DNA of 64,000 nt from Paracoccaceae bacterium (GTDB taxonomy: Bacteria; Pseudomonadota; Alphaproteobacteria; Rhodobacterales; Rhodobacteraceae). The DNA lies in NCBI GenBank assembly GCA_017510335.1, contig JAFWNM010000029.1:62001-126000 (forward strand), in the 5' to 3' direction. Positions within the stretch are counted from its first letter, which is position 1. Each line of letters begins with the position of its first letter. Shown piece after piece: positions 1 to 64,000 of the stretch. The notes under the pieces are model-generated. The model was not told where the DNA came from. It saw only the letters and a list, made by a program, of their open reading frames with translations, and made no database searches. A program made the translations under genes and the position numbers.

Positions 1-440
1 AAGGTCAGCACCAGCACCGCCGACAACCCCAGAACCAGCCCGGCCAGCCGCGCCGGGGTCAACCGTTCGCCCATCAGCAACACTGCCAGAAATGACATGA
101 ACAGCGGCGACATATAACTTAGCAATGTGGTTTCAGCGACCGTCAGGCGGGCCACGGCGGCAAAGGATGCGAACATGGACACACCGCCCAGCACCGACCG
201 CAAGATATGTCCCATGGGCCTGCGGGTGCGCAAACCCGACGGAAATTCCCGCAACACCACCAGATACACGACCAGCGGCACCATCCCGAAAAAAGACCGG
301 AAGAACACAATCTGCCCCAACGGAATACTGTCCGACAGGACCTTGACGCAGGCCATCATCGCCGCAAGCAGGAACCCCGCCAGAATTCGCAAGGCAATTC
401 CCTGTCCAGTAGGGCCTGTCCGGTTCCATAATGTGGTCAT
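1..440 (-). CDS. DMT-family (EamA) membrane transporter, N-terminal part
   Basis: Reading leftwards from the ATG at 440, the translation begins MTTLWNRTGPTGQGIALRIL and stays open to the window edge (146 codons). It shows alternating hydrophobic helices typical of the drug/metabolite transporter superfamily: a first helix around residues 18-35, a second after a short polar loop containing FFRSFFGM, and helices near residues 95-146 including LSYMSPLFMSFLAVLLMGER, the conserved end of an EamA repeat (SPLF..LLA...L.ER). Roughly half of a usual 290-300 residue protein is present; the C-terminal half lies outside the window. The transported compound cannot be told from sequence. It lies 400 bp downstream of, and on the same strand as, the oxygenase gene ending at 840, so it probably has its own promoter. 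Confidence 0.85.
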   Translation of the reverse strand, partial: MTTLWNRTGPTGQGIALRILAGFLLAAMMACVKVLSDSIPLGQIVFFRSFFGMVPLVVYLVVLREFPSGLRTRRPMGHILRSVLGGVSMFASFAAVARLTVAETTLLSYMSPLFMSFLAVLLMGERLTPARLAGLVLGLSAVLVLT

Positions 441-839
441 GGTGGTTGGTCGCGCGTTGTGGCAGCATCTGCAGGTGAACGGAACGGGGCACCCGTTTTT
501 CAAGCGCGTGCTGGTGGGCCGCCTTGCACCTGCTGTCAAGCACGTTACAGCGGAACCGGCGGGGGCGCGCTTGTGTTCTCAGCGGGGCCAAAGCTTGGTC
601 TTGCGCCCTTCATCGCGCGCTGCGCCGTATTTGTAAACTTGAAAACCCAATATTTCTGTTTTGAACGTGGCTTTCTTTGGCCTTGTTCCCATGGCCGTCC
701 GTATCGCCCTATAAAAAAGAAGAATATGCCCGCAGCCTTAGGGGCGCGACAATGAAGAAAATCGCTGACAAATTTGGACAGTTTTCAAACTGATGCCAGT
801 TCTACCAGACACCCCGGCAGTGCTGAACAGCCTGTCCCC
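441..839. other. Intergenic stretch, no gene recognised
   Basis: About 400 bp between two minus-strand genes. Short reading frames here have no recognisable domain and no convincing ribosome site. The middle part (about 630-760) is more AT-rich than its surroundings and is where a minus-strand promoter for the DMT transporter would be expected. I see no clear terminator hairpin or RNA gene. Confidence 0.5.
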
Positions 840-1685
840 TCATGCCCCCGTCGGGCCAAGCGTGGTGCCATAGACGAAGCCCTTTTCCTTCAGCCAGCGC
901 CGATAGGCGATGGATGACGCATCGGCGCGGGTGGGCGTTTCCAGACGCGGTTCCAGCGGCAATAACCGTGGGCGCTGGTTTTCCAGAATGATGCGGTCTT
1001 GCAAAAATATGACCTGCTGAAACCCGATCAGGTCGCGTTGGTGCGATGCATTGTCAATCAGGAACATCATTGCATGCGCACGGCATAGATCAGGCGCCAT
1101 TGGTTGAACAAACAGACAGATCACATCCCAGCGGTCCGGGTCTGACGGGCAGGTTTTATACAGCATCACCACCAGCGGGCGCGCAACACGATACATATAG
1201 CGCGTGTCAATCGCATCCGTGGCCGAAAGCGCGGCTTTGGGTTGCACAAACTTGCAATCCGTGGCCCACACCTCGTCCACATCACGCCGAATTTCGCACG
1301 CGTAGTGCAACACTTCTGTATGGGGTTCCGACCCCAGAATATCAGTATGAACAAACGGAAAATGCGCCATATCCAGAAAATTCTCGACAATACGCAACCC
1401 GGATGCGCGCACTGTCACGCCGCCGCATGCCACATGCCGGCGGTCAGGTTCATCCGCTTCCGCAATCGCGGGCAGTCCGGTGTCTGGGCGGCCCAGCGTT
1501 GCCCAAAGATGGCCAAAGCCCAGCATATGCTGGACAGGCTGGCCATTGGCATGCACCGCGAAATTCTGCGAAGTGCGCTGAATATCAAGCGATTGTCCAA
1601 GAAGCATATTCTGGCTGGACCCTTGTGGAATTACATCAAGGGGGTCCAGACAATACCATTGGTTCAATGCGGCCTTGTCTGCCAT
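840..1685 (-). CDS. Rieske-type oxygenase catalytic subunit lacking the Rieske cluster (NdmC-like)
   Basis: 281 residues with the catalytic-domain signature of ring-hydroxylating/N-demethylating oxygenases: the block ENFLDMAHFPFVH gives N102-x2-D105-x2-H108-x4-H113, the bridging Asp and two mononuclear-iron His ligands, and LQDRIILENQRP near the C-terminus probably supplies the third (Asp) ligand. The usual CxH...CxxH ligands are absent. The N-terminus still looks like the ends of a Rieske domain (NQWYCLDPLD...LLGQSLDIQR, then MLGFGHLWATLG), as if only the cluster-binding middle had been lost. Family oxygenases are usually 340-450 residues. The gene diverges from the one for a free Rieske protein (2219-2911), a likely electron donor. 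A paralogue at 8719-9561 is almost identical around the iron site. Start at 1685 is supported by an AAGGCGG ribosome site. The substrate is unknown; N- or O-demethylation is plausible from family kinship. Confidence 0.85.
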   Translation of the reverse strand: MADKAALNQWYCLDPLDVIPQGSSQNMLLGQSLDIQRTSQNFAVHANGQPVQHMLGFGHLWATLGRPDTGLPAIAEADEPDRRHVACGGVTVRASGLRIVENFLDMAHFPFVHTDILGSEPHTEVLHYACEIRRDVDEVWATDCKFVQPKAALSATDAIDTRYMYRVARPLVVMLYKTCPSDPDRWDVICLFVQPMAPDLCRAHAMMFLIDNASHQRDLIGFQQVIFLQDRIILENQRPRLLPLEPRLETPTRADASSIAYRRWLKEKGFVYGTTLGPTGA

Positions 1686-1960
1686 CTGAGCCCGCCTTGT
1701 TGAAGATCACCACAGCCATCAACCTGCATGGGCGGGGCGCGCAAAGTCAACTGGCGCGACAGCAGGCTGGCCATTGCAAAGATGGCAGTGCGCGCGCCCA
1801 TACGCCCGCTGCACATTATTGATGCGCTGGCGCGCAATTTTCATACATTTCATGCGCGGCAGCATTCGGGGGTTGTTGCGCAGAACACAACACTTGACGG
1901 TTTCCATCCGGCGCCAAAAGCTGCGGGTAAACCTGCCCCGCGCATTCGACGGAACCCGCA
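1686..1960. promoter_or_regulatory. Divergent promoter region of the split oxygenase genes
   Basis: 275 bp separate the two divergently read halves of the split oxygenase. An inverted repeat with arms CGCGCA (1831-1836) and TGCGCG (1853-1858) brackets an AT-rich core (TTTTCATACATTT), the only AT-rich spot here. It is a reasonable place for a promoter and operator, perhaps for the LysR protein encoded at 3547-4476. No start-site data; this is inference from position and composition. Confidence 0.4.
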
Positions 1961-2215
1961 ATGAACACCACTGTCACCCTTGAATTTCTGGGCGATCTTC
2001 CTCAGGCCAGCTTTGCTGAATTTGCGGCCCATCGGGCGGCGCGGCTGTCGCTAAGCCACCGGATGATTGCACAGGATGCGGGGCGCGCATTGGTGCAGCT
2101 GTCCGGCCCCGAAGCGCTGGTTGATGCGTTTGAAATGGCGCTTAGCCTTGGCCCGCAAAGCTGCATTGTGCGCGATGTGCGCCGACAAGAAAACCACCGC
2201 GAAATCCCGGAGTAG
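1961..2215 (+). CDS. Acylphosphatase-fold small protein without the catalytic loop
   Basis: 84 residues that follow the acylphosphatase pattern closely: a first strand (VTLEFLGDLPQ), a helix (SFAEFAAHRAARLSLS), a strand pair, a second helix (VDAFEMALSLGP) and a last strand (SCIVRDV). The ending resembles the family's v..F...L..GP..A.V..V. The active-site loop, normally GxVQGVxFR with an essential arginine, is replaced by GDLPQASFAEF, and the catalytic Asn region (GWVxN) is also altered, so acyl-phosphate hydrolysis is unlikely. It starts the plus-strand group acylphosphatase-like, Rieske protein, GST, LysR, 3 bp before the Rieske gene, which suggests a binding or assembly role with the oxygenase. 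The fold assignment is by eye; function unknown. Confidence 0.55.
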   Translation: MNTTVTLEFLGDLPQASFAEFAAHRAARLSLSHRMIAQDAGRALVQLSGPEALVDAFEMALSLGPQSCIVRDVRRQENHREIPE

Positions 2216-2218
2216 ACG

Positions 2219-2911
2219 ATGCCGCACCCGCCAACTGATCATGCAAAATGGACACCGCTTGCCCTTGCATCTGACATTCGGACCGCAACATCGGCCGGAA
2301 CTGTCTGGAACGGCGCAGAAATTGTCATATGGCGCGACAGCGCAGGCACAGCGCACGCATGGGAAGATCGCTGCCCCCATCGCGGCATGAAGCTAAGCTT
2401 CGGGTTTGTGCGCGGGGACCGGATTGCCTGTCTGTATCATGGTTGGGAATATGACAGCACGGCAGCGTGCCGCTACATTCCCGCCCATCCTGAACTGGAC
2501 GTGCCCGCGACTATTCGCGTGGCCCGATACAAGGCCGCTGAAGCGCTTGGCATGATCTGGGTTGCGCCGCTGGACCAATCTGCCCCGGCGCCTGTTGACG
2601 AAACAAAAGTGTCCGCCCTGCGAAGCCTGCAAGTTGACGCGCCCTTGCCGGTGCTGACACAGCTGCTTGCCACTGCCGGATTGCCCGGCGCGGGGGGCGT
2701 GCGCGATGTGGTGGTTGATGGTTCGGTCATTCGTCTGACACAAGGCGCGCTGAGGCTGATTGCGGGGTTACATCCTGTGGACGGGGCGACAAGCATTTTG
2801 CACCTTGGCGTGCAAGGGACCTGCGCGCCAGACACGCTGGCCACCCTGGTTCCCGCAACTGCCGCATTGCGGCGGCTGGCAGAAACCACCGCTGCGGGGG
2901 CTGCGCAATGA
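2219..2911 (+). CDS. Stand-alone Rieske [2Fe-2S] protein, probable donor for the split oxygenases
   Basis: 230 residues. The N-terminal half is a complete Rieske domain with C52-x-H54 (CPHRG) and C71-x2-H74 (CLYHGW), ending in the G-x-IWV strand normal for oxygenase alpha subunits. The C-terminal half (about residues 115-230) has no N-x2-D-x2-H-x4-H motif, so it cannot hold mononuclear iron, yet phrases such as LHPVDGATSILHLGVQG look like strands of the oxygenase helix-grip domain. It therefore appears to be an oxygenase alpha subunit that kept the Rieske cluster and lost the iron site, the reverse of the proteins at 840-1685 and 8719-9561. GGAG precedes the ATG. Its stop overlaps the GST start (ATGA). 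No flavin reductase is encoded in this window, so the source of its electrons is unknown. Confidence 0.85.
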   Translation: MPHPPTDHAKWTPLALASDIRTATSAGTVWNGAEIVIWRDSAGTAHAWEDRCPHRGMKLSFGFVRGDRIACLYHGWEYDSTAACRYIPAHPELDVPATIRVARYKAAEALGMIWVAPLDQSAPAPVDETKVSALRSLQVDAPLPVLTQLLATAGLPGAGGVRDVVVDGSVIRLTQGALRLIAGLHPVDGATSILHLGVQGTCAPDTLATLVPATAALRRLAETTAAGAAQ

Positions 2912-3540
2912 CGAAACCCACCTTGTGGAATTACGATCTGGATGATGCCTGCTACCGCGTGCGTCTGATGGCGTCGCTGGCGGGGGTGCGCCTGGACCTG
3001 CGGTCGGTCGATGCCTTTCCGGGACACGAACATCTGGGCGATGACATGTTGGCCCTGAACCCGCTTGGCCGGTTGCCCGTGTTGGAAGACGGTCCACTTA
3101 TCCTGCGCCAGACAGAAGCCATCTTGCTGCATCTGGCCCGCCTTGGCCCACGCGGAACGGCGTTTTTGCCGTCTGATGATGCGGGCGTGGCGCGTATGCA
3201 GGATTGGCTTTTCTTTGCGTCGCGTGACCTGGCGGCACCGTCTCAGGCGCGGGCGGTCGCCATGCTGGGCGCGGCAGGGGATGCGCTGGCGCTGAAGGAC
3301 ACTGCACGCCACGGGTTGCGTCTGCTGGAAGATCACATGACCGCGCAAGGGTTCAGGGGGCAGGGCTTTGTCGCGGGCGTGCATGCGACAGTTGCCGACA
3401 TCGCGCTGTTTCCTGCCTTCGCGCTGTGCCGGGACTTCAACCTTGACCACGACGCTTTCCCTGCCTTGCGGCTATGGGCGCGCAGGGTGCGCCAGCTTGA
3501 CGGCTTTATCACCATGCCGGGCATACCGGATTATCACTGA
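2908..3540 (+). CDS. Glutathione S-transferase-fold protein (NdmE-like by context)
   Basis: 210 residues with an N-terminal thioredoxin-like domain (residues 1-80), including LNPLGRLPVLEDGPLILRQTEAI, where the cis-proline and the Thr-Glu that usually bind glutathione are visible, and an all-helical C-terminal domain (about 90-205) with the GST cap motif VADIALFPAF. It is coupled by a 4-bp overlap to the Rieske gene. In the caffeine N-demethylase complex of Pseudomonas putida CBB5 a GST homologue (NdmE) is a structural partner of a Rieske-less oxygenase (NdmC), so a scaffold role here is an attractive inference. An enzymatic role, such as glutathione conjugation of an oxidised product, is equally possible from sequence. 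Confidence 0.85.
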   Translation: MTKPTLWNYDLDDACYRVRLMASLAGVRLDLRSVDAFPGHEHLGDDMLALNPLGRLPVLEDGPLILRQTEAILLHLARLGPRGTAFLPSDDAGVARMQDWLFFASRDLAAPSQARAVAMLGAAGDALALKDTARHGLRLLEDHMTAQGFRGQGFVAGVHATVADIALFPAFALCRDFNLDHDAFPALRLWARRVRQLDGFITMPGIPDYH

Positions 3541-3546
3541 GGTATC

Positions 3547-4476
3547 ATGGACCTGCACCGACTAGGCCTTATTTCTACCCGCGTGCAGCATTTCCAGCTG
3601 ACCGCGCGGCTGGGGTCCATCCGGGCAGCGGCGCGGGCGCTGAACATGACGCCCTCTTCTGTCAGCCGGTCTATTCGCGCGCTGGAAGATGACCTGCGCG
3701 CGCCCCTGTTCGACCGTGGCGGGCAACAATTGCGCCTGTCTTCGGCTGGCGAAATGCTGCTGTATCATCTGGGCCAAAGCACTGTCGAGTTGGGCCGCGC
3801 GGTCACCGGCATTGCCGATTTGCGCGGGTTGCGGCGCGGGACGGTTACGCTTGTGTCAATCGAAAGTGCTGCGCGGGGCCTGTTGCCGCGGGTGCTGGCA
3901 GAGTTCTGGGCCCGCAATCCTGAAATTGCTGTCGATGTGCGCGTGACCAGTTCCGCCGAAGCGGCCTCCATGGTCGCATCAGGCGATGCGGATCTGGCGC
4001 TGAGTTTCGACCAGCAGTCATCGCGCAACCTGCGCCGGATCGCCATGGCCGGGCTGGCGCTGGGGGTTCTGGTGCCCCCCGGCAGCCGTTTGACAACCCT
4101 TTGCCCCGGCCCATCCTTGTCGGACCTGTCAGGCGAACGGGTAATCCTGTCGGATTCCAGCCTGACACTGGGACGTTCGGTCGAGGCTGCGATGGGGGAT
4201 GCCTTTGTCGATTTCGCGCGCCGCGGGCGCACCAATTCCATTGCCCTGATGATTGAACTGGCCGAACGCGGACTTGGCACAGTGATGCAGACACGCCTTG
4301 GCGCCGAACGCGAAATTGCGGCGGGGTCGCTGGTGTTCTTGCCCTTGCATGAACGCCGTATCGGGTTGCGCCGCCTGATGCTGATGGCCCGCCCGAAGGC
4401 AGAACTGTCCGAAGCTGCCACTGCACTAAGCGCAGCGCTTGGCCAAGCTGTCGATGCGTTGGCCCCTGATGACTAG
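3547..4476 (+). CDS. LysR-family transcriptional regulator
   Basis: 309 residues. A winged helix-turn-helix covers residues 9-65 (QLTARLGSIRAAARALNMTPSSVSRSIRALEDDLRAPLFDR, the classic LysR pattern), followed by a periplasmic-binding-like effector domain from about residue 90. It starts 6 bp after the GST stop and so probably belongs to the split-oxygenase transcript. A LysR-style dyad (TTGC-N7-GCAA) sits immediately after its stop codon, upstream of the operon starting at 4621, making that operon a likely target. The effector is unknown. Confidence 0.92.
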   Translation: MDLHRLGLISTRVQHFQLTARLGSIRAAARALNMTPSSVSRSIRALEDDLRAPLFDRGGQQLRLSSAGEMLLYHLGQSTVELGRAVTGIADLRGLRRGTVTLVSIESAARGLLPRVLAEFWARNPEIAVDVRVTSSAEAASMVASGDADLALSFDQQSSRNLRRIAMAGLALGVLVPPGSRLTTLCPGPSLSDLSGERVILSDSSLTLGRSVEAAMGDAFVDFARRGRTNSIALMIELAERGLGTVMQTRLGAEREIAAGSLVFLPLHERRIGLRRLMLMARPKAELSEAATALSAALGQAVDALAPDD

Positions 4477-4495
4477 TGTTGCATCAGACGCAACA
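4477..4495. promoter_or_regulatory. Candidate LysR binding site (TGTTGC-N7-GCAACA)
   Basis: Perfect 6-bp inverted repeat TGTTGC (4477-4482) and GCAACA (4490-4495); its inner part TGC-N7-GCA fits the T-N11-A rule for LysR regulators. It is 125 bp before the first codon of the decarboxylase/oxidoreductase operon and directly follows a lysR gene. It could also be read as a weak hairpin, but no T-run follows. Confidence 0.45.
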
Positions 4496-4620
4496 AGTAA
4501 GACGGAAATGATGGACTATTCGGCACAGAAACCACCTGCCAGACTGCACTGACCGGCCGGTAATTCTGGCCAAGAATCTATAGGCAAGAAAGGCGGTTAC
4601 CCAATGAAGGAACAGTGGCG

Positions 4621-5121
4621 ATGAAACAGACTGCAGTGGATGCGGTGTTGCGCGGGTTGCAGCGGGCAGGGGTATCGGTTGCCTGCTACCTGCCGGATTC
4701 GCTGTTTCGCCCGCTTTATCCCGCCATGGACGCCAGCACAGGGTTGCGCACCATCCCGGTGACGAACGAAGGCGAAGGCGCTGCAATATGCGGGGGCGTG
4801 TTCCTGTCGGGCAAACGCGCCGTGCTGGTGATGGAAAATTCCGGCCTGCGCGCCTCTGTTGAACCGCTGGCGCGGATGGGGCTGGGCGCGGGCATTCCCG
4901 TTGTCATGCTGATGAGCTATCGCGGCGAGATGGGCGAGAACAACTGGTGGGCCATTCCCCATGGCATTACCATGGAACCTGTCATGCAGGCGCTGCGCAT
5001 GCCCTACCGCATTGTCCGCGAGGAAACGGGCATCGAACAGGCCATCGTTGATGCCTATGAATGGAGTTATTCCGCCTATTATCACAGTGCGGTCGTTCTG
5101 GGCGGCGAGGTGGTGCGATGA
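4621..5121 (+). CDS. ThDP-dependent decarboxylase, alpha (PYR) subunit, sulfopyruvate/phosphonopyruvate type
   Basis: 166 residues resembling the alpha chain of sulfopyruvate decarboxylase (ComD) and the N-terminal half of phosphonopyruvate decarboxylase. The conserved glutamate that activates thiamine diphosphate lies in VTNEGEGAAICGG, followed by GKRAVLVMENSGLRASVEPLAR, very close to the family's QNSGLGN segment. I chose the ATG at 4621 because AAGGAA lies 8 bp upstream; the in-frame GTG at 4615 is less well placed. The stop overlaps the start of the beta-subunit gene. First gene of the operon reaching to 14652. The substrate is a 2-oxo acid by family logic, but no sulfonate gene is nearby, so sulfopyruvate itself is doubtful. 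Confidence 0.82.
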   Translation: MKQTAVDAVLRGLQRAGVSVACYLPDSLFRPLYPAMDASTGLRTIPVTNEGEGAAICGGVFLSGKRAVLVMENSGLRASVEPLARMGLGAGIPVVMLMSYRGEMGENNWWAIPHGITMEPVMQALRMPYRIVREETGIEQAIVDAYEWSYSAYYHSAVVLGGEVVR

Positions 5122-5732
5122 CCATGACCCGTTACGCCTGCATGCAGGCCCTTGCGCCACGCCTGAAGGATGAACTTGTCATCCTGTCGCTGGGCGGCAG
5201 TGTGGATGAATGGTATAATGCCGCTTCGCATATGCGCAGTGCATCCCTGTTCCAGCAACAACTGGGCTGTGTGACGCCGCAGGCCTTCGGGCTGGCGACA
5301 GGGCTGCCGCACCGGCGCGTCATCTCGTTGGATACAGATGGGGGGTTGCTGTTCAATCTGGGCATTCTGGCCACATTGGGCAATGAACAACCTGCCAACC
5401 TGTTCATCGTCGTCTGGGACAATGAATGCTACCAATCCATTGGTGGCCCCCCCACCCACACCGCGGCCGGGCGTGTTGATCTGGCCGCAATTGCGCGGGG
5501 CGCAGGGCTGGAACAGGCCCATACCGCCCGCACACTGGACGAATTCGACGCCCATTGCGCCGCAGGTCTGGCCGCAGACGTGCCCTATCTGGTTGTCGCC
5601 AAGGTGGCCGCCGGTCTGCAACCCGGCATCAAGCGCAAACATTCCGACGGCCGAGAGGACAAATACATCTTTGTGCGCCATGTCGAAGCGACCGAAGGCA
5701 TAACCATCATGGGCCCGTCAGAGCATAACTGA
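5118..5732 (+). CDS. ThDP-dependent decarboxylase, beta (PP) subunit
   Basis: 204 residues from the ATG at 5118, which overlaps the alpha-subunit stop (ATGA). The diphosphate/Mg-binding motif is DTDGGLLFNLGILATLGN with the closing Asn in VVWDNECYQS, as in ComE and other PP domains. Alpha and beta halves encoded separately are characteristic of archaeal and alphaproteobacterial sulfopyruvate decarboxylase-like enzymes. The last 25 residues (GREDKYIFVRHVEATEGI) are a tail I do not recognise. The stop overlaps the next start (TGATG), so translation is probably coupled to the GMC oxidoreductase. Confidence 0.82.
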   Translation: MTMTRYACMQALAPRLKDELVILSLGGSVDEWYNAASHMRSASLFQQQLGCVTPQAFGLATGLPHRRVISLDTDGGLLFNLGILATLGNEQPANLFIVVWDNECYQSIGGPPTHTAAGRVDLAAIARGAGLEQAHTARTLDEFDAHCAAGLAADVPYLVVAKVAAGLQPGIKRKHSDGREDKYIFVRHVEATEGITIMGPSEHN

Positions 5733-7285
5733 TGCAGTTTGACCCGCCCCATATCCCTGATGCGTTTGACATCATCATCGTCGGGTCGGGGTCCGGCGGG
5801 GCGGTGGTGGCGCGGCGGCTGGTCGATGCGGGCCATGATGTTCTGGTGCTGGAAGCAGGCGGGGACGGGCGCGGCGATCCATTGCTGGAAGATCCCACCC
5901 GCTGGATGCAGATTGGCACCAGCCGCCATGACTGGGGCCATCACTATGCCGCCCACCCCGCCACGCTGAACCGGCGCATTCCCATCCCGCGGGGGCGCGT
6001 TCTGGGCGGCTGCGGCACCACCAACGCGATGATGTGGTATCGCGGCCACCGTGCTGATTATGACCGCTGGCGCGACCTTGGGTGCACCGGCTGGGGGTTT
6101 GCGGAATGTTTGCCCGCCTTTCGGGCCTGCGAAGACTGGGGCGGCGATGATTGCACGTTGCGCGGGCAGGGCGGCCCGCTGAAAGTGGCCCCTCCCGCCA
6201 CCCCCCACCCGCTCGCGCTGGCGCTGATAGAAGCCGCTGATCAGGCAGGTTTACCTGTCCTATCTGATGCAAACGGCCCGTCAAACGAAGGCGCGGCGCT
6301 GTCGAATTTCAACATCCATGCGGGGCGGCGTTTTGGTCCTGTGGAAGGGTATCTTGCCCCCGTGTTTGATGCGCCCAACCTGACGATTGCGTTGAACACC
6401 CGCGCCTTGGCCATTCAGTGGCACGGCGACAGGGCCGCCGCCGTGCAGATTGCACGGGCGGGAGAAGTGCAGCTGATCAGCGCGCGGCACGCCATTGTGC
6501 TGGCCGCTGGCGCGTTCGAAACCCCGCGATTGTTGATGCTGTCTGGCGTGGGCAGCGCGCAGGATTTGCGCGCACTGGGGGTGGCACAGCTGATCGATGC
6601 GCCCGAACTGGGCCAGAACCTGCAAGATCATCCGTTGGTGCGCGCAGTCAATTTCAGGGCACGCCACACCCTGCCGCCCCCGCGCGACAATGGCGGCGGG
6701 GCAATCCTGAACTGGCGGTCCGATGCGGGACTTTCGCGGCCTGATCTGCATGCCTTTCCCATTGCGGGGCGCAGCGGTGGCCCTGATGTGGTGCAACGCT
6801 ACGGCTTGCCCGAAACCGGCGTGTTTGCCATTGCCCCCGGCCTTATGGGGTCGAAAAGTCGCGGATATATGCGGCTGACATCTGCTGACCCTGACGCCCC
6901 CTTGCATCTGGCCCCCGGTTTTCTGACCCATCCTGATGATATGACCGCCCTACTGCGCGGCCTTGATTTTGTGCTGGATCTGGCATCACGCCCGGCCTTG
7001 CGGGCACTGACGGACGGCCCGCTGGCCCCGCTTGCACAATCTGACCAAGCCGCGCGCGCGGAATTTGTGCGCCTTGCGTGTTCAACATTCTTTCACCCCT
7101 GCGGCACGGCACGCATGGGCAGCGACACGGGCGCTGTCACCACGCCTGACCTGCGCCTGCGCGGGGCGCGCGGCCTGTGGGTGGCTGATGCCTCGGTCAT
7201 TCCTGAAATTCCGTCCTGCAACACCCATGCGGTCGTCACCATGATTGGGGAACGCGCCGCAACATTCATCAAGGATGCGCTATGA
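5732..7285 (+). CDS. GMC-family FAD oxidoreductase (alcohol dehydrogenase type)
   Basis: 517 residues. The N-terminal FAD-binding Rossmann motif is DIIIVGSGSGGAVVARRL (residues 13-30) with the acidic strand end VLVLEAGG; the GMC signature RGRVLGGCGTTNAMMWYRG follows near residue 90. The C-terminal catalytic region FFHPCGTARMG carries the active-site His, and NTHAVVTMIGERAA holds the second conserved Asn/His pair. Length and layout match choline dehydrogenase-like and aliphatic alcohol oxidising enzymes. Overlapping start and stop codons tie it to the decarboxylase and to the amidohydrolase that follows. It probably oxidises an alcohol to an aldehyde that the dehydrogenase at 13147-14652 could take to the acid. 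Confidence 0.93.
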   Translation: MQFDPPHIPDAFDIIIVGSGSGGAVVARRLVDAGHDVLVLEAGGDGRGDPLLEDPTRWMQIGTSRHDWGHHYAAHPATLNRRIPIPRGRVLGGCGTTNAMMWYRGHRADYDRWRDLGCTGWGFAECLPAFRACEDWGGDDCTLRGQGGPLKVAPPATPHPLALALIEAADQAGLPVLSDANGPSNEGAALSNFNIHAGRRFGPVEGYLAPVFDAPNLTIALNTRALAIQWHGDRAAAVQIARAGEVQLISARHAIVLAAGAFETPRLLMLSGVGSAQDLRALGVAQLIDAPELGQNLQDHPLVRAVNFRARHTLPPPRDNGGGAILNWRSDAGLSRPDLHAFPIAGRSGGPDVVQRYGLPETGVFAIAPGLMGSKSRGYMRLTSADPDAPLHLAPGFLTHPDDMTALLRGLDFVLDLASRPALRALTDGPLAPLAQSDQAARAEFVRLACSTFFHPCGTARMGSDTGAVTTPDLRLRGARGLWVADASVIPEIPSCNTHAVVTMIGERAATFIKDAL

Positions 7286-8664
7286 CACCCCCTGATCTGA
7301 TCCTGTCTGCCGCCGCTATTGTGACCATGGACCCCGAAAACCGCGTTATTGCGGATGGGGCGGTTGCCATTTCCGGCACTACGCTGTGCGCCATCGGCAC
7401 CAAGGCGGAATTGTGTAACGCATACCCCGCCGCACCCCTGCGCGATATGGGCGATTGCGTGATCATGCCGGGGCTGATCAATGCGCATGCCCATTCGGGT
7501 TTCCTGCGCGGGACGGCTGAACATTTGCCCGTGTGGGACTGGCTGGCGCAGCATATCAACCCCATGCACCGCATGTTGCGCCCCCACGAGGCAGAAGCGG
7601 CAAGCTGGCTATGCTACGCGGAATCGTTGCTGTCCGGGACCACCACAGTTGTGGATATGTGGCGTTTCATGGACGGCTCGGCGCGGGCGGCGCAGGCGCT
7701 TGGCAACCGTCTGGTGGCGGTTCCCTATGTGGGCGAACACCCCGATTACGACTATTTCGACCGGCTGGACCAGAACGAGGCGCTGATCGAAAACTGGCAC
7801 GGGGGCGCGGACGGGCGCGTTCAGGTCTGGGTTGGGCTGGAGCATTTGTTCTACGCCACCGAGGCCGGACAGGCCCGCGCCATAGACATGGCAAAACGCC
7901 ACAATACCGGCTTTCACACCCATTGCAGCGAAGCGGAAATTGAACTTGCCGAATTCCAGCGCCGCTATGGCAAGGCACCGATGCATGTATTGGCTGATCT
8001 GGGCTTTTTTGAATGCCCGCGCAGTTTGATTGCGCATGCGGTCTGGCTGGATGATGCTGAAATAGACCTGATTTCGCGCCACCCGGTCGCAGTGGCACAT
8101 AACCCCGTTTCAAACATGAAGCTGGCGTCAGGCATTGCCCCCATTGCCGAAATGCTGGCCGCAGGTGTGCCCGTGGGCCTTGGCACGGATGGCGAAAAGG
8201 AAAACAACAATTTCGACATGTTCGAGGAAATGAAAACCGCATCACTTCTGGGCAAGCTGCGCCACAGGGATGCAGCCGCAATGGACAGCTGGGAATGCCT
8301 GCGCATGGCGACCATCGGTGGCGCGCGCGCTTTGGGCCTCGATCATATGATCGGGTCACTGGAACCCGGAAAACGCGCCGACCTGATTGCCCTGCGCAAG
8401 GACACCCCGCGCATGACCCCGTTTTTCCCCGATGGGCCGTGGTTCAACCTGCAGCATAACATTGTCCATGCCGTGCGCGGGTCGGATGTGGCGCTGACAA
8501 TGGTGGATGGCACTATTCTGGTCGATGATGGCCAGCTGAAAACCGGCGACATGACCGCAATATTGGCCCGCATTCACGAAGTTGCCCCCGACCTGTTTGC
8601 CCGCCGCGCTGCATGGCTGGCGCAAAACCCGTCTGTGCAATGGACTGATACGCAGGGGGCGTGA
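7282..8664 (+). CDS. Amidohydrolase, ATZ/TRZ (cytosine deaminase-like) family
   Basis: 460 residues of the metal-dependent amidohydrolase superfamily. Ligands seen are H69-x-H71 (INAHAHSG), the later His in TGFHTHCSEAE, the His in LIAHAVWL, and the Asp in GLGTDGEKENNN. The composite beta domain at both ends (DLILSAAAIVTMD and GKRADLIAL) is present. Close families hydrolytically remove amino or chloro groups from purine- or triazine-like rings, or deaminate S-adenosylhomocysteine. Position inside an oxidoreductase operon suggests deamination or ring opening of a nitrogen heterocycle. The start overlaps the GMC stop by 4 bp. Confidence 0.9.
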   Translation: MTPPDLILSAAAIVTMDPENRVIADGAVAISGTTLCAIGTKAELCNAYPAAPLRDMGDCVIMPGLINAHAHSGFLRGTAEHLPVWDWLAQHINPMHRMLRPHEAEAASWLCYAESLLSGTTTVVDMWRFMDGSARAAQALGNRLVAVPYVGEHPDYDYFDRLDQNEALIENWHGGADGRVQVWVGLEHLFYATEAGQARAIDMAKRHNTGFHTHCSEAEIELAEFQRRYGKAPMHVLADLGFFECPRSLIAHAVWLDDAEIDLISRHPVAVAHNPVSNMKLASGIAPIAEMLAAGVPVGLGTDGEKENNNFDMFEEMKTASLLGKLRHRDAAAMDSWECLRMATIGGARALGLDHMIGSLEPGKRADLIALRKDTPRMTPFFPDGPWFNLQHNIVHAVRGSDVALTMVDGTILVDDGQLKTGDMTAILARIHEVAPDLFARRAAWLAQNPSVQWTDTQGA

Positions 8665-8718
8665 CATGCAGGTTCTGGCAAAACATACAGCGCATTGTCG
8701 CGCCGAAAGGGGGGCGTC

Positions 8719-9561
8719 ATGGCACTAACAACGGACCCTGTGGCCCTGAACCAATGGTATGCGGTGGCAAGCCTGCCTGTGTCGCCCCATGTCACGCGGC
8801 TTCTGGGGCAGGAGATCGAAATTTCCGCTGGCGCAAACGGGCCAGTGGTGCGGCGCAGCGATACGGGCGCGGTTCTGGCGACACGGCAGAAATGGGGGCT
8901 GCTCTTTGCCACGTTCGGAACGCCCGCCACGGAATTGTTCGACATTGCCGAAGCGCATGAAAGCGACCGCCGCTTTGTGCCCTGCGGCTGGGTCACCATG
9001 CGCGCATCAGGCTTGCGCGTAGTCGAGAATTTTCTGGACATGGCGCATTTCCCCTTTGTGCATACTGACATTCTGGGATCGGAACCCCATACCGAAGTGC
9101 CCCGCTATGACAGCGAAATCCGCCGCGATGTAGACGAGGTATGGGCCACCAACTGCACCTTCTTCCAGACGCGGATTGCGGCCACCGAATCCGCTGGGGA
9201 TTTCGTGCGCCTGACCTACCGTGTGCCCACGCCGTTTACAGTTATGCTGTATCGCGTTTGCCCGTCTGCGCCAGACCGGCTGGATGCGATTGCGCTGTTC
9301 ATCCAGCCTATGGAAGAAACGCTGTGCCGCGCCATCCCGTTGATGTGGCTGGTGGATGACCGCACGGCGCAAACCGAATTGTTGCGCTTCGAACAGGTCA
9401 TATTCCTGCAGGACCGGATCATCGTGGAAAACCAGCGCCCGTTATGCCTGCCGCTGGAACCCCGGCGCGAAACGCCCACGCGCGCGGACAGTTCGTCCAT
9501 CGCCTACCGGCGCTGGCTGAAGGAAAAAGGCCTGCGCTTTGGCACAACGGCGGGGGCATAA
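8719..9561 (+). CDS. Second Rieske-less oxygenase catalytic subunit (NdmC-like paralogue)
   Basis: 280 residues from the ATG at 8719, preceded by AAAGGGGGG; an upstream in-frame TTG (8695) has no ribosome site. Like its paralogue at 840-1685 it has the N-x2-D-x2-H-x4-H iron motif (ENFLDMAHFPFVH), the surrounding HTDILGSEPHTEV block, and the C-terminal LQDRIIVENQRP and PTRADSSSIAYRRWLKEKG, but no Rieske Cys/His ligands. Remnant Rieske strands (LNQWYAVASL, LLGQEIEIS, WGLLFATFGTP) flank the missing cluster region. The two paralogues differ more elsewhere, suggesting the same iron chemistry with different substrates or a hetero-oligomer. Within this window the only obvious electron donor is the free Rieske protein at 2219-2911. 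Confidence 0.85.
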   Translation: MALTTDPVALNQWYAVASLPVSPHVTRLLGQEIEISAGANGPVVRRSDTGAVLATRQKWGLLFATFGTPATELFDIAEAHESDRRFVPCGWVTMRASGLRVVENFLDMAHFPFVHTDILGSEPHTEVPRYDSEIRRDVDEVWATNCTFFQTRIAATESAGDFVRLTYRVPTPFTVMLYRVCPSAPDRLDAIALFIQPMEETLCRAIPLMWLVDDRTAQTELLRFEQVIFLQDRIIVENQRPLCLPLEPRRETPTRADSSSIAYRRWLKEKGLRFGTTAGA

Positions 9562-9563
9562 TC

Positions 9564-12500
9564 ATGGATATTCTTCATCCCGCCACCTTGTCTGACGCAT
9601 TGGCCGCGCTGCGCGAACCGGGCGCGCGTGCCGTAGCGGGCGGCACTGCGTTGCAGGTGGACTGGTCACAGGGCAAGGCGCGTCCGGATATATTGGTCAC
9701 CCTTGGGGCGCTTGGGCTTGATACAGTTCAGATGACCGAAGGGCAGTGCCTGCGCATCGGGGCCACAGTGACACTTGACGTGCTGGACCAGAACGCCCTT
9801 GTTGCGGGGCATCTGCCCCTTCTGGCGTGCGCGTTGCGCGATGTGGCCGCGCCATCCGTGCGCAGGCTGGCAACCCTTGGCGGGCAGTTGGGCTGGGGCA
9901 ACGGGTGTTTGCTGCCGGCGTTGCTGGCGCTTGGCGCGCGGGTCGGGCATACCACCGAACAAGGCCCGCGTGACACGCCGCTGGCGCAATGGCTGGCCGC
10001 GCCCGCGGGGCTGGTCCTGTGGCTGGATGTCCCTGTGCAGCCCGTTGGTGCCCGCTGGTGCTGGCGCAAGGTCGGGTTGCGCGCGGCCTTCACGCCGTCC
10101 ATCATCGCGGTCGCGGGGGTTATGTGCCCTTCACATGGCGCCAGACTGGCAGCGGGCGGCGGTGCAGTGCGTCCTCAGGGGTTGCCAGCTTCGGCCACAG
10201 CGCTGGAAAGTGGCGCGGATATGCCCACGCTGCGAACCCTGCTTGCCAATGAGATTGACGCCCCCGATTGCCCGTTTCGGTCTAGGGCGTATCGCAAACG
10301 CGTGGGGGCGGCAGCACTGGTCGCGGGGCTGGGTCTTGGGCGGGGTCTTGGACAGGGCACGCAGGCCACAGCGGCGCAAGGCCCGTTGCCAAAGGACGCA
10401 AACCCCGCTGGCCTGCGCCCGCTTGCACGCAATCTTTCATCGCCTGGCTGGCATATGCGCCCCGACATGCCTGCGAAGGTGGCAGGGGATGCGGGCTATC
10501 TGACCGACCTGCGCACCCCTGACATGCTGGTGGGGCGCATTTTGCGCGCAGGCCGCCCCCATGCCCGCATCCTGTCCATTGACACACGCGCAGCGCAGGC
10601 AATGCCAGGGGTCCATGCTGTTGTCACCCATGCCGATATTGCGGGGCTGAACGCATTTGGCATCATGCGGCAGGACCAGCCCGCCCTATGTGCAGATGTT
10701 GTGCGCCACCAGGGTGATGCCGTGGCCGCTGTGGCCGCGATTGATGCGCAAACCGCCGATGCCGCATTGGCGGCCATCGTCGTGGACTATACCGACCTGC
10801 CACCTGTAACGGACCCTGCCACAGCACTGGTCCCCAGCAGCCCTGCCTTGCATGCGGGCGGCAATCTGGTCGCAGAATTCGGTCTGGACAGGGGCGAGCC
10901 GGCGACCGCATTCGCCACTGCCGCGCATGTGGTGGAAGATACCTATGTCACACCGCGCCAGATGCATGCCTTCATGGAAACCGAAGGGGGGTGGTGTGCA
11001 CCAACCCCTGACGGTGGGGTAATTGTCGCGGTCGGCGGGCAGCACGGGGCGCGCGACCGCGAACAACTGGCGCGCATTCTGGCCCTGCCAGAAGACAAGA
11101 TACGCGTCATCACCAGCCCCACAGGGGGCGGGTTCGGGGGCAAGGACGAACTGACCGTGCAACCCGCGCTGGCCCTGCTGGCGATCAAGGCAGGGCGGGC
11201 CGTGCGGCTGCATCTGTCGCGGGAAGAGTCAACACTGGCGGGCGTCAAGCGCAACCCGATGCGCATTTCCATGCGCACCGCCTGCGATGCAGTGGGCCAT
11301 TTGCTGGCGCAGGAGGTGCATGTGCTGGCCGATTGCGGGGCCTATGCCTCGCTTTCGCCTGCGGTGGTGGAAACTGCAATGGAACACGCGGCTGGCCCTT
11401 ACCGCATTGCCCATGTCACCAGCCACGGCCGGCTTGTTTACACCAATAACGGCACCGGGGGGGCCTTTCGCGGGTTTGGGGCCAACCAGATGACCTTTGC
11501 GATCGAATGCCAGATCGACCGGCTGGCCGCTGCCTGCGGGCTGGACCCTGCGGAAATGCGGCGGCGCAACCTGCGCGTGCCGGGCAGCCCTGGGTATCTG
11601 GGCCATAGGGTGGCAGGGTCTGAACGTCTGCACGAAATGGTGCAAGCGGCAGCGGCAAGTGCGCTGTGGCGCCCTGTCACGACAACCGACAATGACATCC
11701 ACGCAACAGGCATGGCGCTGAATTATCAGGGGAACGGGCTGGGGTCCTTGCCCCATGACAGCGCCGAAGGGCGGCTGTCACTGGCAGCAGATGGCAAGAT
11801 CGAGGTTGCCTGCGGACTGGATGAAATGGGGCAGGGGCTGTTGCCCGCGCTACAAGCGGCAGTTGCCACGCATCTGGGCTGTGCGCGGTCAGATGTGCGC
11901 GCCATTGTTGGCGACACCGCACACAGCCCGGATTCGGGGTCCACATCGGCATCGCGGGGGGGCTATGTCGCGTGGCAGATCGGCGCGCGCACCGGCCCTG
12001 CACTTGCGCAAAGACTGCTGGACGCCGCTGCCGGTATTCTGGACACCCCTGCCGATGACCTGCGCATTGTGGCAGGGGGTATCGCGCATAAGGGACAAAA
12101 CAGCGCCACCCCGCCCATGCTGGATTTCGCGCGCCTTGCCGCGCATCTGGGCGGGGAGCGGCTGCCAGCTGAAACCACCGCGTTTGATTTTCCCAAAACG
12201 CACTATACAGCGGGCAATGCACGATTTGTCCATTGCTTTGGTGCGACGCTGGCGCGCGTGTCCATTGACCGCGTTACCGGCATGGTGCGGGTTATGGAAC
12301 TGGAAATGCATACCGCCGCCGGTCCGGTGATCGACCTATCGGCCTATCTTGGCCAGATCGAAGGGGGGGTGGTCCAAGGGCTTGGCATGACGTTAAGCGA
12401 AGATACCCTGATCACCCGCGGGCATATGATAACCCGCAATCTGGACAGTTATATCCTGCCGGGCATCCGCGATGTGCCTGCGCAGTTTCATGTCACCGCG

Positions 12501-12674
12501 CTGGAAGGGCTGGACGCGGATGACACGCTTGGCCCGCGCGGGGTGGGCGAATTGGGCATTGGCGCAGTGACAGCCGCCATCGCCAATGCTGTGGGCGCGG
12601 GGCTGGGGCGCTGGCCCGCAACCACCCCAATCCCGCCCGAGGTAATTCTGAACATGCTGGAGGGGCGTTCATGA
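9564..12674 (+). CDS. Molybdenum hydroxylase with fused FAD (CoxM-like) and molybdopterin (CoxL-like) domains
   Basis: 1036 residues from the ATG at 9564; the open frame extends 40 codons upstream, but these overlap the preceding gene. Residues 1-270 are an FAD-binding domain of the CO-dehydrogenase medium-subunit type (AGGTALQVDW, then ATLGGQLGWG matching the TIGG flavin motif). Residues about 310-1030 are a molybdopterin-cytosine-dinucleotide large subunit: GGGFGGKDE near residue 522, GGAFRGFGANQ near 632, and the catalytic glutamate in RGVGELGIG near 995. Usually these are two polypeptides; here they are fused, with a Gly/Ala-rich linker. The 2Fe-2S subunit follows with a 4-bp overlap. Such enzymes hydroxylate N-heterocycles or oxidise aldehydes using water. 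Substrate unknown. Confidence 0.92.
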   Translation: MDILHPATLSDALAALREPGARAVAGGTALQVDWSQGKARPDILVTLGALGLDTVQMTEGQCLRIGATVTLDVLDQNALVAGHLPLLACALRDVAAPSVRRLATLGGQLGWGNGCLLPALLALGARVGHTTEQGPRDTPLAQWLAAPAGLVLWLDVPVQPVGARWCWRKVGLRAAFTPSIIAVAGVMCPSHGARLAAGGGAVRPQGLPASATALESGADMPTLRTLLANEIDAPDCPFRSRAYRKRVGAAALVAGLGLGRGLGQGTQATAAQGPLPKDANPAGLRPLARNLSSPGWHMRPDMPAKVAGDAGYLTDLRTPDMLVGRILRAGRPHARILSIDTRAAQAMPGVHAVVTHADIAGLNAFGIMRQDQPALCADVVRHQGDAVAAVAAIDAQTADAALAAIVVDYTDLPPVTDPATALVPSSPALHAGGNLVAEFGLDRGEPATAFATAAHVVEDTYVTPRQMHAFMETEGGWCAPTPDGGVIVAVGGQHGARDREQLARILALPEDKIRVITSPTGGGFGGKDELTVQPALALLAIKAGRAVRLHLSREESTLAGVKRNPMRISMRTACDAVGHLLAQEVHVLADCGAYASLSPAVVETAMEHAAGPYRIAHVTSHGRLVYTNNGTGGAFRGFGANQMTFAIECQIDRLAAACGLDPAEMRRRNLRVPGSPGYLGHRVAGSERLHEMVQAAAASALWRPVTTTDNDIHATGMALNYQGNGLGSLPHDSAEGRLSLAADGKIEVACGLDEMGQGLLPALQAAVATHLGCARSDVRAIVGDTAHSPDSGSTSASRGGYVAWQIGARTGPALAQRLLDAAAGILDTPADDLRIVAGGIAHKGQNSATPPMLDFARLAAHLGGERLPAETTAFDFPKTHYTAGNARFVHCFGATLARVSIDRVTGMVRVMELEMHTAAGPVIDLSAYLGQIEGGVVQGLGMTLSEDTLITRGHMITRNLDSYILPGIRDVPAQFHVTALEGLDADDTLGPRGVGELGIGAVTAAIANAVGAGLGRWPATTPIPPEVILNMLEGRS

Positions 12675-13150
12675 CCCATATCGCATTCACGCTGAACGGG
12701 GCTGAAACCGCGCTGCATTGTGCCCCCGACCGGCCCCTTGTCACCATCCTGCGCGAAGATCTTGGGCTGACCGGCACCAAACTTGCCTGTGGCGTGGGGC
12801 GGTGCGGGGCCTGCATGGTCTTGCTGGACGGGGCGGCGGTGAATGCGTGCCTGCTGATGGCATGGCAAGTCGCCGGCCGGCGTGTCGACACCATTGAGGG
12901 GGTGCGCAAGGACCCCCGTTTCGCGCCGATGCTGGCAGCCCTGGCGCAGGCCAACAGCTTTCAATGCGGGTATTGCGCGGCAGGCGTGACCATCGCGTTG
13001 GCGGGCGCATTGGGGGGACCGGAGGACCCAGATGACGCCGCCCTTACCACCGCGCTTGAAGGGAACATATGCCGCTGCACGGGCTATCAGTCCATTTTGC
13101 ACGGCGCGCAAGACGCGCGCGCAAGGCTGCGCGCGGAAAGGTCCACATGA
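12671..13150 (+). CDS. 2Fe-2S subunit of the molybdenum hydroxylase (CoxS-like)
   Basis: 159 residues with all eight cluster cysteines. C40, C45, C48 and C60 (ACGVGRCGAC...NAC) form the plant-ferredoxin-type cluster; C99, C102, C134 and C136 (QCGYC...CRCTGYQ) form the second, helical cluster. Length is normal for the small subunit. It overlaps the preceding and following genes by 4 bp each and passes electrons from molybdenum to the FAD domain of the fused subunit. Confidence 0.95.
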   Translation: MTHIAFTLNGAETALHCAPDRPLVTILREDLGLTGTKLACGVGRCGACMVLLDGAAVNACLLMAWQVAGRRVDTIEGVRKDPRFAPMLAALAQANSFQCGYCAAGVTIALAGALGGPEDPDDAALTTALEGNICRCTGYQSILHGAQDARARLRAERST

Positions 13151-14652
13151 CAGTTTCGACCCCACCCCTGATAACAGACGCCGCGCGCGATTTTTTGGCA
13201 CAGGCCCCCAAAAAATTGTGGATCGGGGGCGATTGGGTGACCCCGCAAGGCGGGTATTTCACCACATCCGACCCCGCGACCGGCACCCCCCTGGCCCAGG
13301 TGGCACGCGCAACCAAAGCAGATGCCGATGCTGCCGTGTCCGCCGCGCGCGCGGCCTTGTCGCGCCCCGATTGGGCAGGCATGACCCCTGCAGCGCGCGG
13401 CGCGTTGCTGTGGCGCATTGCCGATCTGATCGAACACAATGCCGATGCCCTGGCCGAAGTGGAAACACTGGACCAGGGCAAAACCCTGCGCACAGGCCGC
13501 ATGGGGGAAATTCCCGGTGCAATCGCGCAGTTTCGCTACTATGCGGGGTTTGCCACCAAAATCATGGGGCAGACCATCACGCCGTCAATCACTTATCAGC
13601 CAGCGGGCAAGCGTGTCAGCGCGTTTACGCTGCGCGAACCTGTGGGGGTGGTCGCGGCCATTGTGCCGTGGAATTCGCCGCTGCTGATGGCGGCCATGAA
13701 ACTTGCGCCTGCCTTGGCTGCGGGTTGCACGGTGGTTCTGAAACCCGCGGAGGAAACACCGTTAACCGCGCTGATGCTGGCAGATATCTTGCAGCGTGCG
13801 GGCCTGCCTGCAGGCGTGGTGAATGTGCTGACGGGGTTTGGCCATGACGTGGGCGCGGCCTTGGCCGAACATCCGGATGTGGCCAAGCTAAGTTTCACAG
13901 GGTCCACGGAAACGGGGCGTCTGCTGCTGGGCGCGGCGCGCGGAAACCTGAAGAAACTGACGCTGGAACTGGGCGGCAAATCCCCGGCTGTTGTGATGGC
14001 GGATGCCGATCTGGCGCTGGCGGTGCCCGGGGTGGCGCGCGGCATTTTCGGAAATTGCGGACAGGTTTGCGTGGCAGGGTCGCGCGTCTATGTGCATCGC
14101 AGCATCTATGACCGTTTCGCCAACGCGCTGGCGAATGAAGCGCGTGCCCTGCGACTGGGGCACGGGCTGGACCCGGCGTCGGACCTTGGGCCGCTTGTTC
14201 ATGCCCGCCACGCGGCCCATGTCGCGGGGTTTGTCACCGATGCCTGTGCCGAGGGCGCACAGGTGCTGACGGGGGGCGGCATTGCCCCGCAGGGGGCGGC
14301 GTTTTTCCAACCCACAGTCGTGGCCGATGTGCGCCCCGACATGCGCCTGATGCGCGACGAGGTGTTCGGGCCAGTGGTGGCCATTACCCCATTTGATACA
14401 GTGCAAGACGCGCTGCACATGGCCAATGATACCCAATACGGGCTGGCCGCCAGTGTCTGGACTGAAAACCTGTCAACGGCGCATCGCATGGCGGCGGATA
14501 TGCGCGCGGGCACTGTCTGGGTGAATTGCCACAGCTACTTTTCGCCGGAACTGCCCAAAGGCGGGCATGGCATATCCGGCTGGGGCACGGAAAACGGGCC
14601 ACAAGGGCTGGAAAATTATCTGGAAACCAAAACCGTCTGCATGACGGTCTGA
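13147..14652 (+). CDS. NAD(P)-dependent aldehyde dehydrogenase
   Basis: 501 residues from the ATG at 13147, which overlaps the 2Fe-2S gene stop. It has all the marks of the superfamily: EPVGVVAAIVPWNSPL, KPAEETPLTALML, the cofactor motif FTGSTETGR, general base E274 in LELGGKSP, nucleophile C308 in GNCGQVCVAG, and EVFGPVVAI near the C-terminus. Length agrees with betaine-aldehyde/aryl-aldehyde dehydrogenases. It is the last gene of the operon and probably removes the aldehyde made by the GMC enzyme or by oxidative demethylation. Confidence 0.95.
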   Translation: MTVSTPPLITDAARDFLAQAPKKLWIGGDWVTPQGGYFTTSDPATGTPLAQVARATKADADAAVSAARAALSRPDWAGMTPAARGALLWRIADLIEHNADALAEVETLDQGKTLRTGRMGEIPGAIAQFRYYAGFATKIMGQTITPSITYQPAGKRVSAFTLREPVGVVAAIVPWNSPLLMAAMKLAPALAAGCTVVLKPAEETPLTALMLADILQRAGLPAGVVNVLTGFGHDVGAALAEHPDVAKLSFTGSTETGRLLLGAARGNLKKLTLELGGKSPAVVMADADLALAVPGVARGIFGNCGQVCVAGSRVYVHRSIYDRFANALANEARALRLGHGLDPASDLGPLVHARHAAHVAGFVTDACAEGAQVLTGGGIAPQGAAFFQPTVVADVRPDMRLMRDEVFGPVVAITPFDTVQDALHMANDTQYGLAASVWTENLSTAHRMAADMRAGTVWVNCHSYFSPELPKGGHGISGWGTENGPQGLENYLETKTVCMTV

Positions 14653-14668
14653 CACGGCCAATGGCAGC

Positions 14669-14691
14669 GTGGCGCGGAATGACCGCGCCAC
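14669..14691. terminator. Hairpin between convergent genes
   Basis: Perfect 9-bp arms GTGGCGCGG (14669-14677) and CCGCGCCAC (14683-14691) around a 5-nt loop, placed in the 57-bp gap between the convergent dehydrogenase and 2-oxoglutarate oxygenase genes. There is no long T-run on either side, so termination would be weak or Rho-assisted. Confidence 0.55.
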
Positions 14692-14709
14692 CTGAAAACC
14701 GCGTGGATG

Positions 14710-15714
14710 CTACTTTTTGCTGAAATTCGCGCCCAGTCGCATCTGAATATAGTCATGCGCGGTCATGGGGACATATTTCCCTTCCGGGCCTTCCAGAACC
14801 GCATCAGTGTTGGCTTGGCAGAAAAACGCCATGGAATAGCGCGGCCCAAGGTATTCTTCTGGTTTTGGCATGCGCACGCGGTGCAGGTTCGACAGCAATT
14901 TGTCATCGGACCACCGCATCAGCATGTCACCGATATTGCAGGTGATCACACCGGGCAGGGGGGGCACATCTGTCCAGGCAATGGCGCGGCCGTTGGAATC
15001 CTTGCCAGGGCATAATTGCAACCCGCCCTGCCCTGGGCGTTGATGCAGCAATGTCAGACAGTCAAAATCCGTATGCGCACCCGCGCGCCAGAACTTGAAA
15101 TCTTCGGGTTTGGCGTTTTCCATGCCCAGATAATGGATTAACCGCAAGGTGGACTGGTATTGCGCGCGCAAGGGATCATGGGCTTGGGTAAAGAAATCTG
15201 TCTGGAAGCCCAGCTTATCGGCAAAGCAGGACAGCACCTTCATGCCAAGTCCCCAGTTCGCACGTTCAAATTCCAGCATGGTGGCCTTGAACCCTGCCAG
15301 TTCTTCGCCCGTGGGCCAAAGCTGTGACATGCGCGGCAAGGTGATCTGATAGCTTTCCTTGTTGTCAGCCGTGCCGGTGGAAGGGCGGACCTGTTCCTTG
15401 AATTCCCAGCCCGCATTGGTGCCCGGTGCCAGCGGGTATTTCGCCTTCACATCTGCAGGCAGATCGAAGAACGCCTCGCTTAGGTCAAAGGCTTCATCGA
15501 TAAGCTTTTGGGGGATGGCGTGATTGGTCAGCTGGAAAAACCCGATACCCGTTGCCGCATCCCACAGCGCATCTGCAATTTCGGCGCGGCGGTTGAAAAA
15601 GTCGCTCATGTCGATCTGGGGAATGTCGCGCTGCACTTCTATTCCGGTGCCGCCAATGCGGGTTTCCTTGTCCAGTTCGGCCAATCCATATCCGGTTGCT
15701 GTTGGGGTGTTCAT
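14710..15714 (-). CDS. 2-oxoglutarate/Fe(II) oxygenase, isopenicillin N synthase family
   Basis: 334 residues from the ATG at 15714, preceded by GGAGAAAAG. Two parts are visible: the N-terminal DIOX_N region (IPQIDMSDFFNRRAEIADAL...GIGFFQLTNHAIP) and the jelly-roll catalytic core with iron ligands H214, D216 (AHTDFD) and H278 (NLHRV), and R292 for 2-oxoglutarate (RYSMAFF). It lies 154 bp downstream of the 8-oxoguanine deaminase-like gene on the same strand and may be the last gene of the NMT1-transporter operon. A second family member is at 22191-23147. Substrates of bacterial homologues next to purine genes are not settled; hydroxylation or oxidative demethylation of a base is possible. Confidence 0.88.
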   Translation of the reverse strand: MNTPTATGYGLAELDKETRIGGTGIEVQRDIPQIDMSDFFNRRAEIADALWDAATGIGFFQLTNHAIPQKLIDEAFDLSEAFFDLPADVKAKYPLAPGTNAGWEFKEQVRPSTGTADNKESYQITLPRMSQLWPTGEELAGFKATMLEFERANWGLGMKVLSCFADKLGFQTDFFTQAHDPLRAQYQSTLRLIHYLGMENAKPEDFKFWRAGAHTDFDCLTLLHQRPGQGGLQLCPGKDSNGRAIAWTDVPPLPGVITCNIGDMLMRWSDDKLLSNLHRVRMPKPEEYLGPRYSMAFFCQANTDAVLEGPEGKYVPMTAHDYIQMRLGANFSKK

Positions 15715-15868
15715 GTCTTTTCTCCAGTTTCCGGCCCTGCACAAACCGGCAGGGCAGCAAGGGGGGTAGTGGAGCAATGACCTGCGCCACACGGGCGCTG
15801 ACAGCTTCTACTCCGGGTTTGAAGCAGATCACGCGCGCGGGCAGACCTGCCCTGTGCGCGCGGGTGTA

Positions 15869-17281
15869 TTACGACTGGGCGGCGCAGGCCCGGTGGGGCG
15901 CATCTCCTCCTTTTTGGCGGGTGATCAGGTTTTGTGTGACGGCGCGCGCATCATGCGACAAGGCCGCAAGGTCCAGCCACGCAATGCCGCCATCGCGCAC
16001 AATTTCACGGCCAGCGACAAAACTGTGCCGGATATGCAGCCCCCCACCGGAAATAACGGGGCCAATGGTGGCATCATGCTGGCCCATGTAGCGCGGCGCG
16101 GAAATGTCGATGATGGCAATATCAGCGGCCATACCGGGGGCAAGCTGACCTATGGCCCCCAAACCCAGCACACGCGCCCCGCCCATGGTCGCCCAGTGCA
16201 GCACTGTTTCCGCCGCAAGCGCCGTGGCCCCTTTGGTCGCGCGGTGCAGGCAGAACGCGGCATAAAGCGCAGACCCCATGTCAGCGGCTTCATTCGCGCC
16301 CGCCCCGTCCACAGCCAGCGACACAACCCCGCCCGCGTCATGCAATGCATCCGCGGGGGCCACGCCGGACCCAAGCCGTGCATTGGCTTGCGGGCAATGC
16401 GCCATGCCGGTGCCGGTGCCTGCCAGAAGCGCAATTTCGTCCGCATCGATTTCCACCAGATGGGCAAACCACACATCCGGCCCCAGCATGTCCTGCCCTG
16501 CCAGCCATGGCACGGGCCGTTCGCCATATTGCGCCAGCGTATAATCGACATAGGCGTGGTTTTCGGACAAATGCGCGTGCAGGCGCAACCCCGCGGCGCG
16601 CGCGGTTTGGGCCAGTTCGCGCAATTCGCCAGCGGCAAAGTTGAAGATGGGCGTATTCGGCCCCATCACCACGCGGGTCATGGCGTCAGGGGCGGGGTCA
16701 TGCCAACGGCTGGCGGCGGACAGCACCCCGTCCATGTATGTCGCCAAAGGTTCAACCGGCACTGGCGGCACGGATGGGTCTGAAAACACGCGCCCCTTCG
16801 TTCCGCCCCCGCGCGCCAGCACAAACCGCAGCCCAAAACGTGCCGCAACATCAAAAAGGACTTCATTGGGGTCGAACGCATAGCGGTCGGAATAGATGTA
16901 ATGGTGGTCACACACCGTTGTGACGCCCGACAGGGCCAGTTCTGCCATGCCAATGGTGGCAGCGGTGCGAAATGCGCGCTCATCCAGATGCGGCCACCAT
17001 GTGAAGGGCACCTGCATCAACCACGGGTCAAGGGGGGCATTCATTCCTTCTGGCACGGCTTTCAGCACGGATTGGAACAGGTGGTGATGGGTGTTTATCA
17101 TGCCCGGGCAAACCACGGCGCCGCGGGCGTCTATCACACGTTCTGCGGGTTCGGGGGTCAGCGCACCCATGGCGGCAATGCGCCCCCCACGCACCCGCAA
17201 CGCGCCCGAAAACCGCGCCAGCGGGCCGGCGTCCGCGCCCGTCAATCCATGCTCGATATTGATGATCAGGAAATCTGTCAT
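15869..17281 (-). CDS. Amidohydrolase, 8-oxoguanine deaminase/hydroxyatrazine hydrolase-like
   Basis: 470 residues. The metal site starts with H65-x-H67 in MINTHHHLFQS and continues with the His in LHAHLSENH, the His in FAHLVEID and the Asp in LAVDGAGANEA, the pattern of the 8-oxoguanine deaminase branch (compare 20823-22163, which shares NTHHHFYQ and DHHY). DHHYIYSDRYAFDP is also typical of that branch. Its ATG at 17281 overlaps the stop of the ABC permease gene, so it is translated with the importer and very probably acts on the imported compound, an oxidised or amino-substituted purine or triazine-like base. Confidence 0.82.
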   Translation of the reverse strand: MTDFLIINIEHGLTGADAGPLARFSGALRVRGGRIAAMGALTPEPAERVIDARGAVVCPGMINTHHHLFQSVLKAVPEGMNAPLDPWLMQVPFTWWPHLDERAFRTAATIGMAELALSGVTTVCDHHYIYSDRYAFDPNEVLFDVAARFGLRFVLARGGGTKGRVFSDPSVPPVPVEPLATYMDGVLSAASRWHDPAPDAMTRVVMGPNTPIFNFAAGELRELAQTARAAGLRLHAHLSENHAYVDYTLAQYGERPVPWLAGQDMLGPDVWFAHLVEIDADEIALLAGTGTGMAHCPQANARLGSGVAPADALHDAGGVVSLAVDGAGANEAADMGSALYAAFCLHRATKGATALAAETVLHWATMGGARVLGLGAIGQLAPGMAADIAIIDISAPRYMGQHDATIGPVISGGGLHIRHSFVAGREIVRDGGIAWLDLAALSHDARAVTQNLITRQKGGDAPHRACAAQS

Positions 17282-18075
17282 AGCAGTTTCTTTGGCAGCG
17301 ACCAGGGAAAGAACACACGCTGCACCAGTGACACGGCCTGAAACAGCGACAGTGACAGCAGAACAAGAATGCCCAAACCCGCCCACGCTTCCGGCAAGCG
17401 GAACATGGATGTGGAAAACTGGATGAAGAATCCAAGCCCCTTGTCGGCGGCCACGAATTCGGCAACGACCGCGCCCACAATCGCCAGCGTGATGGAAATT
17501 TTCAGCGCCGAAAACACATACGGAATGGCAAAGGGCAGGCGAATTTGCGTGATTTCCCGCCACACCGGCGCGCGCAGGGATTTTGACAATTCGATCAGCT
17601 CGCGCGGGGTGGCCAGCAATCCGGTTGCTGTGCTGACCACCAGCGGGAAAAACGCAATCAGGAAGGTGATGACCACGCGCGGCGCATCGCCTGCGCCCAG
17701 AACCACGATAATAATAGGCGCGATGGCCACAACCGGCGTGGACTGGATAACGACAAGAATAGGATACAGCGCCTTGTTCACCAGTTCTGACCGGGTCAGC
17801 GCAATGGCAAGCGGCAGGGCCACAATGATGGAAATGCCATACCCAATCAGGGCTACCCGCAATGTCGCCCAGATATGCTGGAACCAGCGATGGGTGGACA
17901 CTGCATCAAACCCTGTCGCTATCCGTGACGGGGCGGGCAGCACATAGGACGGTATGGAAAACAGCACCACTGACACTTCCCACAGAGCCAGAATCAACAA
18001 GAAGGTCAGTGCGGGCAAAACCCCCGGCACGCGCAACAATATCCGGCTGATCTGGCGGCCCAACGGCTGTTTCAT
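17278..18075 (-). CDS. ABC transporter permease, NitT/TauT (SsuC/ThiX-like) family
   Basis: 265 residues from the ATG at 18075, one base after the ATPase stop; an earlier in-frame ATG (18126) would overlap that gene. About six hydrophobic helices are visible. The EAA loop for ATPase contact (ELIELSKSLRAPVWREITQIRLPFAIPYVFSALKIS) lies in the middle, and AEFVAADKGLGFFIQF is characteristic of this permease family. Membrane partner of the NMT1-type binding protein and the ATPase encoded just upstream. Confidence 0.92.
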   Translation of the reverse strand: MKQPLGRQISRILLRVPGVLPALTFLLILALWEVSVVLFSIPSYVLPAPSRIATGFDAVSTHRWFQHIWATLRVALIGYGISIIVALPLAIALTRSELVNKALYPILVVIQSTPVVAIAPIIIVVLGAGDAPRVVITFLIAFFPLVVSTATGLLATPRELIELSKSLRAPVWREITQIRLPFAIPYVFSALKISITLAIVGAVVAEFVAADKGLGFFIQFSTSMFRLPEAWAGLGILVLLSLSLFQAVSLVQRVFFPWSLPKKLL

Positions 18076-18076
18076 C

Positions 18077-18856
18077 TTACGCCGCCCGCTTGAGGAGGAG
18101 GCTGCGGAGATGTCCTGCAAAGTCATGCATCACCTTGTTTTTTGTGGTTTCTATTCCGCGCGGACGCGGCAGGGGAACAGGGCTGTCATCAACAATGGTG
18201 CCCGGACGCGCCCCCATCACCAGAACACGGTCGGCCAGCAATACGGCCTCGCTTATGGAATGGGTGATGAACAGCACGGTTTTGGGCCGCGCTTCCCAAA
18301 GGCGCAACAATTCAAACCCCATTTCTTCGCGGGTCAGCGCATCAAGCGCTGAAAAGGGTTCGTCCATCAGCAGGATGTCAGGGTCCATCAGCAACGCGCG
18401 CGCAATTCCCACGCGTTGTTGCATCCCGCCCGACAATTCGTCGGGCAGGCGCTTTTCAAAACCGGCAAGTCCCACTGTGGCCAGTATTTCGCGGGCTTTT
18501 TCACGGTCCGCGCGGCTGACCCGCCCGGTTTTGTGCCGGGCCGGAAACACCACATTGTCTTCCACATTGGCCCATGGCAGCAAGGTGGGTTTCTGGAACA
18601 CAATGCCTATATCATCGCGCGGGCGGGTCACGGGCACGTCGAATACCGACACTGTGCCCGATGTGGGTGCAATCAACCCAGCGATGATGCGCAGCAATGT
18701 CGATTTCCCACACCCCGAGGGGCCAAGCACGGCAACAAATTCATGCCGCGCAACAGTGAAATCAACCCCACGCAAGGCTTCCAGCGGGCCAGAGTCGGTT
18801 TCGAAAACCTGTCCAACCCCAGAAAAGCGAATACTGGCCGGTTCTTGCCCTGTCAT
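18077..18856 (-). CDS. ABC transporter ATP-binding protein, NitT/TauT family
   Basis: 259 residues with Walker [11 protein letters not shown]-loop FQKPTLLPW, signature LSGGMQQRVGIARAL, Walker B ILLMDEPFSALD and switch His in FITHSISEAVLLADRV. The LLPW Q-loop and the overall length match the SsuB/TauB/ThiZ group. Located 3 bp after the binding-protein gene. Confidence 0.95.
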   Translation of the reverse strand: MTGQEPASIRFSGVGQVFETDSGPLEALRGVDFTVARHEFVAVLGPSGCGKSTLLRIIAGLIAPTSGTVSVFDVPVTRPRDDIGIVFQKPTLLPWANVEDNVVFPARHKTGRVSRADREKAREILATVGLAGFEKRLPDELSGGMQQRVGIARALLMDPDILLMDEPFSALDALTREEMGFELLRLWEARPKTVLFITHSISEAVLLADRVLVMGARPGTIVDDSPVPLPRPRGIETTKNKVMHDFAGHLRSLLLKRAA

Positions 18857-18859
18857 GCC

Positions 18860-19873
18860 TTAGTTTCCGGGCAGGAAGCGGCGGTCAACGATGGTTTCAG
18901 GGTCCAGCGCATCGGGTGCCAGTTCCTGCGCCTGAGAAACCCATTCCCATGTCTGGGCCAGCCGTTCGGGCGTCAATGCGCCTTGTCCGTCTGCTTCGGT
19001 CACTTCGTTGAACGCCAGAACCAGCATGTCCCGCACGGACCCCACGACATTTTCCATCTCCAGTTCGGGGACCATGGCCGCCACGGATTCTGCGGCCAGT
19101 TCGGGGTTTTCATAGGTAAACCGGACCGACTGACGATAGGCGTCAATGAACCGCTGTGCCACTTCGGGGCGTTCTTCCATGAATTTGTCTGCCGCAATCA
19201 GGACCAGCCCATACAGGTCCAGCCCGCCGGTTGACCATGGCATGATGTTCAGTTCATGGCCCGCCGCCGCTGCCTGATTGCTGTAGCGGGTAACATCGGT
19301 CATCCATGCGATCATGACATCGGCAGACCCTGTCATCAGCATCGGACCAAGTGCGCCGGGGTCTGCGCGGGTCAGTTCGATATCATCCTCGCTCAGGCCA
19401 AGTTCCTGCAAGACCAACGGCAGAAACACGTTGGACGATGTGAAAGGCGACGTAACAATATGTTTGCCTGCGACACCTTCCAATGTGTCGATGCCCGAAG
19501 ATTTCAGCGTGTAAAATGCATGCGGCGCGCGCGTATAGACAGACGCAACCGCCTTCACCGGCACCTGATCATTGGCGATTGCCGCCATCAGCGCTTCAAT
19601 CCCGCCGGTGCCAATATCGGCGCGGCCTGTCGCCAGAAAGGTAATCGCCTCGGAGGAGCCGCGCCCGCCATTGATGGTCACATCAAGCCCATGTTCGGCG
19701 CAAATGCCCTGATGGACGCACACATAAATCGGGGCTTTGTCGCCACCGGGCAGCCAGTCCAACTGGAAGGTCACGGGGTCGGCAGCACTTGCTGCGGATG
19801 TGCCAAGACCTATGGCAAGGCCAGCAACAGACAGGGCACGTTTGACAGGCGAATTGATAAAGTGAAGTTTCAT
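18860..19873 (-). CDS. NMT1/THI5-like ABC substrate-binding protein
   Basis: 337 residues from the ATG at 19873 (an upstream extension to 19963 lacks a ribosome site). The first 30 residues are a signal peptide (KRALSVAGLAIGLGTSAASA). The mature part begins VTFQLDWLPGGDKAPIYVC, the canonical opening of NMT1-domain proteins that bind pyrimidine, riboflavin or purine-like molecules, followed by GSSEAITFLATGRADIG. It is the first gene of the minus-strand importer, which ends in a purine deaminase-like enzyme, so a purine-type ligand is likely. The ligand cannot be fixed from sequence. Confidence 0.92.
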   Translation of the reverse strand: MKLHFINSPVKRALSVAGLAIGLGTSAASAADPVTFQLDWLPGGDKAPIYVCVHQGICAEHGLDVTINGGRGSSEAITFLATGRADIGTGGIEALMAAIANDQVPVKAVASVYTRAPHAFYTLKSSGIDTLEGVAGKHIVTSPFTSSNVFLPLVLQELGLSEDDIELTRADPGALGPMLMTGSADVMIAWMTDVTRYSNQAAAAGHELNIMPWSTGGLDLYGLVLIAADKFMEERPEVAQRFIDAYRQSVRFTYENPELAAESVAAMVPELEMENVVGSVRDMLVLAFNEVTEADGQGALTPERLAQTWEWVSQAQELAPDALDPETIVDRRFLPGN

Positions 19874-20279
19874 GGGCTGGTCCTTGTTCTGGGCAGATGG
19901 CAGACGGATACGCTGCCGCCGTGTGCGACATGAAGAAAGCTTGGCAATATGACACTTGAGCATGAAGCGATCATGGGTGTGACCCCGGGTTGGTTTCCCG
20001 CCGCTGGCAATGTCCCGAACGCTGTTTTGTCCTGACCGCTTCTACCTAGCGACAAGTTCAAATTGCGGCAGGTTCCCGCGGCAGTGCAGAAAAAACCGAC
20101 CGGCAGGCAGGGGCGCACGGCAAAACGGCGAAAATTCAGTCAGATTTGCGGGTTTGTGCACAGATTTCGGGCGCTGGCCGCAGAAGCGCTGCATCGCGCA
20201 CAGGAACAGTGTTGCGTTTTTTGCACCGAATCTGACCCTGAACCCATAGGCCCGAGTCGCCCCGGAAAGGACCATTCCC
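19874..20279. promoter_or_regulatory. Divergent purine-region leader, possible riboswitch on the minus strand
   Basis: 406 bp between two divergently read purine gene groups, with no coding sequence I can support. The minus-strand leader of the NMT1 gene includes an unusual segment (about 19981-20035) with ACAAAACAGCG, then CGGG-AAACCAA-CCCG, a small hairpin (19986-20000). NMT1-domain genes are known hosts of the xanthine-responsive NMT1 RNA motif, so this segment is a candidate, but I could not confirm the consensus. The plus-strand leader has a stem GCGCT/AGCGC near 20169-20188. Promoters not located. Confidence 0.35.
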
Positions 20280-20780
20280 ATGTCAGCGCCCCACAGTCCC
20301 CCAACCGAAACCGACCTGCGACTTCTGCGCCGCACCATTGACCTTGCGCAGCAGTCACGCGCACGCGGTGACCACCCTTTTGGTGCGCTGCTGGCGGGGC
20401 CTGATGGGTCCATTCTGCTGGAAGCGATGAACACCTGCACAACAAAATCGGACCGCACCGGCCATGCTGAGCGCAACCTGATGACCGAAGCCTCAAAACT
20501 CTACAGTGCTGAATTCCTGTCGGGTTGCACGATGTATACCTCTGCGGAACCCTGCGCGATGTGTTCGGGATCGGTCTATTGGGCGGGGGTAGGGCGCGTG
20601 GTGCATGGCCTAAGCGAGAGCGCGCTGAAAGACCTTATCGGCCCGGACCCGGAAAACCTGACCATGGATTTGCCTTGTGTGCAGGTGTTCGCTTCAGGGC
20701 AACGCAAGGTTGAAGTTCTTGGCCCGCTGCTGTCCGAGGAAAGCGCGCTTGTCCATAACGGGTTCTGGAACGGGCTTTGA
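20280..20780 (+). CDS. Guanine deaminase, cytidine-deaminase fold
   Basis: 166 residues with the zinc site of the CDA superfamily: H62-A-E64 (TGHAERN) and P-C92-x2-C95 (EPCAMCSGSVYWAG). The opening (DHPFGALLAGPDGSILLEAMN) and the C-terminal PCVQVFASGQRKVEVLGPLL match the bacterial GuaD type more than tRNA adenosine deaminase TadA, which would be expected on the chromosome. It converts guanine to xanthine. It begins the plus-strand purine group, 43 bp before an 8-oxoguanine deaminase. Confidence 0.82.
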   Translation: MSAPHSPPTETDLRLLRRTIDLAQQSRARGDHPFGALLAGPDGSILLEAMNTCTTKSDRTGHAERNLMTEASKLYSAEFLSGCTMYTSAEPCAMCSGSVYWAGVGRVVHGLSESALKDLIGPDPENLTMDLPCVQVFASGQRKVEVLGPLLSEESALVHNGFWNGL

Positions 20781-20822
20781 CCCCGCACCTGCCACATTAC
20801 TGCCAGAAAAGGGCCTGCCAAC

Positions 20823-22163
20823 ATGAGAATCTGGTTAAAGAACCCCCTTGCTGTTCTTGCCGCTGATGCGGGCGGCGGCATTGTGGTTGACGAAGGGCGC
20901 ATTGCCGAACTGGTGCCCGCAGGGGGCACGCCGCAAACCCTGGTTGATCAGGTGGTGGATATGTCAGCGCATGTTGTCATTCCCGGACTGATCAACACAC
21001 ATCACCATTTCTACCAGACCTTGACCCGCGCGTTCCCACCCGCATTGAACCGGGAATTATTCCCATGGTTGCAGGCCTTGTATCCGGTCTGGGCGCGCAT
21101 GACGCCGGAAGATCTGGCGCTGGGAATGCGCGTGGCACTGGCCGAACTTATGTTGTCAGGCTGCACCACCACCACAGACCATCACTATGTTTTCCCGAAA
21201 GGGTGCGAACACGGGATCGACATTGAAGTGAATGAGGCCCGCGCCCTTGGCATGCGCGGTGTGTTCACCCGCGGGTCCATGAACCTGTCGGCCAAAGATG
21301 GTGGACTGCCCCCTGACAGTGTGGTGCAGGACCGTGACGACATTCTGGCCGACAGCGAAAGGCTGCTGTCCACCTATCATGATGCGGGCCATGGCGCGCA
21401 GATCCAGATCGCGCTGGCGCCATGCTCGCCGTTTTCTGTCACGCGCGATCTGATGACGGCCTCGGCCGATCTGGCGCGCAGGCATGACGCCAGGTTGCAC
21501 ACCCATCTTGCCGAAACCCGCGACGAGGAAGCCTGGTGCCTTGAAACCTTCGGGATGCGCCCGCTTGATTATCTGGATGAAACCGGCTGGCTGGGTCCGG
21601 ATGTGTGGCTGGCACATGGGGTGCATTTTTCGGACCCCGACATTGCGCGTCTGGCACGGGCGGGAACATGCGTCACGCATTGCCCCTGTTCCAACATGAT
21701 CATTCATTCAGGGCATTGTCGGGTGTGCGAACTGGAAGCGGCGGGCGTGACCGTCGGCCTTGGGGTGGACGGGTCCGCAGCGCAAGACAGTTCCAACCTG
21801 ATGCAGGAAGTGCGGCAGGCATTTCTGCTGCAGCGCCATCATTACGGGGTGTCGGCAGTCACCCATCTGGACGCCCTGCGTTGGGCCACCGAAGGGTCGG
21901 CGGCCTGCATCGGGCGCGAGGGTGATCTGGGGCGCATTGCGGTGGGAATGGCGGCTGATCTGGCCTGTTTCACATTGGATGAATTGCGGTTTTCCGGTCA
22001 TGGCGACCCGATTGCGGCACTGGTCAATTGCGGGGCGCACCGTGCCGACAGGGTCATGATTGCGGGACGCTGGACTGTCTGGGATGGCCAGATACCGGGT
22101 TTCGACATTGCCGCATTGCGCCGTGACCACCAGCACGCCAGCGCGCGCGTTCAACACGCCTGA
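20823..22163 (+). CDS. 8-oxoguanine deaminase
   Basis: 446 residues; an excellent match to the 8-oxoguanine deaminase branch of the amidohydrolases (the annotation often reads hydroxydechloroatrazine ethylaminohydrolase). Metal ligands: H60-x-H62 (INTHHHFYQTLTRAFP), the His in LHTHLAETRDEE, the His in AHGVHFSD, and the Asp in LGVDGSAAQDSSN. The HCPCSNMIIHSGHCRVCELEAAG segment, with its cluster of Cys, is a hallmark of this family. Activity: 8-oxoguanine to urate with release of ammonia. No urate-degrading enzyme is visible in the window. Confidence 0.9.
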   Translation: MRIWLKNPLAVLAADAGGGIVVDEGRIAELVPAGGTPQTLVDQVVDMSAHVVIPGLINTHHHFYQTLTRAFPPALNRELFPWLQALYPVWARMTPEDLALGMRVALAELMLSGCTTTTDHHYVFPKGCEHGIDIEVNEARALGMRGVFTRGSMNLSAKDGGLPPDSVVQDRDDILADSERLLSTYHDAGHGAQIQIALAPCSPFSVTRDLMTASADLARRHDARLHTHLAETRDEEAWCLETFGMRPLDYLDETGWLGPDVWLAHGVHFSDPDIARLARAGTCVTHCPCSNMIIHSGHCRVCELEAAGVTVGLGVDGSAAQDSSNLMQEVRQAFLLQRHHYGVSAVTHLDALRWATEGSAACIGREGDLGRIAVGMAADLACFTLDELRFSGHGDPIAALVNCGAHRADRVMIAGRWTVWDGQIPGFDIAALRRDHQHASARVQHA

Positions 22164-22190
22164 CCCCCCATTGCGTCAAAGGATCACGTC

Positions 22191-23147
22191 ATGAACGACA
22201 AAACGCTTTCACTTCCGATTGTTGATATCAGCGGGCTTGCCAGTGATGACCCGGCCATCCGCGAAACTGTTGGCCGGGCCATTCGCGCGGCCTGTCAGGA
22301 CAAGGGCTTCATGTATCTGACCGGCCATGGAATTGACGCGGGCCTGCGCGCCAGCGTTCTTGAACAGGCGGCCGCGTTTTTTGACCAGCCGCTGGCGCGC
22401 AAAATGGCCATCAGCATGGCGGCCAGCACATGCAACCGTGGGTATGAACCCATGCGCGGCCAGACATTGGAAGCAGGCGCACCACCGGACCTGAAGGAAA
22501 GCTTCTATTCGGGCGAAGACCTGCCCCTTGATGACCCGCGGGTTGTCGCGGGCAAATTCAACCATGGCCCTAACCAATGGCCCGAAGGCATGGACCAGTT
22601 TCGCGCCATCATGGAACGCTATTATGACGAAATGCTGGTTCTGGGGGCGCGGTTGATGCAGGGCCTTGCGCTGTCACTGAACCTGCCACAGGGCCACTTT
22701 GCCCCGTTTTGCCATGCACCCATGGCCAATTTGCGCCTGATCCATTACCCGCCGCAACCTGCCAACCCCTTGCCGGGTGAAAAGGGGTGCGGGGCACATA
22801 CGGATTGGGGGGCGCTGACCTTGCTGATGCAAGATAATGTCGGCGGCTTGCAGGTCTGGGATGAAACAGCGGGCTGGGTGGATGCACCGCCCGTGCCCGA
22901 CAGCTACATTGTGAATTTGGGCGACATGATCGCGCGTTGGACGAATGACCGCTACCGCTCCACGTTGCACCGTGTGGTGAACCTGTCGGGGCGGGAACGC
23001 TATTCGGTGCCGTTCTTCTTTTCCGGCAACCCGGATGAACCTGTTATCTGCCTGCCCGGTTGCGCCAGCGAAACCGACCCGCCCCGCTATGCCCCCACCA
23101 CAGTCGAAGGGCATTTGCGCGAAATGTATGCGCGCACCTATGCGTAA
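22191..23147 (+). CDS. 2-oxoglutarate/Fe(II) oxygenase, isopenicillin N synthase family
   Basis: 318 residues: an N-terminal DIOX_N part (LPIVDISGLASDD...KGFMYLTGHGID) and a catalytic jelly roll with H203, D205 (GAHTDWGALTLL) and H260 (TLHRV) as iron ligands and R270 for 2-oxoglutarate (RYSVPFF). Its layout parallels that of the protein at 14710-15714, which lies in the opposite purine operon, so each purine-gene arm carries one such oxygenase. It follows the 8-oxoguanine deaminase by 27 bp and overlaps the hydrolase gene by 8 bp. Likely acts on a purine derivative or on an associated side chain; not established. Confidence 0.88.
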   Translation: MNDKTLSLPIVDISGLASDDPAIRETVGRAIRAACQDKGFMYLTGHGIDAGLRASVLEQAAAFFDQPLARKMAISMAASTCNRGYEPMRGQTLEAGAPPDLKESFYSGEDLPLDDPRVVAGKFNHGPNQWPEGMDQFRAIMERYYDEMLVLGARLMQGLALSLNLPQGHFAPFCHAPMANLRLIHYPPQPANPLPGEKGCGAHTDWGALTLLMQDNVGGLQVWDETAGWVDAPPVPDSYIVNLGDMIARWTNDRYRSTLHRVVNLSGRERYSVPFFFSGNPDEPVICLPGCASETDPPRYAPTTVEGHLREMYARTYA

Positions 23148-23889
23148 GCATTCCCAAACGCCGGTATTGCTGCTGCATGGCGCATGGCAGGGGGCGTGGG
23201 TCTGGGACAGCCAGCTTGCGCCGCTGCTGGCCGCAGGCCTGGACCCTGTTGCGCTTGATTTGCCCGGAAATGGCGCCGACGGGCGTGCGCCTGACGCAGT
23301 GGATTTCACGGACCATGTGGCGCATGCGCGCGCGGCATTGCTGGCCGCATCGGCCCCTGTTCATATTGTTGCCCATAGCGGCGCGGGTGTTCTGGCCACG
23401 CAACTGGCCGAAACCCACCCTGACAAGGTGGCACAGGTTATTTATGTTGCGGGCATGATGCTGCCATCGGGGGTGACATTTCCCGAAATGGTAGAACCCT
23501 TCGCCGCCTTGGACCCTACCGCCATTGGAATAGGGGCGTTCTTGCATATGGGGCCGGGCGGGTCATCGGTGCCGCAGGATGCGGCCATCAGCGTGTTCTA
23601 TCATGACTGCCCCCCTGACGCTGCACGCACGGCCACCACGCGCCTGACAATTCAGGGCGAAGCGGTGCGCGCCCCGCGCGTGTTTCATACCGCCGCGAAT
23701 GCAGGGCGTGTGGCGCGCGCGTATATCCGGTGCGGGGCCGACCGTTCGGTTGTGCCTGCGGTTCAGGATGCCATGTGCGCCGCATGGCCCGGTGCGCGCC
23801 TGCGGCGGCTGGAATGCGGACATGCGCCCATGCTGGCCGCCCCCGATACATTGGCACAAACGCTGGTCGGACTGTTGGCCCGCAACTAG
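23140..23889 (+). CDS. Alpha/beta hydrolase, methylesterase/salicylate-esterase-like
   Basis: 249 residues from the ATG at 23140, overlapping the oxygenase stop. The N-terminus LLLHGAWQGAWVWDSQLAPLLAAG is the oxyanion-hole region of the small EstC/MenH-like group. The nucleophile Ser is in VAHSGAGVLATQ, and the catalytic His is in ECGHAPMLAAPD near the C-terminus. Substrates of relatives are small esters or amides. It closes the plus-strand purine group, 124 bp before the nucleoside importer. Confidence 0.85.
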   Translation: MRKHSQTPVLLLHGAWQGAWVWDSQLAPLLAAGLDPVALDLPGNGADGRAPDAVDFTDHVAHARAALLAASAPVHIVAHSGAGVLATQLAETHPDKVAQVIYVAGMMLPSGVTFPEMVEPFAALDPTAIGIGAFLHMGPGGSSVPQDAAISVFYHDCPPDAARTATTRLTIQGEAVRAPRVFHTAANAGRVARAYIRCGADRSVVPAVQDAMCAAWPGARLRRLECGHAPMLAAPDTLAQTLVGLLARN

Positions 23890-24013
23890 AAAATGCCCGC
23901 TTTTCGCGCATTTGCGCCCTATCCCGCCCAAGCCGAAAGCAAAGAGTGCAGGCAAGACGACCGCAGTTGTCTTTGGCTGGACAGGTCCGCAAAACCCGTG
24001 ATCCGGTGTTGTT

Positions 24014-25603
24014 ATGAACGCATATATACCCCCTTCGTCCGATGAAGCAAAAGGCAACACCCCGCCCGCGCGCTTGCGCGTGTCGGGGGTGTCCAAACAC
24101 TATCCGGGCTGTCTGGCGAATGATGATGTGTCGCTGGATGTGCAGGCGGGGGAAATACTGGCACTTCTGGGCGAAAACGGCGCAGGAAAATCAACACTGA
24201 TCAAGGTGATTTACGGGTTGGTCGCGCCAGAATCCGGCAGGATAGAGATTGACGGCAAGGCGCGGGCCATATCGTCGCCCGCGGCAGCGCGCGCGGCGGG
24301 TATCGGCGTGGTGTTCCAGCATTTCAGCCTGTTCGACTCACTGACCGTGGCCGAGAATATTGCCCTTGGGCTGGATGACCCCGCGCGCCGGCGCGACCTG
24401 CGGCAGCGCATTCGTGACATTGGCGAACGCTACGGGCTGGTCATCGACCCCGACCGCGTGGTGGCCGATCTGTCTGTGGGCGAACAGCAGCGCGTCGAAA
24501 TTGTGCGCGTCTTGCTGCAAGACCCTTCCATCCTGATCTTTGACGAACCGACATCGGTTCTGACGCCGCAAGCCATTCTTGGGCTGTTCGAAACCCTGAA
24601 CCAGTTACGCCGCGAAGGGCGCGCGATCATTTTCATTTCGCACAAGCTGGAAGAAATCCGCACACTGTGCAACCGCGCGACGGTGTTGCGCGGCGGGCGT
24701 GTCGTGGGCACCGTGCCCGTTGCAGGGGCCAGCGTCAACGACCTGGCGCGCATGATGATCGGGCAGGAAATGCCGCCGCTTGGGGCAGGGGCAGCAGGAC
24801 TGGGCGGCCCGGTGCAACTGGCCGCGCATGATTTAAGCTTGCAGCCCGCAAACCCCCATGGAACAGCGCTGGACGGGTTGAACATGCACGCGCGCGGCGG
24901 GGAAATTCTGGGCATCGCCGGTGTTGCAGGCAACGGTCAGGAAGAACTGCTGGCGGCGCTGTCGGGGGAACGGCTGGCCCGCGCGGCTGGTGCCATAACC
25001 CTGGGGGGGCAGGCGGTGGGGCGCATGGGGCCGGGGGCGCGGCGGAAACTGGGCCTGGGGTTTGTGCCGGGCGAACGGTTGGGGCGCGGCGCAGTGCCGC
25101 CCATGTCGCTTGCGGAAAACGGGTTTCTGACGGCGCATTGGCGCGTGCCGCTGACATGGCGTTGGGTCATTTCCACACGCAAGCGCAATGCCTTCGCCGC
25201 GCGTGTGATTGACGAGTTTCGCGTGGCCACCCGGTCGCAAGCCACGGCTGCACAGGCGCTTTCAGGCGGGAATTTGCAACGCTTTATTGTGGGGCGCGAA
25301 ATTCTGTCAGACCCGCGCGCGCTGGTTGTGGCCTATCCGACATGGGGTGTGGATGTGGCGGCCGTCGCCGCCATCCATGCAGCGCTTGTTGCCCTGCGCG
25401 ACAAAGGCGCGGCCGTTATTGTCATGTCCGAGGATCTGGATGAATTGCTGTCGTTATCGGACTGTGTTGCGGTTCTGTATCGTGGCAGGTTGTCCGCCCC
25501 CATCCCGCGGGACCAATGCACCCGCGAAAATCTGGGCCTGCTGATGAGTGGTGCCGCACCCCTGGACCCAGCTACCACCCAAGGAGATGTGGATGCCGCT
25601 TAG
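24014..25603 (+). CDS. Nucleoside ABC transporter, double ATP-binding protein
   Basis: 529 residues with two tandem ATPase domains, as in NupO/YufO and BMP-type nucleoside importers. The first half is complete: Walker A GENGAGKST, Q-loop FQHFSLFDSLT, signature LSVGEQQRVEI, Walker B ILIFDEPTSVL, switch ISHKLEEI. The second half has GVAGNGQEELLAALSG in place of Walker A, LSGGNLQRFIVGREI, and a weakened Walker B (ALVVAYPTWGVDV), the usual asymmetry in this family. It overlaps the first permease gene by 11 bp. Confidence 0.93.
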   Translation: MNAYIPPSSDEAKGNTPPARLRVSGVSKHYPGCLANDDVSLDVQAGEILALLGENGAGKSTLIKVIYGLVAPESGRIEIDGKARAISSPAAARAAGIGVVFQHFSLFDSLTVAENIALGLDDPARRRDLRQRIRDIGERYGLVIDPDRVVADLSVGEQQRVEIVRVLLQDPSILIFDEPTSVLTPQAILGLFETLNQLRREGRAIIFISHKLEEIRTLCNRATVLRGGRVVGTVPVAGASVNDLARMMIGQEMPPLGAGAAGLGGPVQLAAHDLSLQPANPHGTALDGLNMHARGGEILGIAGVAGNGQEELLAALSGERLARAAGAITLGGQAVGRMGPGARRKLGLGFVPGERLGRGAVPPMSLAENGFLTAHWRVPLTWRWVISTRKRNAFAARVIDEFRVATRSQATAAQALSGGNLQRFIVGREILSDPRALVVAYPTWGVDVAAVAAIHAALVALRDKGAAVIVMSEDLDELLSLSDCVAVLYRGRLSAPIPRDQCTRENLGLLMSGAAPLDPATTQGDVDAA

Positions 25604-26672
25604 GCTTGTTGCGCGCCTGAAGCCGTCGCCGCTGGCACTGTATGGCGCGCCAGTTCTGGCCATCGCCTTGACAGTGGCCTTCGGCTTTTTGCTGTTTCTG
25701 GGCATTGGGCGCGACCCTTGGGCGGCGCTATATGCCTATTTCATTGCGCCCGTAAATTCCGCCTTCGGGTTAAGCGAATGGTTGCTGTCGGCGCTGCCGC
25801 TGGCCTTGATCGGGCTGGGGCTGGCGGTGGGGTTTCGCGCCAATATCTGGAATATCGGGGCCGAGGGGCAGCTGGTTCTTGGGGCAATCGGGGGTGGCAC
25901 GGTGGCGCTTGCGCTGTGGCGCGAAGGGGTGCCAGGAACATTTGCGCTGGTTTGTGTGGCGGGGGCACTAACCGGCATGGCATGGGCGGCCATCCCGGCC
26001 TTGCTGCGCACAAAATTCAACGCCAATGAAATTCTGACCAGTTTGATGCTGATCTATGTGGCCGATCACTTGTTGGGGTGGCTGGTGCATGGGGCTTTGC
26101 GCAACCCGCAGGGCTTCGGGTTTCCTGAAAGCCGCTTGTTCAGCCCGGAAGCTGTCATGCCGCTGTTATGGCCGGGCACGCGGTTGCATATTGGCTGGCT
26201 GGTGCTGCCGCTGGCCGCCTTGGCCGTGTGGTTCCTGATGAACCATATGGTGGCAGGGTTCCGGCTGCGCGTCGGGGGCGATGCCGCAAATGCCGCCAGC
26301 TATGCAGGGTTTTCGCGCACACGCATGGTGTGGCTGTCGTTTCTGCTGACAGGCGGGCTGGCCGGTCTGGTTGGCGCGATGGAGGTTGCAGGCCCCGTCG
26401 GACAGTTGCTGCCCAAAATTAGCCCCGGCTATGGCTTTGCCGCCATCATTGTGGCGTTTCTGGGCCGGTTGCACCCAGTTGGCGTGGTGCTGGCCGCGCA
26501 TTTGCTGGCGCTGATCCTGATTGGCGGGGAAAATGTGCAAATGCTGGGGGTGCCAGTCGCGGTCGCGCAGTTGTTCCAAGGGGTGCTGCTTGTCACCCTA
26601 CTGGCCAGTGATGTTCTGGTGCGCTACCGCGTGGTGCGTGTGGGCCGCCTTGGCGAAAGGGCGCGCGGATGA
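25593..26672 (+). CDS. Nucleoside ABC transporter permease 1
   Basis: 359 residues from the ATG at 25593, chosen because AAGGAG at 25581-25586 is correctly spaced for it and too close to the ATG at 25587. Multiple hydrophobic helices. ALGLAVGFRANIWNIGAEGQLVLGAIGG is the conserved BPD_transp_2 motif of the YufP/RbsC-like nucleoside permeases, with the later GGDAANAASYAGFSRTRMVWLSFLLTGGLAGLVGA. Pairs with the permease at 26669-27598. Confidence 0.93.
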   Translation: MPLRLVARLKPSPLALYGAPVLAIALTVAFGFLLFLGIGRDPWAALYAYFIAPVNSAFGLSEWLLSALPLALIGLGLAVGFRANIWNIGAEGQLVLGAIGGGTVALALWREGVPGTFALVCVAGALTGMAWAAIPALLRTKFNANEILTSLMLIYVADHLLGWLVHGALRNPQGFGFPESRLFSPEAVMPLLWPGTRLHIGWLVLPLAALAVWFLMNHMVAGFRLRVGGDAANAASYAGFSRTRMVWLSFLLTGGLAGLVGAMEVAGPVGQLLPKISPGYGFAAIIVAFLGRLHPVGVVLAAHLLALILIGGENVQMLGVPVAVAQLFQGVLLVTLLASDVLVRYRVVRVGRLGERARG

Positions 26673-27598
26673 TCGATTCAGCCTTGATGGTTGCCATCCT
26701 TGTTTCGGCAATGCGCACAGCAACCCCGTTGATCCTGGCCGCCCTTGGCGAACTGGTCGTCGAGAAGGCAGGATGCGTCAATCTGGGCGTTGAAGGGATG
26801 ATGCTGGTGGGCGCGGTAACAGGGTTTGCCGTGGGTCTGACGACTGGAAATTTCGCACTGGCCTTCATGGTTGGGGCCATTGCCGGGGCGGGGTTCAGCC
26901 TGATTTTCGGGGTGCTGGTTCTGGTTTTTCAGGTCAATCAGTATGCAGCGGGGCTGGCACTGACAATTCTGGGGGGCGGGGCGTCCGCGTTCTGGGGGCA
27001 GGCGTGGCAGGGGCGCAACATGCGCGGGTTGCAACCTGTCGAACTGCCGGTGCTGTCTGACCTGCCCGTGATTGGCGCCATGTTCACCCGCCTTGATGTG
27101 GTGGTGTACATGGCGCTGGCCGCGACGGTCATTGTTGCGCTGGTGCTGACACGCACCCGTGTTGGCCTGATCCTGCGCGCTGTGGGCGAAAACCACGACA
27201 GCGCGCATGCCCTGGGGTTTTCCGTCATCAAGGTGCGCTTTGCTGCCATTGCCTTCGGGGGGGCGTTTGCGGGAATGGGCGGGGCGTATCTGTCCTGTGT
27301 CATGACCCCGCTATGGATAGAGGGGATGACCGCAGGGCGCGGCTGGATCGCGGTTGCGCTGGTGGTTTTTGCAACATGGAAACCCGCGCGGGTGGTGCTG
27401 GGGGCGTGGCTGTTCGGCCTTGTGTCCGTGATGCAGATTCACGGGCAGGGGCTGGGGCTGGCGGTGCCGTCACATGTGCTGGCCATGCTGCCCTATCTGG
27501 TCACCATTCTGGTCCTTGTCCTGATCAGCCGCGATGCAACCCGCATACGCCTGAATGCGCCCGGATGTCTGGGCAAACCCTTCCGCCCGACCGCATGA
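26669..27598 (+). CDS. Nucleoside ABC transporter permease 2
   Basis: 309 residues, overlapping permease 1 by 4 bp. It has the shorter YufQ-like layout: ATPLILAALGELVVEKAGCVNLGVEGMMLVGA near the N-terminus, GLILRAVGENHDSAHALGFSVIKVR in the cytoplasmic loop that contacts the ATPase, and a hydrophobic C-terminal half. Together with the preceding permease it forms the heterodimeric channel of a BMP-type importer. Confidence 0.93.
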   Translation: MIDSALMVAILVSAMRTATPLILAALGELVVEKAGCVNLGVEGMMLVGAVTGFAVGLTTGNFALAFMVGAIAGAGFSLIFGVLVLVFQVNQYAAGLALTILGGGASAFWGQAWQGRNMRGLQPVELPVLSDLPVIGAMFTRLDVVVYMALAATVIVALVLTRTRVGLILRAVGENHDSAHALGFSVIKVRFAAIAFGGAFAGMGGAYLSCVMTPLWIEGMTAGRGWIAVALVVFATWKPARVVLGAWLFGLVSVMQIHGQGLGLAVPSHVLAMLPYLVTILVLVLISRDATRIRLNAPGCLGKPFRPTA

Positions 27599-27627
27599 CA
27601 AACAAATTACAACAGGAGAGAGTGAAC

Positions 27628-28692
27628 ATGACACCAAAAAGAACGTCCATTTTTCTGGCCGCCGCGCTTGGCCTTGGGCTGGCAGGGCCGGTGGCCGCGG
27701 ATGAACCGCTGAAAATCGGTTTTGTGTATTCATCCCTGATCGGGGATGCGGGCTGGACATTCCAGCATGATCTGGGCCGGCTGATGCTGGAAGAAGAATT
27801 CGGGGACCGCGTTGAAACCGCCTATGTCGAAAGCATTGATGGCGGGGCCGATGCGGAACGCGTGATCCGACAGTTTGCCAGTCAGGATTTCGGGCTGATT
27901 TTCGGCACATCCTTCAACCATATGAACCCGATGGCGCGCGTGGCCGCACAATTCCCTGATATCGCGTTCGAACATGCCACCGGCTATACCCAAGACACCA
28001 ATCTGGCGATTTACCACACCCGCGCTTATGAAAGCCGTTATCTGGTTGGGATGGTGGCGGGGCTGATGGGCGACAGTCTGGGCGTGGTCGCGTCCTATCC
28101 CATTCCTGAAGTGTTGCGCGGCATCAACGCCATGACGCTGGGGGCGCGGTCGGTCAATCCTGATTTCACCACCCGCGTTGTGTGGATTTCATCATGGTTT
28201 GACCCCGGCCTTGAACGCACCGCCGCCGATGCGCTGCTCGATCAGGGCGTTGATGTGCTGGCGCATTTCACCGACAGCCCGGCCGTGGTGCAAGCCGCCG
28301 AGGACCGGGGTAAATATGTCGTGGCCCTGGGCGACATGGCACAATATGGCGAAAACTCGCATCTGACCGCGCTGGTCTATAACTGGGGGCCATATTACGT
28401 TGAACGCACGCGCATGGTGCTGGACGGAACATGGGAAACCGCCAACACATGGGAAGGGATCAGCGCCGATATGATGACCATCGCGCCCTATAATGACGCG
28501 GTGCCCCAAGATGTGCGGGACGTTGTCGATGCCAAGATGGAAGAAATCCGCAGTGGCGCGTTCCATCCGTTCCAAGGGCCACTTGTCGCACAAGATGGCA
28601 GCGAGAAGGTCGCTGATGGCGAATTGCCCGATGACGGACTGCTGCTGTCAATGGATTTCTATGTCGAAGGGATTGAGGGCAGCTTGCCTTGA
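27628..28692 (+). CDS. BMP-family (purine nucleoside) substrate-binding protein
   Basis: 354 residues from the ATG at 27628, with AGGAGAG 8 bp upstream. A 24-residue signal peptide (KRTSIFLAAALGLGLAGPVAA) precedes the mature start DEPLKIGFVYSSLIGDAGWTFQHDLGR, the standard Bmp opening (VGFVY.....D.GW). The family binds purine nucleosides (PnrA of Treponema, BmpA/NupN); the ligand residues NHMNP and FEHATGYT are in their usual places. It is the last gene of the importer and is followed by a strong terminator. Uptake of nucleosides fits with the guanine and 8-oxoguanine deaminases upstream. Confidence 0.93.
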   Translation: MTPKRTSIFLAAALGLGLAGPVAADEPLKIGFVYSSLIGDAGWTFQHDLGRLMLEEEFGDRVETAYVESIDGGADAERVIRQFASQDFGLIFGTSFNHMNPMARVAAQFPDIAFEHATGYTQDTNLAIYHTRAYESRYLVGMVAGLMGDSLGVVASYPIPEVLRGINAMTLGARSVNPDFTTRVVWISSWFDPGLERTAADALLDQGVDVLAHFTDSPAVVQAAEDRGKYVVALGDMAQYGENSHLTALVYNWGPYYVERTRMVLDGTWETANTWEGISADMMTIAPYNDAVPQDVRDVVDAKMEEIRSGAFHPFQGPLVAQDGSEKVADGELPDDGLLLSMDFYVEGIEGSLP

Positions 28693-28750
28693 ACACCCAA
28701 GGCAATTTTAACATAACATTGCTTATGGGGTTAATGCCCTGAGCATATCT

Positions 28751-28782
28751 CCCGCCCCTGATGCATTCAGGGGCGGGTTTTT
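28751..28782 (+). terminator. Rho-independent terminator after the nucleoside importer
   Basis: Perfect 11-bp stem: CCCGCCCCTGA (28751-28761) and TCAGGGGCGGG (28767-28777), 5-nt loop, followed by TTTTT. It ends the plus-strand importer and stands between convergent genes; on the minus strand no T-run follows, so xylA transcription would be stopped less efficiently. Confidence 0.9.
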
Positions 28783-28795
28783 CAATAGCGCGCGG

Positions 28796-30097
28796 TCACA
28801 TGAAACGGTTGACCAGATTTTCCAGCTTTTCTTGTTTGCCAGAACATGGCTGCGGATCAATGCCGCGGGACAGCACGTCAGCGGTGATTGTATCAAGGTC
28901 GCTGTTCAGCAACGCCTGTGCCTCTGGTTTGGTCCAACCGGCATAGCGCGCAGCGCGCGCAGATTCCAGCCTGCCATCTTCCAGCATGGCGGCGGCGGCT
29001 TTCAGCCCACGGGCGCACACATCCATCGCGCCAACATGCGACAGGATCAGGTCCTCGGCATCCAATGACTGGCGGCGCAGCTTGGCGTCGAAATTGGTGC
29101 CCCCTGTGGTAAACCCGCCAGCGCGCAGAACTTCATAATAGGCCAGCGCAATTTCAGGCACATTGTTGGGGAACTGGTCCGTGTCCCATCCCGACTGATA
29201 ATCGTTGCGGTTCATGTCAATGGACCCGAAAATACCAAGGCTGGACGCCAGCGCCAGTTCATGTTCAAAACTGTGCCCAGCCAGAATGGCGTGACCCTGT
29301 TCGATATTGACCTTCACTTCCTTTTCCAGACCGAAACGCTGCAGGAACCCGAACACAGTTGCCACATCGTAATCATACTGGTGTTTGGTGGGTTCCTGGG
29401 GTTTGGGTTCAATCAGGATGGCCCCCTTGAAGCCGATCTTGTGCTTGTAATCGACCACCATCGACAAAAAGCGGCCCATCTGGTCCAGTTCCTTGGTCAG
29501 GTCGGTGTTCAGCAGGGTTTCATACCCTTCGCGTCCGCCCCAAAGCACATAGTTTTCACCCCCCAGACGCTGGGTCGCGTCCATGCAGGTTTTCACCGTG
29601 GCCGCGGAAAAGGCGAACACATCGGGGTCGGGGTTGGTGGCTGCGCCCGACATGAAACGACGGTGGCTGAACAGGTTGGCCGTGCCCCACAGCAGTTTCG
29701 GCCCGCCCGCTTCCATCTTGGCCGCGAAATAGTCTGTCATTTCTTCAAGGTTGCGCGTTGTCTCGGCGAAGCTGTCGCCCTCGGGGCGCATGTCGGCATC
29801 GTGGAAGCAATAATAGGGTGCATTCAAAATGCGGAACATCTCAAACGCGACATCTGCCTTCAGTTTTGCGTTTTGCATGCTGTCGCCAAACCATGGCCGC
29901 AGGAAAGTTTGCCCGCCAAACGGGTCACCCCCCTGCCATGCGAAGCTGTGCCAGTAGCAGATGGCAAAGCGCAGATGGTCCTCCATGCGGCGGCCCAGCA
30001 CAATTTCATCGGGGTTATAGTGGCGGAACGCGAAATCATTGTCGCTGTCCGGTCCCTGATAGGTGATTTGCGGGATGCCTTTGAAAAAATCGCTCAT
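28796..30097 (-). CDS. xylA: D-xylose isomerase
   Basis: 433 residues, full length for class II xylose isomerase. Active-site features are present: the catalytic His region [22 protein letters not shown], the metal ligands in [20 protein letters not shown], and the later [17 protein letters not shown] that binds the second metal. Converts D-xylose to D-xylulose. Last gene of the order xylF-xylH-xylG-xylB-xylA; its ATG overlaps the xylB stop. Confidence 0.97.
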
Positions 30098-31536
30098 GTC
30101 AGTTCCTTGATTGCAGATTGGGCCTTGCGGTAGCGGGCATACCCGTCCTGAAAAGCCTGTGTTTTATCGGATACGGGGTCAAAACTACGCGCGATGGGTG
30201 GCAGCGGCATGGCGTCCGCCCCTGCCCCGGTCGTGGCCATCAGGCCCAGCCGTGCCGCGCCAAGTGCGGCACCATAATCGCCCGCCTGCGGCACCTGAAT
30301 TGGCACATTCAGCGCTGTCGCCAGTGCAGACAGCCAGTATTCAGACCGCGCGCCCCCGCCTGCGGCCAGAAGCGTGTCCAGCCGTGTGCCTGTTGCCGCA
30401 AGTGCCTGCTGGCAATCGACAAGTGCGTAAACCACGCCTTCCATTACGGCGCGGGTGGCGGCGGCGCGGTCGGTCGCATGCGCGAGCCCGATGAAAGCGC
30501 CGCGAATGCCCGCATCATTCAGGGGTGTGCGTTCACCGCCCAGATAGGGCAGAAACAGCGCCTGACCCGGGGCCTGCAAGGTGCCCAGATTGGCTGTCAG
30601 GTCAGCGGCAGTCGCGCCCGCGATCCCTGCAAACCAGTTCAGCGCATCCGTAGCCGCCAGAATGACCCCCATCTGGTGCCATGTGTCTGGCAGTGCGTGG
30701 CAAAACGTGTGGACCGCGGTTTCCGGCGCAGGTGCATAACCGTCGGTTGCGGCAAACAAAACGCCCGATGTGCCAAGGCTGACAAAACCCTGCCCGCCCC
30801 GTGCGATGCCCAGCCCGATGGCGGTTGCGGCATTGTCGCCCGCGCCACCTGCCACCGGAATTCCTGCGCGTAGCCCGAATTCCTGCGCAAGGTTTGCGCG
30901 CAATCCGCCTGATGGCGCAGACCCTTCGACAAGTGCGGGCATATGGTCGCGCGTCAGCCCGGTTGCGGCAAGCAAATCATCCGACCAGTCGCGCGCGCCC
31001 ACATCCAGCCAGCTTGTGCCCGCCGCATCCGACATTTCCGCGACATGGGCACCTGTCAGCCACAGGCGCAGATAGTCTTTTGGCAACAAAACCTTGGCCA
31101 CTTGCGCAAACAGGTCCGGTTCCTCGTCGGCCATCCAGACAAGTTTGGGCGCGGTAAAGCCCGGGAAAACGATATTGCCGCTAACCGCACGGAATTGCGG
31201 GTCGGCGTCCAACCGCGCGGCCTGCGCATGGGCGCGGGTGTCATTCCACAAGATGCAGGGCCGCAGCACCTTGTCGGCGGCGTCCAGAACGGTTGCGCCA
31301 TGCATCTGCCCCGACAGGCCAATACCGCCAATGGCGGCCATGTCCACCTTGTCCGACAAGGCGTGCAAAACGGCCTGCGCCGCTGCAATCCAGTCGGCGG
31401 GGTCTTGCTCGGACCAGCCTGGGGCGGGGCGCGCGACATTCAGGGGCGCTGTGGCTTCGGCCTGCACCGCGCCACTGTCATCTATGACAAGCCCCTTCAG
31501 GCCGGATGTGCCAAGGTCCAGTCCCAGATACATCAT
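30094..31536 (-). CDS. xylB: Xylulokinase
   Basis: 480 residues of the FGGY kinase family. The N-terminus [17 protein letters not shown] is the phosphate-1 motif. The segment [14 protein letters not shown] is typical of xylulokinase, and [25 protein letters not shown] is the C-terminal FGGY signature. Phosphorylates D-xylulose to xylulose 5-phosphate. It overlaps both xylA and xylG by 4 bp, showing translational coupling. Confidence 0.96.
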
Positions 31537-32279
31537 GCCGCCTTCTCTGCTTTCTTGCCCATGATGATCATGGATAGAATGTCATCTTCGGTCACGTCCT
31601 CGACCCGTTCGGTGCCGATAAGCTGGCCATTCTTCATGACGCTCACACGGTCGCACAATTCCATCATTTCGCGGGTGTCATGACTGATCAGAAAAATGCC
31701 AAGGCCCTGGGCCTTCAATTCCATGATCAGGTCGGCCACCATCTTGGTTTCATGCACCCCAAGCGCTGCGGTCGGTTCGTCCATGATCAGGATACGGGCA
31801 TTGAAATACACCGCGCGCGCAATCGCCACAGACTGGCGCTGACCCCCTGACAAGGCGCTGACAGGTTCCGCAATTTTCTTGAAGTTGGGGTTCAGCCGCG
31901 CCATGATCTTGGTGGTTTCGGCCTCCATGCGGCTGTCATCCAGAAACCCGAACATGGTGCGCAATTCACGCCCCAGAAACAGGTTTGCGGGCGCGGGCAG
32001 GTTATCGGCCAATGCCAGCGTCTGGTGGATTGTTTCGATATTATGCGCGCGTGCATCGCGGGGGCTGTTGATCGTGGCGCGTTTTCCGTCGATCCAGATT
32101 TCCCCACTATCGGCCTTATAGGCCCCTGACAGGATCTTGATCAGCGTGGATTTGCCTGCGCCGTTATGGCCCAGCAGCCCCACCACTTCGCCCGGGTAAA
32201 GGTCAATCGACACATTGTCGACCGCCTGAACCCCGCCAAAAGCGATAGAGATATTGCGGATATCTACAAGTGGCGTCAT
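31533..32279 (-). CDS. xylG: D-xylose ABC transporter ATP-binding protein
   Basis: 248 residues with a single ATPase domain: Walker [10 protein letters not shown], signature [15 protein letters not shown], Walker [13 protein letters not shown], switch [15 protein letters not shown]. Escherichia coli XylG carries two ATPase domains in about 510 residues; the one-domain form seen here is common in alphaproteobacterial sugar importers (FrcA type), where a homodimer serves. Confidence 0.93.
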
Positions 32280-32282
32280 GGC

Positions 32283-33596
32283 TTAACCCTTCCCTGTGCG
32301 GCGGCGGTAGATGATGTCGATCAGCACGGCCAGAACCAGCACGCTGCCCACAACGATGTTTTGCAACGGCGCATCAACGCCCACCATCGCCATGCCCGAT
32401 TGCAGTGATTGCATGATCAACGCGCCAAGGATGGCGCCGTAAATCGTGCCAATTCCGCCCGCCAGCGCAGTGCCGCCAATGACAGCCGCTGCAATGACAC
32501 GCAATTCGTCCAGTGTGCCGATGTCGTTGGAATGGTTGGTCAGACGGGCAGACGCGACCACCGCCGAAATGGCGCAAAGCGCACCCATGATCGCAAACAC
32601 CTTGACCGTCAGCAGCCGCGTATTGATGCCCGACAGTTCCGCCGCTTGCGGGTTGCCACCAGTGGCGAAAATGTATCGTCCCAATGCCGTGCGCCGTGCA
32701 ATGACGGTCATGACAATGGCCACGATAATCAGCAACAGCACCGAAATGGGCAGGCCATAGGCAGCGGTGAACCCTTCGGGCATTATCTCGCCGCGGGCTT
32801 CGAATTCACGGCTTAGGCGTGCGGCAGGAACCTGATAGGAATTCAGTATCGCTATCAGCCCCAGAATGGCCCCCGCAATGATTGCGCCCAGTGCGACCTC
32901 GGCCCAAAGTGGTTTTACCGGAAAATCATGGCGCAGCTTGTCGCGCCGTTTTGCCCATAATGCCGCCAAGGCAGCCACCGTGGCAAGGATACCCACCACC
33001 CAGGACCAGAATTCGCCCATCGTTCCGTTGATGCCACCGAACATCTGGAATGTCTGGTCCAGCGGGCCAATGGTCTGACCGTTCGTCAAATACCACGCTG
33101 CGTTGCGCCACACCAACAGCCCGCCCAGGGTAACAATGAAGGCCGGGATCAGCAAATAGCCAGTCAACCAGCCCTGAAACGCACCAATCACCCCGCCCGT
33201 GACAATGCCCGCAGCAATTGCCAGCCAGGGAATCATCGGATGGCCCAGCGGCAGGCCCAGAAATTGCGGCAGCCATGCTGTTTGCATCATGGCCATGACG
33301 GCGGAACATGTGGCCAGCAGCGCCCCCACCGACAGGTCGATGTGGCGTGTGACAATCACGAAAACCATGCCCGTGGCCATAATTGCCACGCTGGCGGTCT
33401 GGATGGTCAGGTTGAATATGTTGCGCGGCGTCAGGAAACGCCCGTCTGTCAGCACATTGAACACGACAGCCACCAGAACAAAGGCGCCAATCATGCCCAG
33501 CAGGCGGGTATCCAGTTCCAATGCATCAAACAGCCGTGTCTTGTTGGCCTTCGTCCCGCCAGGCGATGTGCGGTTGGCAGTATCTGGGGTGCTCAT
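32283..33596 (-). CDS. xylH: D-xylose ABC transporter permease
   Basis: 437 residues, the long XylH type, with 10 or more hydrophobic helices. Family segments include MIGAFVLVAVVFNVLTDGRFLTPRNIFNLTIQTASVAIMATGMVFVIV near the N-terminus and the cytoplasmic loop RYIFATGGNPQAAELSGIN. A non-conserved insert with Arg/Lys-rich residues (ALWAKRRDKLRHDF) lies between helices around residue 215. Follows the binding-protein gene after a 128-bp gap that holds a hairpin. Confidence 0.95.
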   Translation of the reverse strand: MSTPDTANRTSPGGTKANKTRLFDALELDTRLLGMIGAFVLVAVVFNVLTDGRFLTPRNIFNLTIQTASVAIMATGMVFVIVTRHIDLSVGALLATCSAVMAMMQTAWLPQFLGLPLGHPMIPWLAIAAGIVTGGVIGAFQGWLTGYLLIPAFIVTLGGLLVWRNAAWYLTNGQTIGPLDQTFQMFGGINGTMGEFWSWVVGILATVAALAALWAKRRDKLRHDFPVKPLWAEVALGAIIAGAILGLIAILNSYQVPAARLSREFEARGEIMPEGFTAAYGLPISVLLLIIVAIVMTVIARRTALGRYIFATGGNPQAAELSGINTRLLTVKVFAIMGALCAISAVVASARLTNHSNDIGTLDELRVIAAAVIGGTALAGGIGTIYGAILGALIMQSLQSGMAMVGVDAPLQNIVVGSVLVLAVLIDIIYRRRTGKG

Positions 33597-33679
33597 GGGG
33601 AAATGTCCTGAATGTCGTGGCCGTGCAGCAATGGCACAGGCAAAGGACCAACAGATGTAGCGTCACATCTATCGAATGT

Positions 33680-33701
33680 GGGGCGGCACATATGCCGCCC
33701 C
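33680..33701. repeat. Intercistronic hairpin between xylF and xylH
   Basis: Perfect 9-bp arms GGGGCGGCA (33680-33688) and TGCCGCCCC (33693-33701) with a 4-nt loop. Hairpins placed directly after binding-protein genes often protect the upstream mRNA or cause partial termination, giving more binding protein than permease. No T-run on the transcribed strand, so mRNA stabilisation is more likely than full termination. Confidence 0.7.
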
Positions 33702-33724
33702 GTTTCTATGCCGTCAAACGGGCA

Positions 33725-34750
33725 TCAATTGCAGGGCGCGGGGCCATCGCTGACGCCTTGGCACAGCGCTTCAAGGCTGATCCAGCCTGCATCAACCACC
33801 AACGACAGGTTGTCTGCGGTCACCGGCACTGGTTCCAGGAACATGGACACCATTTCCGTGCCGGCAGGGGAAGTCCACATGCCTGCGCCTTCGATATCGG
33901 CCATTTCCGTGCCTGCTGCCAGTTGCACCGCAATTTCAGCCGCTGCGCGACCCAGATCGCGCGCATCTTTCCAGACCGAAACTGTCTGCGTGCCAAGCGC
34001 GATACGGTTCAGCGCCGCATGGTCACCGTCCTGGCCGGACACTGGAATGCCGTCCATGCCCTGCGCGGTCAGCGCAGCAACTACGCCCCCGGCGGTGCCA
34101 TCATTGGACGCCACAACCGCATCAACATTATTGTCCTGCGCAGTCAGAATCTGCTCCATGTTGCGCTGTGCGTTGGCGGGCAGCCATGCGTCGGTGTAAG
34201 CTTCGCCAACGATGGTAATGTCGCCTGCATCAATTGCCGCTTGCAGGATTTCCTGCTGGCCACCGCGCAGGAAGTCCGCGTTGGGGTCAGTGGGCGAGCC
34301 TTTGATCATGACGTAATTGCCGCTTGGCGCTTGTTCCAGAACAGCGCGTGCCTGCATGCGCCCGACTTCGACATTGTCAAAGGTCAGGTAGAAGGCGCGG
34401 TTGTCTTCGATCAGGCGGTCATAGGCGACAACGGGAATCCCCTCATCAGCGGCGGCCTGAACAGCCGGGCCAATGGCGGCCGCATCCTGTGCCAGAACGA
34501 TCAGGGCATTCGCCCCTTGCGCCAGCAGGCTTTCGATATCGGACAGTTGCTTGGATGATGATGATTGCGCATCTGCCGAAATATAGGACGCGCCCGCAGC
34601 TTCAAGCGCGGCACGAATCGCTGCTTCATCTGTTTGCCAGCGTTCTTCCTGAAAGTTGGACCAGCTAACACCGACAGTCAGTGACTGCGCCAGCGCAGTT
34701 GTGCTGAAACCAAGGGTCGCGACAATGGCCGCGGTAAGAATTCTTTGCAT
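33725..34750 (-). CDS. xylF: D-xylose-binding periplasmic protein
   Basis: 341 residues from the ATG at 34750, preceded by a perfect GGAGGAACGT ribosome site. Signal peptide of about 22 residues ([20 protein letters not shown]). The mature protein starts [22 protein letters not shown], typical of XylF, and shows the two-lobe type I sugar-binding pattern ([53 protein letters not shown]). First gene of the xylose operon. Confidence 0.96.
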
Positions 34751-34842
34751 ACGTTCCTCCCTGAACAGATCTTGGCGCACAACATCGTCTTGCGGCCAGA
34801 CAGCGGGATAATGTCATATATTTTTCGACTGTCAAATAAAAT

Positions 34843-34872
34843 AAAGTCACTTACGTCAGGAAACCTGACTTT
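34843..34872. promoter_or_regulatory. Candidate XylR operator in the xylF-xylR divergent promoter
   Basis: Two nested inverted repeats in the AT-rich 230-bp divergent region: AAAGTCA (34843-34849) with TGACTTT (34866-34872), and GTCAGG (34855-34860) with CCTGAC (34864-34869). The position between xylF and a ROK repressor gene fits a regulator that senses xylose, but binding is inferred, not shown. Confidence 0.5.
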
Positions 34873-34980
34873 TATCTGCTTAAAACGCCCTGCATGGCGA
34901 TTTTTCTTGATGTTTATGCCAGCTTCAGATGTTATTAATTTAGGACGTGAAGTTATTATCGTGCTGGGGAGGGCAGGAAA

Positions 34981-36282
34981 ATGACGCCGCATCTTGTCGG
35001 GGCCATTACATCGGACACGGATGAACCGGCAGGTTGCGGGCCTGTTCTGGCCAATATTGCGCCCGTGCCACGCCCGCTGCGGCAAATGCTGTTCGACTAC
35101 ACCCGCGCCCATGGCAAAACCACCCGCGCGGATATGGTGCGCGCCCTTGGGGTCAGCGCAGCGTCCGTCAGTGCGGTGACGGCCGAACTTATTGCAGAAG
35201 GGTTCCTGCGCGAAACCGCCATCCCGCCCGCACTGGACACGGACCAACCCCGCACGGGGCGCGGTCGCCCGCCTGTGGAACTGGAAGTCGTGTCCGAAGC
35301 CTATCATGTGGTCGGCATGAAGCTGGGCGACCAGCGCCACACTGCCGTGTTAAGCGATTTCGCAGGCCGCAGGATTGCCGAAGCCAGCGTTCCCACCCGC
35401 CCCAACCGCAAAAGCCCCGCCATTCTGGTGGCCGAAGCCCGCGCGCTGATGGACAAATTGCTGGCGTCGCAGGGAATGCAATTGCGCGATATTCATTCCA
35501 TCGGCGTCGGCATGGCGGGGATGGTGGACCATGCAACCGGCAATGTGCCCTGGTCGCCAATGCTGGATTCGCCTGGAACGGCGTTAAGCGCGCAATTTCA
35601 GGGTGCATTCGGCGTGCCCACCTATCTGGACAATGACGCGAACCTGCTGACGCTTGCGGAACTGTGGTTCGGCGGCGGGCGCCACAAATCGGATTTCGCG
35701 GTTGTCACCATTGAACATGGTGTCGGCATGGGGCTTGTTATTTTCAACCAGCTTTACAGGGGCGCGCGCGGTGTGGGCCTTGAACTGGGGCATACCAAGG
35801 TGCAACTGGACGGTGCCTTGTGCCGCTGCGGCAAACGCGGCTGTCTGGAAGCCTATGTTGCGGATTACGCACTTGCGCGCGAGGCCGCGACGGCACTTGA
35901 CCAGCATGCCAGCCTGTCCGAAAGCCCGCTTGCCTTGCTGGAAGACCTGTTTTCCGAAGCCCGCCGCGGCAATGAAGCGGCGCTGTCCATTTTCCGGCGC
36001 GCAGGGCGGTATCTGGCGCTTGGCCTGTCGAATGTGGTGCAAATGTTCGACCCGGAAGTTGTCATCCTGTCCGGCGGGCGCATGCAATATGACTACTTGT
36101 ATGCCCGCGAAGTGATGGCCGAAATGCAGGCCATGACCTTAATCGGGGCACGCCCCCCTGCCCGCGTCGAAATCCACGCATGGGGGGATCTGGTCTGGGC
36201 GCAAGGCGCGGTCGCCCTGGCACTTGGGGCCTTGACCGAAAACCTGCTGGGCGGCACCGTTACACGCGGCAGCGCCGCATGA
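34981..36282 (+). CDS. xylR: ROK-family xylose repressor
   Basis: 433 residues. An N-terminal winged helix-turn-helix (TTRADMVRALGVSAASVSAVTAELIAEGFL, about residues 42-72) is followed by a ROK sugar-kinase-like domain with the zinc motif CRCGKRGCLE and the phosphate loop GMAGMVDHATG. AT-rich DNA and the ribosome site GGGGAGGGCAGGAAA precede the ATG. Divergent from xylF, hence the likely D-xylose-responsive repressor of xylFHGBA. The stop overlaps the start of the CRTAC1-like gene. Confidence 0.9.
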   Translation: MTPHLVGAITSDTDEPAGCGPVLANIAPVPRPLRQMLFDYTRAHGKTTRADMVRALGVSAASVSAVTAELIAEGFLRETAIPPALDTDQPRTGRGRPPVELEVVSEAYHVVGMKLGDQRHTAVLSDFAGRRIAEASVPTRPNRKSPAILVAEARALMDKLLASQGMQLRDIHSIGVGMAGMVDHATGNVPWSPMLDSPGTALSAQFQGAFGVPTYLDNDANLLTLAELWFGGGRHKSDFAVVTIEHGVGMGLVIFNQLYRGARGVGLELGHTKVQLDGALCRCGKRGCLEAYVADYALAREAATALDQHASLSESPLALLEDLFSEARRGNEAALSIFRRAGRYLALGLSNVVQMFDPEVVILSGGRMQYDYLYAREVMAEMQAMTLIGARPPARVEIHAWGDLVWAQGAVALALGALTENLLGGTVTRGSAA

Positions 36283-37769
36283 GGGGCGCGTTGTTGTTGG
36301 CTTTGGTCGTCGCGGCCCCCCCTGCCCTGTCACAAACCCCCCAATTTGCGGATCTGAGCAATACCATGCCCGAACATCACTACAGTGGCGGCTGGGAATA
36401 TTTCGTGGGCGGGGGTGTGGCGGCGTTCGATTGCAGCGATAACGGCCTGCCCGATCTGTTTCTGGCCGGCGGTGACGGACCGGCCTTGTTGCTGCGCAAC
36501 CATGGCGACATGGTGTTCGCACCGCAGGACACTGGCCTGCAGGGTGTGACCGGCGCCTATCCGCTGGATATTGACGGCGACGGGGTTTTGGATCTGTTCG
36601 TGCTGCGCGTCGGGCCAAATGTGGTGTTGCGTGGTCTGGGGGAGTGCCAGTTCGAGGACGCGACCGAAGCGCTTGGCATTGATGCGGGCACAGGCTGGTC
36701 CACAGCGTTCAGCGCGTGGTGGGAAGCAGGCGCAGACCGGCCCAGTATGTTCGTTGGCAATTATGTCGACCGCGACGACCCCACTGGCCCGTTCTTTGCC
36801 TGCGATGACAACCAGTTGTTGCGCCCTGATGGCACGGGCTGGATATCGGCGGCATTTGGCCCCGGGTTTTGCCCACTTTCGGCCCTGGCCGCGCGCGATG
36901 CCCGCGGCCGCATGACGCTGCGCCTGTCCAATGACCGGCATTATTATGTGCGCGGCGGCTATGAACAGATGTGGGATATTGCCGATGCGCGTTTTCTGGG
37001 GGCCGAGGATGGCTGGCCGGACCTGATGCTATGGGGAATGGGCATTGCCAGCCGCGACATAACCGGCAACGGGCTGGCGGATGTTTACCTAACCTCCATG
37101 GCTGACCAGATGCTGCAACTGGCCCAGCCGGACGGCACTTACAGCACTGCCCCCTTCAGCATGGGCCACACCGCGCACCGCCCCTATATGGGCGACGATG
37201 GTCGCCCGTCCACAGGTTGGCATGCCCAATGGGGGGATGTGAACAACAACACACGCGCAGACCTGTTCATCGCCAAGGGCAATGTGGACCAGATGCCTGA
37301 TCTGGCCATGGCCGACCCCAACAACCTGCTGCTGAACGGGGCGGATGGCACGTTTTCCGAAGCGGCGCATCTGGCCGGGCTGGCGGATTTCGCGCGTTCG
37401 CGCGGGGCAGCGCTTGTGGATCTGGACAGCGACGGGCGGCTTGATCTGGTTGTTATCAACCGCCGCGCCCCTGCCCGCGTGTATCGTAACGTCACCGATG
37501 GGGTTGGCAACTGGCTGGCGGTTGCCTTGCGCCAAAGCGGGCCAAACCGCTTTGGCATTGGCGCGCGGGTGACCGTGGGCACGCAAACCGCCACGCAATG
37601 GCAAGACATCACACTTGGCGGGGGGCATGCAGGCGGGCAGCTTGTGCCGCTGCATTTCGGTCTGGGAAACGCCACACAAGCAGATGTGCATGTCCGGTGG
37701 CCCGACGGGCGCGAAACCCGCCACCAGATAAGGGATGCCAACCAGACTGTTACACTGCGCCCTGATTAG
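36279..37769 (+). CDS. CRTAC1-like secreted protein with FG-GAP/VCBS repeats and ASPIC/UnbV domain
   Basis: 496 residues from the ATG at 36279 (ATGA overlap with xylR). A signal peptide of 19 residues (RGALLLALVVAAPPALSQ) is followed by FADLSNTMPEHHYSGGWEYFVGGGVAAFDCSDNGLPDLFLAGGDGPALLL, the usual start of CRTAC1-type proteins. Several Ca-binding repeat units of the form D-x-D-x-D-G appear (DIDGDGVLDLF, DVNNNTRADLF, DLDSDGRLDLV). The C-terminal 90 residues (GNWLAVALRQSGPNRFGIGARVTV...HVRWPDGRET) form an ASPIC/UnbV domain. Extracellular or periplasmic; role unknown. Coupling to a sugar repressor is unusual. Confidence 0.9.
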   Translation: MRGALLLALVVAAPPALSQTPQFADLSNTMPEHHYSGGWEYFVGGGVAAFDCSDNGLPDLFLAGGDGPALLLRNHGDMVFAPQDTGLQGVTGAYPLDIDGDGVLDLFVLRVGPNVVLRGLGECQFEDATEALGIDAGTGWSTAFSAWWEAGADRPSMFVGNYVDRDDPTGPFFACDDNQLLRPDGTGWISAAFGPGFCPLSALAARDARGRMTLRLSNDRHYYVRGGYEQMWDIADARFLGAEDGWPDLMLWGMGIASRDITGNGLADVYLTSMADQMLQLAQPDGTYSTAPFSMGHTAHRPYMGDDGRPSTGWHAQWGDVNNNTRADLFIAKGNVDQMPDLAMADPNNLLLNGADGTFSEAAHLAGLADFARSRGAALVDLDSDGRLDLVVINRRAPARVYRNVTDGVGNWLAVALRQSGPNRFGIGARVTVGTQTATQWQDITLGGGHAGGQLVPLHFGLGNATQADVHVRWPDGRETRHQIRDANQTVTLRPD

Positions 37770-37791
37770 GGCACATCACAAAGCCGCCGAA

Positions 37792-37822
37792 GCGCTGCGT
37801 TGCGGTATTCAGCACGCAGCGC
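37792..37822. terminator. Hairpin between convergent genes
   Basis: Perfect 9-bp arms GCGCTGCGT (37792-37800) and ACGCAGCGC (37814-37822) with a 13-nt loop, in the gap between the CRTAC1-like gene and the Gfo/Idh/MocA gene on the other strand. No T-run, so a terminator role is tentative. Confidence 0.45.
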
Positions 37823-37926
37823 GTCAGCCTTTGGGCCTGCACTGGTTCTTCTGTTCCCCGAACACAAGCCCGCGCTGGAGCATGTTCAAGAAACTAAATC
37901 CGGTTCCCACTTCTGAGCGACATGCC

Positions 37927-38922
37927 CTAGATGTCGAGCCCGGCGATCATGCGTTCCAGCCGTTCCATGGCGCGCACGCCATCGGAAATGTCAGGAAAAT
38001 CCCGCTTCGCACCTTGAAGCACTGCGCCCACATCGGCCAACAAGGCCCCGTAGCCCTTGTGGTCCTCATTTGCGGCAGCGGTGAAATTCGGCGTCCAGCT
38101 TAATGTATCGCTGGCCGGGTCCAATGTGGCAGCGGAATCATCGGCCTTGAAGGGTGGGTCACGATACAAGGCCACGTTGATGATATTGTCCACATGCAGG
38201 CGCGCATGATCACCCATGATACGGATCTCTTCCATCGGGGTGCCGCGCGACTGGACAGTGCCCATCACCACATTGCCGATCACCCCGCCTGCAGTGGTGA
38301 AGTTCAGATGCAGCAGCAGTTTTCCGGGCTGGGGGGAAATGCTGCGCACCTGCATGTCCCCGAAATCTTCGCCAGCGAACCACGGGATCAGGTCCATGTA
38401 GTGGACGCAGTGGTGCAGGAAGAAGCCGGTGTAATCGGGTTCACCGGCGAAATAGGTGGGGGCCGTCATATACGCACCCGTAATCCCCAGAACCCGGCCA
38501 AACCCCCCATCTGCCAACACATTCTTGGCAATACGGTTGCCCGTGGAGTAGCGCTTCATGAACCCCACGATCACGGGTTTACCCGCCACGTCTGCGGCGC
38601 GCGCAATTTCGCGCGCGCCCCGGGCCGTGGCGGCGGGGGGTTTTTCCATGAATACCGGCAGCCCGCGCGCAAGCGCGGCCAGGGCCGCCGCATGATGCAG
38701 GTCCGGGCCAACAGCCATACCGATTGCGTCCAGCCCCGGTGTGGCAATCAGGTCGTGAAAATCCGAATGCAGCGCGGTAACACCGTATTCGGCCGCCACT
38801 TGTGCCATTGCGTCCCCGTCACGGTCGCACAGGGCCGCAATGCGCATGCCATTGCGCCCCATCTGTGGAAGCAGCATTTGCCGCGCGTGACGGCCACACC
38901 CGATCCATCCGATATTGATCAT
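37927..38922 (-). CDS. Gfo/Idh/MocA-family NAD(P)-dependent sugar dehydrogenase
   Basis: 331 residues with the N-terminal nucleotide-binding fold [20 protein letters not shown] and the family's [14 protein letters not shown] motif (conserved EKP lysine), then [14 protein letters not shown], where the catalytic His-x3-D pair is usually found. Likely oxidises or epimerises the sugar brought in by the neighbouring ABC importer. Last gene of the seven-gene minus-strand operon; its ATG overlaps the stop of the isomerase gene. Confidence 0.92.
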
Positions 38923-39806
38923 TGGTCCACCTCTGCCAGGGCAAGCGCGTTGCGAATGACGCCCAGACCCGCGCGCAACTTGTCAGTCTCGTCCTCTTGG
39001 GGGGCACGCCAATGGGCAATGGGCAGGGCCACCCTGTCATCGGCGCGGCGGAAGGGTTCCAGCGCGATTGGGCCGTCATACCCCGCCTGATGCAGCGCCC
39101 GCATGACAGCGGGCCAGTCAATATGTCCAGTGCCCGCATGACCGCGATGGTTTTCATTCGCCTGAAAATGCACGATCCGGTCCCCGGCAAGGCGGATTGC
39201 ATCAGGGATGGAGCGTTCTTCCATATTCATATGGAAAGTATCAAGCATGATACCCAGCCCGCTATCCCCCACCGCATCCACCACTTCAATGGCCTGTCGG
39301 GTTGTCGACACAATGTCGGTTTCAAACCGGTTCAACGGCTCCAGCCCGAACACCACGCCCGCATCGCGGGCAATGGGGGCCACCTGCGCCAGTCCGTCAA
39401 TGGTGCGCGCAGCACGCGCGGCAATGTCATCATCGCTGCGCGGCACCGGCGGACGGCCAGCGAAAACCATCGGTTCCCCGTAAAGCGGCCCGCCGATGAT
39501 GGACGCGCCCAGTTGTGCGGCCACATCCACAGTGCGTTTCAGATACTCGATTCCCCCTTGCCGGTTCACCGCATCATCTGACGCGATGCTGCGCTGGGGG
39601 TTTACGCGCGCGGCCAGCACGACAAACAGCCCTGCATCTGCGGCGGCCGCCCTGACATCTGCCAGCGGCAGGTTGTCTTCGGGTTCGGGCACCAGTAGCT
39701 CGATGAAATCGAACCCGATATGGGCAGCCTTTGCAAAATAATGAAGATCCTGGCCGGTAAACGGTCGGGTGAACTGCATCGAAATGATGCCAACGGGGTT
39801 TTTCAC
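38919..39806 (-). CDS. Sugar phosphate isomerase/epimerase, TIM-barrel (AP endonuclease 2 family)
   Basis: 295 residues from a GTG at 39806 preceded by AAGGAAAGGAAAT; the longer open frame upstream overlaps the permease gene and is not used. Metal-site segments are visible: [14 protein letters not shown] (Glu), [15 protein letters not shown] (Asp and His), [20 protein letters not shown] (His) and IALEPFRR (Glu), as in D-psicose/tagatose 3-epimerase-like enzymes. Probably isomerises the imported sugar or its 3-keto form. Confidence 0.9.
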
Positions 39807-39823
39807 TGTATTTCCTTTCCTTC

Positions 39824-40660
39824 TCAGCCTTTGACCGCGCCTTGCGTCAGCCCCGAGATCAGGCGTTTTTGCACCAACAGGAACAGGATTGTTGCTGGCA
39901 GGGCACCGACGATCCCCCCCGAAGTCAACAGGCCCCATTGCACTTCGTATTCGCCAATCAGGGTCTGAACGGCCACCGTGATGGGGCGCACGTTCCGGCC
40001 CCCAAGGGTCAGCGCATACAAATATTCGTTCCATGACGTGATGAAGATATAAATGCCGGTGGCAATGATACCGGGCAGGCATAGCGGCAGAATGACCCGG
40101 CGCAGCGCCTGCATTCTGGTGCAGCCATCGGTCATCGCGGCTTCGTCCAGCGATTTGGGAATGCCGTTCATGTAACTGACCATCATCCACACCGAAAACG
40201 GAATCGCCACAGTGGAATTGGCGATGATCAGCGCAAGATGCGTATCAAGCAGGCCCAGAACCCGCATCAGTATGAACAGCGGCAGGATGAGCAACACCAA
40301 CGGAAACATGTTGATCAGCAGGAATTGCACCATCAAGATACGCTTGCCCCGGAAATTGAACCGTGAAAACGCATAGGCCGCTGTTACCGACAGCGACAAC
40401 CCCACCGCCACTGTGCCAAGTGCCACAATCAGACTGTCCAGCATGTTGCCCGCAAACCCCACCGTGGCAAACAGCCGGGTGTAGTTTTCAATCGTTGCGT
40501 TCCAGATGGACGGGCCTTCGGTGAACAAGGTTGATTCCGGACTGATCGAGGTGATGAACATCCACAAATATGGCCCCAGCGTGAAAGTCAGGATCACCAG
40601 CATGGGCAGATCAACTGTCAGGATGCGGCGCAGGGTTGAGCGTTTGCCAAGTGCCATCAC
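39824..40660 (-). CDS. Carbohydrate ABC transporter permease, MalG type
   Basis: 278 residues with six hydrophobic helices and the EAA loop [29 protein letters not shown] preceded by [14 protein letters not shown]. Overlaps the first permease gene by 4 bp. Second membrane subunit of a CUT1 family importer; the ATPase partner is most likely the MalK-type protein encoded divergently at 44616-45728. Confidence 0.94.
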
Positions 40661-41568
40661 TGCACCGCCTTTGCGGTGCGCCGCAGATAAACCAACACAA
40701 TAACCATCAGCATCAGCGTAAACAGCGTGGCAATGGCTGATCCATAGCCGAAATCCAGATTGGTGCGCGCCTTGATGAAGGCATATAGCGGCAAGGTATG
40801 GGTCGCATAGCCCGGCCCACCCCCTGTCATAACGAAAATCACGTCAAAACTGTTGGCAACCCAGATGGTGCGCAGTAGCACCGCCGTGACAACAACGCCG
40901 GAAATGCCCGGCAAGGTGATATGCCAGAACTGCCGCCAGGAACTTGCCCCGTCAATGCTTGCGGCCTCGTAATAGCTGCGCGGAATGGATTGCAGGCCAG
41001 CAAGGATCATGACAGCGAAGAACGGAAACCCCTGCCATGTCAGCGTCAGAATGATGGCGGCAAGTGCCGTGTCGGGGTTGGCCAGCCATGGGATGGCCCG
41101 CTGGATCAGCCCAACCCGCAACAAAAGCTCATTCGCGATGCCGTAGTTGCTGTCATAAATCCACACCCACATCAGCGCAATCACCACCGATGGCAGCGCC
41201 CATGGAATGATAACCAGCGCCCGCGCAACCGGACGCCACGGAAATTGCTGGTTCAGCAAAAGCGCCGTGACCAGCCCAAGCAAAAGCTGCGCGGGGATGG
41301 TGGCCGCCATCCAGATGATGGTGTGGCGCAGGGATATCCAGAACACTTCGTCATTCAGGGCGGCGCGAAAATTCTTCAGGCCCACAAACTCGAACACGTT
41401 GGGGCGAAACAGCACATAATCATGCAGACTCATCCACACAGTCTGGACCATGGGAAAGAAGACGATGGCCAGCGTAACCAGAACTGCGGGCGACAGCATC
41501 GCATAGGGCAACACAATCCGCGAAAGCGGGCGGCGGTGGGGCCTGTCGGGGGGGTCTGCAAGGGTCAT
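40657..41568 (-). CDS. Carbohydrate ABC transporter permease, MalF type
   Basis: 303 residues from the ATG at 41568 (GAGAG ribosome site). Six helices, with the EAA loop SIPRSYYEAASIDGASSWRQFWHITLPGISGVVVTAVL and the upstream NYGIANELLLRVGL typical of CUT1 permeases such as UgpA. Follows the binding-protein gene. Confidence 0.94.
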   Translation of the reverse strand: MTLADPPDRPHRRPLSRIVLPYAMLSPAVLVTLAIVFFPMVQTVWMSLHDYVLFRPNVFEFVGLKNFRAALNDEVFWISLRHTIIWMAATIPAQLLLGLVTALLLNQQFPWRPVARALVIIPWALPSVVIALMWVWIYDSNYGIANELLLRVGLIQRAIPWLANPDTALAAIILTLTWQGFPFFAVMILAGLQSIPRSYYEAASIDGASSWRQFWHITLPGISGVVVTAVLLRTIWVANSFDVIFVMTGGGPGYATHTLPLYAFIKARTNLDFGYGSAIATLFTLMLMVIVLVYLRRTAKAVQ

Positions 41569-41603
41569 TTGCACTCTCTCAGGAAAGCGGGCAGCAAGGG
41601 AAA

Positions 41604-41629
41604 GACAGGGCACCAAGGGGCGCCCTGTC
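41604..41629. repeat. Intercistronic hairpin after the sugar-binding-protein gene
   Basis: Perfect 8-bp arms GACAGGGC (41604-41611) and GCCCTGTC (41622-41629) with a 10-nt loop, in the 75-bp gap between the binding-protein and permease genes. Same position as the hairpin in the xylose operon, consistent with excess binding-protein mRNA. Confidence 0.6.
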
Positions 41630-41643
41630 AGCGCATCAGACGA

Positions 41644-42858
41644 TCAGTTTGAAAACAGGTCGGAAATCTGTTTGTTCATCTGCTCGGCGCCAATGTCGCC
41701 AATCAAAACCCGCTGCATTGCTGTGGCCCAGACCGTGTTCACGAAATCAGACGTTTCGGGCACGTTTGGAAGCAATTCGGCATAAGGCAATGAATCCACC
41801 GTTGCCTGAACAAAGCGCGGCGGATGCAGCGACCAGGTTTCAGTGTCGGCCTTGACCACTGGCAATTGCCCCGTCGCTTCGTTGAACAGGGCGTTGTTGC
41901 CTGCGGATGACAGGAAGGAAATCCATTTCCACGCCGCTTCCTTGTCTTCGGCACTGGACAGGATCGCGGTGCTTTCATCGCCAAACGCCGTCCAGCGTCC
42001 GCCACCACATTCCGGCACAACAGTCGCCGAAACGTTGTCGCCCAATGCCTCGACCATGCCATTGGCCGACCCGATATGGTGGATGGTCATTGCCGTGCGC
42101 CCGGCCTTGAACGTGCCGATGATTTCCTGAAACCCGTCATTCGGGGTTGAAGGCGGGAACACACCGTCTTCGCGGAACAGATCCGCCACAAATTGCGTGC
42201 CGGCAATGCCCGCTTCCGATGTCAGCCCCTCTGTCAGGCTTACGCCGTCGCGGCCAAGGGTGAAACTGCCCCAATGATCATGCCCGCCGCTGGCACCCCG
42301 GAAGCCGAACCCGTAAACATCGGTCTGCCCGTCACCATTGGTGTCGCGGGTCAGCGCGCGCGCCGCATCGCGGAATTCATCGCAGGTTTGCGGGACAGAC
42401 AGGCCCAGCTCCTCGAACATGTCGGGGCGATAATACAGATACAACACCACATATTGGACCGGCAGGTAATACGCCTGACCGTCTGAAGCGCGGGTCAGTT
42501 CCAGCAGATTGTCCTGAAGCCCGTCCTTGCCGTCCCATGCATCGATCCATTCGCCAATGGGTTCCAGTGCGCCCATTTCCACCAGTCGGGGCTGTGCAAA
42601 CATTTTGACCATTGCCGCGTCAGGGGCGCTGCCGCCAATGATTGCGGTATAAAGCTGGTCATAATAGCTGTTCCAGGGAATATTCTCGGCTTCGATCTTG
42701 ATGCCGGGATTGGCGGCTTCAAACGCGGCAACCAGTTCATTCATCGGATTGTCGGCATTGTCGAAATGATACCAGAACCGCACCGTGCTGTCGGCATGGG
42801 CCAGCCCTGCCGTCAGTGCCAGAACCGAAGCAAGCCCCAGTGTTTTCTTGAAAGTCAT
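41644..42858 (-). CDS. Carbohydrate ABC transporter substrate-binding protein (CUT1)
   Basis: 404 residues with a 22-residue signal peptide (FKKTLGLASVLALTAGLAHA) and mature start DSTVRFWYHFDNADNPMNELVAAFEAANPGIKIE, the pattern of extracellular solute-binding protein family 1 (UgpB-like). GGGAGGAACGAC precedes the ATG. Its ligand cannot be predicted with confidence; glycerol-3-phosphate importers share this layout but have no such downstream enzymes. Confidence 0.93.
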   Translation of the reverse strand: MTFKKTLGLASVLALTAGLAHADSTVRFWYHFDNADNPMNELVAAFEAANPGIKIEAENIPWNSYYDQLYTAIIGGSAPDAAMVKMFAQPRLVEMGALEPIGEWIDAWDGKDGLQDNLLELTRASDGQAYYLPVQYVVLYLYYRPDMFEELGLSVPQTCDEFRDAARALTRDTNGDGQTDVYGFGFRGASGGHDHWGSFTLGRDGVSLTEGLTSEAGIAGTQFVADLFREDGVFPPSTPNDGFQEIIGTFKAGRTAMTIHHIGSANGMVEALGDNVSATVVPECGGGRWTAFGDESTAILSSAEDKEAAWKWISFLSSAGNNALFNEATGQLPVVKADTETWSLHPPRFVQATVDSLPYAELLPNVPETSDFVNTVWATAMQRVLIGDIGAEQMNKQISDLFSN

Positions 42859-42885
42859 GTCGTTCCTCCCTTGTTGTCGCCTTTG

Positions 42886-43797
42886 TCAGGCGCTCCTCCC
42901 ACGAAAAACCTTGCCTGCCCGCGCAAACGCGTCGCGCGCCTCTGGCAGGTCAAGGCCCATCTGCATGAACCCGTGCACCACCCCGTCCACCCGGTCGAAC
43001 GGGTCATCCCGCCCAAGCGCGCGCAGCCGCGCCACCAGATTTTCGCTGTCAGAGAAAAGCGGGTCGCAGGTGGCGGCATTCAGAAATAGCGGCGGCAACG
43101 CGGCAAGCGCCCCGTCATCGGCCAGCAAGGGCACAATCTGGGCATTGGCGCGTATGTCATGCGGCGCATACCAATCCCAATAGCGCCGCATTTTCGCACG
43201 CGTCAGCCCCGGCCCTTCGGCATTGGCGGTATAGGACGGCGTTGTGAAATCAGCACCATACACACCATAAAACAGCAGCGCCTGGGCAGGCAGTTCGGTC
43301 CCTTCGGCAAGCAACCGCAGCATCGCGCATAACGCCAGATTGGCCCCTGCGCTGTCGCCTGCCATGGACCAGCGGCGCGCCGGGTCGCGCGCGTGCCAGG
43401 CGTCGGTCACGTCCTCCAACCCGGCGGGCCAGGGGTGTTCGGGCGATTTACGGTAGTCGAACGTCAGCACGGGACAGCCACATGCCAGCGCCAGCCGCCG
43501 CGCCGCACCTTCGTGGGTTGCGGGCGAACAAAAGGCCCAGCCCCCACCATGGACGTGCAAGATCGCATCGCGCCCGTTGTCATTATGGGGAACCACCCAG
43601 CGGGCTGGCATGCTGCCCGCAACCATGACAGTGCGCGCCTCGGCCATTTCGGGCAGGTTTTCATTCCAGCGCTGGTTTGCCAGCGCGGCCAGGGTTCGGC
43701 CCTGCTGCGGGTCCAGTGTTGTTGGGTCAACCAGCTCGGCATCTTCTTCGGCCAGCCGGGCCAACACGGCGCGCATGGTGTCGGTCAAGGCGTTCAT
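42886..43797 (-). CDS. Alpha/beta hydrolase of the hormone-sensitive-lipase (acetyl esterase) family
   Basis: 303 residues. Oxyanion-hole motif HVHGGGWAFCSP, nucleophile motif GDSAGANLALCAMLRLLAEG, and the acid and His in the C-terminal NAATCDPLFSDSENL and VVHGFMQM. Cytoplasmic: no signal peptide. Between the GntR regulator gene (4-bp overlap) and the binding-protein gene, so it may remove an acetyl or other acyl group, or open a lactone, of the imported sugar. Confidence 0.92.
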   Translation of the reverse strand: MNALTDTMRAVLARLAEEDAELVDPTTLDPQQGRTLAALANQRWNENLPEMAEARTVMVAGSMPARWVVPHNDNGRDAILHVHGGGWAFCSPATHEGAARRLALACGCPVLTFDYRKSPEHPWPAGLEDVTDAWHARDPARRWSMAGDSAGANLALCAMLRLLAEGTELPAQALLFYGVYGADFTTPSYTANAEGPGLTRAKMRRYWDWYAPHDIRANAQIVPLLADDGALAALPPLFLNAATCDPLFSDSENLVARLRALGRDDPFDRVDGVVHGFMQMGLDLPEARDAFARAGKVFRGRSA

Positions 43798-44492
43798 TCC
43801 AGGGCCGTGCCTGTCAGGTCGGGGCCAAAATCCACAATGGTGGCAATATGATGGGCCAGCACATTGCGCAATTGTGCCACATCGCGCGCATCCAGTGCAG
43901 CAAGGATGGGAACATGCCGTTCAGCAGTTTCTTCCAGCGCGCGGTTGGGCCGGGAATTCAGGATCTTGAACCTGTGGTTGTGAATCAGGCACCGTGTCAG
44001 GATCGGCGCGACCAATGGCAGATCTGCCGTATCGAACAGGCGCGCATGGAAGGCCCGGTCATAGACTGACAGCAAATATTCATCACCATCGCGCGCCGCA
44101 TTGCGCATGGCGTTCAAAAGGTCACCAAGATCCGCGCGCAAACGGTCATCGGCACGGGCAACCACGCGGTCCAGATGGTCACATTCCACTTCGCGGCGCA
44201 GGGACAAAAGCGCGCGGGCGTCATCTGCATGGCAGGGGGCAACATGGGTGCCGCGGTTGGGCATCCGCTTCACCAGCCCTTCTTCATGCAACTGCATCAG
44301 GGCCTCGCGCACTGTGCCCTGACTGCACTGGAAACGCTGCGCAAGGTCCAGTTCTGTCAGCGCCTGTTCCGGCGGCAACACACCCAGCACGATTTCCTTC
44401 TGAAGTGCGACGAACACAACATGACTGCGCCGGCTTGACTGACGCGCAACAAGTTCCGTCACCGAGGGTATGCTGAAACTTTCAACGGCCAT
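43794..44492 (-). CDS. GntR-family transcriptional regulator with FCD domain
   Basis: 232 residues from the ATG at 44492 with AAGGAG upstream; the longer frame to 44675 would overlap the divergent ATPase gene and lacks a ribosome site. The wHTH (ALTELDLAQRFQCSQGTVREALMQLHEEGLVKRMPNRGTHVA) is followed by an all-helical FCD effector domain with metal-type residues (DRAFHARLF, LIHNHRF, ERHVPILAALDARD). First gene of its operon and divergent from the MalK gene; repeats at 44541-44576 are candidate operators. Confidence 0.94.
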   Translation of the reverse strand: MAVESFSIPSVTELVARQSSRRSHVVFVALQKEIVLGVLPPEQALTELDLAQRFQCSQGTVREALMQLHEEGLVKRMPNRGTHVAPCHADDARALLSLRREVECDHLDRVVARADDRLRADLGDLLNAMRNAARDGDEYLLSVYDRAFHARLFDTADLPLVAPILTRCLIHNHRFKILNSRPNRALEETAERHVPILAALDARDVAQLRNVLAHHIATIVDFGPDLTGTALE

Positions 44493-44540
44493 ATCTGCGC
44501 CGCTCCTTTTTATTTGGGTCTGCTTTCGGGCTTGCCATAA

Positions 44541-44576
44541 ATTATCAATAACGATAATCATCACATTATCAATAAT
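44541..44576. promoter_or_regulatory. Candidate GntR operator repeats
   Basis: The divergent promoter holds the inverted repeat ATTATC-N6-GATAAT (44541-44558) and a direct copy of ATTATCAATAA (44541-44551 and 44565-44575) spaced 24 bp apart. This is the only AT-rich spot of the 123-bp gap between the regulator gene and the ATPase gene. Binding by the adjacent GntR protein is inferred. Confidence 0.5.
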
Positions 44577-44615
44577 GCAAGCCCCTTTTTTCCGGGATCG
44601 CACAGGAGACGCACC

Positions 44616-45728
44616 ATGGCCGACATCAGCCTTAGTAAGATTGTGAAAAATTATGGCGAGGTTCGTGCGATCCATGGCGTGGACCTTGCCGTGAATGACG
44701 GCGAATTTGTCGCCTTTGTCGGCCCTTCGGGATGTGGCAAATCCACCATGCTGCGCATGATTGCGGGGCTGGAGGAAATTTCAGGCGGCACGCTGTGTAT
44801 CGGTGGTCGGGTGGTCAACGAAGTGGAACCGAGAGGGCGCGATGTCGCAATGGTGTTTCAGGATTACGCCCTATACCCCCATATGACGATCCGCGAAAAT
44901 ATCGGCTTCGGGCTGAAAATGCGTGGCTGGAAAGCGGCCGATATTGCGCCCAAGGTCGAAGATGCCGCGCGCATTTTGCAAATCGGTGATTACCTTGACC
45001 GCAAACCGGGCCAGTTATCGGGCGGTCAACGACAGCGTGTCGCCATGGGCCGCGCCATTGTGCGCGAACCATCGGTGTTTTTGTTCGATGAACCACTCAG
45101 CAACCTTGATGCCAAGCTGCGGGTCGAAATGCGCACACAGATCAAGCGGTTGCACGCCATGCTGGGCACAACGACAGTATATGTCACACATGACCAGACC
45201 GAAGCCATGACCCTGGCCGACCGCGTCGTGGTCCTGCGCGGCGGGCATATCGTGCAAGAAGGGCCGCCAATGGAACTGTATAGCCGACCGAACTGCCGGT
45301 TTGTGGGCGAATTCATCGGATCGCCCAAAATGAACATCCTGTCAGGGGTGCTTGACAAGGCCGGCGGTGCGCCGTGTTTGCGCGTGGGGGACGCTGTTCT
45401 TGCGATTGGCGATATCGATGCGCGGGACGGCGCGCAAATTGATATGGGAATTCGCCCTGAACACCTGATCTGGGCGACTGCTGAAACCAGCAAGATCAGG
45501 CCGGTTGTCGAAGTGTTCGAGCCGCTGGGGTCGGATACAATGGCCATCTGCCACTTTGCGGGACACGAAATTTCGGCCCGTCTGGCACCGGACATTGCGC
45601 TGCAACGTGACCAGCCCATCTTCCTTTCCTATGATCCGGCCAATCTGCATTACTTCGATGGCGAAAACGGGCAGCGGATCATGCCACAGCCCCATCCAGC
45701 GGCACAAACGCTTTCGGCAGGCGCATAA
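44616..45728 (+). CDS. Carbohydrate ABC transporter ATP-binding protein, MalK/UgpC type
   Basis: 370 residues: Walker [11 protein letters not shown]-loop [11 protein letters not shown], signature [15 protein letters not shown], Walker [17 protein letters not shown], switch [15 protein letters not shown], and a C-terminal regulatory OB-like (TOBE) domain from about residue 240. Read away from its probable partner permeases (39824-41568) across a shared regulatory region; CUT1 importers commonly borrow such an ATPase. Confidence 0.95.
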
Positions 45729-46426
45729 ACGCGCGCCCCCCCTGCCCTGCTCGCGCGCGGCAGGTTTGATGCCACTGCAGGCGCCTGTGCGGTTCTGCGT
45801 CTTACAGGTGCAAACTGCGCAAGCGGTCCCTGCCCCTGCGTGTTTTCTTCTTCTAATCAGTATGTTGGTGACGGACTTAGAAACCCGGAAACTGGATTAA
45901 GCTTGCTGCATCGGCAGGGGGCGAAAACAGCTGAACGCAGCTCAGTATAATTGCTTCTTGCATACAACCCGAACAATGCCGCAATCATATGTGCATAATT
46001 CTGCGCTAATGCGCATTACTGCCGTAATTATGCCAAACTGCGTTGCACAAGCCCCCCTGCCCCGCCAAATGCACCGCGCCACATCAGCCGAATCCAGGCG
46101 TTTCTGGCGTTTCCAAGTCCCCCCTCAAACCAGAGTCGATTCGAACGCGAGTATCCCCCGACCTGTTGGGGGTGTGCGAACCCTCACGCACAACATGTTG
46201 CAGGCTGCCGCCATAAATGGCACACAGTTTTCTTTAATTTCAGTATGTTAAGTGAAAATTGCTATCACATCGCACCAATGCGACAGGCGCGCAGCACAAC
46301 CACTGTTGAAAAAACTGTTGTCTGACAGGAAATTGCGTGTCATGAGTTCTGTTGTCGCAGTAACGCGAAAATCGCGCGGTTTGGCGACGAAACACAAACG
46401 ACCCGCCAAGAGGTCACGAGGGCAGC
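45729..46426. other. Leader and control region upstream of repA
   Basis: 698 bp between the MalK gene and repA. I support no gene here. It holds a nested palindrome at 45993-46033 (listed separately), a hairpin CCCCC-N8-GGGGG (46155-46172) next to GTGCG/CGCAC (46174-46189), and an AT-rich tract at 46225-46265. This is where RepA autoregulatory operators and the repABC promoter are expected in this plasmid family. Confidence 0.6.
45993..46033. repeat. Nested palindrome upstream of repA
   Basis: Outer perfect inverted repeat GCATAATT (45993-46000) and AATTATGC (46026-46033) surrounds a perfect 12-bp palindrome TAATGCGCATTA (46007-46018) with almost the same centre. Such symmetry suggests a site for a dimeric DNA-binding protein, plausibly RepA or RepB. 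It does not match the TTGTCCGCGGACAA sites near repC. Confidence 0.6.
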
Positions 46427-47629
46427 ATGAATTCGACGTTGGACACGACACTCTCTGGCTCCATCGCGGCATCGATCGCGGCGAATGCGGCACGCCTATC
46501 CGAAGCATTGAACAACCATATGCGCAACAGCTTTCAACCCGAAAGCAGAAAAACGCTGCGCAAGTTTCACCCTGCGGAAGTGTCGGAACTGACGGGCATC
46601 AGCATGTCCAACCTTAGAACGCGGCATCAGGAAGGTGACTTTCCGGATGTGGAAACCGATTCCCGCGGCAGGCGCCTGTATTCTGCAGAAGACATCGACC
46701 AGATTCGCCATGTGATGGCGCGCACTGGCCGGAATGGCGAAACCTATTTGCCGGGCCACCGCGCGGGCGATGCGCTTCAGGTCATCTCTATCGTGAATTT
46801 CAAGGGCGGGTCCAGCAAGACAACCTCGGCCATCCATCTGGCGCAGCGCTATGCATTGCGCGGCTATCGTGTGCTGGCTGTGGACATGGACCCGCAGGCC
46901 AGCTTGACAACCATGTTCGGCTACAGGCCCGAAATCGAATTTTCCGAAGGCGGAACTGTCTATGACGCACTGAAGTATCAAGAACCTGTCCCCCTTAGCC
47001 AGGTTATTCGTAAAACCTATTTCCACAATCTGGATCTGGCACCAGCCGGACTGTTGTTGTCGGAATATGAAACCGAAACAGCTTATGCGCTTCAGCACAA
47101 GATTGACCCCCCCTTCACGCAGCGGCTGGCCATCGCGCTGGACGAGGTAGAACAGAACTACGATCTGGTCATCATTGATTGCCCCCCGCAGCTTGGGTTC
47201 ACCACCATGACTGCGCTGCTTGCCTCAACAGGGCTGCTGATTACCGTTGTTCCCAGCATGCTGGACGTGGCGTCCATGGCGCAATTCCTTGAAATGGCCG
47301 GGGAAACTGTTCAGACGCTGGAAGATGCAACAGGCCCGATCGACTGGTCGTTTCTGAAATTTCTGATCGCGCGGTATGAACCCACAGATGTTCCGCAATC
47401 CCAGATGGCAGGTTTTCTGCGGTCTATCCTGCTTGATCAGGTTCTCAATACGCCCATGCTGAAATCAACAGCCATTTCAGATGCAGGCATGACGCAGCAG
47501 ACAATTTACGAACTTGACCCCGGACAGGTTGTCAAGAAGACCCTTGACCGCATTTTGGAAAGCGTCAACGGCGTCGCTGATGAGTTTGAAAAGACAATAC
47601 AATTGGCTTGGGGCAGAGAGGTTGACTGA
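46427..47629 (+). CDS. repA: RepA, ParA-type partition ATPase of a repABC replicon
   Basis: 400 residues. An N-terminal helix-turn-helix-like region (FHPAEVSELTGISMSNLRTRHQEGDFP) precedes the deviant Walker A of ParA proteins, NFKGGSSKTTSA (about residue 125), with VDMDPQASLTTMFGYRPE and IIDCPPQLGFTTMTALL completing the ATPase. Membrane/nucleoid ATPase that moves plasmid copies and, with RepB, represses repABC. Its stop overlaps the repB start (TGATG). Confidence 0.97.
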   Translation: MNSTLDTTLSGSIAASIAANAARLSEALNNHMRNSFQPESRKTLRKFHPAEVSELTGISMSNLRTRHQEGDFPDVETDSRGRRLYSAEDIDQIRHVMARTGRNGETYLPGHRAGDALQVISIVNFKGGSSKTTSAIHLAQRYALRGYRVLAVDMDPQASLTTMFGYRPEIEFSEGGTVYDALKYQEPVPLSQVIRKTYFHNLDLAPAGLLLSEYETETAYALQHKIDPPFTQRLAIALDEVEQNYDLVIIDCPPQLGFTTMTALLASTGLLITVVPSMLDVASMAQFLEMAGETVQTLEDATGPIDWSFLKFLIARYEPTDVPQSQMAGFLRSILLDQVLNTPMLKSTAISDAGMTQQTIYELDPGQVVKKTLDRILESVNGVADEFEKTIQLAWGREVD

Positions 47630-48591
47630 TGGCTCGTAGAAACCTGTTTCAGCCCCCTGCCCCACCGGAACCGAATTCCGACGCGGCCAGCAAGGACCAA
47701 AAGCCCCGTTTCCCGAATACGGGCGCAATGAGTGGTGTCAGATCAACCCTCAAGGATCTCTCCAGCAACGCTGTGAGGGATCTTTCCGTCGATGTGATCG
47801 AAGAAGCGGGGCCAAAAGACAGGCTGAACTTCAGCGACGCCGATGTGGCCACCCTGGCCGAGAGCATACGCCAACATGGCCAGCAAGTGCCAATCATGGT
47901 GCGGCCCATCGCCAACAAGCCCGGGCATTACCAGATTGTCTATGGCCGCCGTCGGCTTCGGGCGCTGCAAACACTGGGCATCCCGGCAAAGGCGCTGGTG
48001 CGCAGCCTGTCTGATGAGGAGGCCATTCTTGCCCAAGGTCAGGAAAATTCCCAACGCCTTGACCCGAGTTTTGTCGAGAAAGCACTTTTTGCCGCCGAAC
48101 TTATGGCCAATGGCTATGAACAGCCTGTCATCCTGGACGCGCTTGCCATCGATAAACCGATGCTGTCGCGCATGACAAAAGTTGCGCGCGCGATCCCAGA
48201 GTCGGTCATAAAAGCGATCGGTTCTGCGCATGGGGTCGGGCGCAGACGGTGGGAAGACTTGGCAGACAGGGCGCGGGACGCGAAAATCGACCTGGCGTCA
48301 CTAATACAAGCGCTGCCGCTGGACGAGATATTGAATTCGGATGATCGATTTGCCCGCGTCAGCGATGCGGTTGCCCAGAAGGGAAAATCGTCCGCGGCGC
48401 CCCCCCCTGCCCTATCGGTGAAATTGCCTGACGGGACACCACTTGCCGAAATCAAGGACACACCGCGCGCAGTAACGCTGCGGTTATCAAAGTCTGACCT
48501 GCCAGAATTTGCCCAGTGGCTGCGCGACAACGCAGCAACTGAGCTGACGCGCCTTTATCAGGCGTGGAAGTCCGAGCGTCCATCGGGCTGA
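47629..48591 (+). CDS. repB: RepB, ParB-type centromere-binding protein
   Basis: 320 residues. A ParB/Srx domain (LNFSDADVATLAESIRQHGQQVPIMVRPI...YQIVYGRRRLRALQTLG, about 62-120) precedes a helix-turn-helix (ELMANGYEQPVILDALAIDKPMLSRMTKVARAIP) and the RepB-type C-terminal part ending in a short basic helix. The GERR motif of most ParBs is GRRR here, normal for RepB. It probably binds the palindromes at 48871 and 49926. Confidence 0.97.
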   Translation: MARRNLFQPPAPPEPNSDAASKDQKPRFPNTGAMSGVRSTLKDLSSNAVRDLSVDVIEEAGPKDRLNFSDADVATLAESIRQHGQQVPIMVRPIANKPGHYQIVYGRRRLRALQTLGIPAKALVRSLSDEEAILAQGQENSQRLDPSFVEKALFAAELMANGYEQPVILDALAIDKPMLSRMTKVARAIPESVIKAIGSAHGVGRRRWEDLADRARDAKIDLASLIQALPLDEILNSDDRFARVSDAVAQKGKSSAAPPPALSVKLPDGTPLAEIKDTPRAVTLRLSKSDLPEFAQWLRDNAATELTRLYQAWKSERPSG

Positions 48592-48639
48592 CCAACCACC
48601 ACCAAGAGCAACATAACACAGGAGCACGACCAGCAGCCC

Positions 48640-48694
48640 AAAAAAGAAAGAGCCCCCCAAGGTCACCCCCGGAGAGCCCTATCTGTTCTTTGCA
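48640..48694 (-). ncRNA. Antisense counter-transcribed RNA (incA type) between repB and repC
   Basis: On the minus strand a promoter TTGACT (48728-48723), 16-bp spacer, TAAATC (48706-48701) would start RNA near 48694. The transcript can form a 9-bp wobble-containing stem, GGGCUCUCC (48679-48671) with GGGGGGCUC (48658-48650), followed by a U-rich tail (48649-48640). The stem relies on G-U pairs and so forms only on the minus-strand RNA, as expected for a terminator of an antisense RNA. In repABC plasmids such an RNA controls repC expression and incompatibility. Confidence 0.7.
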
Positions 48695-48757
48695 CTTTCA
48701 GATTTAACAGCTTCTTCGCGCTAGTCAACAACAACCCGTTTGGTTGAATGATGATTC

Positions 48758-49915
48758 GTGGCCTTTTCCATGATTTTTGTGAAAACAGGCCCTTTCCCAA
48801 CCGGTTGTCGTGAAAAAAACATGGCATTCAGACAAGCAGCCGCCTCTGTTGGGGTGCGGGAACGCATGGCATTGTCCGCGGACAATTCTGTGCCGGAACG
48901 GCATATCATCATCAGCACCGTCCGCACCGCTGCGCCCTTGCTGGGGTTGAAAGCACCTGTGATCGCCACGCTTGATGCGATGCTGTCATGCCTGCCACCG
49001 AACAGGTCACACCATACGGTCTTTGCATCAAACGCCACGCTCGCGTTCCGGCGCAACGGCATATCGGACAGAACAATCCGTCGGCATGTCGCAATACTGC
49101 AAGACGCCGGGCTTCTTGTTCGTCGCGACAGCCCCAACAAAAAGCGTTTTACAAAGCACAGCAGGCAGGAAGGGAAAGCGCTTATGTTTGGCTTCGATCT
49201 GAGCTTGCTATTTGATCGTTTGCACGAAATTGCAACAATCGCTGCGCAAGCAACGCGGCAGGAAGAACACCTGAATTACCTGCGCACAAAAATCCGCGCA
49301 GCCGCGAATGAAGTTCTGCGGATATGGCCCGAAGATGAACGCGCGCGGGACACTTTGCGAAGCCTTCGCCGCAATCTCTCGCTCGCACAATGCGAGGAAC
49401 TTTTGCAATCGCTTGTGGAGTCGGCAAGTTCAGACATTTTACCTATGGAACAAACACCGGCCAGCACCACAAATCCGTCCGGCAATGACGGTCAAAATGT
49501 CCGGCACCATCATAAGGCAAATAAAGAAAATATTGATAAGCCTGTAAATACGAAAGCCAGCCCTAGCACCGCAACACCAGAAACAAACCCAATGTCGGTA
49601 GCAGAACTGATGGACACCTGCACCGAAGCCGCCCAGTTTGCATTGAATAGGCCACGAACATTCGAAGATGTAATCACCCATGCCCGAACGATGGCCCCGA
49701 TGATAGGCATAGATTCTGTGAATTACATCACTGCGGAAAAGCGTCTTGGCCCGGTGGCTACAGCAATTACAGTTATCGCATTGATGCAAATACAAACCAA
49801 GATCAGGAAATTGGGCGCTTATTTCAGGGCAATTACACATGGAAGTAGAAGCCAGGACTTTGACCCAATGCGCCTTGTTCATCGCCTCCGCCGGGAAACC
49901 ATGGCACCGACGTAG
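48758..49915 (+). CDS. repC: RepC, replication initiator
   Basis: 385 residues from a GTG at 48758; an ATG at 48770 or at 48821 (MAFRQAAASVG, where homology to other RepC proteins appears to begin) are alternatives. Conserved blocks: HTVFASNATLAFRRNGISDRTIRRHVAILQDAGLLVRRDSPNKKRF (winged helix) and the C-terminal SVNYITAEKRLGPVATAITVIALMQ...RSQDFDPMRLVHRL. A poorly conserved, AT-rich middle (about residues 240-290) is where the origin of replication normally sits in this family. A 16-bp palindrome lies within the 5' part of the gene. Confidence 0.95.
   Translation: MAFSMIFVKTGPFPTGCREKNMAFRQAAASVGVRERMALSADNSVPERHIIISTVRTAAPLLGLKAPVIATLDAMLSCLPPNRSHHTVFASNATLAFRRNGISDRTIRRHVAILQDAGLLVRRDSPNKKRFTKHSRQEGKALMFGFDLSLLFDRLHEIATIAAQATRQEEHLNYLRTKIRAAANEVLRIWPEDERARDTLRSLRRNLSLAQCEELLQSLVESASSDILPMEQTPASTTNPSGNDGQNVRHHHKANKENIDKPVNTKASPSTATPETNPMSVAELMDTCTEAAQFALNRPRTFEDVITHARTMAPMIGIDSVNYITAEKRLGPVATAITVIALMQIQTKIRKLGAYFRAITHGSRSQDFDPMRLVHRLRRETMAPT
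48871..48886. repeat. 16-bp perfect palindrome ATTGTCCGCGGACAAT, candidate parS
   Basis: Perfectly self-complementary and repeated (14 of 16 bp plus) 40 bp downstream... of the repC stop region at 49926. Two copies around repC and none elsewhere that I noticed in full length make it the best candidate for the RepB binding site. In Rhodobacterales repABC plasmids, replicon-specific palindromes of this length serve that role. Confidence 0.72.
49495..49560. other. AT-rich segment in repC, candidate oriV
   Basis: About 65 bp rich in A and T (AAATAAAGAAAATATTGATAA is at its core) inside an otherwise GC-rich gene. In repABC plasmids the replication origin has been mapped to an AT-rich part of repC, so this is the most likely place. 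Position and composition only; no iterons seen. Confidence 0.4.
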
Positions 49916-49925
49916 CAAAACACTT

Positions 49926-49941
49926 ATTGTCCGCGGACAAA
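49926..49941. repeat. Second copy of TTGTCCGCGGACAA, candidate parS
   Basis: The 14-bp palindrome TTGTCCGCGGACAA (49927-49940), flanked by A on both sides, lies 11 bp after the repC stop. It matches the core of the palindrome at 48871-48886 exactly. Confidence 0.72.
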
Positions 49942-50049
49942 ACACGACTTATCTGAACAGCGGCGCTTGAATGCATGGCCAAAACAGGCAAATACAACCA
50001 CGCAGCATTTCAAGCTTGTCTAACGAAGCACAGTAGAAAGGCGGATTTT

Positions 50050-50508
50050 GTGACGATCTACGTTGATGCCGATGCCTGCCCGGTCAAGGATGAAGTTGCC
50101 CGCGTGGGCACACGCCACAAGGTGCGGATCAAAATTGTTTCAAACGGCGGAATCCGGCCATCTGAAAATCCCTTGATCGACACTGTAATCGTGGACCATG
50201 GCCCTGACGAAGCGGATAGATGGATTGCCGAACATGCTGGCACGGGTGATGTAGTTGTTACCGCTGATATTCCCCTGGCAGCAAAATGTATCGCTGCAGG
50301 GGCACAAGTTCTGAAACACAATGGCGAAATCCTGAGCAATGCGAATATCGGCAATATCCTTGCCACGCGCGATCTTATGTCAGACCTGCGTGCCGCTGAT
50401 CCGTTTTTGCAGGGCAGGGGGCGCAGCTTTTCGAAGGCTGATCGATCGCGTTTTCTTGATGCGCTTGACAAAGCCCTGATACGCGCGGCCCGCGAGCATA
50501 AGCTGTAG
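50050..50508 (+). CDS. YaiI/YqxD family protein (DUF188)
   Basis: 152 residues from the GTG at 50050, chosen because the family starts at [16 protein letters not shown] and AAAGGCGG lies 8-11 bp before it; the open frame reaches 25 codons further upstream without homology. The family has a PIN-like fold with conserved acidic residues ([21 protein letters not shown]) and unknown function. C-terminal [22 protein letters not shown] is also typical. Confidence 0.9.
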
Positions 50509-50541
50509 GGTGCAGGTTTTCCGCATCAGCCAACAGCAGCG

Positions 50542-53094
50542 TTATTGCGCGCGGGCGCGTTCGCGTGCAACCGCCCACCCATTCAACCATGCAAGCCCGG
50601 CAAGTGTCAGGCCCAGCCCTAGGAACGCCCCGGCGCGCAATAAGCCGTCAAGTTCTGCCGCGTCAATCAGGAACGCTTTGGCGACGGCCAGACCCGCTAG
50701 GGAAAGCCCGATCTTGCGCAGGTCGGAACGGCCCTTCAGCAAACCACCTGTCAGAACGACGACACCAGCCGCAAGTATAGCAAATGTATAGGCATATAAC
50801 TCTGGTTGCGCGATTCCGCGGACAATGCGCAAGTCCTCGCCTTGCCACAACTGCCGCAACGCACTTCCACACCAGACGGCAGCCAATGCCCAGCCCGTCA
50901 GCTTAAGGGCCCGCCACACGGACAACCAGATAAGCAAACCAGCAGGCAAAAGATATGCCAGGATCAAATCATTAAAAACCGGCCAACCTGCGACTGGTCC
51001 AGAAAAAGGCCAATGGCCAAAGATAGGCGAAGTGGGATAAAGTGTGCTAAAACAAAGTGTTAACCCCCCCAATGCACCAGTAACCCATGCAATTCCACGC
51101 CGCAGACGCGGAAATACCGGCAAATGCGCGCGTTTGACCTGAATCCATGCCAGAACGATCATGACACTCGCATGCAGACCCAATTGCGCATGTGGCCCTA
51201 TACTGTCGGGCAACGCGCGGGCAATGAATATAGCCCCCGCGATAGCAGCACCTGCCACAAGCCCTGTTTCAACCACCAGCCTGGCGTGGCTGCGCAGCGC
51301 TACGTCGCGCAAACCTGAGTGTATCATCAATGCCAATGCCGGTCCTGCAAGTGTTGCCACAAGTGACGCCAGCATTTCGGCAAATGCGGCCTCGGACAGG
51401 TGCCACCCAATGCCCGGGGCCAGAACCAGCCGCCACAGCAATGCCATAGACGCCAGTATCTGGAACACCCCAAGTGCAGGAATATCGAAGCGCCGGTCCA
51501 GTGTCGCGGCTGCCACCATCAGCACAGCCAGCGCAATAGTCAGTGCGGCCTGGCCCAGCACCATCATCAAGCCAAGCGCAACGAACGCAAAAGCCACTGC
51601 TGCCGACGCCCCCAATCGTGGCCCTTGTCCAGCATCTTGCGCCGCGTAGCGCAGCGCCAGAACTGTGGCCAAGCCAGCAAGCGCCATAGCGTGCAACGCC
51701 CAGACATAGGGGCCCAGTATGCCCGCCGGCAGCCATGTTGTTTCGAGCGCGACAATCGCAGCACCGGGAAGGGCAAGGCCCGCCAGCGTAAAGGGGGCAT
51801 GCCGCCCGGGGCGCTGTGCCTCGCCTCGCCAGATCAAGGCCCAGCCCGCGATGACGCCAAGGCCAAGTATCTGACTGACGTGAAGTGGCATGTCCGCTTC
51901 AGGGGCTTGTATCGCATGAAATGCATTGAAAACCGGGCCTGATATTATGGCCTGCCAAACTAACCATAACGGCAGGGCCAGAACTGGTAACACCAACTGG
52001 TCGGCAAGCGCTGGCGCGCGCAAACACCAACGCGCAATCAGCACGGCCAACAGCGCTATTCCAACAGGTCCAGCCATGCCCGGAACCAGAAGCGCCAGCG
52101 AAAGGGCTGCAACTGTGCTGGCGGCAAAACTGGCACGCACGCCCCGAACCGGCCTTGTGCGGCCCAAGGCGCGCGGGCCGTCAACCACTGGCATTATATA
52201 CCCGAAGGGCAGGGTCATCGCTGCGCCTGCCACAATCAGTAACGCAATCGAAAACGCCAGTTCATCCGCGCCCGCCAACCGCCAGATGACCATTGCCGTG
52301 ACCGGAAAAACAAGGGCCAGCCAACTGACCCAGCCCCACCGCCGTCTTGCATCAATACCCAGCCCAGCAAGTGCCAATAAGGCAAAGTAGCCAAACAGCA
52401 CAGCGGGCGGCGTCCCCCCGCCACCAAGTGCAAAAGGCACGCCCGCGCCCGCAACAATTCCAAGTGCTGCCAGAATTGGCCCGTGTATCCAGCCCAACGC
52501 GATGGCCCCAAGCGCCAGCAACGCCAACGCAGCAAATGCCGTGCCGGGGGCTATCATGGCATACAGATGCAGCGCCGCAAGCACCGCGGCCATTGCGATG
52601 ACAAGCCCTGCGCCTGACAGGGTTGCAGGCAGCATATCGCCCGCGAAAGGACGGCGGCGCAACCATTCCCCGGCCGCGCCAAGCAAGGCCCCCAGAAACA
52701 GCGCCAGAACAACGCGCGCCTGCGGTGTCAGAAGGCCCGTTTCCACAGCATATTGCACCAGAAAAACGCCTGAAAGCACCAGCGTTACCCCTGCAGCGGG
52801 ATAGACCCAGTTATCGCGCAACCAAAGCCCCAGTCGGGCAAACGCGCTGGTGGTGCGTTTGGGGCGTGTCGTTTTCGGCAGGCCCGGTACGGCGACAGCA
52901 GAAGGGGCGTCTTGCGTGGCGCTGGCAAGCGTTGCTGTGCCATCTGCGCTTGGGTCAGTGGGGCTGTCCGCCTGCTGAATCTGGACAGCCTTGCGCAGGG
53001 TCGCAACTTCGCGTTCCAGACGCGCTGCGCGCGTGCGTGTTGTCAACGCGACCCACAGCGCGACCGCGCCAATGACAAAACCGACAAGGTCCAT
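50542..53094 (-). CDS. DUF2339 polytopic membrane protein
   Basis: 850 residues from the ATG at 53094. After a first helix (GFVIGAVALWVALTT) and a short coiled segment (RAARLEREVATLRKAVQIQQ) comes a polar linker, then more than 20 hydrophobic helices to the C-terminus with few loops. The architecture, size and segments such as WLRDNWVYPAAGVTLVLSGVFLVQY and IGLSLAGLAVAKAFLIDAAELDGL match DUF2339 proteins. Inner membrane; function not known. Convergent with the YaiI gene (33-bp gap). Confidence 0.93.
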   Translation of the reverse strand: MDLVGFVIGAVALWVALTTRTRAARLEREVATLRKAVQIQQADSPTDPSADGTATLASATQDAPSAVAVPGLPKTTRPKRTTSAFARLGLWLRDNWVYPAAGVTLVLSGVFLVQYAVETGLLTPQARVVLALFLGALLGAAGEWLRRRPFAGDMLPATLSGAGLVIAMAAVLAALHLYAMIAPGTAFAALALLALGAIALGWIHGPILAALGIVAGAGVPFALGGGGTPPAVLFGYFALLALAGLGIDARRRWGWVSWLALVFPVTAMVIWRLAGADELAFSIALLIVAGAAMTLPFGYIMPVVDGPRALGRTRPVRGVRASFAASTVAALSLALLVPGMAGPVGIALLAVLIARWCLRAPALADQLVLPVLALPLWLVWQAIISGPVFNAFHAIQAPEADMPLHVSQILGLGVIAGWALIWRGEAQRPGRHAPFTLAGLALPGAAIVALETTWLPAGILGPYVWALHAMALAGLATVLALRYAAQDAGQGPRLGASAAVAFAFVALGLMMVLGQAALTIALAVLMVAAATLDRRFDIPALGVFQILASMALLWRLVLAPGIGWHLSEAAFAEMLASLVATLAGPALALMIHSGLRDVALRSHARLVVETGLVAGAAIAGAIFIARALPDSIGPHAQLGLHASVMIVLAWIQVKRAHLPVFPRLRRGIAWVTGALGGLTLCFSTLYPTSPIFGHWPFSGPVAGWPVFNDLILAYLLPAGLLIWLSVWRALKLTGWALAAVWCGSALRQLWQGEDLRIVRGIAQPELYAYTFAILAAGVVVLTGGLLKGRSDLRKIGLSLAGLAVAKAFLIDAAELDGLLRAGAFLGLGLTLAGLAWLNGWAVARERARAQ

Positions 53095-53215
53095 GACGCC
53101 CACCCCCTGACGCAGCCAGGTCGTGTGGCCACGCAATTGTCTGCATGGCGCGCACCGTGGCCTATCTGCGGCCCGTGATCAAGCTTTGGCGCGGGTGAAT
53201 GACGCGCGACCCCGC

Positions 53216-53671
53216 TTAGGTGTTGTGATACTTCGCATCAAGCGCGTCAATCGCCTCCACATTCCCAGCAGAACGCCCCGCGGGGTCAAATGTCTGCGCA
53301 AGATACGCATCGGCAATCGCTTTCGCCAGTTCCACGCCGACGACACGCGCCCCCATTGTGATGATCTGGGCGTTGTTTGACAGCGCCGCGCGTTCGGCGG
53401 AATAGGTATCATGACATTGTGCGGCGCGAATGCCCGGAACCTTGTTTGCAGATACGCAAACCCCGATTCCAGTGCCGCATACCAGAATGGCGCGGTCAAA
53501 TTCGCCTGCCATCACCTTGGTTGCCACACGGTCCGACAGGTTTGCATAGAAGGGGTCTGCGCCTTGCGGTCCGTGGGACAGGTCAACAACGTCATGCTGG
53601 TCCTGTAGGTAGTCCGCCAGCATTTTGGCCAGCGTTTCGCCTGCACTGTCACCGGCAATTGCTATTTTCAT
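53216..53671 (-). CDS. rpiB: RpiB/LacAB-family sugar phosphate isomerase
   Basis: 151 residues with [22 protein letters not shown], the catalytic Cys motif [13 protein letters not shown], and [17 protein letters not shown]. The family includes ribose-5-phosphate isomerase B and EryI (RpiB) of Brucella and rhizobia, which converts D-erythrulose 4-phosphate to D-erythrose 4-phosphate. Grouped with a TpiA2-like isomerase and a DeoR repressor, the EryI role is favoured, although no erythritol kinase or dehydrogenase is in the window. Confidence 0.88.
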
Positions 53672-53683
53672 GATCTGCTCCTT

Positions 53684-54472
53684 TCAGGAATGTTCAGGAT
53701 GCGGGGGCCTGTCCAGCGCCACAGCGCACCGGGCAAGGATGTCCAGATACCCGTCCGCGTTCCACGCGGCGCGGCCTATGAACAACCCGTCGATATGCGG
53801 GCGGGTAATCAGTTCGGCGCAATTCTCGGACGTAACGGAACCACCATACAGACAGGCAACGCGCGCGCCACATAGGTCCGAGGCCAGTGCAGCAATCTCG
53901 GCCTGGCGGGCATCTGCATATTCTGCGCTTGCAGGGGTGCCACCTGCGCCAATTGCCCAGACAGGTTCATAGGCAAACAACATGGGGGCCTGTTTTTGTG
54001 TCTTGTTCAGTTTCGACAGGGCACCCCTGACTTGACGTGCCAGCACTTCGGTGGCGCGGTCTGCATCCCTGTCTTGTGCGGTTTCCCCTATGCAGATAAG
54101 CGGCACCAGGCCGTGGCGGATTGCTGCCTGTGCTTTCAGGCCGACAGTTTCATCTGTTTCGCCAAAATGGGTGCGACGCTCGGAATGGCCAAGCTCCACC
54201 ATCTGTAGCCCGCAATCCACCAGCATGGGTGCCGAGATTTCGCCCGTCCATGCACCTGCGTCAGCCCAATGCATATTCTGCGCCCCGACCATGATATCGG
54301 TGTGTGCCAAGGCGTCGCGCACTTGTCGCACTGCCGTGAATGGCGGAATGATAAAACGCTGGATGTCACGCGTACCCGGGGCCTGTGCCAGCGTCCGCGC
54401 AAAAGCCATCGCATCGGGGAGGGTCTTGTTCATTTTCCAGCTTGTGCCGATCCATTTTCTTGCAGAACTCAT
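53684..54472 (-). CDS. Triose-phosphate isomerase-like enzyme, TpiA2/EryH type
   Basis: 262 residues with all TIM catalytic residues: Lys in GTSWKMNKT, His in LGHSERRTHFGE, Glu in FAYEPVWAIGAG, and the phosphate loop CLYGGSVTSEN. The S-W-K-M-N variant of the start motif (usually NWKMN/GNWK) and the DRPPHPEHS tail fit the second TIM paralogue (TpiA2, EryH) that interconverts L-3-tetrulose 4-phosphate and D-erythrulose 4-phosphate. Gene order tpiA2-rpiB after a DeoR regulator is as in erythritol loci. A true glycolytic TIM cannot be excluded. Confidence 0.82.
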   Translation of the reverse strand: MSSARKWIGTSWKMNKTLPDAMAFARTLAQAPGTRDIQRFIIPPFTAVRQVRDALAHTDIMVGAQNMHWADAGAWTGEISAPMLVDCGLQMVELGHSERRTHFGETDETVGLKAQAAIRHGLVPLICIGETAQDRDADRATEVLARQVRGALSKLNKTQKQAPMLFAYEPVWAIGAGGTPASAEYADARQAEIAALASDLCGARVACLYGGSVTSENCAELITRPHIDGLFIGRAAWNADGYLDILARCAVALDRPPHPEHS

Positions 54473-55260
54473 GTGTCATACTCCGGGATGGGGGCAGGGC
54501 AGGGGGCCAGGGTTATGGCTATGCCCGCGCGGTCCAGTTCGGTCATGATGGCGGCATCGGGCAATTGGTCTGTGATGATCTCGTCAAATTCCGACAACCC
54601 TGCAAGGCGGTGCAATGCCGTGCGCCCGAACCGCGTGTGGTTGACCAGCAAACACCGGCGCTGTGCGGCATCCATCATCGCGCGTTTGGCACGAATGACG
54701 GTTTCATCCATATGGAACACATCCAGCCCTGCCACTGCAGGCGCTGAAATGAACGCAATATCCGCGCGCAGGCGCGACAATGCCCCTTCTGTGACCATTC
54801 CGAAATAGGCATGGTATTTCAGTGAATAGACCCCACCCAAAGCAATCAGTCCGAACCCCTGTTCAGCGCGGTGCTGGTCAATGATGGCCGCGTTATTGGT
54901 GATTACTGTCAACGGTCTGCACCCCAACAACCCCGCGCCCAGCACGGCGGCCATCGACCCGTCATTGACCATGACCGTCATGCCCGGTTCTACAAGGGCC
55001 AGCGCGGCGGCGGCCATGGCGGCCTTGGCCTGCTGGCCCTGCTGCGCGCGATAGTGAAAATCGCTTTCAAACTGGGTGCCCGCTTCAATGGTTGCGCCGC
55101 CCCTGATCTTGCGCAGCAACCCCTGCGATTCCAGATCGTCCAGATCGCGGTGAACGGTCATTTTGGACACTGCAAACCGTTCGGCAATAGTGTCCAGATC
55201 GACCGCGCCGTTGCGAACCAGAAGATCCATGATTGCTTGCCTGCGTTCGTCGCGTTTCAT
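54469..55260 (-). CDS. DeoR-family transcriptional repressor
   Basis: 263 residues from the ATG at 55260 (AAGGG upstream; a GTG directly before it is possible). N-terminal HTH: RRQAIMDLLVRNGAVDLDTIAERFAVSKMTVHRDLDDLESQGLLRKIRGGA, the DeoR signature. C-terminal sugar-phosphate-binding domain with NDGSMAAVLGAGLLG and LVNHTRFGRTALHRLAGLSEFDEIITD. It overlaps the TIM gene by 4 bp and diverges from the transaldolase gene, so it probably represses both directions and is released by a sugar phosphate. Confidence 0.94.
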   Translation of the reverse strand: MKRDERRQAIMDLLVRNGAVDLDTIAERFAVSKMTVHRDLDDLESQGLLRKIRGGATIEAGTQFESDFHYRAQQGQQAKAAMAAAALALVEPGMTVMVNDGSMAAVLGAGLLGCRPLTVITNNAAIIDQHRAEQGFGLIALGGVYSLKYHAYFGMVTEGALSRLRADIAFISAPAVAGLDVFHMDETVIRAKRAMMDAAQRRCLLVNHTRFGRTALHRLAGLSEFDEIITDQLPDAAIMTELDRAGIAITLAPCPAPIPEYDT

Positions 55261-55320
55261 CACATACCCTTTTGCAGTTATCGCTCATCTAACATGAAAC
55301 TGGACATAATCAACAATCAT

Positions 55321-55350
55321 AATGTTATTTTGTGATTTTTATTGTGATAA
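55321..55350. promoter_or_regulatory. Repeats in the DeoR-transaldolase divergent promoter
   Basis: Direct repeat of TGTGAT units in an AT-rich stretch: TTATTTTGTGAT (55325-55336) and TTTATTGTGAT (55338-55348). It lies in the 158-bp gap between the divergent deoR and aldolase genes, the expected place for a DeoR operator. Inferred. Confidence 0.45.
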
Positions 55351-55418
55351 ACAACAAGGCTATGTATGTTCGCGGTAACATCAATCACAAACTTCACGCT
55401 GAACAAGGGAACCCCTGC

Positions 55419-56072
55419 ATGAAATTCTTTGTCGATACTGCTGTCATCAGCGACATCCGGGAACTGAACGAGTATGGCTTGCTGGATGGTGTCACAACCA
55501 ACCCGTCGCTGATTGCCAAATCGGGACGCGACTTCAAGGAAGTGATTGCCGAAATCTGCGGGCTTGTTGACGGGCCTGTTTCTGCCGAAGTGGCCGCAAT
55601 AGATTATGACGGTATGGTGGCCGAAGGCGCGCATCTGGCGAAGATTGCTAAAAACGTGGTTATCAAACTGCCGCAGACGCTGGACGGGCTGAAGGCGTGC
55701 CGCCACTTCGCCGCGCAAGGCATCCGCACCAATGTGACCTTGTGTTTTTCCCCCAATCAGGCCCTGCTGGCCGCAAAAGCGGGCGCGACATATATTTCAC
55801 CCTTCCTTGGCCGGTTGGATGATCTGGCGCTGGACGGGATGGAGCTGATCCGCGACATTCGCATAATTTACGACAATTACGGCTTTGAAACCCAGATATT
55901 GGCGGCATCGATCCGGTCCGCCAACCATGTGAAGGAAGCAGCCCTTGCCGGGGCCGATGTGGCGACCATTCCGCCTGCAGTCATCCGTAGCCTTGCAAAC
56001 CATATGCTGACCGACAAGGGCCTGGAACAGTTCGCCAAGGATTGGGCAGCGACGGGCCAATCAATCCTGTAG
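55419..56072 (+). CDS. Transaldolase-like / fructose-6-phosphate aldolase (MipB/TalC family)
   Basis: 217 residues from the ATG at 55419 (AAGGGA upstream), starting [36 protein letters not shown], the typical opening of the short transaldolase family. The Schiff-base Lys lies in [12 protein letters not shown], and [32 protein letters not shown] is the second conserved block. Length (about 215-220) matches TalC. With RpiB and a tetrose isomerase on the other strand it may link tetrose phosphate to the pentose phosphate pathway. Confidence 0.93.
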
Positions 56073-56163
56073 GGGTGGGCCCGGGCTGCGTATAAAAGGG
56101 CTTTCAGGGGAATAGAATGTCAGATACGGCGCTGCAAACGCCTGATGTGGCGAACACCCTGAA

Positions 56164-56955
56164 ATGGACCAATCGACCATGCGCATCACTATTGACGTCA
56201 CGCTTGATTACCGGCTGTCTGGCGAGGATACGGTCCTTCTGACACTGGAAGCAGCCCAAACAGACGGACAGACCGTTCTGGACAGCGCCCTTGATATCGG
56301 GCCTGTCCCCCTGCACCGCCTGCCAGGTGAAGGGGGCGTGGGGGAACGGGTATGCGCCGTGGTCGATGGTGACAATCTGAAATTGCGCTATCACGCCAGT
56401 GTGCAGGTGTCGCGCCGTGACGTGGCGCTGGAACCGCTGGCGCAAATGCCGCTGGAGTCGCTGTCACCAGAGGTTCTGACTTATCTGCGCCCGTCGCGGT
56501 TTTGCCAGTCCGACCTGTTCACCCCCTTCGTGCAACGCCAGTTCGGCCATCTGGAAGGGGGGGCAAAAATTGCGGCAATGCGCGATTGGGTCGCGTCCGG
56601 GCTTGCCTATGTCATTGGCAGCTCAAACCCCGCAACCACAGCAATTGACACATTTGTGGCGCGAGAAGGCGTTTGTCGGGACTTCACGCACCTGATGTGC
56701 AGCTTCGCGCGCGCGGCTGGCATTCCGGCGCGCTACATTTCGGTCTATGGTGCCGATGTCCAGCCACCGGATTTTCACGCCGTCGCGCAGGTCTGGCTGG
56801 ATGGGGATTGGCATATTGTGGACGCAACCGGCATGGGGCGGGCCGGGGCGTTGGTGGTCATTGCCTGCGGGCGCGATGCCGCAGACGTGGCGTTCATGGA
56901 AACCACCAAGAATGCAATGCCGGTTGTCCAGAATATCCGTGTGACCCAGGCCTGA
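56164..56955 (+). CDS. Transglutaminase-like cysteine protease family protein
   Basis: 263 residues. An N-terminal beta region (MRITIDVTLDYRLSGED...) precedes the transglutaminase core, with catalytic Cys in AREGVCRDFTHLMCSFARAAGIPARYISVY, His in PPDFHAVAQVWLDG and Asp in WHIVDATG. No signal peptide. Such proteins are often peptidases or amidases, sometimes clustered with alpha-E proteins, which are absent here. The ATG at 56164 has no strong ribosome site; MRITIDV at 56179 is an alternative start. Confidence 0.88.
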   Translation: MDQSTMRITIDVTLDYRLSGEDTVLLTLEAAQTDGQTVLDSALDIGPVPLHRLPGEGGVGERVCAVVDGDNLKLRYHASVQVSRRDVALEPLAQMPLESLSPEVLTYLRPSRFCQSDLFTPFVQRQFGHLEGGAKIAAMRDWVASGLAYVIGSSNPATTAIDTFVAREGVCRDFTHLMCSFARAAGIPARYISVYGADVQPPDFHAVAQVWLDGDWHIVDATGMGRAGALVVIACGRDAADVAFMETTKNAMPVVQNIRVTQA

Positions 56956-57213
56956 AACCGGACTACAAGCGGGCCAGTGCGTGCGCGCGCCAGCGCCAGA
57001 TGCTGTTGTTGTGCAGGATATTGACATGGTCGTGCAATCTATGCCTGTTAGGTTCTGCAAGGGTTGGCGCCGGTCTGCATGTCGCGGGCTGCAAGGCAAA
57101 TAACCCTGACTGCAGGCACTGGTTTGGGGATAGACGCACGATCAAGGCTGGCGTTACACAAACGCCCCGCAACGTGGCCCATGAACCCCTACAAACAAAA
57201 GAAGGACGAAACC

Positions 57214-58317
57214 TTGACAACAACACCCACCCCGCCATTTCGCGCCGACCATGTCGGCAGTCTGCTGCGCCCCGCAGCCATAGCTGATGCCCGCAAGGCA
57301 GGCGTGACGGGTGCCGACCTGACCGCAATCGAAGATCGTGAAATTCCGGCACTTGTGCGCATGCAGGAAGATGTCGGCCTGAAAGTGGTCACCGATGGCG
57401 AGGCGCGCCGCGCCTTCTGGCATTATGACTTTATGGGCATGCTGGACGGGCTGGACATCATTGAAACCGGCAGCGACGCGCTGGGGTTCAAAGGTGCGAC
57501 CGTCAGTCAGGTGCCGCAAATTACCGCCCCGCTGGATTTCCCGTCCGATCACCCCATGCTGGAGCATTTCAGCAAACTGGCACAGATGACCAAGGTTTGC
57601 CCGAAAATCTCCATTCCCGGCCCGTCAGCGGTGCATTTCCGCGTGACGCCGGAAAACAACAAGCACGCGCCCTATGCTGATCAGGACCTGTTCATGTCCG
57701 ACATTGCCGCGACCTATAAAAAGGCCGTGCATGCGTTTTATGCGGCAGGGTGCCGGTATCTGCAACTGGATGACATTTTCTTCGCGTATCTGGGCGACGA
57801 AAAACAGCGGGCAATTCGCGCCGCCATGGGCCAGGACCCTGACTGGCTGATTGAACGCTATGCCGGGATGCTGGAAGACGCCATCAAGGACCGCCCTGCC
57901 GATATGATCATCGGCATGCATATGTGCCGTGGCAATTTCCAGTCCACCTTTGTGGCGACGGGCGGCTATGATGCGGCAGCGGATGCAATCTTCAACCGCA
58001 CCAGTGTTGACGTCTATTTCATGGAATATGACACCGACCGCGCAGGCGGGCTGGAACCGCTGGCACTGCTGCCCAAAGGCAAGAAGCGCGTTCTGCCCGG
58101 TTTCATCACCACCAAAACCGCCGAACTGGAAAGCATGGATTCCCTGCGCCGCCAGTTCGAAGCTGCGTCAAAATTCGTGGATATGGACCAGTTGGGGATT
58201 GCGCCGCAATGCGGTTTCGCCTCGACCGAGCATGGCAACAAGATCACCGAAGATGACCAGAAGCGCAAACTGGAACTCGTGGTGAAGGTTGCGCATGATC
58301 TGTGGGGCGAAGCCTGA
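57214..58317 (+). CDS. MetE-like cobalamin-independent methyltransferase (C-terminal domain only)
   Basis: 367 residues from a TTG at 57214, which has AAGGA 7 bp upstream; an in-frame ATG at 57181 is an alternative. It corresponds to the catalytic half of MetE (compare YxjG/YxjH): FRADHVGSLLRP at the start and all zinc ligands: His and Cys in GMHMCRGN, Glu in DVYFMEYDTDRAGG and Cys in APQCGFASTEHGN. Single-domain homologues transfer methyl groups from donors other than methyl-tetrahydrofolate, or act in methionine recycling. I see no SAM or cobalamin riboswitch in the 258-bp leader. The gene is alone and followed by a strong terminator. Confidence 0.9.
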   Translation: MTTTPTPPFRADHVGSLLRPAAIADARKAGVTGADLTAIEDREIPALVRMQEDVGLKVVTDGEARRAFWHYDFMGMLDGLDIIETGSDALGFKGATVSQVPQITAPLDFPSDHPMLEHFSKLAQMTKVCPKISIPGPSAVHFRVTPENNKHAPYADQDLFMSDIAATYKKAVHAFYAAGCRYLQLDDIFFAYLGDEKQRAIRAAMGQDPDWLIERYAGMLEDAIKDRPADMIIGMHMCRGNFQSTFVATGGYDAAADAIFNRTSVDVYFMEYDTDRAGGLEPLALLPKGKKRVLPGFITTKTAELESMDSLRRQFEAASKFVDMDQLGIAPQCGFASTEHGNKITEDDQKRKLELVVKVAHDLWGEA

Positions 58318-58320
58318 GGC

Positions 58321-58366
58321 ACAGACAAAATGCGGCAGGCCAACCGGCCTGCCGCATTTTGTCTGT
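58321..58366. terminator. Bidirectional terminator with a 21-bp stem
   Basis: Perfect 21-bp inverted repeat (58321-58341 and 58346-58366), loop AACC. The GC-rich core GCGGCAGGCC is flanked by AAAA on one side and TTTT on the other, so it works as a terminator for both convergent genes (MetE-like and OmpA-like). Confidence 0.92.
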
Positions 58367-58367
58367 A

Positions 58368-60362
58368 TTACTGCATCAAAAGCGGTGTGATGCGGCGTAT
58401 TGCAACGCGACGGTTGCGTTCTTCGGATTGCAGGGTCTGAATGCGAAGGTAGCGTTTGCCATACCCTTGCACGACCAGATTTTCCGGCGGTATGTCGAAA
58501 AACTCAGTCAGCGCCAGCGCTACGGATTCCGCGCGCCGGTCAGACAGTGCCAAATTGAACGCGGCGGGGCCTGTGGCGTCTGTGTGACCTTCGATCAGGA
58601 AAATCTCGCGCGGGTTATCCGCCACCAGACGTTCCATCAACCGGCCCACTTGCAACAGTTTCGACGCTTCATCGGCGCGGACATTCGCGCGGTTGGTTTC
58701 AAACGTAATCGGGTCCGGGCTTAGCAGGGGCACAGTTTCGCGCAATTCGCGGATCTCGCGGATTTGGCGCAGGGAAAAGCTGCGATCCAGCGCGCGCGCT
58801 TCCGCTTCGGCCTCGCGCAGCATGGCAATGGCCAGTTCGGGGTCAGTGCGCTGGGTCATGCGGAATTCGCGTGTGCGCAGCGGGGGCAGGGTGGTCATGT
58901 CAATTGTCGCAACCGGGCGGGTATCATCAACCAGTTCAATGATGGTCCCGTCAGGCAGCACCCGATCGCGGCGCAGCACACGCCCCGTTGCATCGCGGAT
59001 GGTCAGAATTTGCGTGCCATCCAGACGTTCCCAGCGGGTGCGCGTTGATCCGTCGCTGTAGCGTTCAATGCGGCGGGTGGACCCGTCTTGCAGCAAGATC
59101 GCATCATCATCGCGCCAAAGCTGCAAGTCACCATCGCCTTGATCGACGACAACACGTTCATCGGACCGCGCTACGACGCGGTTTTGGTTGATGACCATCC
59201 CGACAGCCAGCGCCCCAAGGGCCACCAGCCCGGCGCGTTCCAGATCGCGGCGGTTGCTGCTGCTGCGTTGGGTCTGGGCCTGCGCATCAGCGTCAAAATC
59301 CAGCGCCAGACGCGATTCAAAATCGTCGCGGCTGCTGCGTGTCTGGGCTGCGGTGATCTGCTCCTCGCTGATTTCGGGGGTGCTTTCGTCTGTGGTTTCG
59401 GCGGTTGCGTCGTCGTCACGGGCGGCCAGTGTGGTGGTAGGCTGTTCTGCGGTGTCGTCATCTGACGGGGTGTCATCTGTGCCCAGAACAGTGCCAAGAA
59501 GGCCAATTGCCGAAGAAACGCCGGGGTCTTCAAGCATACGGTCGATTGCGGCCTGTTGATTGGCGTCCAGTTCCCTTGGGGTATCGGCGGGAATGACCAC
59601 CTCTTCTTCCGGCACGTCCTCGATCACCAGTTCGGGGGCATCTTGCGCCATGTCTTCGGCTTCGGACAGCTGGCGCGCGCGCTCTGCTTCCAGGTCCTGT
59701 TGTGCCAAATCGGCGGTGTCATCTGCTTGTGGCGGTGCGCTTTCCTCTGGGGCGGCGTCTGCTTCAGCCTCTCCTTCGGTCTGTGCCTCCAATTCGGCTG
59801 CAAGCTGTGCGGCTTCTTCTTCTTCCTCTAGTGCGCGCTGCAATGCTGCGGCTGTTTCTGCGGCATCATCCTGTTGCGGGTCTGCAGGCAGGTCTTCCGC
59901 CTCTGCTTGGTCTGGTTCTTCGGGGGGGGTGTCTTGTGGTGTGTCTTCCGGCAGGATGTCTTCTATCAGGTCGTCCACAATTTCGGGGGCGTCCTCAATC
60001 AGGCTGTCCAGCATTTCGGGGGCACTTATGTCTGGCTCGTCCAGCGCGGCCATCTCGTCATCAAGCTGTTGCAACAAGGCCTGTGCGCGCTCCGTATCTT
60101 CGGGCGTGGCGAAAACTGCATCAGGATCGTCAAACAATATGTCGCACTGCGCGGCAGTCATGTCTGCAGCGCAATCGCTGATGCTATCAAGAACCGGCCC
60201 GCAATCGTCGCCTTGCGGATTGGCCATGCACATTTGTGCAAGCGGGCTAAGCAGGGACAGATCTTCGTCTGTCACCATGCTGGATTGTGCCAAGGTCATG
60301 GTCGGCGGGGTCACCAGACACATGGTCAGGGCCGTGGTGGCGTAGAATTTTGCAAGGCGCAT
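58368..60362 (-). CDS. OmpA-family outer membrane/peptidoglycan-binding protein with long acidic region
   Basis: 664 residues. Signal peptide (AKFYATTALTMCLVTPPTMTLAQ), then a low-complexity acidic, Ala/Glu/Asp-rich stretch (about residues 75-330) with phrases such as PEDTPQDTPPEEPDQAEAED, probably disordered. A single hydrophobic helix (ERAGLVALGALAVGMVINQNR, near residue 385) follows, then a DUF-like beta region with repeated RRIERYSDGSTRTRW and RVLRRDRVLPDGTIIE. The last 120 residues form an OmpA domain (IEGHTDATGPAAFNLALSDRRAESVALAL). No OmpA beta-barrel. Resembles the large OmpA proteins of Rhodobacterales. The 59-aa membrane protein gene lies 50 bp upstream on the same strand. Confidence 0.9.
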   Translation of the reverse strand: MRLAKFYATTALTMCLVTPPTMTLAQSSMVTDEDLSLLSPLAQMCMANPQGDDCGPVLDSISDCAADMTAAQCDILFDDPDAVFATPEDTERAQALLQQLDDEMAALDEPDISAPEMLDSLIEDAPEIVDDLIEDILPEDTPQDTPPEEPDQAEAEDLPADPQQDDAAETAAALQRALEEEEEAAQLAAELEAQTEGEAEADAAPEESAPPQADDTADLAQQDLEAERARQLSEAEDMAQDAPELVIEDVPEEEVVIPADTPRELDANQQAAIDRMLEDPGVSSAIGLLGTVLGTDDTPSDDDTAEQPTTTLAARDDDATAETTDESTPEISEEQITAAQTRSSRDDFESRLALDFDADAQAQTQRSSSNRRDLERAGLVALGALAVGMVINQNRVVARSDERVVVDQGDGDLQLWRDDDAILLQDGSTRRIERYSDGSTRTRWERLDGTQILTIRDATGRVLRRDRVLPDGTIIELVDDTRPVATIDMTTLPPLRTREFRMTQRTDPELAIAMLREAEAEARALDRSFSLRQIREIRELRETVPLLSPDPITFETNRANVRADEASKLLQVGRLMERLVADNPREIFLIEGHTDATGPAAFNLALSDRRAESVALALTEFFDIPPENLVVQGYGKRYLRIQTLQSEERNRRVAIRRITPLLMQ

Positions 60363-60412
60363 CTGAACTCTCTTTCAACAGGGACGGGAACTGGCACAAG
60401 CGTTGCGCCGAC

Positions 60413-60592
60413 TTAGTGACGATCCAGTGCCTCAACAGCGCCCTTGCCGGGACTGTCGGTTGCCAACGAGGATTTTGGCACGTTGGGGTCGTGGCGGCGT
60501 TGTTCTACCTTTCGTTTGCTGATTGCGGCAAAAACCACAACGCAAATCAGTGTGAACAGGGCAAGAAGTGCAAGCAGGGTTGTCGTTTCCAA
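60413..60592 (-). CDS. Small single-helix membrane protein, TTG start
   Basis: 59 residues reading from a TTG at 60592: METTTLLALLALFTLICVVV then FAAISKRKVEQRRHDPNVP and a polar tail ending LDRH. The ribosome site AAGGAG lies 8 bp before the TTG, and the stop is TAA at 60413. One hydrophobic helix (residues 5-24) followed by a positively charged segment predicts an inner-membrane protein with cytoplasmic C-terminus. It sits 50 bp before the OmpA gene in the same direction and is probably cotranscribed. No family recognised; coding is supported by the ribosome site and amphipathic organisation. Confidence 0.65.
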   Translation of the reverse strand: METTTLLALLALFTLICVVVFAAISKRKVEQRRHDPNVPKSSLATDSPGKGAVEALDRH

Positions 60593-61018
60593 AATCTTTC
60601 TCCTTCTGGGGTCATTTCAGGAATGGGGCGGGCGATGGGGGTGCCCCATATCGGGGCGCCCCGTGGGCGTGCGCCATTGAGGTGGATAACCGTGACCATC
60701 GGCCCCTTGTTGGCCCGCCTTGCGGGGAGGAAAAGCGCAAGGCGGGCCAGTTGGTCTGAATGTATCGGGCGGGACAACCCGACTTCAGATCAGGGACGAT
60801 ATCATAACGCGCGCTTTCGGGATTGGTTCCCGCAGTGCGGCATATTTCCAGTGTGCGGCGTGGCTGCAGCATTGGCGCAGCCACGCAGGCGGCAGAATAA
60901 TCACAACCTGTTCAGGTCATCAAACCTTCGGGGAACCTGTTTGCCTTCGGGCCATTGTAATTCCTGTAACGCAACAACCAAAGGAGGCGCGTGCACACAC
61001 CAGCGCGTAAAACAGCCC
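60593..61018. other. Intergenic region rich in inverted repeats
   Basis: 426 bp with no gene I can support. It contains a run of GC-rich palindromes (GGGGTGCCCC and GGGGCGCCCC around 60640-60665) and a perfect 14-bp inverted repeat (60711-60724 and 60736-60749) with an 11-nt loop. A good ribosome site (AAGGAGG, 60981-60987) is followed by a GTG (60991) that opens only a 27-codon frame ending at 61074. Confidence 0.5.
60711..60749. repeat. Perfect 14-bp inverted repeat
   Basis: Arms TGGCCCGCCTTGCG (60711-60724) and CGCAAGGCGGGCCA (60736-60749), loop of 11 nt. No T-run on either strand. Could stabilise or terminate transcripts of the divergent small-membrane-protein and NepR-like genes, or be part of a dispersed repeat family. 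Confidence 0.6.
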
Positions 61019-61315
61019 ATGACCCAACCCGATACAGTCCTGACGCGTTCGCCCGGCACGTTCCGGCAGATTGACGAGAATTTGAAACGCGCCTTTACCC
61101 CGGCAGACCCCGGCCCGCTGCCCGAAGACATTATGCGCCTGTTGTCGCAGCTTGATGGGCGTGAAGGGGGCGCTACAGATGTGGCTTCAACAGGCCCAGA
61201 ACAACCGTCTGCGCGTGATGCAGCCAACCCATACGATCAAGATCCGCCAAGGTCACCTGGCGGGCATCTGCGCAATCTGCTTCAAAAATGCGCGTCTGTT
61301 CTGCGACAAAACTAG
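61019..61315 (+). CDS. NepR-like anti-sigma factor
   Basis: 98 residues. Residues 16-47 (QIDENLKRAFTPADPGPLPE then DIMRLLSQLDGRE) match the core of NepR, the anti-sigma factor of the alphaproteobacterial general stress response: two short helices that grip EcfG, spaced by an acidic/Pro linker (typically I..NLR..Y....EPVPDR...LL..L). The C-terminal half after residue 52 is read antisense to the 3' end of the phospholipase D gene (143-bp overlap) and shows no conservation. The ATG at 61019 lacks a close ribosome site; the good one at 60981 serves a different frame, so start and expression are uncertain. No phyR or ecfG in the window. Confidence 0.6.
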   Translation: MTQPDTVLTRSPGTFRQIDENLKRAFTPADPGPLPEDIMRLLSQLDGREGGATDVASTGPEQPSARDAANPYDQDPPRSPGGHLRNLLQKCASVLRQN

Positions 61316-62465
61316 CGTCATAGACATTAAGATTGGCTTCGTCATTCAACCGGAATGACCGTTCGTCAAAATTCGCAGAGCCGACAGAAACCCAGCATTC
61401 ATCAATGATAACCAGCTTGGCGTGCAGAAATGTCGGGGCGTATTCATGAATTCTCACGCCACCTTCAATCAGCGCGCGCCATGACAACCGCGACACGCGC
61501 CGTACCAGATAGGAATCGGTGTTCTTGCCCGCAATCAGCAAATCGATTTCGACGCCGCGCGCGCGCGCTTCCAGCAACTGGGATATCGCGATCTTGTCTG
61601 GCACAAAATAGGGTGTCGAAATGCGAATATGGCGCTGCGCAGCGGCAAGCGCTGTCATCAACATCAGATGAATTTCATTGCGGCTGCCGGTATTGCTTTT
61701 GACCATCTGAATGTTGATGTCGCCAGTGGGGTGCAGGGGCGGGTAGAATTGCGGCCCGCGCAGCACTTCGCCGCTGGCTTCGACCCAGTTATGTGCGAAG
61801 GCGTTTTGCATCAGCGCCACCACTGGCCCTGTCACGCGGTAATGCGTGTCGCGCCATTCATCGGGGGTGCGTGCGTTGCCCTGCCACATATCGGCAATTC
61901 CCACCCCCCCGATAAAGCCTGTTTTGCCATCAACAACCAGAACCTTGCGATGAGTGCGGTTGTTCAGCCGTGTCAGGGTGCGCGGGCGCATGGGCCGGAA
62001 CATGCGCAGCTTTATCCCGCCTTCGTGCATGCGGTCGATCAGGTCATCATCCATTGGCAGGCCACCGGCCCAGTCAATCAGCACGTTGACGATAACACCG
62101 GCCTGTGCGCGCGCAATCAGCGCGTCACAAAAACGGGTGGCGACACGTCCAGACCAATAAATATAGGTTTCAAACGTGATTGAGACTTGCGCGCGGTCAA
62201 TTTCGGCCAGCATCGCGTCAAAAATTGCATCGCCGTTCAGCAGCGTCTGAATACTGTTGCCGCCCAAAATGGGGCTTCCATACAGCCCCGCCATATCGCG
62301 CGCGAATTGCGGGTCACAGGCCGGGGTGGCCGCAGGAACGGCCCGACGCAGTTCGCGCCGGTAAGGCATAAGGGCAATCACGAAAAACCAGAACAGGACC
62401 ATTGCCAGCACACCGGCAATGGCTGCGCGTATCTTTCGGCGGAAGCGATGCGGCAGGCGGGGCAT
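61173..62465 (-). CDS. Phospholipase D / cardiolipin synthase family protein
   Basis: 430 residues. An N-terminal transmembrane helix (residues 15-33, IAGVLAMVLFWFFVIALMP) anchors two PLD domains, each with an HKD motif: H172-x-K174-x4-D179 (THRKVLVVDGKTGFIGGVG) and a second in FLHAKLVIIDECWVSVGSANFDERSF. These make it a cardiolipin synthase-like enzyme joining phosphatidylglycerol molecules, or a membrane phospholipase. Its promoter matches the EcfG stress sigma factor consensus, so it is probably induced by general stress. It ends inside the antisense NepR-like frame. Confidence 0.92.
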   Translation of the reverse strand: MPRLPHRFRRKIRAAIAGVLAMVLFWFFVIALMPYRRELRRAVPAATPACDPQFARDMAGLYGSPILGGNSIQTLLNGDAIFDAMLAEIDRAQVSITFETYIYWSGRVATRFCDALIARAQAGVIVNVLIDWAGGLPMDDDLIDRMHEGGIKLRMFRPMRPRTLTRLNNRTHRKVLVVDGKTGFIGGVGIADMWQGNARTPDEWRDTHYRVTGPVVALMQNAFAHNWVEASGEVLRGPQFYPPLHPTGDINIQMVKSNTGSRNEIHLMLMTALAAAQRHIRISTPYFVPDKIAISQLLEARARGVEIDLLIAGKNTDSYLVRRVSRLSWRALIEGGVRIHEYAPTFLHAKLVIIDECWVSVGSANFDERSFRLNDEANLNVYDASFVAEQTRIFEADCADARQVTLADLDRMGWLHHAQTVVLGLLKPHL

Positions 62466-62496
62466 GGGACTCTGTTTTCTGGAATCGTCACTGCGT

Positions 62497-62522
62497 AACG
62501 CCGGACTGGCGCTGTTGGTTCC
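62497..62522 (-). promoter_or_regulatory. EcfG-type general stress promoter of the phospholipase D gene
   Basis: On the minus strand GGAAC (62522-62518), a 17-bp spacer and CGTT (62500-62497), an exact fit to the alphaproteobacterial EcfG promoter GGAAC-N16/17-CGTT. The start codon at 62465 lies 32 bp downstream, a normal leader length. Confidence 0.7.
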
Positions 62523-62657
62523 CGTATTCTTGCCCTGTCAGCCAATACACTGTTCGGAAGCGGGGATAAGATCATAAGAAATTGCTATACTGCGTGGCGC
62601 AGCCCGGCGCGGTATGGCAGGATCATATCATCTGGAACCCAGGAACCGGGGGTGGGG

Positions 62658-63533
62658 ATGGAACATACCAAGCAAGTGGCCTTTATTGGATTTGGCGAAG
62701 CGGCGCGGGCCTTTGTGTCGGGGTGGGGGGGCGCGCATTCGGCGGGCATGGCTGCTTTTGATATCAAGACACAGGCGGATGTATCGCGCGTCGACATGTT
62801 GGCGCAGTATCGCGCGCATGGCGTGACGGGTGCCGAAGATGCGAGGGGCGCGCTGCACGGGGCAGGGCTGGTGTTCAGTCTGGTCACGGCGGATCAGGCA
62901 TTGGCAGCAGCGCAAGCCGCAGCCCCCCATCTGGATGGCGGGGTATTGTGGCTTGATTGTAATTCCTGTGCACCTGAAACCAAGGTCAAGGCCGCAAAAA
63001 TCATCGAATCCGCGGGCGGGCGCTATGTGGATGTGGCCATCATGGCGCCGGTCCACCCCAAACGCCATCTGGTGCCAATGCTGGTTTCCGGTCCGCACGC
63101 CACCCCCGCCATGCACGCGCTGCACGCGCTGTCGATGCGTCCGCAGGTGGCGGGGGAACAGGTCGGGCAAGCGTCCTCTATCAAGATGCTGCGGTCTGTC
63201 ATGATCAAGGGGTTGGAAGCGCTTAGCGCGGAGTGTTTCCTTGCCGCGCGGCGTGCCGGGGTGGAAGAACAGGTTCTGGCATCGCTTGAAGGGTCTGACC
63301 CGGATATCAACTGGCGGGCGCGGGCCAGTTATAACCTTGAACGGATGGTGGTGCACGGCGCAAGGCGCGCATCCGAAATGCAAGAGGTGGCGGCCACAGT
63401 CGCGGCACTCGGGCTGCCCTGCGCCATGAGTGCGGCCTCGGCGCAGTGGCAGGCATATCTTTCGGCCCCTGCGGTGGACCCCGGCAGCGATGAGCTGATT
63501 GCACGCATGGACCGTATTCTGGCAGCGCTATGA
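62658..63533 (+). CDS. NAD(P)-binding 6-phosphogluconate dehydrogenase-like protein with DUF1932
   Basis: 291 residues from the ATG at 62658. The Rossmann motif VAFIGFGEAARAFVSGW lies at the N-terminus; the hydroxyacid-dehydrogenase-like middle (LWLDCNSCAPETKVKAAKII, YVDVAIMAPVHP) precedes SSIKMLRSVMIKGLEALSAEC, where the catalytic Lys would lie, and a C-terminal DUF1932 helical domain. Relatives include the CHMS-type and other beta-hydroxyacid dehydrogenases of aromatic catabolism. Its stop overlaps the start of the LysR gene. Confidence 0.9.
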   Translation: MEHTKQVAFIGFGEAARAFVSGWGGAHSAGMAAFDIKTQADVSRVDMLAQYRAHGVTGAEDARGALHGAGLVFSLVTADQALAAAQAAAPHLDGGVLWLDCNSCAPETKVKAAKIIESAGGRYVDVAIMAPVHPKRHLVPMLVSGPHATPAMHALHALSMRPQVAGEQVGQASSIKMLRSVMIKGLEALSAECFLAARRAGVEEQVLASLEGSDPDINWRARASYNLERMVVHGARRASEMQEVAATVAALGLPCAMSAASAQWQAYLSAPAVDPGSDELIARMDRILAAL

Positions 63534-64000
63534 GTGCGCCAAACCTTCGGCATTTGCGGGTCTTTCTTGCTGTGGCCGAACTGCGTTCACCCACTGCGGC
63601 CGCGCAGCGGTGTCGTGTTTCGCAACCCGCTGTCACACAGTCCCTGAACAAGCTGGAACAGGACATGGGCGGCGGGTTGTTCCAGCGCAGCCGTCAGGGC
63701 TTTTTCCTGACCGATCGCGGCCAGATATTCGAAACACGCATTCGCCGCGCCATGGACAGGTTGGACACGGCCCTACAGGACGTGGCCCCAAGACTGACAG
63801 TCACCGCGACATTTTCGCAGCTTCAGGCCCTTATCACAATGAGCGAGGCGCAGAACTTCACACTTGCCGCGCATAATCTGGGCCTTGCACAGCCAACTGT
63901 GCACCGCGCCGTCACCCAGATAGAACAAGCCGCAGGCCGCACCCTGTTTGAACGCACGTCCTTCGGGATGGTCCCGACGCGGCCCTGTCGCAAAATCGCG
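63530..64000 (+). CDS. LysR-family regulator with two N-terminal helix-turn-helix units, partial
   Basis: Starts at the ATG overlapping the previous stop (ATGA) and stays open to the window edge, 157 codons seen. Residues 3-62 form a LysR wHTH (LRVFLAVAELRSPTAAAQRCRVSQPAVTQSLNKLE...LFQRSRQGFFLTDRGQ). Residues about 91-150 form a second one (LQALITMSEAQNFTLAAHNLGLAQPTVHRAVTQIEQAAGRTLFERTSFGM). Most LysR proteins have only one. Dual-HTH LysR proteins exist in some lignin-derived aromatic pathways, usually next to their target enzymes. The effector domain is outside the window. Confidence 0.85.
   Translation, partial: MSAPNLRHLRVFLAVAELRSPTAAAQRCRVSQPAVTQSLNKLEQDMGGGLFQRSRQGFFLTDRGQIFETRIRRAMDRLDTALQDVAPRLTVTATFSQLQALITMSEAQNFTLAAHNLGLAQPTVHRAVTQIEQAAGRTLFERTSFGMVPTRPCRKIA

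Follow-up and report, generated by a model that had tools for sequence, protein, structure and literature searches.

A 64,000-nucleotide stretch of DNA, referred to here as the window, very probably encodes a Rieske non-heme iron oxygenase with its alpha subunit divided between two mutually dependent proteins, in a sister arrangement to NdmCDE, with purine N-dealkylation as its likely function. Rieske oxygenases normally hold both metal sites in one chain, letting neighbouring subunits exchange electrons. In the window the two sites are carried by separate proteins, encoded on opposite strands. An earlier note on this DNA had proposed such a complementary split; the four reading frames on which it drew (840–1685, 1961–2215, 2219–2911 and 2908–3540) are all present, and the interpretation is supported by the sequence analysis described below.

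840–1685 (−): iron-only (Rieske-less) catalytic subunit A, 281 residues; VanA_C match, no Rieske match
996–998 (−): D230, candidate third iron ligand, conserved in 93/93
1347–1382 (−): N-x2-D-x2-H-x4-H motif, N102-x2-D105-x2-H108-x4-H113, conserved in 93/93
1545–1676 (−): remnant of the first strands of a Rieske domain, residues 4–47, without the cluster-binding part (hhalign)
1961–2215 (+): acylphosphatase-like small protein, 84 residues; weak profile matches, Pfam below cut-off
2219–2911 (+): free Rieske [2Fe-2S] subunit, 230 residues; Pfam Rieske, conserved ligands
2372–2440 (+): Rieske ligands C52-x-H54 and C71-x2-H74, conserved in 82/82
2567–2908 (+): post-Rieske part, residues 117–230, possible relic of a catalytic domain (hhalign)
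2908–3540 (+): GST-fold protein, NdmE-like by position; Pfam GST_N and GST_C above cut-off
3547–4476 (+): LysR-type regulator, possibly of the cluster; Pfam LysR_substrate/HTH_1
8719–9561 (+): iron-only catalytic subunit B, 280 residues; VanA_C 63.1 bits, no Rieske match

The iron-only and Rieske proteins

The 840–1685 protein carries a VanA_C domain (73.9 bits against a Pfam cut-off of 23.5) and the iron motif, with neither a Rieske match nor Rieske ligands. The 2219–2911 protein is its complement, with a Rieske domain (76.5 bits against a cut-off of 20.3) and neither a VanA_C match nor an iron motif; both descriptions agree with the earlier note. Over 90 loci, the iron ligands and the bridging Asp are invariant in 93/93 iron-only proteins, a count that excludes five full-length proteins with less than 35% identity. 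Likewise invariant are the cluster ligands of the free Rieske proteins (82/82), which also conserve H195 and R218 past the Rieske domain (82/82). D105 of the iron-only protein is expected, from family knowledge and by analogy with CntA, to be the bridging carboxylate, and D230 is presumably the third ligand of the mononuclear iron. Taken together, the two proteins present both ligand sets and the bridging Asp; a single chain with both domains is not found.

The lost Rieske domain has clearly left a trace in the iron-only protein, in which the remnant scores 49.2 (hhalign probability 96.5); the highest score among 100 column shuffles is 14.4. The reciprocal suggestion of the earlier note, a catalytic-domain relic in the Rieske protein, stood only in local comparison: the post-Rieske part scores 25.6 over 26 columns (probability 22), and none of 200 shuffles exceeds 19.8. 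Global hhalign comparison gave the relic no support, however; its probabilities are low (14.6 and 22.0), and when only complete oxygenases are compared the scores, 13.6 and 13.7, lie at the shuffle limit (12.1 and 14.3). This second trace is suggestive only. The N-terminal ~245 residues of five NdmD-like proteins align with the entire free Rieske protein (NdmC-, NdmD- and NdmE-like are labels given here by gene content at plasmid loci and not by comparison with Pseudomonas putida CBB5 sequences), and five full-length oxygenases match it at positions 5 to 126–138 only. Among solved proteins, SxtDIOX is the best match to each half, and the stretches matched are for the most part complementary: residues 112–333 for the iron-only protein and 12–119 for the Rieske protein.

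Absent from the earlier note is the second iron-only protein, 8719–9561, which is 63% identical to the first and falls in a separate lineage of the iron-only tree (3 rows, 100/100). The program-made reading-frame list begins this protein at a TTG, position 8695. As there are two iron-only proteins and one Rieske protein, subunits A and B may share the latter.

Recurrence of the gene set

Among the best 80 of 411 loci, 78 have free Rieske, GST-fold and acylphosphatase-like genes beside the iron-only gene; the two loci lacking the full set are short contigs. The iron-only gene lies on the strand opposite the Rieske gene in all 78. Among 198 genomes of the window's family, a split-type Rieske match occurs in 12 (four of these matches have one stop within them and are counted as present), an iron-only match in 11 and both in 10, against 0.67 co-occurrences expected if independent; both halves share a contig in 10/10. 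Given this recurrence, the opposite orientation and the co-occurrence among family genomes, the gene set is more than chance. The split family is frequent in Rhizobiaceae (43/199 genomes sampled). In the genome surveys, frame length served to tell free from fused Rieske proteins, a criterion that can err: one survey gave six long Rieske frames, and among the four examined a reductase match is present in three and absent in the fourth (genome G912, locus L148). Pairwise distances of the iron-only, Rieske and GST proteins are strongly correlated across 86 loci (Mantel r 0.87–0.91, 0/999 permutations), which shows joint inheritance, not contact.

Searches of the window's whole genome with the VanA_C and Rieske profiles found no complete VanA-type oxygenase, the kind of protein whose presence nearby would, on the terms of the earlier note, speak against the split. 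The two VanA_C matches are Rieske-less and the six Rieske matches all lie in frames of at most 231 residues, ruling out a complete oxygenase as the partner of the Rieske protein.

Origin of the split

Trees were computed for 15 of the best-80 genome loci, the window, the plasmid loci, L127 and L129–L137, the Rieske trees omitting the weak Rieske match of L137; a second set omitted seven distant oxygenases. In these trees, whose outputs carry long-branch warnings, all 39 of the iron-only proteins that were placed, among them the NdmC-like ones, fall in a single clade (96/97), as do the 33 Rieske modules, free or reductase-fused (96/93). Both clades are nearest to the same complete oxygenases. 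The pair very probably derives from a complete VanA-type oxygenase, as a sister arrangement of NdmCDE with a Rieske module free of any reductase fusion, and the domain remnants in the halves suggest duplication followed by complementary loss, not a clean cut.

Three other readings bear on these proteins. That one ancestral oxygenase gene was cut cleanly in two, or that an NdmD-like fusion shed its reductase part, is rather unlikely. When complete oxygenases are included as neighbours, the iron-only tree has the NdmC-like proteins as a basal grade (support partly weak), from which a derivation of the free form from the fused one could follow; without those neighbours, however, the NdmC-like rows form one clade, and the free Rieske of L127 adjoins the fused modules, so either form may have come first. 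A clean cut would also leave neither the Rieske-domain remnant nor the possible catalytic one. It is highly improbable that 2219–2911 encodes a plain Rieske ferredoxin for other enzymes, the iron-only proteins receiving electrons elsewhere: other short Rieske proteins are encoded in the genome and contact between the partners is hypothetical, but the 2219–2911 protein groups with NdmD-like Rieske modules, beside complete oxygenases, keeps the conserved H195 and R218 past its Rieske domain and co-occurs with the iron-only gene. Rieske ferredoxins are about half as long as this 230-residue protein, which also counts against that reading. Barely credible is a catalytically dead or regulatory iron-only protein; the domain it has lost is indispensable to complete oxygenases, but its iron ligands and bridging Asp do not vary in 93/93, and NdmC, of the same make-up, is reported to be a non-heme iron monooxygenase (PMC4408171).

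Proposed mechanism

In the favoured reading of two partner proteins forming one oxygenase, we infer a complex in which the Rieske cluster of the 2219–2911 protein would pass electrons over the protein interface to the iron of the 840–1685 protein via D105, as happens from one subunit to the next in ordinary alpha3 oxygenases. It would probably also feed the mononuclear iron of the 8719–9561 protein. Inter-subunit transfer in ordinary oxygenases, on which the earlier note relied, is described for CntA, through a bridging residue and within an alpha3 ring (PMC7948474). The mixed ring of the two halves that the note envisaged does not fit this geometry; two kinds of subunit cannot strictly alternate among three, so another arrangement would be needed.

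Overlapping the Rieske gene by 4 bases is the GST-fold gene. Glu-Ser is the canonical glutathione-binding motif of GSTs; Gln-Thr replaces it in the window's protein, and Glu occupies that column in 15/86. The acylphosphatase-like protein, rightly noted before as an addition to the set, scores 14.9 bits against a Pfam cut-off of 22.5, and its family profile reaches solved acylphosphatases at E 0.08–0.8 and an uncharacterised protein at 0.02. The catalytic residues of acylphosphatases, Arg and Asn, are not conserved, being found at the profile-aligned positions in 5/82 and 3/82, respectively. Nor is this gene universal: of loci L127–L137 (n = 11), 7 have it and 10 have the GST gene. Scaffolding that joins the halves is the most likely role of the GST-fold protein and, within this lineage, of the acylphosphatase-like one.

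The Rieske part is free, as previously claimed: its 230-residue frame ends at the GST gene, and no VanB/NdmD-type reductase was found at E 1e-8 at any of the best 80 of 411 loci. In the window's genome, a PF00970 search gave two matches, by eye ferredoxin-NADP-reductase-like and PyrK-like, and the sole strong VanB-like match is a frame fused to a P450 domain; a dedicated reductase in this genome was rejected on these grounds. The P450-fused frame came from a direct protein search and was missed by PF00970. Among 20 other genomes (20 of the best 80), a VanB-like match at E 1e-20 is absent in 12. We tentatively propose a modular oxygenase whose free-standing Rieske protein, produced by duplication and complementary decay of a complete alpha subunit, would be the electron-donor subunit common to at least two different iron-only subunits, with two enzymatically inactive scaffolds, the GST-fold and acylphosphatase-like proteins, and a general cellular electron donor in place of a dedicated reductase.

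A natural two-protein version would allow each metal site to be made, reduced, mutated and measured apart, rendering the inter-subunit electron path directly testable, and a single cluster donor might be combined with several catalytic subunits. Such a system would also show how a two-domain enzyme can divide.

Purine context

Many related bacteria share the split arrangement, frequently in the company of purine-breakdown genes, and it points to a probably purine-related degradation step in alphaproteobacteria. Further along the window are:

20823–22163 (+): 8-oxoguanine deaminase; NCBIfam NF006055, 664.5 bits against a cut-off of 532
24014–28692 (+): BMP-type nucleoside ABC transporter genes, assigned by homology (33–42%) to transporter genes at relatives' loci

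Among the best 80 of 411 loci, a BMP binding protein is encoded at 54 and guanine-deaminase-like genes occur at 49. Judged from these neighbours, the substrate is likely to be a purine, and the enzyme probably catalyses the oxidative N-dealkylation of a modified one that would be taken up by the nucleoside-type transporter and then deaminated.

The same split enzyme might instead hydroxylate the purine ring (for example, at C8) or remove an N-substituent larger than methyl, an alternative that is doubtful yet a serious contender. In its favour, 38 of the same 80 loci have 8-oxoguanine-deaminase-like genes and 39 have adenine-deaminase-like ones, and the formaldehyde genes frmA/fghA, looked for at the loci themselves, occur at none. 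The window's cluster also contains GMC oxidoreductase and aldehyde dehydrogenase genes; the second assignment comes from reading the translated sequence. The adenine-deaminase-like protein examined scores below its cut-off, however (345.5 against 472.5), and the characterised relative, NdmCDE, is reported to be an N-demethylase (PMC4408171). The genes frmA/fghA are missing also at 3/5 NdmCDE-type loci.

Comparison with known systems

Literature searches for Rieske proteins with GST and acylphosphatase found nothing relevant, and those with 8-oxoguanine deaminase or methylguanine found none; with cytokinin, none was relevant by title among the matches listed. A search for a Rieske-less oxygenase subunit found none, and one for a split oxygenase no such split, by title, among the matches listed. 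A search joining Ndm genes with rhizobia gave caffeine or methylxanthine papers.

The closest described system is NdmCDE, the one described close relative, which the earlier note had likewise named. NdmCDE of Pseudomonas putida CBB5 is reported to be the N7-demethylase of 7-methylxanthine and similarly has a Rieske-less iron subunit, a Rieske module on another protein and a GST-like protein (PMC4408171). The NdmC-like and NdmD-like proteins of NdmCDE-type loci share descent with the window's halves in the trees. NdmD-like proteins (L094–L097 and L099) have the Rieske domain fused to a reductase, in chains of 585–588 residues, whereas that of the window is free; the window's set adds the acylphosphatase-like gene and has no NdmD-type reductase at the best 80 of 411 loci. 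An uncharacterised locus of Paracoccus alcaliphilus (L098) has the same free Rieske, iron-only, GST-fold, acylphosphatase, 8-oxoguanine deaminase and BMP transporter genes but, unlike the window, carries a VanB-type reductase as a gene of its own behind the GST gene. The nearest complete relatives of both halves are the uncharacterised VanA-type oxygenases L139–L144, around which stretches of 5.0–6.0 kb contain no GST-fold match at E 1e-4; unlike the window's proteins, they hold both metal sites in one chain. The solved SxtDIOX/SxtT and NdmA/NdmB match both domains in sequence and, again in contrast to the window, carry them together in single chains of 334–373 residues.

Complementary halves of a probable split Rieske oxygenase

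Iron site and Rieske cluster are encoded by separate genes in the window, and the four genes named in the earlier note are present as described; a second iron-only gene had been overlooked.

840–1685 (−), iron-only protein, a Rieske-less catalytic subunit
1961–2215 (+), acylphosphatase-like protein
2219–2911 (+), free Rieske protein
2908–3540 (+), GST-fold protein
8719–9561 (+), second iron-only protein

As claimed, the 840–1685 protein has a match to the VanA_C catalytic domain (73.9 bits) but none to any Rieske model, and the 2219–2911 protein has a Rieske match (76.5 bits) and none to VanA_C. The iron motif of the former is N102-x2-D105-x2-H108-x4-H113, with D230 downstream, and the cluster ligands of the latter are C52-x-H54 and C71-x2-H74. 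The best PDB relative of both is the Rieske oxygenase SxtDIOX, of which they match largely complementary regions (residues 112–333 by the iron-only protein, 12–119 by the Rieske protein). A complete VanA-type oxygenase, the counter-case raised earlier, was looked for across the whole genome (3.6 Mb, 99.99% complete) and none was found; both VanA_C matches there are Rieske-less, and none of the six Rieske matches lies in a frame longer than 231 residues.

Recurrence and conservation

Genome contigs scanned with both window proteins yielded 411 relatives, of which the best 80 were kept. Within the fetched stretches, the free Rieske, GST-fold and acylphosphatase-like genes occur at 78 of these 80 loci, with iron-only and Rieske genes on opposite strands at all 78; the two loci missing the set (L016 and L081) lie on contigs of only 9.5 and 8.7 kb. 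When the best-80 loci, nine plasmid loci and the window are counted together, the N, D, H, H and D ligands are kept in 93/93 iron-only proteins, none of which has the CxH–CxxH pattern, and all four cluster ligands are kept in 82/82 free Rieske proteins, one of which (at L028) contains a DxxHx3–4H string. The gene set is looser among eleven more distant loci (L127–L137; E 1e-4), ten having the GST gene and seven the acylphosphatase-like gene. On a plasmid of Roseicitreum antarcticum is an iron-only gene 82% identical to the window's (L091, 11977–12843), its partner genes being absent from the 25 kb shown.

In the window's family (198 genomes) the split-type Rieske protein occurs in 12 genomes (E 1e-30) and the iron-only protein in 11 (E 1e-40), with both in ten, every time on one contig; the genomes with one half only (G259, G265 and G174) are 84, 83 and 74% complete. 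Class-wide (142 genomes), matches extending beyond position 156 were found only in the window's genome and G099. A second family sample, 199 genomes from the family of the Rhizobium carrying locus L021 (G339), gave 44 matches in 43 genomes, and by frame length, a rough guide only, 31 are apparently free (216–356 residues) and 13 apparently fused (591–853 residues); one genome (G518) has one of each (L150 and L151, both inspected). Phylum-wide, 21 of 398 genomes match: eight in free-length frames, six in frames of 596–642 residues, one in a frame of 437, and six in the Rieske part only, these last being the complete oxygenases L139–L144. A reductase match is present at L145, L146, L147, L149 and L151; at L148 (G912) none lies near the split-type Rieske, whose 627-residue frame has a stop flagged within the matching part.

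Encoded at 8719–9561 among genes for an amidohydrolase, a GMC oxidoreductase, a two-gene thiamine-pyrophosphate enzyme and a molybdenum hydroxylase, the second iron-only protein is 63% identical to the 840–1685 protein. It belongs to a separate lineage in the catalytic-domain tree (three rows, two from the same genome; 100/100) and is therefore no recent copy. Two iron-only genes accompany one Rieske gene in three of the ten family genomes with both halves (the window's, G187 and G257, the genome of L040), and one reductase-fused Rieske gene at L096, L149 and L151.

Origin of the two halves

Residues 1–57 of the iron-only protein are a clear remnant of the Rieske domain, aligning to its first strands with a score of 49.2 and a probability of 96.5; the best of 100 column shuffles reached 14.4. 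The converse relic, proposed earlier for the Rieske protein, is suggestive. Aligned locally with the catalytic domain, residues 117–230 reach 24.5 where 100 shuffles give no more than 17.4, and in a second comparison 25.6 where 200 shuffles give no more than 19.8 and unrelated controls 13.9–16.8. These alignments cover 21–26 columns only, however, and their probabilities are 14.6 and 22.0. The global score (−1.0) is under the shuffles, and when the comparison is restricted to complete oxygenases, the score sits at the limit set by shuffling. Jointly, the two remnants speak for duplication with complementary loss more than for a clean cut.

All 39 iron-only proteins placed in the catalytic-domain tree fall into one clade (96/97) adjoining the complete oxygenases L139–L141, L143 and L144, with NdmC-like proteins forming a grade at the base and a clade of 31 (98/99) comprising most free-Rieske lineages. 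Without those oxygenases the 39 again form one clade (100/99) and the NdmC-like rows a clade of eight, which makes the placing of the root uncertain. In the Rieske tree, 33 split-type modules form one clade (96/93; 95/87 in an earlier tree) grouped with L139–L144 (83/90), the trees having 111 columns and drawing long-branch warnings from the programs. Grouping with the fused forms (100/93) is the free Rieske gene of L127 (1–1900, G099), so fusion or fission may have occurred more than once. Around L139, L140, L141, L143 and L144, the one-chain oxygenases closest to both halves, the fetched stretches contain no GST-fold match.

Electron transfer and assembly

Invariant in 93/93 iron-only proteins, D105 is, for this enzyme family, the expected counterpart of the bridging glutamate of the oxygenase CntA. 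The two sites of CntA lie 44 Å apart within a chain and 12.2 Å apart across neighbouring subunits, and transfer requires the bridging glutamate (PMC7948474). Electrons would pass from a cellular reductant to the Rieske protein, through D105 to the iron of the iron-only protein, and by way of activated oxygen to the substrate. The mixed ring suggested earlier cannot be a trimer in which two subunit kinds strictly alternate, so the halves would assemble as three noncovalent pairs or in some even-numbered form.

No VanB/NdmD-type reductase was found at any of the best 80 of 411 loci (E 1e-8). The window's genome has a single strong VanB-like match, in one frame with a cytochrome P450 domain (L100 34–1743, G000:C43), and among 20 genomes tried from the 80, eight have a VanB/NdmD-type match at E 1e-20 and 12 none.

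The acylphosphatase-like protein scores under the Pfam cut-off, its family profile matches solved acylphosphatases weakly (E 0.08–0.8), and the catalytic Arg and Asn of acylphosphatases are kept in 5/82 and 3/82. Among GST-fold proteins, 71/86 lack the usual glutathione-binding Glu. Judged by sequence, both look like structural parts.

Genomic context and substrate

Scoring over curated cut-offs are guanine deaminase at L020 and L021, 8-oxoguanine deaminase at L020, L098 and window 20823–22163, and adenosine deaminase at L020; the adenine-deaminase-like protein at L021 falls under its own, as does the L093 amidohydrolase. Of the best 80 of 411 loci, 54 encode a BMP binding protein, and guanine-, adenine- and 8-oxoguanine-deaminase-like genes are present at 49, 39 and 38. 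The formaldehyde genes frmA and fghA are absent from all of these 80 and occur at two of five NdmCDE-type loci. The substrate is likely a purine, and the reaction could be N-demethylation, ring hydroxylation or removal of a larger N-substituent.

After the purine-type genes come xylose isomerase, kinase and sugar ABC transporter genes (28796–36282, read from translations). At 46427–49915 are repABC-type partition and replication genes (ParA-like, RepB, RP-C), marking the contig as a probable plasmid or chromid.

Relation to NdmCDE

The likeness to NdmCDE, the N7-demethylase of 7-methylxanthine, holds: there too the iron subunit (NdmC) lacks a Rieske domain and a GST-like protein (NdmE) takes part, while the Rieske module is joined to the reductase in NdmD (PMC4408171). 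This NdmCDE layout occurs at the plasmid loci of Paraburkholderia caffeinilytica, Pseudomonas putida, Klebsiella and Sinorhizobium, 'Ndm-like' being assigned by gene content and not by comparison with NdmC, NdmD or NdmE sequences of strain CBB5. The free-Rieske profile has 228 positions, of which 3–5 to 222–223 are matched in five NdmD-like proteins (132–142 bits) and only 5 to 126–138 in five full-length oxygenases; the free Rieske protein, with its post-Rieske part, is therefore equivalent to the first ~245 residues of NdmD-like proteins. Intermediate in layout is a Paracoccus alcaliphilus plasmid (L098, 9310–12465), on which free Rieske, iron-only, GST-fold and separate VanB-type reductase genes are consecutive; its reductase shares 42% identity with the reductase half of the P. 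putida NdmD-like protein. In the literature within search reach, which left out most subscription papers, NdmCDE is described and the free-Rieske form was not found. The free-Rieske arrangement, apparently undescribed, is a variant of the already known NdmCDE kind.
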